Assembly: GCA_963575745.1 (NCBI GenBank)
Contig: CAUYUJ010021153.1
Coordinates: forward strand, 61,001 to 125,000
Reading direction: 5' to 3'
Length of the DNA stretch: 64,000 bases
Source: Prorocentrum cordatum
Lineage: Eukaryota > Sar > Dinophyceae > Prorocentrales > Prorocentraceae
How positions within the stretch are numbered: position 1 is the stretch's first letter; every line of letters begins with the position of its first letter. Under the pieces are notes generated by a model. The model had not been told where the DNA came from. It searched no databases and saw only the letters and a program-made list of their open reading frames with translations. Made by a program: the position numbers and the translations under genes. Below are positions 1 to 64,000 of this stretch, piece after piece.

Positions 1-1376
1 GGTTACCGCCGGTGGACTCGTAGAGCTTCCCTGCCATATACCATCTCTAAAGAATAAGCAGAGTACGAATAGTTGTTCAGCCCTAGCGCTAATAGCAGAC
101 TGATTGCAGCCGTCTAGATATATTCAACTAGCGCCTCTGATGATTTCCTTCCGAATGCTATCCAGAACAGCCCTGTAGGTCATCTGCAGCGCGAGTTAGA
201 CCGAGAAAACCAATACCGTCTCAAAGAAATGAGCAGAGTACGAATAGGTGTTCAGCCCGAGCGCTAATAGAAGATTACAGGGGTCTAGATACTATCAAAT
301 AGCGCGCCTCATGCTTGTCTTCCAATTGCTGTGCCAAAGAGCTCTGAAGCTTAGATGCAGCTCGACGTCAGTCAAGGAACGCACCATCATCTCGAAAAAG
401 TCGGTAGAATACGGATAGGTTCGCGGACCTAGCTCGAGTAGCAGACAGAGTTCAGACCTCTAGATGCTTCAGACGAACGCGCCTGATGATTCTGAATCGA
501 GTACGTGTGCGCATCAGCTCTGTAGCTCTCCTACAGCTCGGGTTAAGCACAGAGAACCGACAACAGCTCAGGAAATTCGTACAATACGAATAGTTTTGCG
601 GACCTGGCTTGAGTAGTAGACCGAGTTCAGACCTCTATACGCTTCAGACGAACGTGCATGATGAGTATGAATCGATTATCTGGGCGTACAAGCTATGTAG
701 CTATCCTACAGCTCGTGTTGAGTACAGAAAACCGAGAGCACCTGTCAACAAATTTCGTAGAATACGAATCGTTTCGCAGACCTAGCTCGAGTAGTGGACC
801 GAGTTCAGACCTCTAGATGCTTGCGACGAGCGCGTCTGATGAGTCTGGATCGATTGCGTGGGCGCACCAGCTCTGTAGCTCTCCTAGAGCTCGAGTTAAG
901 CACCGAAAGTCGACAGCATATGTCAAGACAATGGGTAGAATACGAATAGTTTCGCGGACATAGCTCAAGTAGCAGACTGAGTTCAGACCTCTAGATGCTG
1001 CTGATGAACGCGCCTGGTGATTCTGAATCGTTTTCTGTGCGCACCAGCTCTGTAGCTTCCCTACAGCTTGAGTTAAGTACAGAAAACCGACAGCACCTGT
1101 CAAGGTGACTCGAAACAGCCGATCCCGCCGGGACGCTTTTTGGCAGTAAAAGGTACCCGATCGAGCTAAGATTAAGATGGCAAGCGAAAATAAGATCGGA
1201 TATCACGTGAAAAAATACTAGAGCTCTAGCGAATGGTTGAATTTCGAGAACAAAATTTTCAAACGAGCCAAAGTCACCAAAAGGTCCGTCGAGATTTTTC
1301 TTGCCAACTAGCTCTCCAGCGCGCCGGAATTACTCTTAAGCTTCCAGCAACTAGCTAAGGGAAGCTCTACGAGTTA
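1..1376 (+). mobile_element. L-class hairpin-headed element, 5' cut by window edge
   Basis: The window opens inside the head hairpin (right arm TTACCGCCGG, then GACTCGTAGAGCTTCCC). About six diverged satellite units follow, each with a segment like GAATACGAATAGTTTCGCGGACC cut into shorter shared words such as TACGAATAGTT and CAGACCGAGTTC. The L tail (GATCCCGCC, TTTTTGGCAGTAAAAGG, TTTTTCTTGCCAACTAGC) closes with CTACGAGTTA at 1376. More diverged from the consensus than copies after 17 kb, so probably an older insertion. Confidence 0.85.
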
Positions 1377-2805
1377 CTTGGTAGCGTCCAAAACCCGGAG
1401 AGCAAAGAGGGGGCTCTTCTGAAGCGCTTCTGAAGTGCTGCCAGGCAAGCTTCTACGCGTGCCTGCACGTGCGCAGGCACGCGTGGACGGGTGCCGGAAG
1501 CGCTCCCGGACCAGCTGCCGGAACCGGCGAGTTGCTGCGGCGACTCTGGAGCGCCGTGGAGGAGCTGCTGGCGGGCACCACCACCACCACCACCGTCCGG
1601 CTTCTAATCTAAAACCCTATAGCTCTCAGAGAGCTCCCGGGAAAAACCCGAAGAGGCATTCAGACGAACGTAGCACACGCACGGGGTGTAGCGCGCGTGG
1701 AAACGCCAGCAACCTCGCGTGATGGAGCTCTGGAGACGCTGGAAAGCTTCCCTGCGAAGCTCTGAATACTCTGGAAAGCCTTCCTTACGGGCCCCGGGGA
1801 GCTCTCTTGAAGCGCTTCTGAAGCGCTGCCAGCGACGCTTCCACGCGTGCCTGCACGCGCGCAGGCACACGTGGACGCGTGCCAGAAACGCTCCCGGACC
1901 CGCTGCCGGGACCAGCGAGTTGGTGCTGGGATCGTGGACCGGCGGAGATGGGCTGCTGGCAGGCACTACCACCGTCTGGCTTCTGATCTCAAACCCTATG
2001 GCTCTCAGAGAGCTCCCCGGGAAAATCCGGAAAGCAAAGACGCACTGACACCGGAAAGCTCTCCTGAAAGGCCCTGGGGGGCTTTCCAGAAGCGCTTGTG
2101 AAGCGCTGCCAGGCACGCTTCCACGCGTGCCTGCACGCGCGCAGGCACGCGTGGACGCCTGCCGGAAGCGCTCCCGGACCCGCTGCGGCCTGGGGCAAGT
2201 CGCTGCGGGGAACGTGGAGCGCCGTTGAGGAGCTGCTGGCAGGCACCACCACCGTCGGGCTTCTCATCTAAAACCTTATAGCTCTCAGGGAGCCCTCCAG
2301 GAAAAAAAGCAAGTATGGAAAGTCTCCCCGACGAGCTCTGGAAAGCTCTCCTGAAGCGCTTCTGAAGAGCTACCAGGCACGCTTTCACGCGCGCCTGCAC
2401 GCGCGCAGGCCCGCGTGGACGCGCGCCAGAAAGGCCCCCGGACCAGCTGCCGGTTCAAACAGGCCCCTGCGACGAGTCTGGAGCGCCGTGGAGGAGCTGC
2501 TTGCGGGCACCACCACCGCCCGGCTTCTAAGCTAAAACCCCATAGCTCTCAGAGAGCCCTCCGGGAAAAACCCGGAGAGCAAAGAGGCACTCACACCGGA
2601 TAGCTTTCCTGAAAAGCTCTGGGAAGCTCCCCTGAAGCGCTCCGGAAGCGCCGCCGGAAGTGCTCCCGGACCCACTGCGACCCCAAACAAGTCGCTGCGG
2701 GGATTCTGGACCGGCGAAGATGGGCTCCTGGCAGGCACCACCACCATCCGGCTTCTAATCTAAAACCCTATAGCTCTCAGAGAGCTCTCCGGGAAAAAGG
2801 TTCGG
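1377..2805 (+). repeat. GC-rich tandem repeat (~265-390 bp spacing) with perfect palindrome
   Basis: About four to five copies of a GC-rich unit. Each carries GAAGCGCTTCTGAAG, then a strong hairpin (arms CCACGCGTGCCTGC / GCAGGCACGCGTGG, 6-nt loop; perfect 14-bp stem at 2121-2154; others at 1455-1484, 1841-1874 and about 2386), then GGGCACCACCACC and finally CCCTATAGCTCTCAGAGAGC. Hairpin-to-hairpin spacing is 386, 280 and 265 bp. A short CAC run lies at about 1575-1594. The unit begins with TTGGTAGCGTCCAAAACCC, directly after a closing L tail. Short ORFs here are low-complexity shadows. Confidence 0.8.
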
Positions 2806-2895
2806 CGATATTTTTCTTGCCAACTAGCCCTCCAGTGCGCCGGAATTACTCTTCTAGCTTCGCCGCCAACGCTCTACGGCCAGCTCTACGAGTGA
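2806..2895 (+). repeat. L-class tail remnant (closing piece)
   Basis: TTTTTCTTGCCAACTAGC, then CCGGAATTACTCTTC, then CTCTACGAGTGA. This is the end of an L element whose head and body are missing here. It is followed without a gap by an S tail, the order expected when an L copy closes inside an S copy. Confidence 0.7.
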
Positions 2896-2957
2896 CTAGC
2901 TGCACCCCCGCGCCAGAATTCCTCTAGCTCATCGATGCCGAAGAGCTCTACGAGGTA
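2896..2957 (+). repeat. S-class tail remnant (closing piece)
   Basis: CTAGCTGCACCCCCGCGCC, then GGAATTCC-like core, ATCGATGCCGAAGAGC and CTACGAGGTA. It is 62 bp, the standard length of S tail left after the main S insertion site (61 bp in intact parses). The matching S head is not in the window. Confidence 0.7.
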
Positions 2958-3136
2958 TCTAGAACCCTATAGCTCTCAGGGAGCTCCCCGGGAACTTGTA
3001 AACATTCGCAGCGTGTCCGGGAGCGTTTCCGGCACAGTCCACGCGCGCCTGCACGCGTGCAGGCACGCGTGGAAGCGTGCCTGGTAGTGCTTGAGAGGCG
3101 CGTCAGGGGAGACCCCCAAAGCTCTTCAGGAATGCG
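2958..3136. repeat. GC-rich repeat fragments in opposite orientations
   Basis: A forward end piece (CCCTATAGCTCTCAGGGAGC at about 2963) meets a reversed copy of the palindrome segment (arms at 3039-3072, then GGAAGCGTGCCTGG). This is a head-to-head junction of the family at 1377-2805. Confidence 0.7.
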
Positions 3137-3460
3137 TATCTCGTAGAGTTCTTCGGCAGATGAGCTAGAGGAATTCGGGCGCGGGGTGGAGCTAGTACCT
3201 CGTAGAGCTTTTCGGCATCGATGAGCTAAAGGAATTCCGGCGCGGGCGGAGCTAGTAACTCGTAGAGCTTCCAATAGAGCGTTAGCGGCGAAGCTAGAAG
3301 AGTAATACCTCGTAGAGCTCTTCGTTATCGATGAGCTAGAGACATTCGGGCGCGGGGTGGAACTAGTAACTCGTAGAGCTTCCCTTAGCTAGTTGCTGGA
3401 GCTTACGAGTAACTCGTAGAGCTCCCCATCGCTAATTGCTGGAAGCTTAGGAGTAATTCC
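3137..3460 (-). repeat. Stack of six minus-strand tail remnants
   Basis: Six consecutive pieces each begin TA(A/C/T)CTCGTAGAG, the reverse complement of a tail end, at about 3137, 3197, 3257, 3307, 3367 and 3411. Four-letter details alternate between S type (GAGCTCTTCGGCATCGATG) and L type (GAGCTTCCCTTAGCTAG). On the minus strand this is a run of closing brackets with no heads in between, as left at the edge of a deep nest. The corresponding minus-strand heads do not follow in order to the right, so a rearrangement is likely. Confidence 0.7.
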
Positions 3461-3493
3461 CGGAGAGCTCTCTCAGAGCTATAGGGTTTTAGA
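3461..3493 (-). repeat. GC-rich repeat end, inverted
   Basis: GGAGAGCTCTCTCAGAGC then TATAGGGTTTTAGA is the reverse of the unit end found in 1377-2805. The next S head begins right after the final A. Confidence 0.65.
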
Positions 3494-3515
3494 CTGGGAT
3501 CCGGCGGTGAACCGC

Positions 3516-3525
3516 CAACCAGGTT
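3516..3525 (+). repeat. LINE-1 target-site duplication, left copy
   Basis: CAACCAGGTT, identical to 7570-7579. It is the loop sequence of this hairpin variant; uninterrupted examples are at 10909 and 51960. Confidence 0.9.
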
Positions 3526-3738
3526 TTTTGAGTTTGAGTCAGGGCGCGGACAGCTGCGACAGCTGAGCCCTAAGACTCCCAAACGGAGCACAGGGTAGCT
3601 AGAGAGGGCATCTCCTATGGTCACACTGCCGAGCCACTGGCATAGGCAACGGAATAGGATGCAGGAACAAGGAAAAGGATGCAGTACAACATGTGAAAGT
3701 GTAGAGGTGTTGGAGAGCTCCAAGCAAGATGAAATGAG

Positions 3739-4431
3739 TCAGCTGCTTGGATGAAAGATGCTACCCAAAATGTGCTCCACGGCCATACAGAGCCGCTGTG
3801 CTGCAATCATCTCACAAAACATGACAGAAGCAGAGGCATCAAGCGAGAAAGCTTCCTCCGCCACCAACTGCCACGTCCCGTGTACACACAAATCTATACA
3901 CCATCCTGCAGCACATCCCTCCACAGAGCGACCTCCGTCGAAGAATCCACGGAGGCCGTCTAGTTTTGTTTTACTCGCATGTTCAATAAGTGAGGTATGG
4001 AACGTAACGTAACTATTTTTGGTTCTGGCCAACCATGTCAGCCTGTCAGCTCTTTCGTTTCCTTCTCGATAGATCCACTTGAACATGTTGTGGCCCCAAC
4101 TCGGAGGCCTCATACCATACAACACAGAGATATGCTCCAGCCTGTTTTGAGTGTCGCCAAGAATGTGATTGTAGATAATATTGGATGTTGCCCAGAGACC
4201 GTTAATCCAATTCACCCCTGTGGAGGAGCCACCAATCAATTCCATCGGCATCGAGTCCCGAGGCTCCGCATTCCACTCCGATGCATGTTCATTAATGTAC
4301 GCAAGTCGTTTCTCCATCTTCTCGTCCTCCTTCCTTTGCTGCTCCTCCGTCTTCTCCCTCTCCTCCTCCTCCCTAGCATATCCCGCAGGTTGTGCATGTT
4401 TGAAATAACAGTACCCCCACGCCTCCTCCAT
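3739..4431 (-). pseudogene. LINE-1 permuted RNase H-like C-terminal region
   Basis: 230 codons in the same frame as the preceding piece. A Glu/Lys-rich stretch at 20-42 explains the pyrimidine tract at about 4310-4375. Residues 65-80 (LIGGSSTGVNWINGLW) align with GDSLLIICWLCGLW in LINE-5, but the Asp of the DS motif is lost (GS). YREGNERADRLTWLAR (121-136) matches the RNase H C-terminal N-x-x-A-D helix. Then come the usual N-terminal features: FFDGG with D165 followed by GCAAGWCID, and CEMIAAQRL with E207. The half that normally comes first is thus encoded last. The role would be removal of RNA from the RNA-DNA hybrid. The missing Asp suggests decay. Confidence 0.8.
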
Positions 4432-4500
4432 GCTAGTAACATCCAGTGCCCGCTTCAGAAATTCTTTCCATCCCTGACGTGAAAAAAAGGATAACGTATG

Positions 4501-5880
4501 CTACCAATCCTTCCCTGATACCAACTCGAAAATGCAATGGAAGTTTCTCAACGCCAGTGGTCTCCCCCCCTCATGCCGACGTGTCATTAATGGGCGATCT
4601 TCCCAAGGCAGTGATGCAATGAAGGCCTGCCGTCGGTCAGTCCACTCCCCCGACCATGCAAAAATACATTCTCTAGCCTGCATATGCAAGCCCCCTGTGC
4701 TACGACGATGAGGTGGAGCCACCCGTCGCCGCTTGTTTGCAGCGATTTCCTGCGACGGCAACTCAACAGAGGAACGCTTCTGCGACAGAGAATCCTGAGA
4801 TGGATGGGATGTCTTTGCACGCTTATGCATCTGGGAAATCAGATTGCGCCGATGCGCGGGTAATTGTGTCTGAGAACCAGGGAGCTCAAAGGAATCAACA
4901 GCATGCATCGTCTCACACACGTCAGGATGACTTCCCATTGATGCCGAGCACACAATACTTGGTAGCACATACATGGGTTCATCCTGACGTTGTCTCTTGG
5001 CCGGCGGTGGCTCACACACAGCAAAGACGTTGGGGCCAGGCTTGCCTGAAGAATCAAAAGTACCTGGAGTAATCTGCGCGGGCGTTGGGTTCAGGCGTTT
5101 CACAGCAAACGTACAGTCCTGAGCCCACTGCCACTGACGAAACAAGAATAGCTGCACAAGAGACGGCCGTCCCAATTCCAGGAGCATACGCCGCCCACGC
5201 TTGCACAAGTGGCATAAATATATACCCCAATCCATGTCGGCAGGTTTCGGGCGGCGTACCACAGAACACAATAGTTTACCTTCCCACGTGTGCAACTGTT
5301 TCAAGGTGCGGTGGTCCGCTGGCATGCCTTCAACACCGAAAAATACAAAACTACGCAACCTAGATTCATAATGCTTGATTTTCTTCTGGAAGGGTACAGC
5401 ACGATTCGTATAAAACTTGCGGAACTGATTAAATCGCTTCCAACCCCGGGCCAATTTCCAAGCCACATCATGGTGTTTGTCAGTCACGGTCGTGACCAGG
5501 CAACCCAGGCACTCCATTTCAGAGCATCGCGGAAGACACAGGGTACCGAGATCGTTCACCTGGACAACAAGGTTCCCCGTCGAGGCGCCTTCAGAGTCCT
5601 CCCCAAAGGCAAGATAGTGTAGTGATGAATCTTTCCATCTGAAACCGTGTGTATACAGCTGAGCCGAGAAGCCCCCCACCATACGTGTGAGCTCAGTCTT
5701 TGATTTCGAGAAAAGCAAAATGTTATCGGCCCAGAGCGCATGAGTAAGATACCTCCCACCAGCCTCCTCCCCCAAATCGTACCCCAGCTTCTCCTCCTCC
5801 CAATTCAGTACAATCCTATCCCACATCAGTAGTGTCACACACTTCCACAGGAAGGGGGCCTCCACACTGCCAGTACGCAC
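4501..5880 (-). pseudogene. LINE-1 RT palm (motifs B-D) and thumb/linker, frameshifted continuation
   Basis: 459 codons. It opens with RTGSVEAPFLW, the motif B block (LINE-5 has RTGGAEGPLGF). Motif C is LWADNILL with D52 and N53, replacing canonical YADD. It is followed by FRWKDSSLHYLAFG, the WK..SL block shared by all three RTs here. FFGVEGMPADHRTL and LHTWEGKLLC match the LINE-5 thumb region (FGADGCTADRDSL, LHAFEGKCLC). The frame ends in a TAG at 4501-4503. Past it the same frame stays open (HTLSFFSRQGWKEFLKRALD) straight into the next entry, so the TAG is a single nonsense change within one original ORF. Confidence 0.88.
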
Positions 5881-7550
5881 ACATGCATCCCAGGGAATAC
5901 CCGTCGCCGCGGAGTCCTGAAAGGTAGAGTCCGCTGTGTCATACTGGGAGCGAGCAGCGCCAACGCAAGGTCATTGGGGAACCCAGGGATGGCATCCAAG
6001 GCCCGACTGGCCTTCTCAACCGTGACGTTATCAAAGGCAGTCTGCACATCTAATGACGCGAGGTGCAGGGTCTCATCTTTCCCCCACTCCAGAGCGTGTG
6101 TGGTGACATGCTTAAGCATGGCAGTGATCTCGTGCGTGCGCCTTCCCTTGCAGAATCCGCAGTTATGTAGATATTGTGGGACCCTTTTCAGATAACCTTC
6201 AGCAATCTCAACCAAACATGAAGTATACCATTTGATTAGGCTGCTAAGAAGGACGAGAGCACGAGCATCAGACAACTTAGTGATATCTTTAGCTTTCGGC
6301 ATCAACACCACAAGCAACTCAGACCAAATCCGAGGAGTAGGATACCGTTGAAGATACAGTTCCTGGAATAACCGAAGAATATGACGCAAACCTACCCACG
6401 TGATACGCTTCAACATAGAAGGAGAAACTCCGTCCTTTCCCACCGCCTTACCACACTTTAAGCGTGATCGTGCCTGTAACAATACGGACATGGAAATGGG
6501 GGAGACGTCCACAGTGTTCGTGTCCTGCAACCTCCTCCTCCTCCTCTCCTCGATACACTCCACGTTACGTATCCCTTGCGCAACACAGTGGTACTTGGCG
6601 AACCCGTGAGCATAGAGCGCCTTCTCCCACAACTCCCTATCCTCCGTGAGCGCACTGTCATAACTCAATGTGTCCACCACCGTCCGAGCGAGCTTCCCGT
6701 CACGATGATCGTATTCGAGTCGACGACGAGTGTGTGCACGCATCTCCTTCCTTCTCTCCTTCTTAACCCTGATGAGCTCCTCCTCCTGCCCTCCTTCACG
6801 ACGCAGTCGGCGATATTCATCATCAAGTTCCTTATGACGATCTGTCTTTTGGGGGATCTGCATTTTCTTTGGGACATTGGTGTATGACTCCTTGTCCTGT
6901 GTACACGCATCCAAGATAACAGGAGCCAATTCATCCGGGCAGAGACCAGATGGGTAACGAGCTGCAGCGTGCAAACGACGATCCAGGTTAGCCGAAACTT
7001 GCAATTCCGAGGCCTCGTCGCAGCACCAATGAGTGAACGTCTGTCGTGGCTTCGTTCTCCAACGTCGAGTCGGAGCGGCCGATTCGGGGACAAGCAAGGT
7101 GGGCAGGGCATGGTCCGACAGGCGGGTCTTTCTGGGGTCCACGGAGCCCCTGAGTGTTGGCCTTAACCACGACACCTCCCACTGAGGCCTTTCCCAGGAG
7201 CTCGGAATACACAGGTAATCAAGAACCTTGTCCTCCTCCTCCGTCTCCTCCTTGGCCTTCCAGGTCGCACGACGGGTCCCAAAAGAATTCGAGAAAACCA
7301 AACCATAATGCCACATACATTCACAGAGCTCGTCACACATGTATTGTTGCATCCTCCTCCTACCCTGCTGGAAACCTCCACGTCCACCTCCTCCTGCATT
7401 GTCCCCTTCTTCAAATCTCTCACCCTGTACTGCAGAACCAGTCAAAGCAACATCTCCAAAGATCGCGTGAGGCAGAAGCTCAACGTTGACATCCATCCCG
7501 ATCAACAAGTCCCACCCTTCTTTGGGAAACCTAACTCGGAGCGTATCCAA
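5835..7550 (-). pseudogene. LINE-1 endonuclease C-terminal half plus RT N-terminal part
   Basis: 571 codons from a TTG; the frame is open to the element's 5' boundary, so the true start is missing. Residues 18-22 (GMDVN) match the GDxN block of exonuclease-endonuclease-phosphatase (APE-like) LINE endonucleases; LDYL is at 110-113 and the catalytic SDH at 145-147. A charged linker (about 225-345) leads into the RT fingers (GKAVGKDGVSPSML, 367-380; WYTSCL, 441-446). RT motif A is LDVQTAFDN, with D501 and D507. The last ~60 residues leave the conserved alignment because of a frameshift near 5.88 kb, after which the RT continues in another frame. The endonuclease would nick target DNA and the RT would copy the element RNA there. 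This copy is non-functional. Confidence 0.88.
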
Positions 7551-7569
7551 ATCCTTTCGAAACGACTTT

Positions 7570-7579
7570 CAACCAGGTT
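7570..7579 (+). repeat. LINE-1 target-site duplication, right copy
   Basis: CAACCAGGTT, identical to 3516-3525; it continues directly into the right arm of the host hairpin (ACCGCCGGG). Confidence 0.9.
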
Positions 7580-7790
7580 ACCGCCGGGAGCCTCGTAGAG
7601 CTCATTTCTCGCGCAGCGCTGCTCGCAACACATAGGAGAAGCTTTCTCAAGGATGAGCTGAGAAACTCGAGAAATTAGGTTTTTCAATTTGTTTTCCCAA
7701 AGTCGGTTCCTCCAAATGTTTTGATAGTAATATTGCAGCTACGGACCTGAGAATTGCACTGGCAGACGCGGCATAAAAATCTTAGCAAAA

Positions 7791-9450
7791 CCGGGCGCCG
7801 GCGGTAAACCGTGAACCTTGGTTACCGCCGGGAGACTCGCACGGCTTCCTTGCCATATATCATCTCCAAGAAATTAGCAGAGAACGAATAGTTTGTTCAG
7901 CCCGAGCGCTCATACCAGACTGATTGCAGGCGTCTAGGTATATTTCACTAGCGCCCCAGATGATTGCCTTCCAATTGCTGTGCTGAACAGCTGTAGCTCA
8001 TCTGCAGCACGAGTAAAACCAAGGAAACCAATACCATCTCCAAGAAACTAGCAGAGTACGAATAGTTGTTCAGTCCGAGCGCTGATAGCAGACTGAGTTC
8101 AGGTGCCTGCATACTTTCAAATAGCGCGCCTGATTCTTATCTTCCGATTGCTGTGCCTGAGAGCTCTAAAGCTCATCTGCAAATCGAGTTTAGTCAAGAA
8201 AAGCAATTCCATCACCAGGAAAACAGCAGAATATGAATACTTGTTCGGCGTCTGCGCTCATATCAGACCCAAGCCAAGCGTCTAGATACTTCAGATTAGC
8301 GCGGCTGACGATTTCCTTCCGATTCTTGTGGCAAAGAGCTCTCAAGCTCATCTCAAGCTCGAGTTAAGTGAAGAAACTCACCATCATATCGAACAAAATC
8401 TGTAGAATACGAATAGTTTCGCAGACCTAGCTCAGCAGACCGAGTTCAGACCTCCAGATGCTACAGACAAACGCGCCTGATGATTCTGGATCGATTACGT
8501 GGGCGTAACAAATCTGTGGCCCCACCTACAGCTCGAGGAAATCCAACAGCACTTGTCAAGATGACTCGAAGAATACGAACAGCTTCGTGGACCTAGTTCG
8601 AGTAGCAGACCGAGTTGAGACCGATGCGACAGACGAACGCGCCAGATAATTCTGAATCGATCACGCGTGCGCATCAGCTCTGTAGCTCTCCTACAGCACG
8701 AGTTACGTAGAGACAACTCACAGCAGCTGTCAACAAAATTGGTAGAATACGAATAGTTTTGCGGACCTAGCTCGAGTAGCAGACCGAGCTCAGGGATCTA
8801 GATGCTTCAGGCGAACGCCCCTGATGATTCTGAATCGATTACGTGTGCGCACCAGCTCTGTAGCTCTCTTACAGCTCGAGTTAAGTACAGAAAACCGACA
8901 ACATCTGTCACGAAAATTGCTAGAATACGAATAGCTTCGCGGACCTAGCTCGATTGGCAGACCGAGCTCAGGGCTCTAGATGTTTCAGACGAGCGCGCCT
9001 GATGATTCTGAATCGATTATCTGTGCGCACTAGCTCTGTAGCTCTCCTAGAGCTCGAGTTCAGTACAGAAAACCGACAGCATCTGTCAAAAGTTGCAGAT
9101 CGAGCTCAGACCTCTGGATGCTGTCTCCGAACGCGGCTGATGATTCTGAATCGGTTTCTGTGCGTACCAGCTCTGCAGCTCTTCTACAGCTCGAGTTAAG
9201 TACAGAAAACCGAGAGCACCTGTCAAGATGACTCGAAACAGCCGATCCCGCCCGGAAGCTTTTTGGCAGTAATAGGTACCCGATCGAGCTGAGATTGAGA
9301 CGGTGAGCGGGAATAAAATCGAACATCATGGGAAAATACTAGAGCTCTAACGAACTGTTGAATTTCGAGAACCAAATTTTTAACCCAGCAAAAGCCACCG
9401 AAAGGTCCGTCTGGATTTTTCTTGCCAACTAGCTCTCCAGCGCGCCGGAA
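7791..9450 (+). mobile_element. L-class element, older and longer copy
   Basis: Head GGGCGCCGGCGG with loop variant CGTGAACCTTGG at 7793-7850; the usual initial CT is not seen (preceded by AAAACC). About eight or nine satellite units follow (for example near 8405, 8565, 8745, 8925). The L tail starts at about 9230 and stops at CCGGAA, where the next head inserts. It is longer than the 1.22-kb standard and more diverged, suggesting unit expansion with age. Confidence 0.8.
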
Positions 9451-10908
9451 CTGGGCGCCGGCGGTAAACTGTCAACCTTGGTTACCGCTGGGGGACTCGT
9501 AGAGCTTTCTTGCTATACATCATCTCTCTAAAGAATAAGCAGAGTACAAATAGTTGTTCAGCCCGAGCGCTAATAGCAAACTGGTTGCAGCCGTCTAAAT
9601 ACATTCAACTAGCGCCTCTGATGATTTCCTTCCGATTGCTTTGCAGGACAGCCCTGTAGCTCATCTGCAGCGCGAGTGAGACCAAGAAAAGCAATACCGT
9701 CTCTGAGAAATTAGCAGAGTACGAATAGTTGTTCAGCCCGAGCGCTCATAGAAGATTGAGGGTCTAGAGACTATCCAATAGCGCGCCTCATGACTGTCTT
9801 CCGACTGCTCGGCCTAAGTGCTCGGGAGCTCATCTGCAGCTCCAGCTTAGTCAGAAAAACCATTACAACATCAGGGAAAAAAAAAAACTAAAATGAATAG
9901 TTGTTCGGCTTCTGTGCTGGGAACAGACCGAATCCAAGCGTCTGGATACTTCAGCCTAGCGCGCCTGACAATGTCCTCCCGATCTCTGTGCCAATGAGCT
10001 CTGGAGCTTAAATGCAGCTCGACTTTGGTCAAGAACCATCATCTCGAAAAAATCTGTAGAATACGAATAGTTTCGCGGACCAGCTCGAGTAGCAGACCGA
10101 GTTCGGACCTCTAGATGCTTCAGACGAACACGCCTGATGGTTCTGAATCGAGAACGTGTGCGCATCAGCTTTGTAGCTCTCCTCTACAGCTCGACTTGAA
10201 TACAGAAAACGGACAACAGCTGTCGAGAAAATTCGTACAATACGAATAGCTTTGCGGACCTAGCTCGAGTAGTGGACCGATTTCAGACCTCTAGATGCTT
10301 CAGACGAACGCGCATGATGATTATGAATCGATGGCGTGGGCTTACAAGCTATGTAGCTCTCCTACAGTTCGAGTTAAGAACAGAAAACCGAGAGCACCTG
10401 TCAACAAATTTCGTGAATACGAACAGCTTCGCGGACCTAGTTCGGTTAGTGGACCGAGCTCAGACCTTTGGATGTTTGACAAGAACGCGCGTGATGATTC
10501 TGAATCGATTACGTGGGCGCATCAGCCATGTAGCTCTCCTACAGCTCGAGTTAAGTACCGAAAGTCGACAGCATCTGTCAAGAGATGGTATAATACAAAC
10601 AGCTTCGTGGACCTAGCTCGAGTAGCGGACTGAGTTCAAACCTCTAGATTCTTCAGATGAGCGCGCCTGATGATTCTGAATCGGTTTCTGCGAGTATCAG
10701 CTCTGTAGCTCTCCTACAGCTCGAGTAAAGTACAGAAAACCGACAGCGCCTGTCAAGATGACTCGGAACGGCCGATCCCGCCGCGATGCTTTTTGGCAGT
10801 TATAGGCACCCGATCGAGCTGAGATTAAGACGGCGGGCGGGAATGAGATCGAATATGGTCAGAAAAAACACTGGAGCTCTAACGAATTGTTCAATTTCGA
10901 GAACATAA
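9451..10908 (+). mobile_element. L-class element, tail interrupted
   Basis: The head CTGGGCGCCGGCGG at 9451 is inserted in the previous copy at CCGGAA. About seven units follow, then a tail from about 10760. The tail is cut at GAGAACATAA by the head of an S element at 10909. The rest of this tail is not recognised downstream. Confidence 0.82.
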
Positions 10909-11140
10909 CTGGGATCCGGCGGTAAACCGTCAACCAGGTTACCGCCGGGAGCCTCGTAGAGCTCTTTTCTCGCGAAGCTTTCTGAGGGACGAGCTGAGAA
11001 CCTCGAACAAAGTCGGTTCCACCGTTTTGATAGTATATTGAAGCTACGGACCTGAGAATTGCACTGGCAGACGCGGCATAACCCACTTCAGGTGCGAAAA
11101 GTCTGTTTTCTCAAAATGAACTGTCAAATATCTTTGAACC
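10909..11140 (+). mobile_element. S-class element (GGATCC head), shortened
   Basis: CTGGGATCCGGCGG with loop CAACCAGGTT gives an intact hairpin identical in type to the LINE-1 target. S body landmarks (GTCGGTTCCACC, GGCAGACGCGGCATAA, TTTCTCAAAATGAACTG) run to 11137. It stops where a degenerate L head begins. Confidence 0.82.
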
Positions 11141-11879
11141 CGGCGCTGGCGGGTGACTCGTAGAGCTTCCTTGCGATATACCATCTCTAAAGAATTAGCA
11201 GAGTACGAATAGTTATTTAGCCCGAGCGCTAATAGCAGACTGATTGCAGCCGTCTAGATACAATCAACTAGCGCCTCAGCTTATTTCCTCCCCATTGCTG
11301 TGCAGAACAGCCCTGAAGCTCATCTGCAGCGCGAGTGGACCAAGAAAACCAATACCGTCTCCAAGAAATTAGCAGGGTACGAATAGTTGCTCAGCCCGAG
11401 CGAAAATAGAAGGCTGATTCCAGCGGTCTAGATACTATCAAATAGCGCGCCTCGTCTTCCGATCACTGTGCCTAAGAGCTCGGGAGCTCATCTGCAGTGT
11501 TCAGTAAGATAATTCCATCCCGATTTCAGTGCCAAAGAGCTCTGGACTTCAGTCAAGGAACCCACCATTATCTCCGAAAAAATTGATGATACGGATAGTT
11601 TCGCGGACCTAGCTCGAGTAGCATACCGGATTCGGACCTCGAGATGCTCCAACCGAGCGCGCCTGATGATTCTGGATCAAATACGTGTGCGCATCAGCTC
11701 TGTAGCTCTCCAACAGCTCGAGTTCAGTGCAGAAAACCCACAGCACCTATCAAAAAAATAAAATACGAATAGCTTCGTGGACCTAGCTCGAGATTTGAGA
11801 TCTCTAGATGCTTCATACGAACGCGCCTGATAATTCTGCATCAATTCCTCTCCTACAGTTCGAGTTCAGCACAACACCT
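11141..11879 (+). mobile_element. L-class element, degenerate and incomplete
   Basis: The head is damaged (CGGCGCTGGCGGGTGACTCG), with the hairpin loop and one arm lost. About four eroded units follow (near 11200, 11380, 11590, 11770). No L tail; it runs into an S element that lacks its left arm. Confidence 0.65.
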
Positions 11880-12235
11880 GTGCCGGGAACCTCGCAGAGC
11901 TCCTTGCACGCCGAAGAGCGCTTAGAATCGAAGGAGAACTTCGCACAAGATTTTCTTAAAATATTCACTTTTGCATTTTTTGCTCTGAATATGCGGTCGG
12001 TTCCTGGGAGTGAACCGATAGTTTTCTTCCTAGGGAGAGCTGAGCTGTTGTCAGAACAAAACTTATGCAAATGCTTGCGTGAAAATCTGCTTTCTCAAAA
12101 CCAATGGTTCAATATTTGAATCTTAGCAAAGCCCACCAAAGTTATCACATTTCCCTTCGAGTCGGGTCGACCAACTAGCTTCACCCCGCGCCGGAATTCC
12201 TCTAGCTCATCGATGCCGAAGAGCTCTACGAGATA
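11880..12235 (+). mobile_element. S-class element lacking head left arm
   Basis: Starts at TGCCGGGAACCTCGCAGAGC, the right half of an S head. The S body includes AATATGCGGTCGG and TTTCTCAAAACC. The full tail (GGTCGACCAACTAGC, CGGAATTCCTCTAGC, ATCGATGCCGAAGAGC) closes with CTACGAGATA at 12235. Confidence 0.75.
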
Positions 12236-12302
12236 TTTGGTTGGGTGTTGGGGTGTCGGGGTCGGCTACACAGGGCGCGAGCGCCCTAGCCGCGCAGAGT
12301 CC

Positions 12303-13367
12303 CTAGAGGCCCTCACGCCCTCTCAACCTCTTTGGGGTTGGAGGCCCGAGAATCTCAGAGATAATCTGCCGAACACCATGCAGCAGGCGTTCACAAGCTG
12401 TAAGCTCGCTTTCTGTAACAGTGGCCCCCAGAGGGAGCAAAGAAGCCTCCTGGAAAACTCGCCGCCTGTGGTTGTCCCCAAGAGAGACCTCCACATAGCA
12501 ACCTAGAGCAGAGCCTTCAACACTCACGCCACCGCCCCATCCTCCACGGATACGTATGATGCAATGTCTCTGTTGTCGTAAATATCTGAAATCAATCCAT
12601 CTTCCCGTCCTCCCCCTCCTCGCCTCCCAAGTCAGCTCATCCGCAACACAATTGAACTCTCGGTAGATATGCTTCCACGGATCCGTCCCTACAGTGGCAC
12701 ACCTGATGTCGTAATCCTCAGCAAGTTGATTCATATCATTCTGTAGACCGTGCACTCTCCTGCGGTACAAACGATCACGGCATTCCCAGATCCCTCGGGC
12801 CCAGTTCACCACACAGAGACTATCTCCTGTCATTTCAACCGACAGTGGGCCCTCCGAGCCCTCCTGCCAGACAGTTTCGTTGGTGTACCCGTGGGCAATC
12901 CTACGAGCGAGCCTCCCAGAGTCCTCAGGCGAGTCCCACGTATCCACAGGACAAGGTGCACGGGGCGGTTTCCTGAAGATGGGCCCCCATCGAGGCTGCA
13001 TTTTCGTCACGCACGCAACTACATTCCACCAGTCCGTAGCATTCCACTTGATGCTGAACCAGCGTAAATTACCACTCGTCGCCAGCATGAGACAATGCCA
13101 GCTGTCAGTACTTGCATGCGCTCTCCCTCCCATTATCCTCGTACCCTCCCTCCTCCTGGCCCCCGTGAACATGGATACGAGTGTGTCCCTCCGTATTGAC
13201 CATTCCCCCGCGCAGTGCAACATAGCCTGCAGCGTCTGGCGCCACGCTCGTGCTCCACGCACGTCTGTGGAGGCCAAGGCCCGATCATGAAACTGGGCAA
13301 CCTCCAGCGCGAACTCGAAGTTGGCTCTGACCACCTTCTCTAGGAAACTGCAGTGGCCAGCCTGCAA
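12303..13367 (-). pseudogene. LINE-2 permuted RNase H-like region
   Basis: 354 codons. VEMTGDSLCVVNWARGIW (177-194) supplies the DS block (D182). WKHIYREFNCVADELTWEAR has H233, N239 and A242-D243, resembling the RNase H loop His and final N-x-x-A-D helix. The N-terminal-like half follows: GGWGGGVSVEGSALGCYVEV (275-294), where the usual FDGG Asp appears lost, and ATVTESELTACERLLHGV with E321. The order of halves is the same as in LINE-1 and LINE-5. The missing strand-1 Asp fits decay. Confidence 0.8.
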
Positions 13368-13690
13368 GAATAGATCGTAAGATTTCGGTGTGGTTCTGTC
13401 CCTGAACTCCTCCCACGTCCCCTCCTCCCTCGTGTAGTCCTCGCATTCCGTTGAGACACCTCCCCCCCCAGACCTTTACCCTCTCCAACAGTCGTAGGTT
13501 GCACGGCCAGCCTATACATCCGCGGTACACCACAGACTGCACACGAGCGGCATACCTGCGAAACTTCTCCTTGAGTGAGACTGCTCTGCTTGGAGCGATA
13601 AAACCGTATGTCTGCAAAATAGGCCTTCCTCCCCTTCTCCAGTCGATGATACAAACCGTGGTAACCTTTTATTCCCGAACTGAGCTTCAC
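13340..13690 (-). pseudogene. LINE-2 thumb/connection fragment
   Basis: The frame here reads YHRLEKGRKAYF, then SLTQGEVSQVCR. In an overlapping frame SLKEKFRRYAARVQSVVYRG matches LINE-5 PLKDKFLRYQQKVQSIALFG. At least one frameshift lies in the region. Assigned by this alignment and by position between RT and RNase H. Confidence 0.65.
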
Positions 13691-14164
13691 TCATAGGACC
13701 TCGACCTCCTCCTTCCTCGGCATTACAACAGTCGAGCGCAGATGATCTGGGAGATCCTCATCCCCAGAAATCGCACAGATGACTGGCGAGAGCGGGCAGA
13801 GCAGCGGCCTGTCGCCGCAGGTGTATGTCTGGCCAAAAAGTACATAAGCCAGCGAATCCTCCTTCCAGTCCATCCCCGCCCGTCTCAGTGTTACCGTCAT
13901 CATACCGATCATCTGTTGTAGCTGGAGTTGCGACAATGCACCGAGCGTAACATTGTCCGCCCAAAAGAAGTGGTGTACAAGAGCGCCATCCGTGCCCTCC
14001 CCTTCCAGTCGGACACCGTATCCTAAGGTATCCCAAGTCTGAATGACAGATCCCCAGATAGCCTCCAAGACGATTTTGAAGAGTATAGGCCCTTCATTAC
14101 CTCCCGTTCGAACCGATTTATTGCATCTCACCTCACCGCCGCACACGTTCTGAAAAGGTCGCAA
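13691..14164 (-). pseudogene. LINE-2 RT motifs B and C
   Basis: 157 codons. VRTGGNEGPILFKIV (18-32) is motif B, with Glu where canonical RTs usually have Gln. HHFFWADNVTLG gives motif C as W68 A69 D70 N71. MDWKEDSLAYVLFG follows, as in the other copies. The palm therefore carries one Asp plus Asn at the site that is usually Asp-Asp. Confidence 0.85.
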
Positions 14165-14777
14165 TGTTATCCAGCATGGGCTCCAAAAAGGCTCTTATGA
14201 GGCACACAGGGTACTGAAGGTACAGCATGGCCTTGATGATAGTGTGTAGTGTAACATTATCAAACGCCTTGTGTATGTCCAAGACTCCCACATGCATTGA
14301 CTCCGCCTTCCCCCACACATTAGCATGTCTAGTAAGATGTGATAGTGGTGCAGTGACATTTGTGACCGTCTGATCCTTCTCAACCCCGTATGTGCACAAC
14401 CGTCGGTGCACAGGGAACGCATCAATGAACTGCAACACACATGCCATGTACCATTTACTCATCACACTGATCAGGCAAATCCCTCTGGTGTTCGAGAGTC
14501 GTGTAACATCCCGCATCTTCGACACAAGTTGAATACTGAGCTGCCTCCACGTCTCAGGGCTAGAGGAGGAGCCCTGCTCGAAAATGCTCTGGAAAGCACG
14601 CCGCGCAAACAATAGGCTCCGCCACGGCAACTCACGGATCACCTCAGCAACGATTCCATCGCTACCGGGTGCAGTGCCAGGCTTCAAAGACGCCCGAGCC
14701 TGCATGAGCATACCCATCGTAATGACTCTTCCCTCCACCCCACGGTCCTTCTGTCTGAGCTCGTGAAAGGCCTCCAA
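14133..14777 (-). pseudogene. LINE-2 RT fingers and motif A
   Basis: 214 codons. LKPGTAPGSDGIVAEVIREL (31-50) is the RT fingers entry. SKMRDVTRLSNTRGI and KWYMACVLQF follow, then motif A VLDIHKAFDN with D167 and D173. The end of this ORF overlaps the next piece in another frame at about 14.15 kb, marking a frameshift between motifs A and B. Confidence 0.85.
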
Positions 14778-15032
14778 AGTCCGTTTTTCTCCTCAGAATT
14801 CGTGTAAGATGCCGTCGCATACCTAGTGATCTCCGTACTCCACCTGGCCCTGTCCATTGTCAGCACACCCTCACACTCCAGCTCCTTGAGGATACACCGA
14901 GAGGTCTTACTGGATCCCTTCTGGCCCTGCAGAAGTTGGTTCCTTCTATGTTGCCTCCTAATGGTCTTCCTCCTACGTAGAAGTTGTTCACGAGTATTCC
15001 CAAGGCCCCACGCCTGATGGCAGACTCCACCT

Positions 15033-15659
15033 CTATGAGCTCCCTGGGCCTCTGACAGGGTTTGCAGTTCGGGCGCCCCTCTGTTGCAAGTCCGCCCCTA
15101 CCGTGTCAGATGCAAGCCCCTCGATCGACACATCCGCAAGCACACAAAACATTTTTCGCGCCGTGTCATCCGTCGGCTGCCAGCCAACCATGGACACAGG
15201 GTGCGGCGGCAAAGCCGGGCGCCTGATCTCCGCAGTCTTGACAGTTACCCAGACCAGAGCATGATCACTATAGGCACTGACTTTTGCACGTATACCTGGC
15301 GAAGCAGTGATGGGTTCCACAAACTGGACCTGGCATCTCATTTCCTGGTTGGCTCGTGCCTCATCCGCGCACAAACGTGTAGGGATGAGTATGTAGTCAA
15401 GCACACGCTGCACATGTGTGGAACAGTATGGTACGTGTGTGATGCGTCGTGCTCCATATGTGTTCGCCGCACAGATCCCCCATGTACTCATAAATATCAT
15501 AAGCATGTCCCTCCTCTCTGTATGATAGTTCGCCTCCTCCCTCCTACCGTCCACCTGCATAAGTCCTCCTCCCGTCATTCCCAGCATATCTGGTTCGAGT
15601 TCCGTCTGAGCATCCATCCCCACCCATGGTATGACTCCAGCCTGTGTAGTTTCAAACAT
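15033..15659 (-). pseudogene. LINE-2 endonuclease C-terminal half
   Basis: 208 codons. VGMDAQTELEP (residues 13-23) aligns with the GDxN block (LINE-1 GMDVNVELLP; LINE-5 LLDGNVELPP), with the Asn replaced. VLDYILIPTRL and AYSDHALVWV supply the LDYIL and SDH blocks. Upstream endonuclease residues are absent, so the copy is 5' truncated at nearly the same domain position as LINE-1. Stops and gaps follow before the RT. Confidence 0.82.
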
Positions 15660-15713
15660 ACAAACACTGCGCTTTGTAAGTACATCTAAGTATTCCCCTA
15701 AGTGGTCGAGTTA

Positions 15714-15774
15714 CTAGCTCCACCCCGCGCCGGAATTCCTCTAGCTCATCGATAACGGAGAGCTCTACGAGATA
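15714..15774 (+). repeat. S-class tail remnant (61 bp)
   Basis: CTAGCTCCACCCCGCGCC to CTACGAGATA, exactly the 61-bp S remainder expected after an insertion at the main S tail site. Confidence 0.75.
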
Positions 15775-16070
15775 CTTGGTGACGTCAAAAACCTGGAGAG
15801 CGAAGAGACCCTCGGAGACGGGAGATATTTTCTGGAGAACTCTGGCGGGCCCCCTGAAGCGTATCGAAACGCGCTGCCAGGCACGCCTCCAAGCGTGCCT
15901 GCACGCGCGTAGGCACGCGTGGACGCGCGCCGGAAACGTTCCCGGACCCCCTGCGACCACGAAGGAACTGCTACGAGGATTCTGGTCCGGCGAAGATGGG
16001 CTGCTGGCGGGCACCACCACCGACTGGCTTCTAATCTGAAACCCTGTAGCTCTCAGAGAGCTCCCCGGGA
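15775..16070 (+). repeat. GC-rich palindromic repeat, single copy
   Basis: Begins CTTGGTGACGTCAAAAACC directly after a closing tail, as at 1377. The palindrome at about 15889-15922 has diverged arms (AAGCGTGCCTGC / GTAGGCACGCGTGG). It ends with GTAGCTCTCAGAGAGC. Confidence 0.75.
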
Positions 16071-16177
16071 ATATCTTTCAAATCTTAGCAAAACCAAAGG
16101 AAGGTCACCACTTTCTTTCTGAAAGCCGGGTCGGCCAACTAGCTCCACCCCGCGCCGGAATTCCTCTTGCTCATCGA
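16071..16177 (+). repeat. S-class 3' fragment
   Basis: ATATCTTTCAAATC, GGTCGGCCAACTAGC and CGGAATTCCTCTTGC belong to the S body end and tail. It is cut inside the tail at TCATCGA by the next S head. Confidence 0.7.
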
Positions 16178-16198
16178 CTGGCGCCGGCGGTGAACCGT

Positions 16199-16208
16199 CA
16201 ACCTGGTC
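16199..16208 (+). repeat. LINE fragment target-site duplication, left copy
   Basis: CAACCTGGTC, identical to 16712-16721; the loop of the TGA-type S hairpin. Confidence 0.9.
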
Positions 16209-16711
16209 TTTTTTGCGTCTTTTGCGAAGGCCGGTTCGAGCTCCCATGGAAGCAGGCCTAAACACAAAGAACCTAAGCAGCGAAGCTGCAAAGATTAAGT
16301 ACAAGTGCACAAACAGCGAAGCTGTACAGGAATGCACAAGTATACAATACACGAGAATGCGACTCAAAGATTGATGGAAGCAAAGCAGTGCGAGACCATG
16401 CAGTAACCACATATAGCGATTACCGTCTCAGCACCACTGAAAATAAAAGCAGCGAGACACCATACAGTAACCACTGGTTTATACAGCGATTACCGTCTCA
16501 ACACCACTGAGACAAACAAAACTAACAACTAGAATGACGAGTACACTCCAGTCCTCTTTGAGGCAACCGTAGTGTCGACAGATCAAAGGCCTACTTTGAG
16601 GCACCACGTGACAAATCACGGAAAGTCACGTTCAAAGGTCAATGAGCACTCAAATCAAGGAAGCAACAAATGCACTCAATCAATGAAGAAAGGCAACGCA
16701 ATGACGCAAGG
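16209..16711 (-). mobile_element. LINE 3'-end fragment, 503 bp
   Basis: On the minus strand it ends GCAAAAGACGCAAAAAA, like other LINE 3' ends here. It has no coding. It carries repeated mini-hairpins CAGCGAAGCTG (about 16283, 16317) and a tandem repeat with GCGATTACCGTCTCA at about 16418 and 16483. Read as a severely 5'-truncated LINE or a SINE-like derivative. Confidence 0.85.
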
Positions 16712-16721
16712 CAACCTGGTC
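16712..16721 (+). repeat. LINE fragment target-site duplication, right copy
   Basis: CAACCTGGTC, identical to 16199-16208. Confidence 0.9.
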
Positions 16722-17025
16722 ACCGCCGGGAACCTCGTAGAGCTCCTTTCACGCGTGAGAGTGTTCAGAGTCGACAGAGAGAGCTTCTGGAGGCATTTCT
16801 CGAAAAAGAGAAAAAATATTTTTCGTGTCGATATGAAGATGGTTCCGCCAAGTGTTTTGACAGTAAAAGTGCGCTTACAGAGCTCATATTAAGACAGAGA
16901 GGCCCTCATAGTTATTCACAGGTGCGAAAAAACTGCTTTCTCAAAATGAATTGTCAAATATCTTTCAAATATTTACAAAATCACCCAAAAGTTAACACTT
17001 TGTTCTTTCTGGCCGGGTGGTCCAA

Positions 17026-18202
17026 CTGGGCGCCGGCGGTAAACCGTCAACCTTTCTTACCGCCGGGGGAACTCGTAGAGCTTCCTGACCATATATAATG
17101 TCGAAAAAAATTACAGAGAACGAATAGTTGTTCAGCCTAAGCGATTTCAGACCTCTCGATGCAACAGCCAAACGCCCCTCATGCTTCTGGATCGTTTTCT
17201 GTGCGCACGAGCTCCGTAGCTCTCCTACAGCCCGAGTTACGTGCGAAAATCGACAGCACCTCTCAAGATCACTCGAACAATACAAATAGTTTCGCGAATC
17301 TAGCTCGAGTATCAGACCGAGTTCAGACCTCTGAATGCAACAGGCAGGCGCGCCTGCTGTCTCCGAATCGATTTCTGTGATTACCAGCCCTGCAGCCCCC
17401 TTACAGCCCGAGTTAAGTGCAGAAAACCGACAGCACCTCTGAAGACGACTCGAACAATACGAATAGTTTCGCGGACCTAGCTCAGACAGCAGACCGAGCT
17501 CAGAGCTCTGAATGCGACAGGCGGACGCGACTGATGTCTCCGAATCGATTCCAGTGATTACCAGCCCTGCAGCCCCCTTACAGCTCGAGTTAAGTGCAGA
17601 AAACGGACAGCACCTCTCAAGATGACTCGAAGAATACGAATAGTTCGCGAACCTAGCTCGGGCAGCACACCGAGTTCTGAGCTCTGGATTTGGCAGGCGG
17701 ACGCGCCTGATGTCTCCAAATCGATTCCTGTGAGCACGAGCCCTGTAGCCCCCCTACAGCCCGAGTTAAGTGCAGAAAACTGGCAACACATCTCAAGATG
17801 ACTAGAACAATACGAATAGTTTCGCGAACCTAGCTCGGCCAGCAGACCGAATTCAGACCTCTGGATGGAACACACGAACGCGCCTGATGATTTGCAATCG
17901 ATTTCTGTGAGAATGAGCTCTGTAGCTGCCCTACAGCTCGAGTTAAGTACAAAATATCGATAACGCGTATCAAGATGACTCGAAACAGCCGATCCCGCAA
18001 CGACGCTTTTTTGCAGAAATATTTACCCGATCGAGCTGAGATCAAGATGGCGAGCGGGAATAAGATCGAATATGGTGGGAACAAATACTAGAGCTCAAAC
18101 GAACTGTTGAATTCCGAGAACAAAATTTTCAACCGACCAAAAGTCAGCAAAAGGTCCGTCGAGATTTTTCTTGCCAACTAGCTCTCCAGCGCGCCGGAAT
18201 TA
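17026..18202 (+). mobile_element. L-class element H, opened in an S tail; closing piece not found
   Basis: Head CTGGGCGCCGGCGG, then CATATATAATGTCG. Units start near 17110, 17272, 17450, 17627 and 17804 (spacing 162-178), with a tail from 17975. At 1177 bp it reaches the tail site GGAATTA|CTC, where element I begins. The remaining ~43 bp of tail is missing; another L head sits at the expected spot (28328). Confidence 0.88.
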
Positions 18203-19321
18203 CTGGGCGCCGGCGGTAAACCGTCAACCTTTCTTACCGCCGGGGGACTCGTAGAGCTTCCTGACAATATATAATGTCGAAAAAATTGAGAGAACGAGGT
18301 TTTTCAGCCCAAGCGATTTCAGACCTCTCGATGCAACAGCCGAACGCCCCCGATGCTTCTGGATTGTCTTCTGTACGAGCTCTGTAGCTCTCCTACAGCC
18401 CGAGTTATGTGCGTAAATCGACAGCAACCCTGAAGATAACTTGAACAACACGAATAGTTTGGCAAACCTAGCTCGAGTATCAGACCAAGTTCAGGCCTCT
18501 GAATGCGACAGGCGGACGCGTCTGATGTCTCCGAATCGATTCCTGTGATTACCAGCCCTGCAGCCCCCCTACAGCCCGAGTTAAGTGCAGAAAACAGACA
18601 GCATCTCAGGATGACTCGAACAATACGAATTGTTTCGCGGATCTAGTTCGGGCAGCAGACCGAGTTCCAGGCTCTGGATTCGAAAGGTGGACGCGCCTAA
18701 TGTCTCCGAATCGATTCCTGTGACTACCAGCACTGTAGCCCCCCCTACAGCCCGAGTTAAGTGCAGAAAACCGACAGCAGCTCTCAAGATGACTCGAATA
18801 ATACGAATAGTTTCGCGATTCTAGAGCGGGCAGCAGACCGAGTTCAGAGCTCTGGATTCAACAGACAAACGCGACTGATGACTCTGAATCGGTTTCTATA
18901 AGTATCAGCTCTGTAGCTGTCATATAGCTCGATTTAAATACAGAAAACCGGGAACGCCTATCAAGATGACTCGAATAATACAAATAGGTTTGCGGACCTA
19001 GCTCGGCTAGCAGACCGAGTTCAGACCTCTGGATGCAACAGACGAACGCGCCTGATCATTCTGAATCGATAAGATGTGCTTACCAGCTCTGGAGCTGTCC
19101 TGTGTCTCGAGTTAAGTCCAATATACCGACAGCGCGTATCAAGATGACTCGAAACAGCCGATCCCGCCTGGACGTTTTTTGGCCGTAAAAGGTACCCGAT
19201 CGAGCTGAGATCAAGATGGCGAGCGGGAATAAGATCGAATATCACGGGAAAAAATACTAGAGCTCCAACGAATGGTTGAATTTCGAGAACAAAATTTCCA
19301 ACCGACCAAACGACATCAAAA

Positions 19322-21757
19322 CTGGGCGCCGGCGGTAAACCGTCAACCTTTCTTACCGCCGGGGGACTCGTAGAGCTTCCTGACAACATATAATGTCGGA
19401 AAAAAATTGCAGAGAACGAATAGTTTTTCAGCCCAAGCGATTTCAGACCTCTCGATGCAACAGCCGAACGCCGCCGATGCTTCTGGATTGTCTTCTCTAC
19501 ACGCTCTGTAGCTCTCCTACAGCCAGAGTTACGTGCGTAATTCGACAGCACCTCTCAATATGATTCGAACAAAACGAAAAGTTTGGCAAACCCAGCTCGA
19601 GTATCAGACCGAGTTCAGACCTCTGAATGCGACAGGCGGACGCGTCTGATGTCTCCGAATCGATTCCTGTGATTACCAGCCCTTGAGCCCCCCTACAGCC
19701 CGAGTTAAGTGCAGAAAACCGACAGCACCTCTCAGGATGACTCGAACAATACGAACAGTTTCGCGGACCCAGCTTGGGCAGCAGACCGAGTTCCGAGCTC
19801 TGAATTCGACGCGGACGCGCCTGATGTCTTCAAATCGATTCCTGTGACCACCAGCACTGTAGCCCCCCTACAGCCCGAGTTAAGTGCAGAAAACCGACAG
19901 CACCTCTCAAGATCACTCGAACGATAAGAATAGTTTCGCGATTCTAGATCGGGCAGCAAACCGAGTTCAGAGCTCTCGATTCAAGAGACAAACGCGACTG
20001 ATGATTCTGAATCGGTTTCTGTAAGTATCAGCTCTGTAGCTGTCCTATAGCTCGAGTTAAATACAGAAAACCGAGAGCGCCTGTCAAGATGACTCGAATA
20101 ATACGAATAGGTTTCCGGACCTAGCTCGGCTAGCAGACCGAATTCAGACCTCTGGATGCAACAGACGAACGCGCCTGATCATTCTGAATCGATAAGGTGT
20201 GCTTACCAGCTCTGTAGCTGTACTGTATCTCGAGTTAAGTCCAATATACCGACAGCGCGTATCAAGATAACTCGAAACGGCCAATCCCGCCGCAGTGCTT
20301 TTTGGCAGTAAAAGGTACGCGATCGAGCTGAGATCAAGATGGCGAGCGGGAAAAAGATCGAATATCACGGGAAAAAATACTAGAGCTCCAACGAATGGTT
20401 GAATTTCGAGAACAAAATTTTCAACCGACCAAAAGTCACCAAAAGGTCCGTCGAGATTTTTCTTGCCAACTAGCTCTCCAGCGCCCCGGAATTACTGGGC
20501 GCCGGCGGTAAACCGTCAACCTTTCTTACCGCCGGGGGACTCGTAGAGCTTCCTGACCATATATAATGTCGAAAAAAATTGCAGAGAACAAATAGTTTTT
20601 CAGCCTAAGCCATTTCAGACCTCTCGATGCAACAGCCGAACGCCCCTGATGCTTCACGATCGTGCGCACGAGCTCCGTATCTCTCCTACAGCCCGAGCTA
20701 CGTGCGAAAATCGACAGCACCTCTCAAGATCACTCGAACAATACAAATAGTTTCGCGAATCTAGCTCGAGTATCAGACCGAGTTCAAACCTCTGAATGCA
20801 ACAGACGGACGTGCCTGATGTCTCCGAATCGATTCCTGTGATTACCAGCCCTGCAGCCCCCTTACAGCCCGAGTTAAGTGCAGAAAACCGACAGCATCTC
20901 TGAAGATGACTCGAACAATACGAATAGCTTCACGGACCTAGCTCGGGCAGCAGACCGACTTCAGAGCTCTGAATGCGACAGGCGCACGCGACTGATGTGT
21001 CCGAATCGATTCCAGTGATTTCCAGCACTGCAGCCCCCTTACAGCTCGAGTTAAGTGCAGAAAACAGACAGCACCTCTCAAGATGACTCGAAGAATACGA
21101 ATAGTTTTGCGGACCTAGCTCGAGCAGCAAACCGAGTTCAGAGCTCTGGAATTGGCAGGCGGACGCGTCTGATGTCTCCGAATCGATTCCTGTGAGTACG
21201 AGCCCCGTAGCTCCCCTACAGCCCGAGTTAAGTGCAGAAAACTGACAGCACCTCTCAAGATGACTCGAACAATACGAATAGTTTCGCGAACCTAACTCGG
21301 GCAGTAGACGAAGTTCAGACCTCTAGATAGAACAGACGAACGCGCCTGATGATTCGCAATCGATTCCTGGGAGAATGAGCTCTGTAGCTGCCCTACAGCT
21401 CGAGTTAAGTACAAAATACCGACAACGTGTATCAAGATGATTCGAAATAGCCGATCCCGCCGCGACGCTTTTTTGCAGAAATATTTTCCCGATCGAAATG
21501 AGATTAAGACAACGAGCGGGAATAAGATCGAATATGGTCAGAAAAAATACTAGAGCTCAAACGAATTTTGTTGAATCTCGAGAACAAAATTTTCAACCGA
21601 CCAAAAGTCACCAAAAGGTCCGTCTAGATTTTTCTTGCCAACTGGCTCTCCAGCGCGCCGGAATTACTCTTAAGCTTCCAGCAACTAGCTAAGGGAAGCT
21701 CTACGAGTTACTCTTCAGCTTCCAGCAACAACTTGCTAAGGGAAGCTCTACGAGTTA
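19322..21757 (+). mobile_element. L-class element J (1220 bp net), contains K
   Basis: Pieces 19322-20494 (1173) and 21711-21757 (47). Join: GGAATTA + CTCTTCAGC. Closes CTACGAGTTA at 21757. Confidence 0.92.
20495..21710 (+). mobile_element. L-class element K, uninterrupted (1216 bp)
   Basis: A complete copy and the simplest reference for the class: head hairpin, CATATATAATGTCG, six units (about 20590, 20745, 20912, 21088, 21266 and a tail unit at 21440), GATCCCGCC, ACTAGAGCTCAAACG, TTCTTGCCAACTGG, CTTAAGCTTCCAGC, CTACGAGTTA. It has no coding frame that I accept. Confidence 0.93.
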
Positions 21758-22357
21758 TGTCCGTCGAGATTTGTCTTGCCAACTGGGCGCCGGCGGTAAA
21801 CCGTCAACCTTCCTTACCACCGGGGGACTCGTAGAGCTTCCTCACCATATATAATGTCGAAAAAATCGCAGAGAACGAATAGCTTTTCAGCCTAAACGAT
21901 TTCAGACCTCTCGATGCAACAGCCAAACGCCCCTTATGCTTCAGGATCGTTTTCTGTGCGCACGAGCTCCGTAGCTCTCCTACAGCCCGAGTTACGTGCG
22001 AAAATCGGCAGCACCTCTCAAGATCACTCGAACAATACAAATAGTTTCGCGAATCTAGCTTGAGTATCAGACGAGTTCAGACATCTGAATGCAACAGGCG
22101 GGCGCGCCTGATGTCTCCGAATCGATTCCTATGATTACCAGCCCTGCAGCCCCCTTACAGCCCGAGTTAAGTACAGAAAATCGACAGCACCTCTGAAGAT
22201 GACACGAACAATACGAATAGTTTCGCAGACCTAGCTCGGGCAGCAGGCCGAGTTCAGGGCTCTCAATGCGACAGGTGAACGCGACTGATGTATCCGAATC
22301 GATTCCAGTGATTACCAGCCCTGCAGCCCCCTTACAGCTCGAGTTAAGTGCAGAAAA

Positions 22358-23577
22358 CTGGGCGCCGGCGGTAAACCGTCAACCTTCCTTACCGCCGGGG
22401 GACTCGTAGAGCTTCCTGAGCATATATAATGTCGAAAAAAATTGCAGAGAACGAATAGTTTGTCAGCCTGAACGATTTCAGACCTCTCGATGCAACAGCC
22501 AAACGCCCCTCATGCTTCTGGATCGTTTTCTGTGCGCACGAGCTCCGTAGCTCTCGTACAGCCCGAGTTACGTGCGAAAACCGACAGCACCTCTCAAGAT
22601 CACTCGAACAATACAAATAGTTTCGCGAATCTAGCTTGAGTATCAGACGAGTTCAGACATCTGAATGCAACAGGCGGACGCGCCTGATGTCTGCGAATCG
22701 ATTCCTGTGATTACCAGCCCTGCACCCCCCTTACAGCCCGAGTTAAGTGAAGAAAATCGACAGCACCTCTGAAGATAACTCGAATAATACGAATAGTTTC
22801 GCGGACCTAGCTCGGGCAGCAGGCCGAGTTCAGGGCTCTGAATGCGACAGGTGGACGCGATTGATGTCTCCGAATCGATTCCAGTGATTACCAGCACTGC
22901 AGCCCCCTTACAGCTCGAGTTAAGTGCAGAAAACGGACAGCACCTCTCAAGATGACTCGACGAGTACGAATAGTTTTGCGAACCTAGCTCGGGCAGCACG
23001 CCGAGTTCCGAGCTCTGGATTCGGCAGGCAGACGCGCCTGATGTCTCCGAATCGATGCCTGTGAGTACGAGCCCTGTAGCCCCCCTACAGCCCGCGTTAA
23101 GTGCAGAAAACTGTCAGCACCTCTCAAGATGACTCCAACAACACGAATAGTTTCGCGAACCTAGCTCGGGCAGCAGAGCGAGTTCAGACCTCTAGATGGA
23201 ACAGGCGAACGCGCCTGATGATTCGCAATCGATTTCTGTGAGAATAAGCTCTGTAGCTGCCCTACAGCTCGAGTTAAGTACAAAATACCGACACCGCGTA
23301 TAAAGATGACTCGAAACAGCCGATCCCGCCGCGATGCTTTTTTGCAGAAATATTTACCCGATCGAGCTGAGATAAAGAAGGCGAGCGGGAATAAGATCGA
23401 ATATGGTCAGAAAAAATACTAGAGCTCAAACGAATTGTTGAATTTCGAGAACAAAATTTTCAACCGACCAAAAGTCACCAAAAGGTCCGTCGAGATTTTT
23501 CTTGCCAACTAGCTCTCCAGCGCGCCGGAATTACTCTTAAGCTTCCAGCAACTAGCTAAGGGAAGCTCTACGAGTTA
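22358..23577 (+). mobile_element. L-class element M, uninterrupted (1220 bp), inserted mid-unit
   Basis: Sits inside a satellite unit of element L instead of a tail, so it is the cleanest view of the element ends: left flank GCAGAAAA, element CTGGGCG to GAGTTA, right flank CGGACAGC. No duplication is seen beyond an ambiguous single A. Confidence 0.94.
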
Positions 23578-24177
23578 CGGACAGCACCTCTCAAGATGAC
23601 TCGACGATTACGAAAAGTTTCGCGGACCTAGCTCGGGCAGCACACCGAGTTCTGAGCTCTGGATTCGGCAGGCGGACGCGCCTGACGTCTTCGAATCGAT
23701 TCCTGTGAGTACGAGCCTTGTAGCCCCCCTACAGCCCAAGTTAAGTTAAGAAAACTGACAGCACCTCTCAAGATGACTCGAACAACACGAATAGTTTCGC
23801 GAACCTAGCTCGGGCAGCAGACCGAGTTCAGACCTCTAGATGGAACAGACGAACGCGCCTGATGATTCGCAATCGATTTCTGTGAGAATGAGCTCTGTAG
23901 CTGCCCTACAGCTCGAGTTAAGTACAAAATACCGACACCGCGTATAAAGATGACTCGAAACAGCCGATCCCGCCGCGATGCTTATTTGCAGAAGTATTTA
24001 CCCGATCGAGCTGAGATAAAGAAGGCGAGCGGGAATAAGATCGAATCTGGTCAGAAAAAATACTAGAGCTCAAACGAATTGTTGAATTTCGAGAACAAAA
24101 TTTTCAACCGACCAAAAGTCACCAAAAGGTCCGTCGACATTTTTCTTGCCAACTAGCTCTCCAGCGCGCCGGAATTA

Positions 24178-25391
24178 CTGGGCGCCGGCGGTAAACCGTC
24201 AACCTTCCTCACCGCCGGGGGACTCGTAGAGCTTCCTGAGCATATATAATGTCGAACAAAATTGCAGAGAACGAATAGTTGTTCAGCCTAAACGATTTCA
24301 GACCTCTCGATGCAACAGCCAAACGCCCCTCATGCTTCTGGATCGTTTTCTGTGCGCACGAGCTCCGTAGCTCTCCTACAGCCCGAGTTACGTGCGAAAA
24401 CCGACAGCACCTCTCAAGATCACTCGAACGATACAAATAGTTTCGCGAATCTAGCTCGAGTATCAGAGTTCAGACATCTGAATGCAACAGGCGGACGCGC
24501 CTGATGTCTCCGAACCGATTCCTGTGATTATCAGCCCTGCAGCCCCCTTACAGCCCGAGTTAAGTGCAGAAAATCGACAGCACCTCTGAAGATGACTCGA
24601 ACAATGCGAAGAGCTTCGCGGACCTAGCTCGGGCAGCAGGCCGAGTTCAGGGCTCTGAATGCGACAGGTGGACGCGACTGATGTCTCTGAATCGATTCCA
24701 GTGATTACCAGCCCCGTAGCCCCCTTACAGCTCGAGTTAAGTACAGAAAACGGACAGCACCTCTCAAGATGACTCGACGAATACGAATAGTTTTGCGAAC
24801 CCAGCTCGGGCAGCACACCGAGTTCCGAGCTCTGGATTCGGCAGGCGGACGCGCCTGATGCCTCCGAATCGATTCCTGTGAGTACGAGCTGTAGCCCCCC
24901 TACAGCCCGAGTTAAGTGCAGAAAACTGTCAGCACCTCTCAAGATGACTCCAACAACACGAATAGTTTCGCGAACCTAGCTCGGGCAGCAGAGCGAGTTC
25001 AGACCTATAGATGGAACAGACGAACGCGCCTGATGATTCGCAATCGATTTCTGTGAGAATGAGCTCTGTAGCTGCCCTAGAGCTCCAGTTAAGTACAAAA
25101 TACCGACAACGCGTATCAAGATGACCGAAACAGCCGATCCCGCCGCGATGCTTTTTGGCAGTAAAAGGTACCCGATCGAGCTGAGATCAAGATGGCGAGC
25201 GGGGATAAGATCGAATAAAGTAGAAAAAAAACTAGAGCTCAAACGACTTGTTGAATTTCGAGAACAAAATTTTCAACCGGCCAAAAGTCAGCAAAAGGTC
25301 CGTCGAGATTTTTCTTGCCAACTAGCTCTCCAGCGCCCCGGAATGACTTAAGCTTCCAGCATTAACTTGCTAAGGGAAGCTCTACGAGTTA
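24178..25391 (+). mobile_element. L-class element N, uninterrupted (1214 bp)
   Basis: Opens in element L at GGAATTA and closes with CTACGAGTTA at 25391. Its tail has the CCAGCATTAACTTGC variant. Confidence 0.92.
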
Positions 25392-26634
25392 CTCTTAAGC
25401 TTCCAGCAACTAGCTAAGGGAAGCTCTACGAGTTACTAGCTCTCCAGCGCCCCGGAATTACTGGGCGCCGGCGGTAAACCGTCAACCTTTCTTACTGCCG
25501 GGGGACTCGTAGAGCTTCCTGAGAACATATAATGTCGAAAAAAATGCATAGAACGTGTAGATTTTCAGCCCAAGCGATTTGAGACCTCGATGCAACAGCC
25601 GAACGCCCCCGATGCTTCTGGATTGTCTTCTCTACGAGCTCTGTAGCTCTCCTAGAGCCCGAGTTACGGCGTAAATCGACAGCACCTCTCAAGATGGCTC
25701 GAACAATAAGAATAGTTGGCAAACCTAGCTCGAGTATCAGACCGAGTTCAAGCCTCTCAATGCGACAGGCGGACGCGTCTGATGTCTCCGAATCGATTCC
25801 TGTGATTACCAGCCCTGCAGCCCCCCTACAGCCTCAGTTAAGTGCAGGAAACCGACAGCACCTCTCAGGATGACTCGAGCAATACAAATAGTTTCGCGGA
25901 CCTAGTTCGGGCAGCAGACCGAGTTCCGAGCTCTGGATTCGACAGGCTGACGCGGCTGATGACTCTAAATCGATTCCTGTGACTACCAGCACTGTAGCCC
26001 CCATACAGCCCGAGTTAAGTACAGAAAACCGACAACATCTCTCAAGATCACTCGAACAATACGATAGTTTCGCGATTAGCAGACCAAGTTCAGAGCTCTG
26101 GACTCGACAAACAAACGCGCATGATGTTTATGAATCAGTTTCTGTAACTAACAGCTCTGTAGCGGTCATACAGCTCGAGAAAAGTACAGAAAACCGAGAG
26201 CGCCTGTCAAGATGACTCGAATAATACGAACAGATTTGCGGACTTAGCTCAGCTAGCAGACCGAGTTAAGACCTCTGGATGGAACAGACGAACGCGCATG
26301 ATCATTCTGAATCGATAACCTGTGCTTACCAGCTCTGTAGCTGTCCTCTATCTCGAGTTAAGTTCAAAATACCGACAACGCGTATGAAAATGACTCGAAA
26401 CGGCCGATCCCGCCAGTGTGCTTTTTGGCAGTAAAAGGTACCCGATCGAGCTGAGGTCAAGATGGAAAGCGGGAATAAGATCGAATATCACGGGAAAAAT
26501 ACTAGAGCTCAAACGAATGGTTGAATTTCGAGAACAAAATTTTCAACCGACAAAAAGTCATCAAAAGGTCCGTCGAGATTTTTCTTGCCAACTAGCTCTC
26601 CAGCGCGCCGGAATTACTCTTAAGCTTCCAGCAA

Positions 26635-28250
26635 TGGGAACCGGCAGTAAACCGTCAACCTGGTTACCGCCGGGAACCTCGTAGAGCTCTTTTCTTGCAC
26701 GGCGATCGTCAGAACACATGAAGAAAGCTTCTCGAGCGAAAAACGAAAAACCCGGAAAATAACGTTTTTCTGTTTTTATCCAACGTCGGTTCCTCCAAGT
26801 GTTTTGATAGTAATAATGCAGCTACGGACATGAAAATTTTACTAGCGGACGCGCCATAACCCACTACAGGTGCGAAAAATCTGCTTTCTCAGAATGAATT
26901 GTCAAATATCCTTGAATTCGTTGCAAGACCACCCAAAAATTACCCCTTGTCCTTTCTGGCCGGGTCGACCAACTGGGCGCCGGCGGTAAACCGTCAACCT
27001 TTCTTACCGCCGGGGGACTCGTAGAGCTTCCTGACCATATATAATGTCGGAAAAAATTGCAGAGAACGAATAGTTTTTCAGCCTAAGCGATTTCAGACCT
27101 CTCGATGCAACAGCCAAACGCCCCTCATGTTTCTGGATCGTTTCCTGTCCGCACGAGCTCCGTAGCTCTCCTACAGCCCGAGTTACGTGCGAAAATCGAC
27201 AGCACCTCTGAAGATCACTCGAACAATATGAATTGTTTGGCAAACCTAGCTCGAGTATCAGGCCGAGTTCAGACCTCTCAATGCAACAGGCGGACGCGCC
27301 TGATGTATCCGAATCGATTCCTGTGATTACCAGCCCTGCAGGCCCCTTACAGCCCGAGTTAAGTGCAGAAAACCGAGAGCACCTCTGAAGACGACTCGAA
27401 CAATACGAATAGTTTCGCAGACCTAGCTCAGGCAGCAGACCGAGTTCAGAGCTATGAATGCGACAGGCGGACGCGACTGATGTCTCCGAATCGATTCCAG
27501 TGATTACCAGCCCTGCAGCCCCCTTACAGCTCGAGTTAAAGTGCAGAAAACGGACAGCACCTCTCAAGATGACTCGAAGAATACGAATAGTTCGCGGACC
27601 TAGCTTGGGCAGCACACTGAGTTCTGAGCTCTCGATTTGGCAGGCGGACGCGCCTGATGTCTCTAAATTCATCCCTGTGAGCACGAGCCCTGTAGCCCCC
27701 ATACAGCCCGAGTTAAGTGCAGAAAACTGACAGCACCTGTCAAGATGACTCGAACAATACGAATAGCTTCGCGAACCTAGCTCGGGCAGCAGACCGAATT
27801 CAGACCTCTGGATGGAACAGACGAACGCGTCTGATGATTTGCAATCGATTCATGTAAGAATGAGCTCGGTAGCTGCCCTACAGACCGAGTTAAGTACAAA
27901 ATACCGACAACGCGTATCAAGATGACTCGAAACAGCCGATGCCGCCGCGACGCTTTTTTGCAGAAATATTTACCCGAGCGAGCTGAGATTAAGACAGCGA
28001 GCGGGAATAAGATCGAATATGGTGGGAAAAAAAATAGAGCTCAAACGAATTGTTGAACTCCGAGAAAAAATTCAACCGACCAAAAGTCAGCAAAAGGTCC
28101 GTCGAGATTTTTCTTGCCAACTAGCTCTCCAGCGCGCCGGAATTACTCTTAAGCTTCCAGCAACTAGCTAAGGGAAGCTCTACGAGTTACTAGCTTCACT
28201 CCGGCCCGGAATTCCTCCAGCTCATCGACAACGAAGAGCTCTACGAGGTA
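26635..28250 (+). mobile_element. S-class element P (399 bp net, GGAACC head), contains Q
   Basis: Pieces 26635-26972 (338) and 28190-28250 (61). Join: GGTCGACCAA + CTAGCTTCACTCC. The head starts TGGGAACC directly after AA, lacking the usual leading C. Closes CTACGAGGTA. Confidence 0.92.
26973..28189 (+). mobile_element. L-class element Q, uninterrupted (1217 bp), innermost of the nest
   Basis: Inserted at the main S tail site of P. Its close at 28189 starts four closings in a row (Q, P, O, I), each matched to its opener by sequence and by net length. Confidence 0.94.
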
Positions 28251-28614
28251 TAACTTGCTAAGGGAAGCTCTACGAGTTACTCTTAAGCTTCCAGCAATAA
28301 TTTGCTGAGGCAAAGCTCTACGAGTTACTGGGCGCCGGCGGTAAACCGTCAACCTTTCTTTTTTGCGTCTTTGCTGGGACCGTCTTGGCCACTAAGGCCA
28401 GGTCCAACAAAGTATCAGGCGAAACAGAGCCTCTTATTTATCACGCAAGCAGTCAGCTCTTATACCACACAGCGAAGCTGAAGGAATAAAGAGAAACGCA
28501 TGCCGCAATGACACAATCAAACGCAAAGCACACAAAGATAAAACGACTGAGTCGGTGAACAGCGAAGCTGTTGGAATAAACAAGAACACAGAAAAAGAAG
28601 AAACAATGTGTGAC

Positions 28615-28941
28615 TTATCCCTGCGAATGATCAAAGAAGGTCTGCACTACCTGTGGGAGCACAACGCATACGCGCTCCGCCGCTGATAGTTCCGTACCTG
28701 TAACAGCGGCGCTCGGTGGCAGACACCAAGCCTCAAGATACACATCCTTGAAAATGATGTCGGTCCGCGAGAAGATATATTTGTTACGCAGACCAATCTG
28801 TATCCACACCCACCACAGGCACTTCCGCGGCAAAGCCCTCATCAAAGCTGGCTTTGATAAGGCAAGGATAATGTTACGACGTGAGAGCCAGGAGACCTGG
28901 CCAAGAACTGAACATGCACACACTGAATTCTTAGAGCACAA
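28615..28941 (-). pseudogene. RNase H-like N-terminal-half remnant of LINE
   Basis: 108-codon frame. WIQIGLRNKYIF and DIIFKDVYLEAW align with LINE-5 WIQIGL and QIIFKDVYVCSF; AAVTGTELSAAERV carries the conserved Glu. The strand-1 segment (PCLIKASFDEGFAAEV) lies just upstream in another frame, so a frameshift separates it. Arg (CGT) here occupies the position of the in-frame TGA in LINE-5. Confidence 0.75.
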
Positions 28942-29023
28942 ACAAAAGAGACTATGCCATCACAATCAACAATCCAATACAATAAGTACGGAATGAAAGG
29001 AAGCACTCGAAGAATACGAATAT

Positions 29024-29953
29024 CTACCACAGAGGCCAAACCTGAGATTTACACCTTCGTTCACAGTCCGTCAACGTCCTACCGTACCTATACACTTCGT
29101 CAAACACGATGTTGGCGCCTTTAGAGCTCTTAGCAGGCTTGGCACTGCTATGATATCGTTGGCCTTTGCCTCTGCCTTTGCGGTGCCCTCGTACATCCCC
29201 TTTTCCATCAGAACGCTTGGAATCCGGAGGAACAGCTTGGAACTCCTCCTCCGACTGACGCACAGTCCTGGAGACGTCCATCCGGACACGGACAAACGCA
29301 TCAGAACCCGGATTCGATATCCCATTGAGCGTGACGGGACGATTCAGACACCCCTGGGACGCTCCTGACAAGGCGTGGCTATCAGGATCAGCCTGCACGT
29401 TCGGAGAAAACTCCGCTCTCGAGGATGCCTCCAGCTCCTCCTCAGCCTCCACAGTCACTTTCCGAAGAAGAACTCCTGAAGCTCCTCCCTCCATCCCAAC
29501 GACCATCTCTGTCTGACAGCCGACTTCACAATGAAAGTCCACAACATCCGCACAAGAATTCTCCGAATGTGTCGTAACGGCCGCCTCCTCCTTGGGTAGC
29601 ACAGTCAGGCAAGCATCATCCGTCTGCACTCCTGAGTCAACAAGGGAACGACAAGAAAGAGTCTCCGAGATAGTCGCAACGGTAGCCTCCACCTCCTCCT
29701 CCGCCAAGCGTGCATCAACCGTCTGCACTCCAACATCAACCAGCGATACAGAAGCCTGCACTCCAATACCTACATCAACCAGCGACTCAGAAGCCTGCAT
29801 ACGGCAAGAAAGATTCTCCGAAACAGTCGTAATGTCAGCCTCCTCCTCCAAACTGCGTTTAACAACAGGTGGATCGCGCAACAAGAGATAATCTAGAACC
29901 AAATCGGCAGTCGCCCGCTCCAGCCCTGGTGGTGGGAAACACGTAGGTGGCAC
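29024..29953 (-). CDS. Hypothetical LINE-derived protein with GVQT repeats
   Basis: 309 codons from a GTG (no ATG nearby, so the start is uncertain). I do not recognise it. It is acidic and repetitive: three imperfect ~45-residue repeats pair a (V/I)SE(N/T)LSC block (44-50, 95-101 and a diverged HSENSC) with SLVDxGVQT (69-77, 103-111) and CEVGCQTEM (142-150). The C-terminus is basic (GHRKGRGKGQRYHSSAK), which could bind nucleic acid. It lies inside the deleted LINE, upstream of the RNase H remnant on the same strand. It may be the remains of an ORF1 joined to the 3' end by deletion; it shows no clear similarity to LINE-5 ORF1. Confidence 0.45.
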   Translation of the reverse strand: MPPTCFPPPGLERATADLVLDYLLLRDPPVVKRSLEEEADITTVSENLSCRMQASESLVDVGIGVQASVSLVDVGVQTVDARLAEEEVEATVATISETLSCRSLVDSGVQTDDACLTVLPKEEAAVTTHSENSCADVVDFHCEVGCQTEMVVGMEGGASGVLLRKVTVEAEEELEASSRAEFSPNVQADPDSHALSGASQGCLNRPVTLNGISNPGSDAFVRVRMDVSRTVRQSEEEFQAVPPDSKRSDGKGDVRGHRKGRGKGQRYHSSAKPAKSSKGANIVFDEVYRYGRTLTDCERRCKSQVWPLW

Positions 29954-31696
29954 AAACCATCCAGAGGCAAACGAATAGGTAAATGCACACAGTATCCGTT
30001 TTGAACAGCCAGCGCCCGACGCATGATGCGAGCACTTGCACTCCGTACGTGTGGCATAGCGAAAGATTGCAGAGGGGGACTCGTAGAGCTTCCTGACAAT
30101 ACATGATGTCGAAAAAAAATGCAGAGAACGAGTAGTATTTCAGCCCAAGCGATTTCAGACCTCTCGATGCAACAGCCGAACGCCCCCGATGCTTCTGGAT
30201 TGCCTTGTGTACGAGCTCTGTAGCTCTCCTACAGCCCGAGTTACGTGCGTAAATCGACAGCACCTCTGGAGATGACTCGAACAATACGAATAGTTTGGCA
30301 AACCTAGCTCGAGTATCAGACCGAGCTCAGGCCTCTGAATGCGACAGGAGGACGCGTCTGATGTCTCCGAATCGTTTCCTGTGATTACCAGCCCTGCAGC
30401 CCCCCTACAGCCCGAGATAAGTCAGAAAACCGACACCATCTCAGGATGACTCGAATAATACGAATAGTTTCACGGACCTAGTTCGGACAGCAGACCGAGT
30501 TCCGAGCTCTGGATTCGACAGGCGGACGCGCCTGATGTCTCGGAATCAATTCCTGTGACTACCAGCACTGTAGCCCCTCTACAATCCAAGTAAAGTACAG
30601 AAAACGGACAGCACCTCTCAAGATGACTCGAACAATACGAATAGCTTCGCGATTCTAGAGCGGGCAGCAGACCGAGTTCAGCTCTGGATTCAACAGACAA
30701 ACGCGACTGATGACTCTGAATTCGTGTCTGTAAGTATCAGCTCTGTAGTTGTCATATAGCTCGAGTTAGGTACAGAGAACCGAGAGCGCTTGTCAAGATG
30801 ACTCGAACAATACGAATAGGTTTGCGGACCTAGCTCGGTTAGGAGACCGATTCCAGACCTCTGGATGTAACAGACGAACGCGCCTGATCATTTTGAATAG
30901 ATAAGGTGTGCTTACCAGCTCTGTAGCTGTGCTGTATCTCGAGGTAAGTCTAATATACCGAAGCGCGTATCAAGAACTCGAAATGGCCGATCCCGCCTGG
31001 ACGCTTTTTGGCAGTAAAAGGTACCCGATCGAGCTGAGATCAAGATGGCGAGCGGGAATAAGATCGAATATGGTCAGAAAAAATACTAGAGCTCGAACGA
31101 ATTGTGGAATTTCGAGAACAAAATTTTCAACCGACCAAAAGTCACCAAAAGGTCCGTCGAGATTTTTCTTGCCAACTAGCTCTCCAGCGCCCCGGAACTG
31201 GGAACCGGCGGTACACCGTCAATCAGGCAACCGCCGGACACCTCGTAGGGCTCTTCTCTTGCACAGCGCTTCTCGGAACATGAAGGAAGCTGCGAAACCG
31301 AGAGCCGAAAAATTCGAAAAATCACGATTTTTTTGTTTTCATCCAGAGTCGGTTCGTTCAACGGTTTCGATAATAATGCTGCACCTACGGACCTGAATTT
31401 AACTGGCAGACGCAGCATAACCCACTCCCTCCCTCCGTCTCCGCCTGCTCAGAGAAAGAGCTTATGAGACGACTCAGAACAAACGCATTTTTTGGTGTCG
31501 ATGCAAAGTCGGTTCCTCCAAGTGTTTTGATAATAATACTGTCCCTAGAGCGATAAGAAATTTACCAGCAGGTGCCCCATAGCTCACTACAAAAATGAAA
31601 ATCTCACTTCTGGGAACAAACTTAAAAATTTTGCATAAACTGAAACAAAAACCGACCCTCGGTTACCACATCCTCTCTTTTCGTCGGGCCAGCCAA

Positions 31697-32756
31697 CTGG
31701 GCGCCGGCGGTAAACCGTCAACCTTTCTTACCGCCGGGGGACTCGTAGAGCTTCCTGAGCATGCATAATGTCGCAAAAAATTCCAGCGAACGAATCATTT
31801 TTGAGCCTAAACGATTTCACACCTCTCGATGCAACAGCCAAACCCCCCTCATGCTTCTGGATCGTTTTCTGTGCGCACGAGCTCCGTAGCTCTCCTCCTA
31901 AAGCGCGAGTAACGCGCGAAAATCGACAGCACCTCTCAAGATCACTCGAACAATAGAAATAGGTTCGCAAATCTAGCTCGAGTATCAGACCGAGTTCAGA
32001 CATCTGAATGCAACAGGCGGACGCGCCTGATGGACGCGACTGATGTCTCTGAATCGATTCCAGTGATTACCAGCCCTGCACCCCCCTTACAGCTCGAGTT
32101 AAGTGCAGAAAACCGACAGCACCCCTTAGGATGACTCGAACAATACGAATAGTTTCGCGGACCTAGTTCGGGCAGCAGACCGAGTTCCGAGCTCTGGATT
32201 CGACAGGCGGACGCGTCTGATCTCTCCGAATCGATTCCTGTGAGCACGAGCCCTGTAGCCCCCCTACAGCCCGAGTTCAATGCAGAAAACTGTCAGCACC
32301 TTTCAAGATCACTCCAACAACACAAATAGTTTCGCGAATCTAGCTCGGGCAGCAGACCGAGTTCAGACCTCTAGATGGAACAGACGAACGCGCCTGAAGA
32401 TTCGCAATCGACTTCTGTGATGATGAGCTCTGCGGCTGCCCTAGAGCTCGAGTTAAGCACAAAATACCGACAACGCGTATCAAGATGACTCGAAACAGCC
32501 GATCCCGCCGCGATGCTTTTTTGCAGTGATATCTACCCGATCGAGCTGAGATCAAGATGGCGAGCGGGAATAATATCGAATATCACGGGAAAAAATACAA
32601 GAGCTCAAACGAATTGTTGAATTTCGAGAACAAAATTTTCAACCGACCAAAAGTCAGCAAAAGGTCCGTCGAGATTTTTCTTGCCAACTAGCTCTCCAGC
32701 GCGCCGGAATTACTCTCAAGCTTCCAGCAACTTGCTAAGGGAAGCTCTACGAATTA
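31697..32756 (+). mobile_element. L-class element U (1060 bp), one unit short
   Basis: Complete head and tail, closing CTACGAATTA. The ~160-bp deficit against the class equals about one satellite unit; GGCGGACGCGCC is followed at once by GGACGCGACTGATG near 32025, the likely deletion joint. Confidence 0.9.
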
Positions 32757-32778
32757 CTAGCTCCACCCTGCGCCCGAA

Positions 32779-33113
32779 CTGGCGCCGGCGGTGAACCGTC
32801 AACCTGGTCACCGCCGGGAACCTCGCAGAGCTTCTGGCACGCGTAAGAATGCTCAGATCCAAAGCAGACCGCTTCTCAGAGCATTTCTAGAAAAACATCA
32901 TATTTGTATTTCTCGGTGTCAACGTGACGTCAGTTCCTCCGAATGTTTAGATAGTGAAACTGTCTCGAAAGAGCTGAGATGCTCGCAGGATAAAGTTAAG
33001 ATAACGATGCTCGGAGTAAAAATCTGCTTTCTTAAAACGAATTGTCAAATATCTTTCAAATCCTGGCAAAACCGACCAAAAGTTATCACATCTTTTTTGG
33101 CCGGGTCGACCAA
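32779..33113 (+). mobile_element. S-class element V, opened, closing piece lost
   Basis: TGA-type head with intact hairpin. 335 bp to the standard tail site GACCAA, where element W enters. Its 61-bp remainder is not found separately. Confidence 0.85.
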
Positions 33114-34306
33114 CTGGGCGCCGGCGGTAAACCGTCAACCTTTCTTACCGCCGGGGGACTCGTAGAGCTTCCTGACAATATATAATATGGAAAAAATGCA
33201 GAGAACGAATAGTTTTCAGCCCAAGCGATTTCAGACCTCTCGATGCAACAGCCGAACGCCCCCGATGCTTCTGGATTTTCTTCTTTACGAGTTCTGTAGC
33301 TCTGCTACAGCCCGAGCTCTGTAGCTCTGCTACAGCCCGAGTTACGTGCGTGCATCGACAGCACCTCTCAAGATGACTCTAACAAAACGAACAGTTTGGC
33401 AACCCAGCTCGAGTATCAGACCGAGTTCAGACCTCTGAATGCGACAGACGGACGCGTCTGATGTCTGCGAATCGACTTCTGTGATTACCAGCCCTTCAGC
33501 CCCCCCTACAGCCCGAGTTAAGTGCAGAAAACCGACAGCACCTCTCATAATGACTCGAACAATAATAGTTTCGCGAACTAGTTCAGGCAGCAGACCGAGT
33601 TCCGAGCTCTGCATTCGACAGGCGGACGCGCCTGATGTCTTCGAATCGATTCCAATGACCACCAGCACTGTAGCTCCCCCCCATCCAGCCCGAGTTGAGT
33701 GCAGAAAACCGAGAGCACTTCTCAAGATGACTCGAACAATACGAATAGTTTCGCGATGCTAGATCGAGCAGCAGAGCGATTTCAGAGCTCTAGATTCAAC
33801 AGACAAATGCGACTGATGATTCTGAATCGGTTTCTGTAAATATCACCTCTGTAGTTGTCCTATAGCTCGAGTTAAATACAGAAAACCGAGAGCGTCTGTC
33901 AAGATGACCCGAATAATACGAATAGGTTTGCGGACCTAGCTCGGCTAGCAAACCGAGTTCATACCTCTAGATTGAACAGGCGAACGCGCCTGATCATTCT
34001 GAATCGATTAGCTGTGCTCACCAGCTCTGTAGTTGTCCTGAAGCTCGAGTTATGTTCAGAAAACCGTCATCGCGTGTCGAGATGACCCGAAACGGCCGAT
34101 CCCGCCTGCCTGCTTTTTGGCCGTGAAAGGTACCCGATCGAGCTGAGATCAAGATGGCGAGCGGGAATAAAATCGAATATCATGGGAAAAAATACTAGAG
34201 CTCAAACGAATTGTTGAATTTCGAGAACGGAATTTTCAAACGACCAAAAGTCACCAAAAGGTCCGTCGAGATTTTTCTTGCCAACTAGCTCTCCAGCGCC
34301 CCGGAA
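33114..34306 (+). mobile_element. L-class element W, opened, closing piece lost
   Basis: Head, units and tail to CCCCGGAA (1193 bp). It has a local duplication of GAGCTCTGTAGCTCTGC near 33290-33330. The remaining ~45 bp are absent downstream. Confidence 0.87.
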
Positions 34307-34903
34307 CTGGCGCCGGCGGTGAACCGTCAACCTGGTCACCGCCGGGAACCTCGTAGAGCTCCTTGCACGCGTAAGAATGCTCAGATTCAAAAGACCGCTT
34401 CTCAGAGCATTTCTAGAAAAACATCATATTTGAATTTCTCGGTGTCATCGTGACGTCGGTTCCTCCAAATGTTTGGATAGTAAAACTGTCTCGTAAGAGC
34501 TGAGCTGCTCGAAGAATAAAGTTAAGATACTAATGTTCGGAGTTAAAATCTGCTTTCTCAAAATAAATTGTCAAATATCTTTCAAAAAATTGAAAAACCA
34601 CCCAAAAGTTACCACTTTGTCCTTTCTGGCCGGGTCGACCAATGGCGCCAGCGGTGAACCGTCAACCTGGTCACCGCCGGGAACCTCGTAAAGCTCCTTT
34701 CACGCGTAAGAGTGCTCAGAGTCGCAAGAGAGAGCTTCTGGAAGCATTTCTCGAAAAAGGGAAAAATCATGTTTTTCGTGTCGACATGAAGATGGCTCCG
34801 CCAAGTGTTTCGATAGTAAAAGTGCGCCTACAGAGCTCATACTAAGACAGAGAGGCCCTCATAGTCGTTTACAGGTGCGAAAAATCTGCTTTCTCAAAAT
34901 GAA

Positions 34904-35240
34904 CTGGCGCCGGCGGTGAACCGTCAACCTAGTCACCGCCGGGAACCTCGTAGAGCTCCTTACACTGGTAAGAGTGCTGAGAATCGAAGTAGAGTCAAAA
35001 AATAAAGATTTTTCGGAAATCTTCATTTTCGATTTTTTCGATGTTCATATTCGCTCAGTCCCAGGAAGTCAACTCTCAAGAAAATGTATCGGCAGAGCTG
35101 AGCTGCTGTCAGAGCGGAGTTCATATGCCAATGCTCGGCGTAAAAATCTGCTTTCTCAAAATGAATGGTCAAATATCTTTCAAATCTGCGCAAAACCGAC
35201 CCAAAGTCACCACTTTGTCCTTTCTGGTCGGGTCGACCAA
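34904..35240 (+). mobile_element. S-class element Z, opened inside Y
   Basis: 337 bp from CTGGCGCC to the tail site GACCAA. The body is a diverged subtype (TTCATATTCGCTCAGTC) shared with 51626-51959. Closing piece lost or merged with that of BB. Confidence 0.85.
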
Positions 35241-36372
35241 CTGGGCGCCGGCGGTAAACCGTCAACCTTTCTTACCGCCGGGGGACTCGTAGAGCTTCCT
35301 GACTATATATAATGTCGGAAAAAAAATAGAGAACGAATAGTTTTTCAGCCCGAGCGATTTCAGACCTCTCGATGCAACAGCCAAACGCCCCCCGATGCTT
35401 CTGGATTGTCTTCTGCCCGAGCTCTGTAGCTCTGCTACAGCCCGAGTTACGTGCGTCAATCGACAGCACCTCTCAAGATGACTCGAACAAAACGAATAGT
35501 TTGGCAAACCCAGCTCGAGTATCAGACCGAGTTCAGATCTCTGAATGCGACAGGCGGATGCGTCTGATGTCTCCGAATCGATTCCTGTGATTACCCGCCC
35601 TGCAGCCCCCCTACAGCCCGAGTTAAGTGCAGAAAGCCGACAGCACCTCTCAGGATGACTCGAACAATACGAACAGTTTCGCGGACCGAGTTCGGGCAGC
35701 AGACCGAGTTCCGAGCTCTGGATTCCACAGACGGACGCGTCTGATGTCTCCAAATCGATTGCTGTCACCACCAGCACTCTAGCCCCCCTACAGCGCGAGT
35801 TTTGCGCAGAAAACCGACAGCACCTCTCAAGATGACTCGAACAATACAAACAGTTTCGCGATTCTGGATCGGGCAGAAGACCGAATTCAGAGCTCTGGAT
35901 TCAACAGACAAACGCCACTGACGATTATGAATCGGTTTCTGTAAGCATCAGCCCTGTAGCTGTCCTATATATAGCTCGAGTTAAGTACAGAAAACCGAGA
36001 GCGCCTGTCAAGATGACTCGAATAATACGAATAGCTTTGCGGACCTAGCTCGGCTAGCAGACCGTTTTCAGACCTCTGGTTGGAACAGCCGACGCGCCCG
36101 ATCATTCTGAATCGATTAGGTGTGCTTACCAGCTCTGTAGCTGTCCTATATCTCGAGTTAAGTTCAGTATAACGACAGCGCGAATCAAGATGACTCGAAA
36201 CGGTCGATCCCCCGCATTTTGGCAGTAAAAGGTACCCGATCGAGCTGAGATCCAAATGGCGAGCGCACATAAGATCGAATATCACGGGAAAAATACTAGA
36301 GCTCTAACGAATGGTTGAATTTCGAGAACAAAAATTTCAACCGACCAAAATTCCTCAAAATGTCCGTCGAGA
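35241..36372 (+). mobile_element. L-class element AA, opened, tail cut
   Basis: Head through tail to TGTCCGTCGAGA (1132 bp), where BB enters. The remainder (TTTTTCTTGCC...) is missing downstream. Confidence 0.87.
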
Positions 36373-36770
36373 CTGGCGCCGGCGGTGAAACGTCAACCTG
36401 GTCACCACCGGGAACCTCGTAGAGCTTCTTGCACGCGTAAGAGTGCTCGGTTTAAAAGCAGAGAGCTTCTCAGACCATTTTTAGAAAAACGTCATATTTG
36501 CATTTCTCGGTCTCAAGGTGATGTCGGTTCCTCCAAATGTTTGGATGGTAAAGCTCTCTCGAACGAGCTGAGCTGCTCGCAGAAGAGAGTTAAGGTACTA
36601 ATGCTCGGAGTGAAAATCTGCTTTCTCAAAATGGATTGCAAAATATCTTTCAAATTTTGGCAAAACAGACCGAAAGTTATCACTTTGTCCTTTCTGGCCC
36701 GGTCGCCAAACTAGCACCACCCGCGCCGGAATTCCTCTGGCTGATCGATGCCGAAGAGCTCTACGAGGTA
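36373..36770 (+). mobile_element. S-class element BB, apparently uninterrupted (398 bp)
   Basis: TGA head, full body, tail closing CTACGAGGTA. The length equals the S standard. Its last 61 bp could equally be Z's, if recombination between identical tails removed the intervening L remainder. Confidence 0.88.
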
Positions 36771-37241
36771 TTGTCAAATATCTTCAAAAACAAAAACAAA
36801 AAAAAAAAAAAAAAAAAAAAAAACTTTGGTTTTTTGGCCGGGTCGACCAGCGCCGGAATTCCTCCAGCTCATCGATGCCGAAGAGCTCTACGAGGTACTA
36901 GCTCCACCCCGAGCCGGAATTCCTCTAGCTCATCGATAACGAAGAGATCTACGAGGTATTCCTCTTAGCTCTTTGCTGAAGAGCCCTACGAGGTACCTCG
37001 TAGATCTTCCGCATCGATGAGCTAGAGGAATTCCGGCGTGGGGTGGAGCTAGTTGGTCGGCCCGACCAGAAAAGAAGATGTGATAACTTTCGGTCGGTTT
37101 TGCGAAAATTTGAAAGTTGTTTGACAATTCATTTTAAGAAATCAGTTTTTTACTCCGAGCATCAGTATCTTGATTTTTTTCTGCGAGCAGCTCAGCTCGT
37201 TCGTTTCTATCCAAACACTGGGCGCCGGCGGTAAACCGTCA

Positions 37242-37250
37242 ACCTTCGTT
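37242..37250 (+). repeat. LINE fragment target-site duplication, left copy
   Basis: ACCTTCGTT, equal to 37544-37552, in the hairpin loop of CC. An uninterrupted loop of this type is at about 50480. Confidence 0.88.
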
Positions 37251-37543
37251 TTTTGCGTCTTTGCTGGGACCGTCTTGGCCACTAAGGCCAGGTCCAACAA
37301 AGTATCAGGCGAAACAGAGCCTCTTATTTATCACGCAAGCAGTCAGCTCCTATACCACACAGCGAAGCTGTAGGAATAAAGAGAACCACATGCCCGCAAT
37401 GACACAATCAAACGCAAAGCGCACAAAAGACAAACGAATGAGTCAATGAACAGCGAAGCTGTTGGAATAAATAGGAACACAGAAACAGATGAGAGACCTT
37501 CGTTACCACCTTCGTTCGTGGAACGGAACACATGAACAGGAAC
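37251..37543 (-). mobile_element. LINE 3'-end fragment, 293 bp
   Basis: Nearly the same as 28361-28600 (GCGTCTTTGCTGGGACCG, GGCCACTAAGGCC, CACGCAAGCAGTCAGC, CAGCGAAGCTG). Non-coding. Near its 5' end there is an extra ACCTTCGTTACC at 37496, so three copies of the target word occur here. Confidence 0.88.
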
Positions 37544-37552
37544 ACCTTCGTT
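37544..37552 (+). repeat. LINE fragment target-site duplication, right copy
   Basis: ACCTTCGTT, continuing into the right hairpin arm TTACCGCCGGGGG. Confidence 0.88.
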
Positions 37553-38899
37553 ACCGCCGGGGGACTCGTAGAGCTTCCTGACAGCATATAATGTCGAAAA
37601 AAATTGAACTGATGAAAAAGTTTTTCAGCCCAAGCAATTTCAGACCTCTCCGATCTAACAGCCGAACGCCCCCGATGCTTCTGGATTCTCTACTGTACGA
37701 GCTCTGTAGCTCTCCTACAGCCCGAGTTACGTGCGTAAATCGACAGCACCTCTCAAGATGACTCGAACAACACGAATTGTTTGGCAAACCTAGCTCGAGT
37801 ATCAGACCGAGTTCAGACCTCTGCATGCGACAGGCAGACGCGTCTGATGTCTCCGAGTCGATTCCTGTGATTACCAGCCCTGCAGCCCCCCCTACAGCCC
37901 GAGTTAAGTGCAGGAAACCGACAGCACCTCTCAGGATCACTCGAACAATACGAATAGTTTCGCGGACCTAGTTCGGGCAGCAGACAGAGTTCGGAGCTCT
38001 GGATTGGATAGCCGGACGCGTCTGATGTCTCTGAATCGATTCCAGTGATTACCAGCCATGCAGCCCCCCCACAGCCCGAGTTGAGTGCAGAGAACCGACA
38101 GCATCTCTCAAGATGACTCGACCAATACGAATAGTTTCGCGATTCTGGATCGGGCAGCAGACCGAGTTCAGAGCATTGGACAGAGAACGGCCACTGATGA
38201 TTCTGAATCAGATTCTGTACGTATCAGCTCTGTAGCTGTCCTGTAGCTCGAGTTAAGTACAGAAAATCGAGAGCGTCTGTCAAGATGACTCGAATAATAC
38301 GAATAGGTTTGCGGACCTAGCTCGGCTAGCAGACCGAGTTCAGACCTCTGGGTTCAACGGGCGAACGCGCCTGACCATTCTGAATCGATTAGCTGTGCTT
38401 ACCAGCTCTGTAGCTGTTCTAAAGCTCGAGTTATCTTGAGAAAACCAACAGCGCGTGACAAGATGACCCGAAACGGTCGATCCCGCCTGGACGCTCTTTG
38501 GCAGTAAAAGGTACCCGATCGAGCTGAGATCAAGATGACGAGCGGGAGTAAGATCGAATATCACGGGAAAAAATACTAGAGCTCTAACGAATTTTTGAAT
38601 TTCGAAAACAAAATTTTCAACCGACCAAAATTCCTCAAAATGCCCGTCGAGATTTTTCTTGCCAACTAGCTCTCCAGCGCCCCGGAATTACTCTTAAGCT
38701 TCCAGCAACATCTTGCTGAGGGAAGCTCTAAGAGTTATTTGGAGGAACCGAAGTATCGTTCACACCGAGAAATGCAATTATAATGTTTTTCTAGATATGC
38801 TCTAAGAAGCTCTCTTCAAATCTGAGCACTCTTACGCGTGCAAGGAGCTCTGCGAGGTTCCCGGCGGTGACCAGGTCGACGGTCCACCGCCGGCGCCAG

Positions 38900-38979
38900 T
38901 GCTTGGTGGCGTCCAAAACCCGGAGAGCACTTGGTGGCGTCCAACACCCGGAGAGCAAAGAGACCGTCAGGGAAAGGGA
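38900..38979 (+). repeat. Leading segment of the GC-rich repeat, duplicated
   Basis: CTTGGTGGCGTCCAAAACCC then a second CTTGGTGGCGTCCAACACCC about 30 bp on; same segment as 1377, 15775 and 57288. Cut at GGGAAAGGGA by an L head. Confidence 0.7.
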
Positions 38980-40133
38980 CTGGGCGCCGGCGGTAAACCG
39001 TCAACCTTTGTTACCGCCGGGGGACTCGTAGAGCTTCCTGACAACATGTAATGTCGAAAAAAATTACACAGAACAAATAGTTTCAGCCCAAGCAATTTCA
39101 GACCTCTCGGATGCAACAGCCGAACGCCCCCGATGCTTCTGGATTGTCTTCTGTACGAGCTCTGTAGCTCTCCTACAGCCCGAGTTACGTGCGTAAATCG
39201 ACAGCACCTCTCAAGATGACTCGAACAATACAGATAGTTTGGCAAACCTAGCTCGAGTATCAGACCGAGTTCAGACCTCTGCATACGCGTCTGATGTCTC
39301 TGAATCGATTCCTGTGATTACCAGCCCTGCAGCCCCCCATACAGCCCGAGCTAAGTGCAGGAAACCCACAGCACCTCTCAGGATGACTCGAACAATACGA
39401 ATAGTTTCGCAGATCTAGTTCGGGCAGCTGACAGAGTTCAGAGCTCTGGATTCGACAGGCGGACGCGCCTGAAGTCTGTGAATCGATTCCAGTGATTACC
39501 AGCCATGCAGCCCCCTACAGCCCGAGTTAAGTGCAGAGAACTGACAGCATCTCTCAAGATGACTCGAACAGTACGAATAGTTTCGCGATTCTAGATCGGG
39601 CAGCAGACCGAGTTCAGAGCTCTGGATTCAACAGACAACGGCCACTGATGATTCTGGATCAGATTCTGTACGTATCAGCTATGTAGCTGTCCTGTAGCTC
39701 GAAGTAAGTACAGAAAAACGAGAGCGTCGTCAAGATGACTCGAATAATACGAATAGGTTTGCAGACCTAGCTCGGCTAGCAGACCGAGTTCAGACCTCTG
39801 GGTTCACCAGGCGAACGCGCCTGATCATTCTGAATCGATTAGCTGTGCTTACCAGCTCTGTAGCTGTCCTGAAGCTCGAGTTATCTTGAGAAAACCGTGA
39901 CCGCGTGTGAAGATCACCCGAAACGGCCCCGCCCGTGTGCTTTTTGGCAGTAAAAGGTACCCGATCGAGCTGAGATCAAGATGGCGAGCGGGAATAAGAT
40001 CGAATATCATGGGAAAAAATACTAGAGCTCTAACGAATGGTTGAATTTTGAGAACAAAATTTTCAACCGACCAAAAGTCACCAAAAGGTCCGTCGAGATT
40101 TTTCTTGCCAACTAGCTCTCCAGCGCCCCGGAA
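38980..40133 (+). mobile_element. L-class element DD, tail cut at CCCCGGAA
   Basis: Head with loop CAACCTTTGTT; units near 39070, 39225, 39390, 39565 and 39740; tail from about 39915. 1154 bp to the insertion of EE. Confidence 0.87.
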
Positions 40134-41109
40134 CTGGGCGCCGGCGGTAAACCGTCAACCTTTGTTACCGCCGGGGGACTCGTAGAGCTTCCTGAGAACA
40201 TATAATGTCTAAAAAAATTACACCGAAAAAAATAGTTTTTCAGCCCGAGCAATTTCAGACCTCTCGGATGTAACAGCCGAACGCCCCAGATGCTTCTGGA
40301 TTGTCTTCTGTACCTGTAAATCTTCTATAGCCCGAGTTACGTGCGTAAATCGACAGCACCTCTCAAGATGACTCGAACAATACGAACAGTTTGGCAAATC
40401 TAGCTCGAGTATCAGACCGAGTTCAAACCTCTGCATGGGACAGGCGGACGCGTCTGATGTCTCTGACTCGAATCCTGTGATTACCAGCCATGCAGCCCCC
40501 CCACAGCCCGAGTTGAGTGCAGAGAACCGACAGCATCTCTCAAGATGACTCGACCAATACGAATAGTTTCGCGATTCTGGATCGGGCAGCAGACCGAGTT
40601 CAGAGCTCTGGATTGGACAGAGAACGGCCACTGATGATTCAGAATCAGATTCTGTACGTATCAGCTATGTAGCTGTCCTGTAGCTCGAAGTAAGTACAGA
40701 AAACCCAGAGCGTCTGTCAAGATGACTCGAATAATACGAATAGGCTTGCGGACCTAGCTCGGCCAGCAGACCGAGTTTAGACCTCTGGGTTCAACAGGCG
40801 AACGCGCCTGATCATTCTGCATCGATTAGCTGTGCTTACCAGCTCTGTAGCTGTCCTGAAGCTCGAGTTATCTTGATAAAACCGAAAGCGCGAGATCACT
40901 CGAAACGGCCGATCTCGCCCGTGTGCTTTTTGGCAGTAAAAGGAGATCAAGATGACGAGCGGGAATAAGATCGAATATCATTGGAAAAAATACTAGAGCT
41001 CTAACGAATGGTTGAATTTCGAGAACCAAATTTTCAACCGACAAAAAGTCACCAAAAAAGGTCCGTCGAGATTTTTCTTGCCAACTAGCTCTCCAGCGCC
41101 CCGGAATTA
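40134..41109 (+). mobile_element. L-class element EE, about one unit short
   Basis: 976 bp to the tail site GGAATTA. The second unit changes directly into a third-type unit near 40480. A 20-bp loss in the tail removes ACCCGATCGAGCTG at about 40945. Confidence 0.85.
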
Positions 41110-41448
41110 CTGGCGCCGGCGGTGAACCGTCAACCTGGTCACCGCCGGGAACCTCGTAGAGCTCATTTCACGCGTAAGAGTGCTCGGAGTCGAAAGAGAG
41201 AGAGCTTCTGGAAGCATTTCTCGAAAAAAAGAAAAATTGATTTTTTCGCGTCGACATGAAGATGGTTCCGCCAAGTGTTTTGATAGTAAAAGTGCGCCTA
41301 CAGAGCTCATACTAAGACAGAGAGGCCCTCATAGTCGTTCACAGGTGCGAAAAATCTGCTTTCTCAAAATGAATTGTCAAATATCTTCCAAAAAATTGCA
41401 AAACCACCAGAAAGTTACCACTTTGTCCTTTCTGGCCGGGTCGACCAA
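41110..41448 (+). mobile_element. S-class element FF
   Basis: 339 bp from the TGA-type head to the tail site GACCAA, where GG enters; closing piece not in the window. Confidence 0.87.
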
Positions 41449-43073
41449 CTGGCGCCGGCGGTGAACCGTCAACCTGGTCACCGCCGGGAACCTCGTAGAG
41501 CTCCTTGCACGCGTAAGAGTGCTCAACATCAAAAGAGAAGGCTTCTGGAAGCATTTCTCGGAAAAGAGAAAACATCATTTTTTTCAGGTCGACATAAAGT
41601 TGGTTTCGCCAAGTGTTTTGATAGTAAAACTGCATCTAGAGAGCTCATATTAAGACGCTGAGGCCCTCATAGTCGTCCACAAGTGCGAAAAATCTGCTTT
41701 CTCAAAATAAATGGTCAAATACCTTTCAAATATTCGCAAAACCACCCAAAAGTTGCCACTGGGCGCCGGCGGTAAACCGTCAACCTTTGTTACCGCCGGG
41801 GGACTCGTAGAGCTTCCTGACAATATATAATGTAAGAGAAAAAAAAAAAAGCAGAGAACGAATAGTTTTTCAGCCCGAGCGACTTCAGACCTCTCGATGC
41901 AACAGCCGGACGCCCCCGATGCTTCTGGACTGTCTTCTTTACGAGCTCTGTAGCCCTCCTACAGCCCGAGTTACGTGCGTGAATCGACAGCAGATTCCTG
42001 TGATTACCAGCCCTGCAGCCACCCTACAGCCCGAGTTCAGTGCAGAAAACCAACAGCGACTCTCGAGATGACTCTAACAAAACGAATAGTTTGGCAATCC
42101 AGCTCGAGTATCAAACCGAGTTCAGACCTCTGAATGCGACAGGCGGACGCGTCTGATGTCTGCGAATCGACTCCTGTGATTACCAGCCCTGCAGCCCACC
42201 TACAGCCCGAGTTAAGTGCAGAAAACCGACATCTCTCAGGATGGCTCGAACAATACAATAGTTTCGCGGACCTAGTTCGGGCAGCAGACCGAGTTCCGAG
42301 CTCTGGATCCAACAGGCAGACGCGCCTGATGTCTCCAAATCGATCCCTGTGATCACCAGCACTGTAGCCCCCCTCAGCCCGAGTTGAGTGAAGAAAACCG
42401 AGAGCACTTCTCAAGATCATTCGAACGATACGAACAGGTTGGCGATTCTAGATCGGGCAGCAGACCGAGTTCAGAGCTCTGGATTCGACAGACAAACGCA
42501 ACTGATGATTCTGAATCGGTTTCTGTACGTATCAGCTCTGTAGCTGTCCTACAGCTCGAGTTAAGTACAGAAAACCGAGAGCGCCTGTCAAGATGACTCG
42601 AATAATATGAATAGGTTTGCGGACCTAGCTAGGCTAAGAGACCGAGTTCAGACCTCTGGATTCAACAGGCGAACGCGCCTGATCATTCTACATCGATTAG
42701 CTGTGTTTACCAGCTCTGTAGCTGTCCTAAAGCTCGAGTTATGTGCAGAAAACCATCATAACGTGTCAAGATGACTCGAAACGGCCGATCCCGCCACAGT
42801 GCTTGTCGATAATAATATTCACCCGATCGAGCTGACATCATGATGGCGAGCTGGAATGAGATCGAACATCACGGAAAAGAATACTAGAGCTCTAACGAAT
42901 GTTCAAATTTTGAGAACATAATTTTCAACCGAGCAAAAGTCAGCAAAAGTTCCGTCGAGATTTTTCTTGCCAACTAGCTCTCCAGCGCGCCGGAATTACT
43001 CTTAAGCTTCCAGCAATAACTTGCTAAGGGAAGCTCTACGAGTCACATTGTCCGCCTCAGCCGGGTGGGCCAA
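41449..43073 (+). mobile_element. S-class element GG, split by HH
   Basis: Pieces 41449-41758 (310) and 43046-43073 (28) sum to 338, the standard distance to the tail site, where II enters. Join: AAAGTTGCCA + CATTGTCCGCC. Confidence 0.88.
41759..43045 (+). mobile_element. L-class element HH (1287 bp)
   Basis: Complete; closes CTACGAGTCA. Slightly longer than standard because of a partial extra unit near 41990-42055. The tail has a GTCGATAATAATATTCACC variant. Confidence 0.88.
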
Positions 43074-44135
43074 CTGGGCGCCGGCGGTAAACCGTCAACC
43101 TTTGTTACCGCCGGGGAACTCGTAGAGCTTCCTGACCATACATAATGTCGAATAAATTGTAGAAAACGAACAGTTTTTTGCAGCCTAAGCGATTTCAGAC
43201 CTCTCGATGCAAGACGAACAGCACCTCTCAAAATCACTCGAACAATACAAATAGTTTCACGAATCTAGCTCGAGTATCGTTCAGACCTCTGAATGCAACA
43301 GACGGACCCGCCTGATGTCTTCAGATCGATTCCTGCGATTACTAGCCCTGCAGACCCCTGACAGTGCAGAAAACCGAGAGCACCTCTGAAGACGACTCGA
43401 ACAATACGAATAGTTTCGCGTATCTAGCTTGGGCAGCAGATCGAGTTCAGAGCTCTGAATGCGACAGGCGGACGCGACTGATGTTCCGAATCGGTTCCAG
43501 TGATTACCAACCCCGCAGCCCCCTCACAGTTCGAGTTAAGTGCAGAAAAGGGACAGCACCTCTCAAGATGACTCGAAGAACACGAATAGTTGTGCTGACA
43601 TTCCTCGGGCAGCACACCGAGTTCTGAGCTCTGGATTTGGCAGACGGACGCGCCTGATGTCTCCAAATTGATTCCTGCGAGTAGGAGCCTGTAGGCACCC
43701 TACAGCCCGAGTTAAGTGCAGAAAACTGACAGCACCAAGATGATTCGTATAATACGAACTTTCGCGAACCTAGCTCGTGCAGCACACCGATTTCAGACCT
43801 ATGGATGGGACAGACGAACGCGTCTGATGATTTGCAATCGATTTCTGTGATAATCAGCTCTGTAGCTGTCCTGTATCTCGACTTAAGTCCAATATACCGA
43901 GAGCGCGTATCAAGATGACTCGAAACGGCCGATCCCGCTACAGTCCTTTTCGATAGTAATATTCAACCGAGCTGAGATCCAGATGGCGAGCGGGAAAAAG
44001 ATCGAATATCACGGGAAAAAATACTAGAGCTGTAACGAATGTTCAAATTTTGAGAACAAAATTTTCAACTGAGCAAAAGTTAGCAAAAGTTCCGTCGAGA
44101 TTTTTCTTGCTTACTAGCTCTCCAGTGCGCCGGCA
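43074..44135 (+). mobile_element. L-class element II, deleted in first unit
   Basis: Head then first unit cut from CTCGATGCAA to GACGAACAGCACC near 43208. Tail cut at GCGCCGGCA. 1062 bp. Confidence 0.83.
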
Positions 44136-44532
44136 CTGGGCGCCGGCGGTAAACCGTCAACCTTGGTTACCGCCGGGAGACTCGTAGAGCTTCCTAGCTC
44201 GACTTAAGTTGAGAAAACCGACAGCACCTACCATTATTCCGACTATTCGACAGGTGGACGCGCCTGATGTCTTCAAATCGATTCATGTGACCACCAGCAC
44301 TGTAGCCCCTCAGCGCGAGTTGAGTGAAGAAAACCGAGAGCACTTCTCAAGATGACTCGACCAATACGAATAGTTAGAGCTCTAACGAATGTTCAAATTT
44401 CGAGAACAAAATTTTCAACCGACCCAAAATCAGCAAAAGTTCCGTCGAGATTTTTCTTGCCAGCTAGCTCTCCAGCGCGCTGGAATTACTCTTAAGCATC
44501 CAGCAACTAGCTAAGGGAAGCTCTACGAGTTA
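44136..44532 (+). mobile_element. L-class deletion derivative JJ (397 bp)
   Basis: Head then GCTTCCTAGCTCGACTTAAG, TTGAGAAAACCGACAGC, one partial unit and the L tail; closes CTACGAGTTA. The same head-body junction occurs at 44569, 47194 and 55629, so this short form itself spread. Confidence 0.83.
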
Positions 44533-44568
44533 AGTTGCCACATTGTCCGCCTCGGCCGGCTGGGCCAA
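44533..44568 (+). repeat. S-class body fragment
   Basis: AGTTGCCACATTGTCCGCC to GGGCCAA, the S stretch just before the tail site. It resembles 43040-43073; KK is inserted after it. Confidence 0.65.
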
Positions 44569-44784
44569 CTGGGCGCTGGCGGTAAACCGTCAACCTTGGT
44601 TACCGCCGGGAGACTCGTAGAGCTTCCTAGCTCGACTTAAGTTGAGAAAACCGACAGCACCTACCAATGTTCCGACTCATAGTGAATATCTTTTGACCTC
44701 TGAATGCGACAGGCGGACGCGTCTGATGTCTGCGAATCGACTCCTGTCATTACCAGCCCTGCAGCTCCCCTACAGCCAGAGTTA
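44569..44784 (+). mobile_element. L-class deletion derivative KK, cut
   Basis: Head GGGCGCTGGCGG with the same CTAGCTCGACTTAAG junction as JJ, then one unit; ends at CCAGAGTTA, where LL enters. Confidence 0.78.
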
Positions 44785-45837
44785 CTGGGCGCCGGCGGTA
44801 AACCGACAACCTTTGTTACCGCCGGGGGACTCGTAGAGCTTCCTGACAACATATAATGTAGAAAAAATACACAGAAAAAAAAGTTTTTCAGCCCAAGCAA
44901 TTTCGAACCTCTCGGATGCAACAGCCGAACGCCCCCGATGCTTCTGGATTCTCTTCTGCACGAGCTCTGTAGCTCTCCTACAGCCCGAGTTACGTGCGAA
45001 AATCGACAGCACCTCTCAAGATGACTCGAATAATACGAATAGTTTGGCAAACCTAGCTCGAGTGTCAGACCGAGTTCAGACCTCTGTATGCGACACGTGG
45101 ACGCGTGTGATGTCTGCGAATCGACTCCTGTGATTACCAGCCCAACAGCCCCCCCTACAGCCCGAGTTAAGTGCAGGAAACCGACAGCACCTGTCAGGAT
45201 GACTCGAACAATGCGAATATTTTCGCAGAACCAACAGCATCTCTCAAGATAACTCGAACAATACGAATAGTTTCTGCGATTCTAGATCGGGCAGCAGACC
45301 GAGTTCAGAGCTCTGGAGTCAACAGACAAGGGCCACTGATATTCTGAATCAGATTCTGTACGTATCAGCTCTGCACTGTCCTTTAGCTCGACTTAAGTAC
45401 AGAAAACCCAGAGCGTCTCGCAAGATAACTCGAATAATACGAATAGGTTTGCGAACCTAGCTCGGCTAGCAGACCGAGTTCAGACCTCTGGGTTCAACAG
45501 GCGAACGCGCCTGATTATTTTGAATAGATTAGCTGTGCTTACGAGCTCTGTACCTGTCCTGAAGCTCGAGTTATCTTGAGAAAACCGTCACCGCGTGACA
45601 AGCTGACCCGAAACGGGCGATCCCGCCGCAGTGCTTTATGGCAGTAAAAGGTACCCGATCGAGCTGAGATCAAGATGGCGAGCGGGAATAAGATCGAATA
45701 TCACGGGAAAAAATACTAGAGCTCCAACGAATGGTTGAATTTCGAGAACCGAATTTTCAACCGACCAAAAGTCATCAAAATGTCCGTCGAGATTTTTCTT
45801 GCCAACTAGCTCTCCAGCGCCCCGGAACTGGCGCCGG
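44785..45837 (+). mobile_element. L-class element LL, one unit short
   Basis: 1053 bp from head to CCCCGGAA. The left hairpin arm context reads AAACCGACAACC. A unit is reduced near 45228 (TTCGCAGAACCAACAGC). Confidence 0.85.
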
Positions 45838-46130
45838 CGGTGAACCGTCAACCTGGTCACCGCCGGGAACCTCGTAGAGCTCCTAACACGCGTAAGAGTG
45901 CTAAGTATCAAAAGAGAGGGCTTCTGGAAGCATTTCTCGGAAAAGAGAAAACATCATTTTTTTCATGTCGACATGAAGTTGGTTCCGCCAAGTGTTTTGA
46001 TAGTAAAAGTGCATCTAGGGAGCTCATATTAAGACGCTGAGGCCCTCATAATCGTCTACAGGTGCGAAAAATCTGCTTTCTCAAAATAAATGGTCAAATA
46101 TCTTCCAATAAATCGCAAAACCACCGAAAA
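45838..46130 (+). mobile_element. S-class element MM, cut in body
   Basis: TGA head; body to CCACCGAAAA (293 bp), where NN enters; closing piece not in the window. Confidence 0.85.
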
Positions 46131-47193
46131 CTGGGCGCCGGCGGTAAACCGTCAACCTTTGTTACCGCCGGGGGACTCGTAGAGCTTCCTGACAATATAT
46201 AATGTGGACAAAAATTCAAGAGAATTTCAGCCCAAGCCAGACCTCTCAAGATGACTCTGGCAAAAAAACGAACAGTTTGGAACCCAGCTCGAGTGTCAAA
46301 CCGAGTTCAGACCTCTGAATGCGACAGGCGGACGCGTCTGATGTCTGTGAATCGACTCCTCTTATTACCAGCCACGCAGCCCCCCTACACCCCGAGTTAA
46401 GTGCAGAAACCGACAGCAGCTCGCAGGATGACTTGAATAATAGAATAGCTTCGCGGAGCTAGTTCGAGCAGCAGACCGAGTTCCGAGCTCTCGGTTCGAC
46501 AGACGGACGCGCCTGATGTCTCCAAATCGATTTCTGTGACCAGCAGCACTGTAGCCCTCCCCCAGCACGAGTTAAGTGCAGAAAACCGAGAGCACTTCTC
46601 AAGATGACTCGAACAATACGAATAGTTTCGCTGACCTAGCTCGGGCAGCAGGCCGAGTTCCGAGCTCTCGATTGAACAGACGAACGCGCCTGATGATTCC
46701 CAATCGATTTCTGTGACTATGAGCTATATAACTGCACTACAACTCGAGTTAAGTACAGAAAACCGAGAGCGCCTGCTACGATGCCTCGAATAATACGAAC
46801 AGGTTTGCGGACCTAGCTCGGCTAGCAGACCGAGTTCAGACCTCTGGATTCAACAGGCGAACGCGCCTAATCATTCTGAATCGATAAGCTGTGCTTACCA
46901 GCTCTGTAGCTGTCCTGAAGCTCGAATTATCTTGAGAAAACCGACAGCGCGTATCAAGATGACTCGAAACGGCCGATCCCGCCGGAGTGCTTTTTGGCAG
47001 TAAAAGGTACCCGATCGAGCTGAGATCAAGATGGCGAGCAGGAATAAGATCGAATATCACGGGAAAAAGTATTAAAGCTCCAACGAATTGTTGAATTTTG
47101 AGAAGAAAATTTTCAACCGACCAAAAGTCAGCAAAAGGTCCGTCGAGATTTTTCTTGTCAACTAGCTCTCCAGCGCCCCGGAATTACTCTAAA
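46131..47193 (+). mobile_element. L-class element NN, deleted in first unit
   Basis: Head, then AATTTCAGCCCAAGCCAGACC marks loss of most of unit 1. The tail is complete to GGAATTACTCTAAA (1063 bp), where OO enters. Confidence 0.83.
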
Positions 47194-47387
47194 CTGGGCG
47201 CCGGCGGTAAACCGTCAACCTTGGTTACCGCCGGGAGACTCGTAGAGCTTCCTAGCTCGACTTAAGTTGAGAAAACCGACAACACCTACCAACATTCCGA
47301 CTCATAGTCAATATTTTTGGACCTCTGAATGCGACAGGCGGACGCGTCCGATGTCCGCGAATCGACTCCTGTCATTACCAGCCCTGC
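47194..47387 (+). mobile_element. L-class deletion derivative OO, ends at inversion joint
   Basis: Same CTAGCTCGACTTAAG junction as JJ and KK. The sequence flips orientation inside CAGCCCTGCAGGG at about 47388. Confidence 0.75.
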
Positions 47388-48142
47388 AGGGTTTTCTGCA
47401 CATAAGTCGAGCTAAAGGACAGTACAGAGCTGATACGTACAGAATCTGATTCAGAATCATCAGTGGCCCTTGCCTGTTGACTCCAGAGCTCTGAACTCGG
47501 TCTGCTGCCCGATCTAGAATCGCAAAAACTATTCGCATTGTTCGAGTTATCTTGAGAGATGCTGTTGGTTCTCTGCACTTAACTCGGGCTGTAGGGCAGC
47601 TGCATGGCTGGTAATCACTAGAATCGATTCGGAGACATCAGGCGCGTCCGCCTTTCGAATCCAGAGCTTCGAACTCTGTCTGCTGCCCGAACTAGGTCTG
47701 CAAAAATATTCGCATTGTTCGAGTCATCCTGACAGGTGCTGTCGGTTTCCTGCACTTAACTCGGGCTGTATGGGGGGGCTGTTGGGCTGGTAATCACAGG
47801 GTCGATTCGCAGACATCAGACGCGTCCACCTGTCGCATGCAGAGGCCTGAACTCGGTCTGACACTCGAGCTAGGTTTGCCAAACTATTCGTATTATTCGA
47901 GTCATCTTGAGAGGTGCTGTCGATTTTCGCACGTAACTCGGGCTGTAGGAGAGCTACAGAGCTCGTACAGAAGAGAATCCAGATGCATCGGGGGCGTTCG
48001 GCTGTTGCATCCGAGAGGTTTGAAATTGCTTGGGCTGAAAAACTATTTCTTCTGTGTAATTTTTTCTACATAATATGTTGTCAGGAAGCTCTACGAGTCC
48101 CCCGGCGGTAACAAAGGTTGACGGTTTACCGCCGGCGCCCAG
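47388..48142 (-). mobile_element. L-class element, minus strand, head at 48142
   Basis: Units read in reverse (CGCATTGTTCGAGT at about 47535 and 47712). The reverse head ends ...GCCGGCGCCCAG at 48142 followed by T. The tail side is removed at the inversion joint. Confidence 0.83.
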
Positions 48143-48381
48143 TTTTACTCCGAGCATTGACATATAAACTTTGTTCTCTGAGCAGCTCAGCCCTCTAGAG
48201 CCATTTTTAGTACCAGTTCACTTGGAGGAACCGACTTCAGGTTGACTCCGAAAAATCTGAACTTGAAGTTTTTGTAGAAAAGCTTCCAGAAGCTCCCGCT
48301 TTGATCCTGAGCTTTCTTACGGATGCAAGGAGCTCTACGAGGTTCCCGGCGGTGACCAGGTTGACGGTTCACCGCCGGCAT
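48143..48381 (-). mobile_element. S-class element, minus strand, cut in body
   Basis: Head at 48381 (...CCGGCATCAG then T); body to GGAGTAAAA on its own strand, where the L head at 48142 enters. Confidence 0.78.
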
Positions 48382-48383
48382 CA

Positions 48384-48788
48384 GTATACCTCGTAGAGCT
48401 CTTCGGCATCGATGAGCTAGAGGAATTCCGGCGCGGAGTGGAGCTAGTTGGTCGACCCGGCCAGAAAGGACAAAGTGATAACTTGTGGGTGGTTTTGCAA
48501 TCTTTTGAAAGATATTTGACAATTGATTTTGGGAAAGCAGATTTTTCGCACCTGTAGACGATTATGAAGGCCTCTCTGTCTTAGTATGAGCTCTGTAGGC
48601 GCACTTTTACTATCAAAACACTTGGGGGAACCATCTTCATGTCGACACGAAAAAAAAAAACAATTTTTCACTTTTTCGAGAAATGCTTTGTGAAGATCTC
48701 TCTTTCGACTCTGAGCACTCTTACGCGTGCAAGGAGCTCTACGAGGTTTCCGGCGGTGACCAGGTTGACGGTTCACCGCCGGCGCCAG
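48384..48788 (-). mobile_element. S-class element, minus strand, full length (~405 bp)
   Basis: From the reverse tail TACCTCGTAGAGCTC to the head ...GGCGCCAG at 48788. Body includes a short A run at about 48650. Confidence 0.87.
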
Positions 48789-48924
48789 TCAAAACACTTG
48801 GGGGAACCATCTTCATGTCGACACGAAAAAATCAATTCTTCTTTTCTTCGACTCCGAGCGCTCCTACGCGTGTTAGGAGCTCTACGAGCTTCCCGGCGGT
48901 GACCAGGTTCACCGCCGACGCCTG
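48789..48924 (-). mobile_element. S-class 5' part, minus strand
   Basis: Head near 48924 with a shortened loop (GGTGACCAGGTTCACCGCC), and body to CCAAGTGTTTTGA, where the preceding element enters. Confidence 0.72.
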
Positions 48925-49263
48925 TTGGCCCACCCGGCCGAGGCGGACAATGTGACAACTTTTGGGTGGTTTTGCAAATATTTGAAAGATATTTGACAAT
49001 TTATTTTGAGAAACCAGATTTTTCGCACCTGTAGTAGGTTTTGCCGCGTCTGCCAGTAAAATTTTCAGGTATGTAGGTGCAGTATTACTAACAAAAGACT
49101 TGGGGGAACCAACGTTGGGTGAAAACAGAAAAACGTGATTTTTTGATTTTTTCGTTTCTCGATCCAGAAGCTCTCTTGATGTATTACGAGAAGCGCGGTG
49201 TGAGAAAAGAGTCTACGAGGGTCCCGGCGGCAACCTGGTTGACGGTTTACCGCCGGTTCCCAG
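48925..49263 (-). mobile_element. S-class element, minus strand, 339 bp to tail site
   Basis: GGAACC-type head ending ...GGTTCCCAG at 49263, then T. The other end is CCGGGTGGGCCAA on its strand, the standard S insertion site. Confidence 0.83.
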
Positions 49264-50069
49264 TAATTCCGGCGCGCTGGAGAGCTAGTTGGCAAGAGAA
49301 ATCTCGACGGAACTTTTGGTGACTTTTGGTCGGTTGAAAATTTTGTTCTCGAAATTCAACAATTCGTTTGAGCTCTAGTATTTTTTCCCGTGATAGTCGA
49401 TCTTATTCCCGCTCGCCATCTTGATCTCAGCTCGATCGGGTGAATATTACTATCGAAAAGCACTGTGGCAAGATCGACCGTTTCGAGTCATCTTGATACA
49501 CGCTGACAGTTTTCTGAACATAACTCGAGCTTTAGGACAGCTACAGAGCTGGTAAGGACAGCTAATCGATGTAGAATGATCAGGCGCGTCGCCTGTCGAA
49601 TCCAGAGGTCTGAACTCGGTCTGTTAGCCGAGCTAGGTCCGCAAACCTATTCGTATTATTCGAGTCATCTTGACAGGAACTCTCGGTTTTCTGTACTTAA
49701 CTCGAGCTGTAGGACAGCTACAGAGCTCATACATACAGAAACTGATTCAGAATCATCAGTTACGTTTGTCTGTCGAATCCACAGCTCTGAACTAGATCTG
49801 CTGCCCGATCTAGAATCGCGAAATTATTCGTATTGATCGAGTCATCTTGAGAAGTGCTCTCGGTTCTTCGCTCAACTCGCGCTGAGGGGAGCTACAGTGC
49901 TTCTTCTCACAGAAATCGTTTTGAAGAGATCAGGCGCGTCCGCCTGTCGATCCAGAGCTCGGAACTGCTGCCCGAACTAGGTCCGCGAAACTATTGTATT
50001 GTTCGAGTCATCCTGAGAGGTGCTGTCGGTTTTCCGCACTTAACTCGGGCTGTAGGGGGGCTAGAGCGT
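49264..50069 (-). mobile_element. L-class element, minus strand, 3' part
   Basis: Reverse tail (TAATTCCGGCGCGCTGG, TTGGCAAGAG) followed by units at about 49500, 49680 and 49840. Orientation flips back at about 50070 (GGGGGGCTAGAGCGTCTC). Confidence 0.8.
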
Positions 50070-50458
50070 CTCTCAAGATAACTCGAATAATACGAATAGG
50101 TTTGCGAACCTAGCTCGGCTAGCAGACCGAGTTCAGACCTCTGGGTTCAACAGGCGAGCGCGCCTGATTATTCTGAATCGCTTAGCTGTGCTTACCAGCT
50201 CTGTACCTGTCCTGAAGCTCGAGTTATCTTGAGAAAACCGTCACCGCGTGACAAGCTGACCCGAAACGGGCGATCCCGCCGCAGTGCTTTTTGGCAGTAA
50301 AAGGTACCCGATCGAGCTGAGATCTAGAAGGCAAGCGGGAATAAGATCGAATATCACGGGAAAAAATACTAGAGCTCTAACGAATGGTTGAATTTCGAGA
50401 ACCGAATTTTCAACCGACCAAAAGTCATCAAAATGTCCGTCGAGATTTTTCTTCCCAA
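50070..50458 (+). mobile_element. L-class 3' part
   Basis: Last unit (TTTGCGAACCTAGCTCGG) and L tail to TTCTTCCCAA, where the next head enters. The head side lies across the inversion joint. Confidence 0.78.
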
Positions 50459-51625
50459 CTGGGCGCCGGCGGTGAACCGTCAACCTTCGTTACCGCCGGG
50501 GGACTCGTAGAGCTTCCTGACAACATATACTGTCGAAACAAATTACACTGAAAATATAGTTTTTCAACCCAAGCAACTTCAGATTTCTCCGATGTAACAG
50601 CCGAACGCCCCCGATGTTTCTTGATTGTCTTCAGTACAAACTCTGTAGCTCTCCTACATCCGGAGCTGCGTGCGTAAATCGACAGCACCTCTCGAGATGA
50701 CTCGAACGATACGAATAGTTTGGCAAACCTGGCTCGAGTATCAGACCGAGTTCAGACCTCTGCATGCGACAGACAGACGCGTCTGATGTCTCTGAATCGA
50801 TTCCTCTGATTACCAGCCCTGCAGCCCCCGCCCGAGTTAAAGTGCAGGGAACCGACAGCACCTCTCAGGATGACTCGAACAATACGAATAGTTTCGCGGA
50901 CCTAGTTCGGGCAGCACACAGATTTCGGAGCTCTGGAGTCGAAAGGCGGACGCACCTGATGTCTCCAAATCGATTCCAGTGATTACCAGCCATGCAGCCC
51001 CCCCACAGCCCGAGTTGAGTGCAGAGAACCGACAGCATCTCTCAAGATAACTCGACCAATACGAATAGTTTCGTGATTCTAGATCGGGCAGCAGAACGAG
51101 TTCAGAGCTCTGGATTCAACAGAGAACGGCCACTGATGATTCTGAATCAGATTCTGTACGTATCAGCTCTGTGGCTGTCCTGTAGCTCGAGTTGAGTACA
51201 GAAAACCGAGAGCGTCTGTCAAGATGACTCGAATAATAAAAATAGGTTTGCGGACCTAGCTCGGCTAGCAGACGAGTTCAGACGTCTGGTTTCAACAGAC
51301 GAACGTGCCTGATCATTCTGAAACCATTAGGCGTGCTTGCCAGCTACGTAGCTGTCCTAAAGCTCGAGTTATCTAAAGAAAACCGAGAGCGCGTGACAAG
51401 ATGACCCGAAACGGCCGATCCCGCCGCAGTGCTTTTTGACAGTAAAAGGTACCCGATCGAGCTGAGATCCAGATGGCGAGCGGGAATAAGATCAGATATC
51501 ACGGGAAAAAATACTAGAGCTCTAACAAATGGTTGAATTTCGAGAACCGAATTTTCAACCGACCAAAAGTCATCAAAATGTCCGTCGAGATTTTTCTTGC
51601 CAACTAGCTCTCCAGCGCTCCGGAA
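50459..51625 (+). mobile_element. L-class element WW
   Basis: 1167 bp from head (loop CAACCTTCGTT, the uninterrupted form of the 37242 LINE target) to GCTCCGGAA. First of a run of openers that never close in the window. Confidence 0.87.
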
Positions 51626-51959
51626 CTGGCGCCGGCGGTGAACCGTCAACCTGGTCACCGCCGGGAACCGTAGAGCTCCTGATACTGCCAAGAGTGCAGA
51701 GAATCGACACAGAGTGAAAAACTACAGATTTTTCGAAAATCATTATTTTTGATTTTTTCGATGTTCATATTCGCTCAGTTCCCGGAAGTCAACTCATGCA
51801 AATATGCATCGGGAGAGCTGAGCTGCTGTCAGAGAGGAGTTTAAATGCCAATGCGACGCGCAAAAATCTGCTTTCTCAAAATAAATGGTCAAATATCTTT
51901 CAAATTTCGCAAAACCAACCAAAAGTCACCAATTTGTCCTTTCTGGCCGGGCGGTCCAA
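51626..51959 (+). mobile_element. S-class element XX
   Basis: 334 bp to the tail site GTCCAA. Diverged body like 34904 (TTCATATTCGCTCAG). Confidence 0.84.
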
Positions 51960-52320
51960 CTGGGAGCCGGCGGTGAACCGTCAACCAGGTTACCGCCGCG
52001 AGCCTCGTAGATCTCTTTTCTCGCACGGCGCTGCGTAGAACACGTCGCAGGAGCTTTTCTGATACGCCAGCTGAAAACTCGAAAAACTAAGTTTTTTAGT
52101 TGTCACCGAACGACGGTTCCGCCAAGTGTTTTGATAGTAATACTGCAGCTACGGACCTGAGAATTCATTGGCAGACGCGACAAAACCCACTACAGGTGCG
52201 AAAAATACCGGTCCTCAAAACGAATGTTCAAATCTCTCACAAAGTTTGTCCAACCGACCCAAAGTTCGCACATTGTCCGTCAGGGCCGGGTCGGCCAACT
52301 AGCTCCAGCCCGCGCCCGAA
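51960..52320 (+). mobile_element. S-class element YY
   Basis: Head CTGGGAGCCGGCGG with loop CAACCAGGTT. Runs through CGGCCAACTAGC to GCGCCCGAA (361 bp), so the next element entered inside its tail, as in T. Confidence 0.84.
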
Positions 52321-52659
52321 CTGGCGCCGGCGGTGAACCGTCAACCTGGTCACCGCCGGGAACCTCGTAGAGCTCCTGACACGCGTAAGAGTGCTCAGCA
52401 TCAAAAGCGAGGGCTTCTGGAAGCATTTCTTCAAAATGAGAAAACATGATTTTTGTTGATGTCGACATAAAGTTGGTTTCGCCAAGTGTTTTGATAGTAA
52501 AAGTGCATCTAGAGAGCTCATATTAAGACGCAGTGGCCCTCATAATCGTCTACAGGTGCGAAAAATCTGCTTTCTCAAACTAAATGGCCAAATATCTTTG
52601 AAAAAATCGCAAAACCACCCAAAAGTTATCACTTTGTCCTTTCTGGCCGGGTGGTCCAA
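52321..52659 (+). mobile_element. S-class element ZZ
   Basis: 339 bp from TGA head to GTCCAA. The next head lacks its leading C (AA|TGGGCGCC). Confidence 0.86.
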
Positions 52660-53829
52660 TGGGCGCCGGCGGTAAACCGTCAACCTTTGTTACCGCCGGG
52701 GGACTCGCAAAGCTTCCTGACAACATATAATGTCGGAAAAAATTACACATAAAAAATTTTTCAGTCCAAGCAATTTCAAACCTCTCGGATGCAACAGCCG
52801 AACGCCCCCGATGCTTCTGGATTGTCTTCTGTACGAGCTCTGTAGCTCTCCTACAGCCCGAGTTACGTGCGTAAATCGACAGCACCTCTCAAGATGACTC
52901 GAACAATACGAATAGTTTGGCAAACCTAGCTCGAGTATCAGACCGAGTTCAGACCTCTGCATGCGACAGGCGGACGCGTCTGATGTCTCTGAATCGATTC
53001 CTGTGATTACCAGCCCTGCAGCCCCCCCTACAGCCCGAGTTAAGTGCAGGAAACCGACAGCACCTCTCAGGATGACTCGAACAATACGAATAGTTTCGCA
53101 GACCTAGTTCGGGCAGCAGACAGAGTTCGGAGCTCTGGATTCGAAAGGCGGACGTGCCTGATGTCTCCGAATCGATTCCAGTGATTACCAGCCATGCAGC
53201 CCCCCTACAGCCCCGAGTTCAGTGCAGAGAACCGACAGCATCTCTCAAGATGACTCGAACAATGCAAATAGTTTCGCGATTCTAGATCGGGCAGCAGACC
53301 GAGTTCAGAGCTCTGGATTCAACAGACAACGGCCACTGATGATTCTGAATCAGATTCTGTACGCATCAGCTCTGTAGCTGTCCTGTAGCTCGAGTTAAGT
53401 ACAGAAAACCGAGAGCGTCTGTCAAGATGACTCGAATAATACGAATAGGTTTGCGGAACTAGCTCGGCTAGCAGACCGAGTTCAGACCTCTGGTGTCAAC
53501 AGGCGAACGCGCCTGATCATTCTGAATCGATTAGCTGTGCTTACCAGCTCTGTAGCTGTCCTGAAGCTCGAGTTATCTTCAGAAAACCGTCATCGCGTGT
53601 CAAGATGACTTGAAACGGCCGATCCCGCCCGCCTGCTTTTTGGCAGTAAAAACTACCCGATCGAGCTGAGATCAAGATGGCGAGCGGACATAAGATCGAA
53701 TATCATGGGAAAAAATACTAGAGCTCTAACGAATGTTCAAATTTTGAGAACAAAATTTTCAACCGACCAAAAGTCACCAAAAGGTCCGTCGAGATTTTTC
53801 TTGCCAACTAGCTCTCCAGCGCCCCGGAA
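52660..53829 (+). mobile_element. L-class element, 1170 bp to tail site
   Basis: Well-preserved head, units near 52895, 53080, 53255 and 53435, tail to CCCCGGAA. Confidence 0.88.
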
Positions 53830-54956
53830 CTGGGCGCCGGCGGTAAACCGTCAACCTTTCTTACCGCCGGGGGACTCGTAGAGCTTCCTGACAATATATA
53901 ATGTGAAAAAATGCAGAGAACTGATAGTTTTTCAGCCCGAGCGATTTCAAACCTCTCGATGCAACAGCCGAACGCCCCCGATGCTTCTGCACTGTCTTCT
54001 TTACGAGCTCTGTAGCCCTCCTACAGCCCGAGTTACGTGCGTAAATCGACAGCACCTCTCAAGATGACTCTAACAAAACGAATAGTTTGGCAACCCAGCT
54101 CGAGTATCAAACCGAGTTCAGACCTCTGAATGCGACAGGCGGACGCGTCTGATGTCTGCGAATCGACTCATGTGATTACCAGCCCTGCAGCCCCCCTACA
54201 GCCCGAGTTAAGTGCAGAAAACCGACAGCACCTCTCAGGATGGCATAGTTTCGCAGACCTAGTTCGGGCAGCAGACCGAGTTCCGAGCTCTGGATTCGAC
54301 AGGCGGACGCGCCTGATGTCTTCAAATCGATTCCTGTGACCACCAGCACTGTAGACCCCCTCAGCCCGAGTTGAGTGAAGAAAACCGAGAGCACTTCTCA
54401 AGATGGCTCGACCAATACGAATAGTTTCGCGATTCTAGATCAGGCAGCAGACCGATTTCAGAGCTCTGGATTCGACAGACAAACGCAACTGATGATTCTG
54501 AATCGGTTTCTGTATATCAGCTCTGTAGCTGTCCTGTAGCTCGAGTTAAGTACAGAAAACCGAGAGCGTCTGTCAAGATGACTCGAATAATACGAATAGG
54601 CTTGCGGGCCTAGCTCCGCTAGCAGACCGAGTGACCTATGGATTCAACAGACGAACGCGCCTAATCATTCTACATCGATTAGCTGTGCTTACCAGCTCTG
54701 TAGCTGTCCTAAAAGCTCGAGTTATGTTCAGAAAACCGTCATCGCGTGTCAAGATGACTCGAAACGGCCGATCCCGCCCGTGTGCTTTTTGGCAGTAAAA
54801 GGTACCCGATCGAGCTGAGATCAAGACGGCGAGCGGGAATAAGATCGAATATCATGGGAAAAAAAAACTAGAGCTCTAACGAATGTTCAAATTTCGAGAA
54901 CAAACTTTTCAACGACAAAAAGTCACCAAAAGGTCCGTCGAGATTTTTCTTGCCAA
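53830..54956 (+). mobile_element. L-class element, 1127 bp to CTTGCCAA
   Basis: Complete to the tail site CCAA|CTAGC, where a GGATCC-type S head enters. The third unit is shortened at GGATGGCATAGTTTCG (about 54240). Confidence 0.87.
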
Positions 54957-55628
54957 CTGGGATCCGGCGGTAAACCGTCAACCAGGTAACCGCCAGGAGC
55001 CTCGTAGAGCTCTGTTCTGGCGCGGCGCTGCTCGAAGCACACGGAAGAAGCTTTCTCAAGCGTGAAGAAGAAATATCAGAAAATATGTTTTTGAAATTTT
55101 GCATCTTCGCTTGTGGACCTAGCTGCCAGACCGAGTTCGGACCTCTCGATGCGAGAAAAATCGCGCCGAATGATACTGGGTCGGTTTATATGCGCGCCAG
55201 CTCTGTAGCTCTCCTAAATCTTCAGTTAAGGGAAACCGACAACACTCGTCAAAATGATCGTATATTACAAATAGTTTTGCGGGCCTAGCTCGAGCAGCAG
55301 ATGGAGTTCAGACCTCTCGATGGGACAGTCGAACGTGTCTGATGATTATGAATCGGTTTCTGTAAGTATCAGCTCTGTAGCTGACTAAATCTCGAGTTAA
55401 GTACAGAAAACCGTCAACGCGTGTCAAGATCACTTGAAACGGCCGACGGTTCCCTCAGGTCTTTTGTAATATTACAGCTACAGACCCGGGAATTTAACTG
55501 GCAGACGCGGCATAACCCGCTACAGGCGGGAAACATACCTCTTTGTAAAACGAACTTTCAAATTTTACACAAAGATAGAATAACCGACCCCAAGCCGTCA
55601 CACTGTCTCTTAAAGTCGGGTCGGCCAA
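54957..55628 (+). mobile_element. Chimeric S element with L-type units inside
   Basis: S head (CTGGGATCCGG, one arm base changed) and S body start, then two L-like units (about 55115-55440, CAGACCGAGTTCGG), then S body end (GGCAGACGCGGCATAA) to GGCCAA. Shows exchange between classes. Confidence 0.72.
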
Positions 55629-56977
55629 CTGGGCGCCGGCGGTAAACCGTCAACCTTGGTTACCGCCGGAAGACTCGTAGAGCTTCCTAGCTCGACATAA
55701 GTTATGAAAACCGACAGCACCTACCAACATTCCGACTCATAGTTTAAATCTTTTCGGCCTCTGAATGCGACAGGCGGACGGGTCTGATGTCTGCGAATCG
55801 ACTTCTGTCATTACCAGCCCTGCAGCCCCCTACAGCCCGAGTTAAGTGCAGGAACCCGACAGCCCCTCTCAGGATGACTCGAACAATACAGTAGTTTTGC
55901 AGACCTAATTTGGGCAGCATCTGGATTCGACAGGCGGACGCGCCTGATTTCTTCAAATCGATTTCTGTGACCACCAGTACTGTAGCTCCCCTCAGCCCGA
56001 GTTGAGTTAACAAAACCGAGAGCACATCTCAAGATGACTCGACTAATAGAAATAGTTTTGCGATTCTAGATCGGGCAGCAGACCGAGTTCAGAGCTTTGG
56101 ATTCGACGGACGAACGCAACTGATAATTCTAAATCGGTTTATCTAAATATCAGCTCTGTAGCTGTCCAGTAGCTCGAGTTAAGTACAGAAAACCGAGAGT
56201 TTCTGACAAGATGACCCGAAAAATACGAATAGATTTGCGACCTAGCTCCGCTAACAGACCGAATTCAGACCTCTGGATTCAACAGGCGAACGCGCCTAAT
56301 CATTCTACATCGATTAGCTGTGCTTATTAGCTCTGTAGCTGTCCTAATGCTCAAGTTATGTTCAGAAAACCGTCAGCGCATATCAAGATGACTGAAAAAG
56401 GCCGATCCCGTCACAGTGCTTTTCGATAGTAATATTCACCCGATCGAGCAGAGATCAAGATGACGAGCGGGAATAAGATCGATACCTCGTAGAGCTCTTC
56501 GTCATCGATGAGCTAGAGGAATTCCGGCGCGGGGTGGAGCTAGTTGGCCCACCCGGCCGAGGCGGACAATGTGGCAACTTTTGGGTGGTTTTGCGAATAT
56601 TTGAAAGATATTTGACTATTCATTTTGAGAAAGCAGATTTTTCGCACCTGTGGTGGGTTAAGACGCGTCTGCCAGTAAAATTTTCAGGTCCGTAGGTGCA
56701 GTATTTCTATCAAAACACTTGGGGGAACCAACGTTGGGTAAGAACAGAAAAACGTGATTTTCCGATTTTTTCGTTTCTCACTTCAGAAGCTTACTCCCTG
56801 TGTTCTGAGGAGTGCGGAGTGAGAAAAGAGCTCTACGAGGGTCCCGGCGGTAACCTGGTTGACGGTTTACCGCCGTAAAAAATACTACTAGAGCTCAAAC
56901 GAATTGTTGAATTTCGAGAACAAAATTTTCAACCGACCAAAAGTCAGCAAAAGTTCCGTCGAGATTGTTCTTGCCAA
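55629..56977 (+). mobile_element. L-class derivative, split by inverted S element
   Basis: Head with the CTAGCTCGACATAAG junction of the JJ subfamily, then several units and a tail. The tail is interrupted at AATAAGATCGA (56482) and resumes at 56876 with AAAAAATACTACTAGAGC; a few bases (about ATATCACGGG) are missing. Cut at CTTGCCAA by the next head. Confidence 0.8.
56483..56875 (-). mobile_element. S-class element, minus strand, head end trimmed
   Basis: Reverse tail TACCTCGTAGAGCTC at 56483. The body has GGGTGGTTTTGCGAATATT. The reverse head stops at GACGGTTTACCGCCG, without its final GGTTCCCAG. About 393 bp. Confidence 0.83.
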
Positions 56978-57287
56978 CTGGGAACCGGCGGTAAACCGTC
57001 AACCAGGTTACCGCCGGGACCCTCGTAGAGATCTTTTCTCACACCGCACTCCTCAGAACACAGGGAGTAAGCTTCTGAAGAGAGAAACGAAAAAATCGAA
57101 AAATCACGTTTTTCTGTTCTTACCCAACGTTGGTTCCCAAGTGTTTTGATAGAAATACTGCACCTACGGACCTGAAAATTTTACTGGCAGACGCGTCTTA
57201 ACCCACTACAGGTGCGAAAAATCTGTTTTATCAAAATGAATTGTCAAATATCTTTCAAATATTCGCAAAACCACCCAAAAGTTGCCA
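56978..57287 (+). mobile_element. S-class element (GGAACC head), cut
   Basis: CTGGGAACCGGCGG with loop CAACCAGGTT; body to AAAGTTGCCA. Strongly resembles the inverted neighbour 56483-56875. Confidence 0.83.
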
Positions 57288-57338
57288 TTGGTAGCGTCCA
57301 AAAACCGGAGAGCGAAGAGACCCTTTGGGGACGGGACA
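57288..57338 (+). repeat. Leading segment of the GC-rich repeat
   Basis: TTGGTAGCGTCCAAAAACC and GAGCGAAGAGACCC; fourth occurrence of this segment, cut at GGGACA by an S head. Confidence 0.65.
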
Positions 57339-57630
57339 CTGGCACCGGCGGTCAACCGTCAACCTGGTCTCCGCCGGGAACCTCGTAGAGCTCTTTCCAC
57401 GCGTGAGAGTGCTAAGAGTCGAAGGAGAGAGCTTCTCGAGGCATTTCTCGAAAAATTGAAGCTTCAATTGTTTCATGTCGATAGAAAGTTGGTTGCCTCA
57501 AGTGTTTTCACAGTAAAAGTGCGCCTCCAGCGCTCATATTAAGACGCAGAGGCCCTCAAAGTTGTCTACAGGTGCGAAAAATCTGCTTTCTCAAAATGAA
57601 TTGTCAAATATATCTCGAATATTTGCAAAA
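57339..57630 (+). mobile_element. S-class element, cut in body
   Basis: Head CTGGCACCGGCGGTCAACC with right arm CTCCGCCGGG (arms changed, weaker stem). Body to TTTGCAAAA (292 bp). Confidence 0.82.
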
Positions 57631-58719
57631 CTGGGCGCCGGCGGTAAACCGTCAACCTTTGTTACCGCCGGGGGACTCGTAGAGCTTCCCGACAGTATAT
57701 AATGTGGAAAAATTCCAGAGAACGACTAGTTTTCAGCCCAAGCGATTTCAGACCTCTGAAGAGGACTCTGACAAAAAAACGAACAGCTTGGCAACCCAGC
57801 TCGAGTATCGAACCGAGTTCAGACCTTTGAATGCGACACGCGGACGCGTCTGATATCTGCAAATCGACTCCTGTGATGACCAGCCCTGCAGCCCCCTACA
57901 GCCCGAGTTAAGTCCAGAAAACTGACAGCAGCTCTCAGAATAACTCGAATAATACAATAGTTTCGCGGACCTAGTTCGAGCAGCAAACCGAGTTCCGAGC
58001 TCTCGGTTCGACAGACGGACGCGCCTGTTGTCTCCAAATCGATTTCTGTGACCAGTGGCACTGTAGCCCTCCCCCAGCACGAGTTAAGTGCAGAAAACCG
58101 ATAGCAATTCTCAAGATGACTCGAACAATACGAATAGTTTTGCGAACCTAGCTCAGGCAACAGGACGAGTTCAGAGCTCTCGATTCAACATACGAACGTG
58201 CCTGATGATTCCCAATCGATTTCTGTCACTATGAGCTCCGTAACTGCCCCACAGCTCGAGTTAAGTACAGAGAACCGAGAGCGTCTGCTACGATGACTCG
58301 AATACTACGAATAGGTTTGCGGACCTAGCTCGGCTAGCAGACCGAGTGCAGACCTCTGGATTCGACAGGCGAACGCGCTTGATCATCCTGAATCGATTAG
58401 CTGTGCTTACCAGCTCTGTAGCTGTCCTGAAGCTCGAGTTATCTAGATAAAACCGATAGCGCGTATCAAGATAACTCGAAACGGCCGATCCCGCCTGCCT
58501 GCTTTTTGGCAGTAAAAGGTACCCGATGGAGCTGAGATCCAGATGGCGAGCGGGAATAAGATCGAATATCACGGGAAAAAATACTAGAGCTCAAATGAAT
58601 TGTTGAATTTCGAGAACCAAATTTTCAACCGACCAAAAGTCAGCAAAAGGTCCGTCCAGATTTTTCTTGCCAACTAGCTCTCCAGCGCCCCGGAATTACT
58701 CTTAATCTTCCAGCAATAA
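57631..58719 (+). mobile_element. L-class element, last uncut copy before LINE-5
   Basis: Head, four to five units (first one shortened near 57755), tail to CTTCCAGCAATAA. The next head at 58720 is occupied by LINE-5. Confidence 0.85.
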
Positions 58720-58749
58720 CTGGGCGCCGGCGGTAAACCGTCAACCTGT
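58720..58749 (+). mobile_element. Head half of an element interrupted by LINE-5
   Basis: CTGGGCGCCGGCGGTAAACC, then CGTCAACCTG and the poly(T) that begins LINE-5. The right half lies beyond the window. Confidence 0.85.
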
Positions 58750-58968
58750 TTTTTTTTTCGTTTCGCGGACACACGGGCCCTGAGGCCCAGTCCAGTCCGA
58801 AGCGGGCGGGCACGCCAAACGCGGGCCACCGAGCGGCTAAGGCGAAAGCCTCACCACGCCAAGCACGTGGGGGGCGGCTTAGGCGGTAGCCTCTGGCAGC
58901 TCTTATAAGGAGTGTGTACATCAACACAATGTGTGCACGCATGAAGGCAACAACACAAATGAGAATCA

Positions 58969-59166
58969 TCAATCACACAACTTATCGCTAAAATAGGGTT
59001 GCAAAACCCGTGGGAGTGCTGCAATAACGCACTCTGCAGCGGAGAGTTCCGCATCCGTCACCGTGGACCCGTCTTGGAGAGCGAAGGAGCAAACGTAAAC
59101 GTCCTTGAAGATAATCTGTGGGGATTCACAGAAAGAAGAGGTGGGCGATAGATGGGAGAATCGAGA
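58969..59166 (-). pseudogene. LINE-5 RNase H-like end, separated from ORF2 by one TGA
   Basis: 65 codons in frame after the ORF2 TGA. QIIFKDVYVCSFAL is a strand segment; STVTDAELSAAECVIAAL carries the RNase H helix-A Glu (about residue 40 after the stop) and matches AAVTGTELSAAERV at 28.7 kb and TVTESELTACERLL in LINE-2. The stop replaces an Arg in the homologous copy, consistent with CGA to TGA. The frame ends in TGA at 58969-58971. Confidence 0.82.
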
Positions 59167-62100
59167 TCACAGTCCAATCTGAATCCAAGCTCCTCTTCCA
59201 GCTCCCAGGCTGCACACACCACCATCAAAGCCCGCTTTGATGAGGCAAGGTTCGTAGCATGACTGTTCGTATGGCTGCAACTGGTACTGTTCGCTCGTGT
59301 ATTGGTGGCCCTCGCGGGCCTGGTGGGTAAGGAGGTCGGCTTTCTCGTTCCATTCCCGAAACTCATGCTTGAGAAGATCGCGTCCTGCTTCAGCAGGTCT
59401 GACACCATACATACAACACGTTCCTTCTAAAGAATTAATCATATTATCAACACGCGTCTGGTACAAGTGATTATCAGCCTTCCAGAGGCCGCAAAGCCAG
59501 CAAATGATAAGAAGAGAATCTCCTGTGATCTCCAACGGCACGCCTCCAGAAGTCACGTCCCAACAAGTGCTCTTCATAATGTGGATAGCTAATCTCTTAC
59601 TGAATCGCAGGCGTGCAGCAGGAGAATCGTCATCTGTAACAACATACTCCTCATTTCGTTCAGCTAGAAAGACGGGGGAGTTACCATCATGGATACCTTT
59701 GCATTTCTTCTGGAAAAGCTTGAGCATGGATGGTGTACAATGGTGAGCTGCAAACTGCATGAAGGCATGAAGGCCACCTTGGAATACTTCCCACCACCGT
59801 GGGCCAAAGAACTCATGAAAGGGTGTCTGCCAACAACGTTGTCCAATCCCTTGCCCTCCTGACCTCCAGCGTTTCAAAACTCCGCATTCCCTCCACTTTC
59901 CGAAAGCACGAAGGGCTTCTCCCTCAAGAGTGCGCAGCGTGTCATAACTTATTCCAAAGGCAACCAAACACATGCGTGCATCACTCCATGCTCTGTGCTC
60001 GTCCGTCATGTCCTCTCCCTGATACAACCTCTGCGCATATGCCGAGACATCCTTCGCCAGCAGCCACTGAGCTCGGAGAAATCTCTGGACCAAGCTGTGG
60101 TATCCAGCCTCTGCGAACTTCGATCTGGCAGCGTTGTATCTTCTCTCATTCCATGTAGCATAGGATTCGTCTGGTTCTCGACGGCATCGAAGCATGAAGC
60201 ATAAACACTTGCCCTCAAACGCGTGCAAGGCATGGAGGCTGTCCCTGTCGGCCGTGCAACCGTCCGCACCGAAAAGGGCAATACTCTGAACCTTTTGCTG
60301 GTACCGTAAGAACTTATCCTTAAGAGGCGTGCTGTTGTTCCGAAAATATCCTGCCTGGGAATAAAATGTCCGACGAGCCGCCTCGAATCTAGAGTCCACG
60401 TCAAGGTATGAGGAATACTTATAGTCAGAGAACAGCTGGATGCCTAGAACCGTCATCTCCGTAACACGCCTGAACCGCATTACGTCATTCAGGAAGGGTA
60501 CAAGCATGTCGGCAGAAGATAGGATCTGCCCCTCAGCATCTCTCGCAGCGTCGGCTCCAAAGACCATGTAAAGCAAGCTTGAGGGTTTCCAGCGCATGCC
60601 GAAATCTTGGAGTCTAACAGTAAGGTCGTGAATCATGTGTGCCAATTCTTCCCTGCTGCGTGCCAAGATGTAGCAATTATCTGCCCATACGAAGTGATTG
60701 ACGACCGACGTGTAGGACGACTTGCCAGAATCCATGGGGTCCCCAGTTTTAAAACACACTTGATAGCCTATGTTCTGTCTATCCCATTGTCGGAAGGTTT
60801 CCTGCCACATCGCAGCAATAATTAAATTGAAACCTAGGGGTCCCTCGGCTCCGCCCGTTCTAATACATCTATCCCATCTCACACCCTCCACCTCGATACT
60901 TTCATGGCAAACCGTCCCCACACTATCACATAGTGGATCAAGAAATGCATATTGAAGATGATAAGGTACATGTGCGTGCTGTAAACCCCGTCTAACATTG
61001 GCTACCGTGCAATGGTCGAAGGCCTGTAGGATATCTGCGTTGGCCAGATGTGCTGTTTCCCCCTTGCCCCATGTAGACGCATGCTGGCCGATGTGTTTCA
61101 AGCTCGCCGTGATCTCGCTCGTGGTGCGATTAGATTGGAAGCCGTAAAGTCCGAGAGGGCGAAAGAGACCGTTTCGCTCGACATGTTGTTCCACCAAGAT
61201 AACAATACATGTGCTATACCATCGTGCAATAGCGTTCTGCATACATAGAAGCCTACCGTCCCTAAGATCCGTGATGCCAGGAAGCTCGGGCATAAAGGAG
61301 ATGAGGATATCACGCCATGAGGAGGGGCACGGTGTGCACATGTGAAGCACATCGTCGAACAGGCGTCGGATGTTGCGCAATACCGTCCAAGGGAGACACT
61401 TTAACACCTCACACGGTACTCGATCTGGCCCTGTGGCTCGTTGTGTACGAAGGCGCGCCCGCCCACGTCCGAGTAACGCCATAGTGATGGTCAAAAACGT
61501 GCTGCTACCAAGCTCCTCCCTCGCCTTCTCCTTGATCTCCTCCATCATACTAGTGTTCTCCTCCCGCATCTGATCCGATGACAGCTTATTTCTGCAGAAA
61601 CTGTCGAGCTCCTTCCTCCAAACCTCCCTGTCCTCCGTCTCCTGGCCCTCCACCACCAAATGTTTAATATGATGACGGGTCTTTCGACGATTGAGGGGAC
61701 ACTTCCAAGCTGCAACATCTCTGCGATATCGACGGCGATGTAGATTAATCTCACTCCTGAAACGTTTCTTTTCCTCTGGAGTCGTGTCTGACGGTAGTTC
61801 CCGCCATCGTTCCAAAAGCCGAGTCAACTCGGTCGGCCTCACAGGTGGCCTCTGCTTGCCACTCTGCGCCGTGGTAAAGTCCACGTCAGGAGCAGCAACA
61901 AAAGACTGAATGAGCGTGCTAGGCAAGCTGGCTGGCTCCATCTCGAGAGAACGTGCGGGAATCCCACGAAACACAACATCTCCCAAGCTCCGATCCACCC
62001 TCCTCCTGGCATTGAACTCATCGCCCCATGTCACGCATCGATATCCTACCAAAGAGGGCGCTGGTGGCTCCACCCGCTCCTTGTCGTCACGTCGCACAAT

Positions 62101-62931
62101 CACACGGCCAGGCGATGCAAACTGCCCAGTTAGAAGTGCATGATCACTTAATCGACTCCTATTCCTCCTTCCTCCTCTTGCATAACACCAAGAAATTTCA
62201 CACTCTGAGCACTCCCAACGGCTGGGCACCAAGATGTAATCAAGCACCTTCTGAATTCGTCCGAAGCTACGTTGCTCGCCCCACGCTTCCCAAGTAGGAC
62301 GCCTATCTGCAGAAAAGGTATTGGCCGCCTTAAACATGTGGGTCTGCATGAACCCCAGTAGCATCTCCATCATCCTCCTCCTCCTGTTGATACGCTCCCT
62401 CTCCTCCGTTCCACATGCCAAGGTCCTGACCTCCTTCCTCAAGCCCTCTCCCGTGGCAAGGTACACTTCCCCATTACATTCTAACTCACATAGTGGCGGT
62501 AGCTCAACATTCCCGTCAAGCAAACAAACAAAGCTGGCCTGGCTATACCTGTGTCTGAGGCTTCTGAAAGTGGCAGACACACGCTCAAGCGTAAGTTCAT
62601 ACTCCGCTTCGCAATCTTCTCGATGAGAATCGGGCAGGTAGAGAGAACAGACAACCAAGGGCGAGATGGAAGTACCGAACACACCAATGGCGAATCTAGA
62701 GAAGGTAGTAACGAATTCCCTGGACGTCGAGGCCCAACTCCGATCGAAGAGGAGCCCCGCCTTCCTGCAAGCACTATGCTTGATCTGCCATCCGAGACGG
62801 GCGGCATCTGCATGAATTATATTCTGGGCCTCCTGAAGCGCGAACAGACCGCCACATGCACGCATATGGTTAAGCACCTCCACGCCTCTGAAGTTGTTCT
62901 CACCAGCCTTGTCGAGGTTCCAGCATCCCAA
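59167..62931 (-). CDS. LINE-5 ORF2: APE-like endonuclease, reverse transcriptase, permuted RNase H-like
   Basis: 1254 residues if counted from a TTG at 62931; the frame is open up to the ORF1 stop, and the first ATG is about 23 codons in. Endonuclease: CWNLDKAG (3-10), E33 in ALQEAQ, SLYLPDS, LLDGN (137-141), LDYILVP (230-236), SDH (262-264). RT: GPDRVPCEVL (501-510), motif A ADILQAFDH with D633 and D639, motif B RTGGAEGPLGF (691-701), motif C FVWADN with D751-N752, then MRWKPSSL. RNase H-like: GDSLLI with D1138, KHEFREWNEKAD with H1189, N1195 and D1199, then FDGG with D1236 and GAGRGAWIQI. The product would nick target DNA and prime cDNA synthesis from the nick. The only interruption is the terminal TGA. 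Confidence 0.9.
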   Translation of the reverse strand: MGCWNLDKAGENNFRGVEVLNHMRACGGLFALQEAQNIIHADAARLGWQIKHSACRKAGLLFDRSWASTSREFVTTFSRFAIGVFGTSISPLVVCSLYLPDSHREDCEAEYELTLERVSATFRSLRHRYSQASFVCLLDGNVELPPLCELECNGEVYLATGEGLRKEVRTLACGTEERERINRRRRMMEMLLGFMQTHMFKAANTFSADRRPTWEAWGEQRSFGRIQKVLDYILVPSRWECSECEISWCYARGGRRNRSRLSDHALLTGQFASPGRVIVRRDDKERVEPPAPSLVGYRCVTWGDEFNARRRVDRSLGDVVFRGIPARSLEMEPASLPSTLIQSFVAAPDVDFTTAQSGKQRPPVRPTELTRLLERWRELPSDTTPEEKKRFRSEINLHRRRYRRDVAAWKCPLNRRKTRHHIKHLVVEGQETEDREVWRKELDSFCRNKLSSDQMREENTSMMEEIKEKAREELGSSTFLTITMALLGRGRARLRTQRATGPDRVPCEVLKCLPWTVLRNIRRLFDDVLHMCTPCPSSWRDILISFMPELPGITDLRDGRLLCMQNAIARWYSTCIVILVEQHVERNGLFRPLGLYGFQSNRTTSEITASLKHIGQHASTWGKGETAHLANADILQAFDHCTVANVRRGLQHAHVPYHLQYAFLDPLCDSVGTVCHESIEVEGVRWDRCIRTGGAEGPLGFNLIIAAMWQETFRQWDRQNIGYQVCFKTGDPMDSGKSSYTSVVNHFVWADNCYILARSREELAHMIHDLTVRLQDFGMRWKPSSLLYMVFGADAARDAEGQILSSADMLVPFLNDVMRFRRVTEMTVLGIQLFSDYKYSSYLDVDSRFEAARRTFYSQAGYFRNNSTPLKDKFLRYQQKVQSIALFGADGCTADRDSLHALHAFEGKCLCFMLRCRREPDESYATWNERRYNAARSKFAEAGYHSLVQRFLRAQWLLAKDVSAYAQRLYQGEDMTDEHRAWSDARMCLVAFGISYDTLRTLEGEALRAFGKWRECGVLKRWRSGGQGIGQRCWQTPFHEFFGPRWWEVFQGGLHAFMQFAAHHCTPSMLKLFQKKCKGIHDGNSPVFLAERNEEYVVTDDDSPAARLRFSKRLAIHIMKSTCWDVTSGGVPLEITGDSLLIICWLCGLWKADNHLYQTRVDNMINSLEGTCCMYGVRPAEAGRDLLKHEFREWNEKADLLTHQAREGHQYTSEQYQLQPYEQSCYEPCLIKAGFDGGVCSLGAGRGAWIQIGL

Positions 62932-62961
62932 CTTGATCCCCGACAGCCGGTGCCGATTCGG

Positions 62962-64000
62962 TCACACCTTGCGGTTGACCTCGATCCCGAAGTCCGGCGC
63001 TGTGATCGTCAGATTTGGGAACTTCGCCTGAAGTTGGCCCCACTGCGTCTCATGGATCGTCCACGTCTGGGCTGATCCGAACTCAGCGATACAGATCGGG
63101 CGGAGGAGTCGGTCGCCCTGAGCCTTGACCCACATGTTCGATTTCGGGGGGCCAACCTCTCCCCTCACCTCCAGGACCAAGTTGTGGCGCTGGCACACGT
63201 TACGCCAGGCCCCGCAGAAGCGACCAACTGCACGAACATGGTCGCGCTTCCAGGGAGCTGATTCGATATTGAAACGTAATTGAGTCGGGTCGATGACCTG
63301 CGTCATACCTGCGATGAGCACGCTGGGGTCTGGAATAGTCGTCCCTTCTGGCAGGGGGGCTCGCTGCGCAGTGGGAGTCACAATGATCCTGAGAAGCTTC
63401 TGGAAACGATATAGCACTTCTCGATCTGTGAATGGAAGAAACTTGATGCGACAACTGCCGAACATGTAGCGACCCGCATTGATACGCCCTGTCCCCTCCT
63501 TGCTGAGAAAGGCCTGGTCATCTGAGGCAATCACTTTGGATATATTGTCCAGGAGTATCATGGTGTCATCGGAAGTCAACATTTGAGCACAACGATTCTG
63601 ATGATTGGCCCAATCCGTAACCAACCCCTTGACCTCGATATATGTTGGAGAGAATTGGCCCCTACCCCCTCCTCCTCCACCGCCCCCGTCTGCAGGGCCA
63701 CTCCCAGCACTGAAGGTAGATACCGCACTCCCATTCTGAACCGTTTTCAGTGTTTTCTCGAGTTCGTCCATACGTTTATCCGTCTCGTCCATACGTTTAG
63801 TGTGTTCTGCTAAAACTCCGTCCATCCTCCTGATGTCTGTCTTTGTGGCCTCAACAGTCTCACGGATATCGTCACCTACGTCTTCCTGTTTGAACATTCC
63901 CTCAATCATCATACGCTGGAAGGGATCAGTGAATTGTGCCAGCGTCTGGGTCCTGCGTGCCTGGACATCAGGACCTCGCTGTCTCTTAGTACCCGCAGTA
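62962..64000 (-). CDS. LINE-5 ORF1 (partial): coiled-coil, Gly-rich putative RNA-binding protein
   Basis: The first ATG in the window (63912) gives 316 residues, but the frame stays open to the edge (upstream residues include KRQRGPDVQARRTQTLAQF), so the true start is outside. A heptad-like coiled coil at about 12-58 (TDIRRMDGVLAEHTKRMDE, then KRMDELEKTLKTV) is followed by a run of eight glycines near 76-83. An unrecognised globular part starts at YIEVKGLVTDWANH. The layout (coiled coil then nucleic-acid-binding part) is typical of LINE ORF1 proteins, which bind element RNA; the RNA-binding role is inferred. It ends in TGA at 62962-62964, in the same frame as ORF2. Confidence 0.78.
   Translation of the reverse strand, partial: TAGTKRQRGPDVQARRTQTLAQFTDPFQRMMIEGMFKQEDVGDDIRETVEATKTDIRRMDGVLAEHTKRMDETDKRMDELEKTLKTVQNGSAVSTFSAGSGPADGGGGGGGGRGQFSPTYIEVKGLVTDWANHQNRCAQMLTSDDTMILLDNISKVIASDDQAFLSKEGTGRINAGRYMFGSCRIKFLPFTDREVLYRFQKLLRIIVTPTAQRAPLPEGTTIPDPSVLIAGMTQVIDPTQLRFNIESAPWKRDHVRAVGRFCGAWRNVCQRHNLVLEVRGEVGPPKSNMWVKAQGDRLLRPICIAEFGSAQTWTIHETQWGQLQAKFPNLTITAPDFGIEVNRKV

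What the first reader, a model, noticed from the sequence alone, without database searches (positions are those of the whole stretch)
18203..28327. A 10-kb nest of mobile elements that parses like perfectly balanced brackets
Treating A|CTGG-hairpin heads as openers and CTACGAG(T/G)TA tails as closers, the segment resolves as I{J{K} L{M N} O{P{Q}}}. Net lengths are I 1217, J 1220, K 1216, L 1219, M 1220, N 1214, O 1203, Q 1217 (L class) and P 399 (S class). Each split pair rejoins into sequence found intact elsewhere, with no leftover bases. Copies that look 3'-truncated are therefore whole elements interrupted by younger ones, and the order of insertion can be read directly.
Basis: seen in the sequence. 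Interest (0 to 1): 0.95.

Follow-up and report, generated by a model that had tools for sequence, protein, structure and literature searches.

The report
Self-nested Helentron-like mobile DNA elements
Nine copies of non-coding mobile DNA have inserted one inside another so cleanly that the order can be read like brackets; the nesting is real, belongs to a known kind of rolling-circle transposon, and recurs in this genome at a few preferred sites and almost always in one direction.

Summary
Sequential insertion without target duplication explains this; local tandem amplification does not.

In the minus-strand sense the elements have the anatomy of HINEs (non-autonomous Helentron/Helitron2): subterminal inverted repeats, a 3' hairpin, a palindromic 5' end and ~177-bp central repeats. 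No autonomous partner was linked.

New here is scale and regularity. Insertions pile up at the base of the family's own 5' hairpin (1,556 exact openings genome-wide) and are orientation-locked (187 same, 5 opposite, 63 neither).

The perfect balance is local. The window's 10 other plus-strand openings at this hotspot have no closer in view, and exact closers number 406 genome-wide, which suggests that many interrupted copies lack their 5' piece. The copy before I opens at the same site without a visible close, and a new head abuts I's last base. The proposed age test was uninformative (6 of 13), and orthologous empty sites could not be checked.

The parts
18203..19321 (-).
21758..21782 (-). 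I, piece 2
25436..25460 (-). I, piece 3
28280..28327 (-). I, piece 4 (canonical 5' terminus)
19322..20494 (-). J, piece 1 (inside I; subfamily A)
21711..21757 (-). J, piece 2 (5' terminal palindrome; A-type sequence)
20495..21710 (-). K, uninterrupted 1,216-nt element inside J at host site 1173 (subfamily B)
21783..22357 (-). L, piece 1 (inside I; subfamily B)
23578..24177 (-). L, piece 2
25392..25435 (-). L, piece 3 (5' terminus)
22358..23577 (-). M, uninterrupted, inside L's central repeats
24178..25391 (-). N, uninterrupted, inside L at site 1173; B body with an A-like 5' end
25461..26634 (-). O, piece 1 (inside I at site 1173; subfamily A)
28251..28279 (-). O, piece 2 (5' terminus)
26635..26972 (-). 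P, piece 1 (short S class, inside O)
28190..28250 (-). P, piece 2 (5' terminus)
26973..28189 (-). Q, uninterrupted, inside P at S-class hotspot 338
20495..20560 (-). example of canonical 3' end: subterminal inverted repeat, then a 10-bp-stem hairpin, 7 nt, end CCCAG
   Evidence: fold not better than many shuffles, z -1.29; sequence
21664..21710 (-). example of canonical 5' end: TAA, 41-nt hairpin, TAA; preferred self-insertion sites lie at its base
   Evidence: (z -4.67)
17026..18202 (-). preceding copy, stops at site 1173 directly before I; its 5' piece was not found in the window
28328..28360 (-). head of the next copy, directly abutting I's last base; interrupted inside its hairpin by a retrotransposon-like insert (about 28361-30073)

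Best explanation
The segment is a stack of eight successive insertions (J, K, L, M, N, O, P, Q) into an older copy (I) and into each other, by a high-copy, non-coding, HINE-type (Helentron/Helitron2-like) rolling-circle element and its short sister class. Each insertion lies between a purine and T in the canonical (minus) strand or nearly so, with no target duplication and no lost bases (shown). Transposition as single-stranded DNA by a Rep/Helicase from an autonomous partner is inferred from the anatomy; no partner was linked. The sites most often hit are CCAA^CTAG, GGAA^TTAC and GGAATTA^CTC in plus-strand letters; the last is the base of the family's own 5' terminal hairpin, where the terminal TAA recurs (shown). 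I infer that the enzyme reads that hairpin base as a site. Guests lie in the host's orientation (shown), so nests grow at one end; the cause of the orientation lock is inferred.
For: Exact bookkeeping and joins. 14 of 31 complete elements contiguous in a host vs mean 2.1 by re-pairing. Host resumptions agree with upstream openers: 31 of 67, label shuffles 13.4 sd 2.3 max 20 of 500; 24 of the 31 have no unclosed opener inside, and two long-span matches look wrong. Hotspot: of 98 L left arms, 51 interrupted exactly at 1170 or 1173, 43 intact, 4 other; genome-wide exact openers 1,556 and closers 406, reversed-pattern controls 0. Orientation: 187 same, 5 opposite, 63 no family flank among 255 heads, while one L element offers 143 A^Y sites and 116 of the opposite sense. 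HINE anatomy against passages of PMC4067079, PMC7492417 and PMC5148889; 5' end folds better than all 200 shuffles. Neighbouring units are on average no more alike (90.2%, n 19) than units from different loci (89.0%, sd 3.7, n 1681). The genome encodes Helitron_like_N proteins (151 matches from 150 scored of 1,615 first-look candidates).
Against: No autonomous element with these ends was found: in 20 Rep loci with 1.5-kb flanks only loose (3-mismatch) likenesses to the subterminal repeat occur and none to the tail or palindrome, and their proteins hit nothing in the 264 kb at E 1e-3. Flank preference is not TT on both sides as reported for HINEs. The 3' hairpins fold no better than many shuffles (z -1.29 and -1.25, 25 of 200 as good). 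Openers outnumber closers, so simple insertion does not explain all arrays. The age test was 6 of 13, and O, inside I, has a longer terminal branch than I. Three of 19 neighbouring pairs are 94.9-97.4% alike. Random positions in the same loci are family sequence in 266 of 400 draws, so self-insertion as such is not shown to exceed availability; only site and orientation are.
Confidence: 0.85

Rival explanations
1. The array arose by rolling-circle or recombination-driven tandem amplification, and the bracket look is a by-product of partial units.
For: Heads exceed tails genome-wide as exact patterns (27-nt heads 18,574, 18-nt tails 10,670). A 3.4-kb composite is present twice in tandem in L028 (91.2-99.7% alike in 300-column blocks). 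Own-end junctions (tail end directly followed by a head) occur (6 of 166 heads). Three of 19 neighbouring pairs are 94.9-97.4% alike.
Against: Gap-free resumption of hosts at six different coordinates; neighbouring units on average no more similar than unrelated ones; a nearly complete opposite-strand S copy inside an L copy in L017.
Confidence: 0.06
2. Insertion builds the nests, but composites are then mobilised: copying starts at an inner 5' end, runs past the inner 3' end and stops at the host's 3' end. This yields units with several heads and one tail, which would explain openers without closers elsewhere.
For: Openers exceed closers (181:67; 1,556:406). End bypass and composite Helitrons from self-insertion are described in PMC5148889 (passages). 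Composite present twice in L028.
Against: No composite was shown at two unrelated sites with its host closed round it; unequal crossing-over would give the L028 structure too; 10-kb loci centred on heads exaggerate the deficit; the authors of PMC5148889 expect extra 5', not 3', ends from self-insertion.
Confidence: 0.3
3. Assembly error has stacked copies of a repeat.
For: High-copy repeat in a 4.1-Gb assembly of 21,875 contigs.
Against: Joins are base-exact, L-class copies differ from each other by 4-15%, and nests with other host sites occur in other contigs. No reads were available to test it directly.
Confidence: 0.03
4. The elements are not HINEs but another class of DNA element without target duplication.
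For: No linked Rep/Helicase; flanks are R^T rather than T^T.
Against: Spacing of subterminal repeats (3 and 45 nt from the ends), 3' hairpin, inverted repeat beside the 5' subTIR, central repeats and lack of target duplication all fit.
Confidence: 0.15

Closest known systems
HINE / DINE-1 (non-autonomous Helentrons), PMC4067079 and PMC7492417 (passages seen)
   Same: Subterminal inverted repeats close to the 5' end and ~45 nt from the 3' end, 3' palindrome, inverted repeat next to the 5' subTIR, central tandem repeats, no target duplication
   Different: Flank preference R^T(T) rather than T-rich on both sides; I did not look for a microsatellite; partner unknown
FoHeli / Helitron2 of Fusarium, PMC5148889 (passages seen)
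   Same: Asymmetric terminal inverted repeats with hairpins; self-insertion, including at the 5' end, discussed by those authors
   Different: There one nested case and short multiple 5' termini in the passages seen; here hundreds of exact events at fixed sites, orientation-locked, and an excess of 3' rather than 5' ends
Canonical Helitrons (Helitron1), as described in PMC4067079 and PMC5148889 (passages)
   Same: No target duplication, hairpin near the 3' end, T after the 3' end
   Different: No 5' TC or 3' CTRR ends
Nested plant LTR retrotransposons (PMC6911290, listing and start of abstract only)
   Same: Nesting with regional preferences in the host element
   Different: Different class; what I saw mentions no base-exact self-hotspot or orientation lock

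Membership tests
HINE / Helentron non-autonomous | Subterminal inverted repeat 2-4 nt from the 5' end | tested here: met
   TAA then CTCGTAGAGCTTCC in the minus-strand sense (definition)
HINE / Helentron non-autonomous | Second repeat 38-60 nt from the 3' end, followed by a palindrome | tested here: met
   45 nt; hairpin CCGGCGGTAA/TTACCGCCGG ending 7 nt from the end; its folding energy does not stand out from shuffles (z -1.29)
HINE / Helentron non-autonomous | No target-site duplication | tested here: met
   8 of 8 joins without duplication
HINE / Helentron non-autonomous | Insertion in TT / T-rich target | tested here: inconclusive
   3' flank T in 92% and second T in 76% of 51 non-family left flanks; 5' flank G 56%, A 35% of 34 non-family right flanks (read on the minus strand)
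HINE / Helentron non-autonomous | Central tandem repeats or microsatellite (common, not universal) | tested here: met
   ~177-bp repeats
HINE / Helentron non-autonomous | Autonomous Rep/Helicase(/endonuclease) partner sharing the ends | tested here: inconclusive
Canonical Helitron (Helitron1) | 5' TC and 3' CTRR, insertion A^T | tested here: not met
   Ends are TA... and ...CCAG; sites are R^T, G^T oftener than A^T
Telomere-forming or subtelomeric element | Location next to telomere repeats with fixed polarity | tested here: inconclusive
   Polarity towards contig ends seen (lengths interpolated); the telomere-repeat searches did not complete

The most novel reading that the evidence does not exclude
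A rolling-circle transposon family that targets the base of its own 5' terminal hairpin on one DNA strand only, and so builds long, unidirectional, self-nested arrays whose 5' ends face outward towards contig (perhaps chromosome) ends: a rolling-circle counterpart of oriented telomeric retrotransposon arrays, with its own guild of LINEs that insert into its 3' hairpin loop.
Probability: 0.12. Interest if true: 0.85.

Novelty: new variant of a known kind. Interest (0 to 1): 0.52.

Why it matters
Exact, ordered self-insertions give a relative clock for a transposon family and a large set of natural empty and filled sites: 51 filled and 43 empty at one 4-nt hotspot in 264 kb, and 1,556 exact filled sites genome-wide. 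That makes two points about Helentron-like elements testable: what the target is, and on which strand insertion occurs. It also warns that 'truncated tandem copies' of such elements in repeat annotations may be interrupted whole elements, or composites, rather than satellites.

Tried and rejected
Age by terminal branch length: 6 of 13 pairs with the host older; rejected as uninformative, because the loci were chosen by similarity to I and only 83 sequences were used. A first stack parser with a shuffled-order null found 25 resumptions of 313 against a mean of 20.3 (max 26) by chance; it missed short pieces and its null was too permissive, so it was replaced. That early result did not favour my reading. 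Subfamily as a clock: no A guest in a B host among the pairs parsed there (only 2 guests in a B host), but the B copy before I goes against it. Autonomous partner in the Rep loci: none linked. Telomere repeats, dinoflagellate spliced leader (organism guess) and the intact-site count: searches did not complete. In one search the row for tails is an artefact (the motif also fits S heads read backwards) and is not used. In one search at least one S 'complete element' (L016 6273-6729) was measured to its host's tail. The 15.7-kb and 45-kb matches look like parser errors, because a nearer opener was missed.
Full report
Setting. The window lies in a 4.13-Gb eukaryotic assembly of 21,875 contigs, organism not named. 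Assembly size and contig number resemble the published Prorocentrum cordatum assembly (4.15 Gb, 22,724 scaffolds; passages of PMC10666404). That is only a guess; the published mean G+C (59.7%) is higher than this window's (47-58% in 2-kb steps), and the test I planned (spliced leader) did not complete.

Is the nest there? Yes. The hosts I, J, L and O, once their guests are skipped, align without gaps at the joins to uninterrupted copies; I repeated this for all eight joins with references from other contigs only. Two subfamilies are present: A (I, J, O; 90.6-92.3% alike) and B (K, L, M, N, Q; 91.6-95.8%), about 85% between them. The displaced terminal pieces look like the subfamily of the body to which the brackets assign them (A for I, J, O; B for L; alignment). 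This is only weak support, because N, an uninterrupted copy, is itself a mosaic: B body with A-like letters near its canonical 5' end.

What kind of element? Read on the minus strand, the copy starts TAA-CTCGTAGAGCTTCC, has an inverted repeat GGAAGCTT just inside, about 177-bp central repeats, then GGAAGCTCTACGAG, a 10-bp-stem hairpin and the end CGCCCAG. The two subterminal repeats lie 3 and 45 nt from the ends. This fits the description of HINEs, non-autonomous Helentrons, in the passages of PMC4067079 and PMC7492417, and the Helitron2 ends in passages of PMC5148889. Inserts leave no target duplication. The flanks are A before a head in 161 of 167 L heads and mostly C (42) or T (20) after 67 L tails, that is R^T in the canonical strand; HINEs are reported to prefer TT.

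How general is it? In the window plus 20 loci of 10 kb (264 kb, the loci chosen by similarity to the first 498 bases of I; 20 of the 40 best places), 31 complete elements were found and 14 lie exactly inside another copy; re-pairing flanks gives a mean of 2.1. Ten of the 14 are outside the window. Whole nests can be read elsewhere by eye, for example L016 4442-6840, where an S copy contains an L copy that contains an S copy with another S inside, all closed, and L020 (two L guests in one host). Among adjacent-fragment events, 31 of 67 closers match an upstream opener of the same class and coordinate, label shuffles 13.4 sd 2.3 max 20; 24 of these have no unclosed opener inside, and at least two of the other seven look like parser errors.

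Where do they insert? At few places. Of 166 L heads with enough flank, 115 have family sequence on the left; 69 of these sit at four sites (18 at 1170, 18 at 1173, 10 at 1148, 23 at S site 338). Of 98 L left arms reaching site 1170/1173, 51 are interrupted there, 43 intact, 4 other. Genome-wide the exact opener pattern (L-class guests) occurs 1,556 times and the exact closer pattern (L-class guests) 406 times, with 0 for the reversed controls. Site 1173 is the inner base of the family's own 5' hairpin, where the terminal TAA recurs; that 47-nt end folds better than all 200 shuffles (z -4.67), whereas the 3' hairpins do not stand out (z -1.29 and -1.25; 25 of 200 shuffles as good). Since random positions in these loci are family sequence in 266 of 400 draws, I claim preference for sites, not for self as such.

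In which direction? Of 255 heads of any class, 187 have family sequence on the left in the same orientation, 5 in the opposite and 63 neither. One L element offers 143 sites of the used dinucleotide type and 116 of the opposite sense, so site composition does not explain 187:5. A directional target, a single-stranded target exposed on one strand, or loss of inverted nests (which would form long palindromes) could. The listings also show contigs dominated by one strand: of 24 contigs with more than one opener among the 100 listed places, 21 are on one strand.

What does not fit. Openers exceed closers in the sample (51:16; 181:67) and genome-wide as exact patterns (1,556:406). Part of this is sampling, since loci centred on heads miss distant 5' pieces: head to tail exact counts are 92:36 in the sample but 18,574:10,670 in the genome, where the head pattern is the longer and so is likely under-counted. 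The copy at 17026-18202 stops at the hotspot just before I and I did not find its end, and another head starts at 28328 without a gap. Neighbouring units are on average not more similar than units from different loci (90.2%, n 19, vs 89.0%, n 1681), though three pairs reach 94.9-97.4%; this speaks against general local amplification, but L028 holds a 3.4-kb composite twice in tandem. Mobilised composites (several 3' ends, one 5' end) or deletions may be at work; I leave this open.

Ages. Terminal branches gave 6 of 13 pairs with the longer branch in the host; O is longer than its host I. The loci were drawn by similarity to I, which shortens I's branch, so I count the test as void rather than negative. 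The order of insertion rests on the joins alone. Orthologous empty sites in other strains could not be examined; intact copies of the hosts serve as paralogous empty sites.

Polarity. On contigs whose lengths I interpolate, arrays tend to point their 5' ends towards the nearer contig end: 39 contigs against 11 (openers, 1 tie), 55 against 21 (closers, 2 ties), and for contigs with a place within 12 kb of an end 12:0 and 20:4 (lengths interpolated and extrapolated from eight contigs; 4 and 6 of 100 places dropped because the position exceeds the estimated length). For the ten sampled contigs over 130 kb, of known length, the count is 9:1 (my tally; exception C6125). An assembly effect cannot be excluded, and telomere-repeat searches did not complete.

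Verdict. The finding is real and well read; the elements are HINE-like and the nesting is ordinary in kind (self-insertion of Helitrons is discussed in PMC5148889, passages). The hotspot at the element's own hairpin, the orientation lock and the scale are what I have not met in the papers seen (searches; listings, plus passages of PMC12628747, PMC4067079, PMC7492417 and PMC5148889).

Noticed in passing
window 28360, 37250, 58747, also about 3520 and 16203; L013, L015, L016, L018, L019, L020, L022, L023, L027: Retrotransposon-like inserts whose T-run (poly-A end on the minus strand) lies at one place inside the element's 3' hairpin loop (a few nt after CCGTCAACC): 16 of the 19 heads listed without a second hairpin arm (my reading of the letters), with several different sequences behind the T-run; at 37218-37560 a repeated ACCTTCGTT looks like a target duplication. 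A guild of site-specific LINEs may use this hairpin.
   Followed up: partly
window 59167-62961 (-): 1,264-aa open frame with a reverse-transcriptase match just below Pfam's cut-off (27.6 against 29.6 bits), next to one of these hairpin insertions; no relative among solved structures at E 0.1; a protein 94% identical over residues 400-1000 is held from ENA without a name.
   Followed up: partly
window 24178-25391: Element N is a mosaic of subfamily B with an A-like 5' end; the copy at 43074 is similar.
   Followed up: partly
L028 2266-5661 and 5662-9009: A 3.4-kb composite of several element pieces is present twice in tandem, 91.2-99.7% alike in 300-column blocks, each copy starting at a hotspot junction.
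   Followed up: partly
L017 3393-3785: A nearly complete S-class element in the opposite orientation inside an L copy, one of few exceptions to the orientation lock.
   Followed up: no
whole genome: Arrays are mostly on one strand per contig among the places listed, with the canonical 5' ends tending to face the nearer contig end; telomeric location or assembly effect not decided.
   Followed up: partly
window 47390-50062: A block of the same family in minus orientation amid plus-oriented copies.
   Followed up: no
window 28361-30073: The insert between head and body of the copy at 28328 overlaps a 371-aa minus-strand open frame (29024-30139) without a Pfam match at E 0.01.
   Followed up: no
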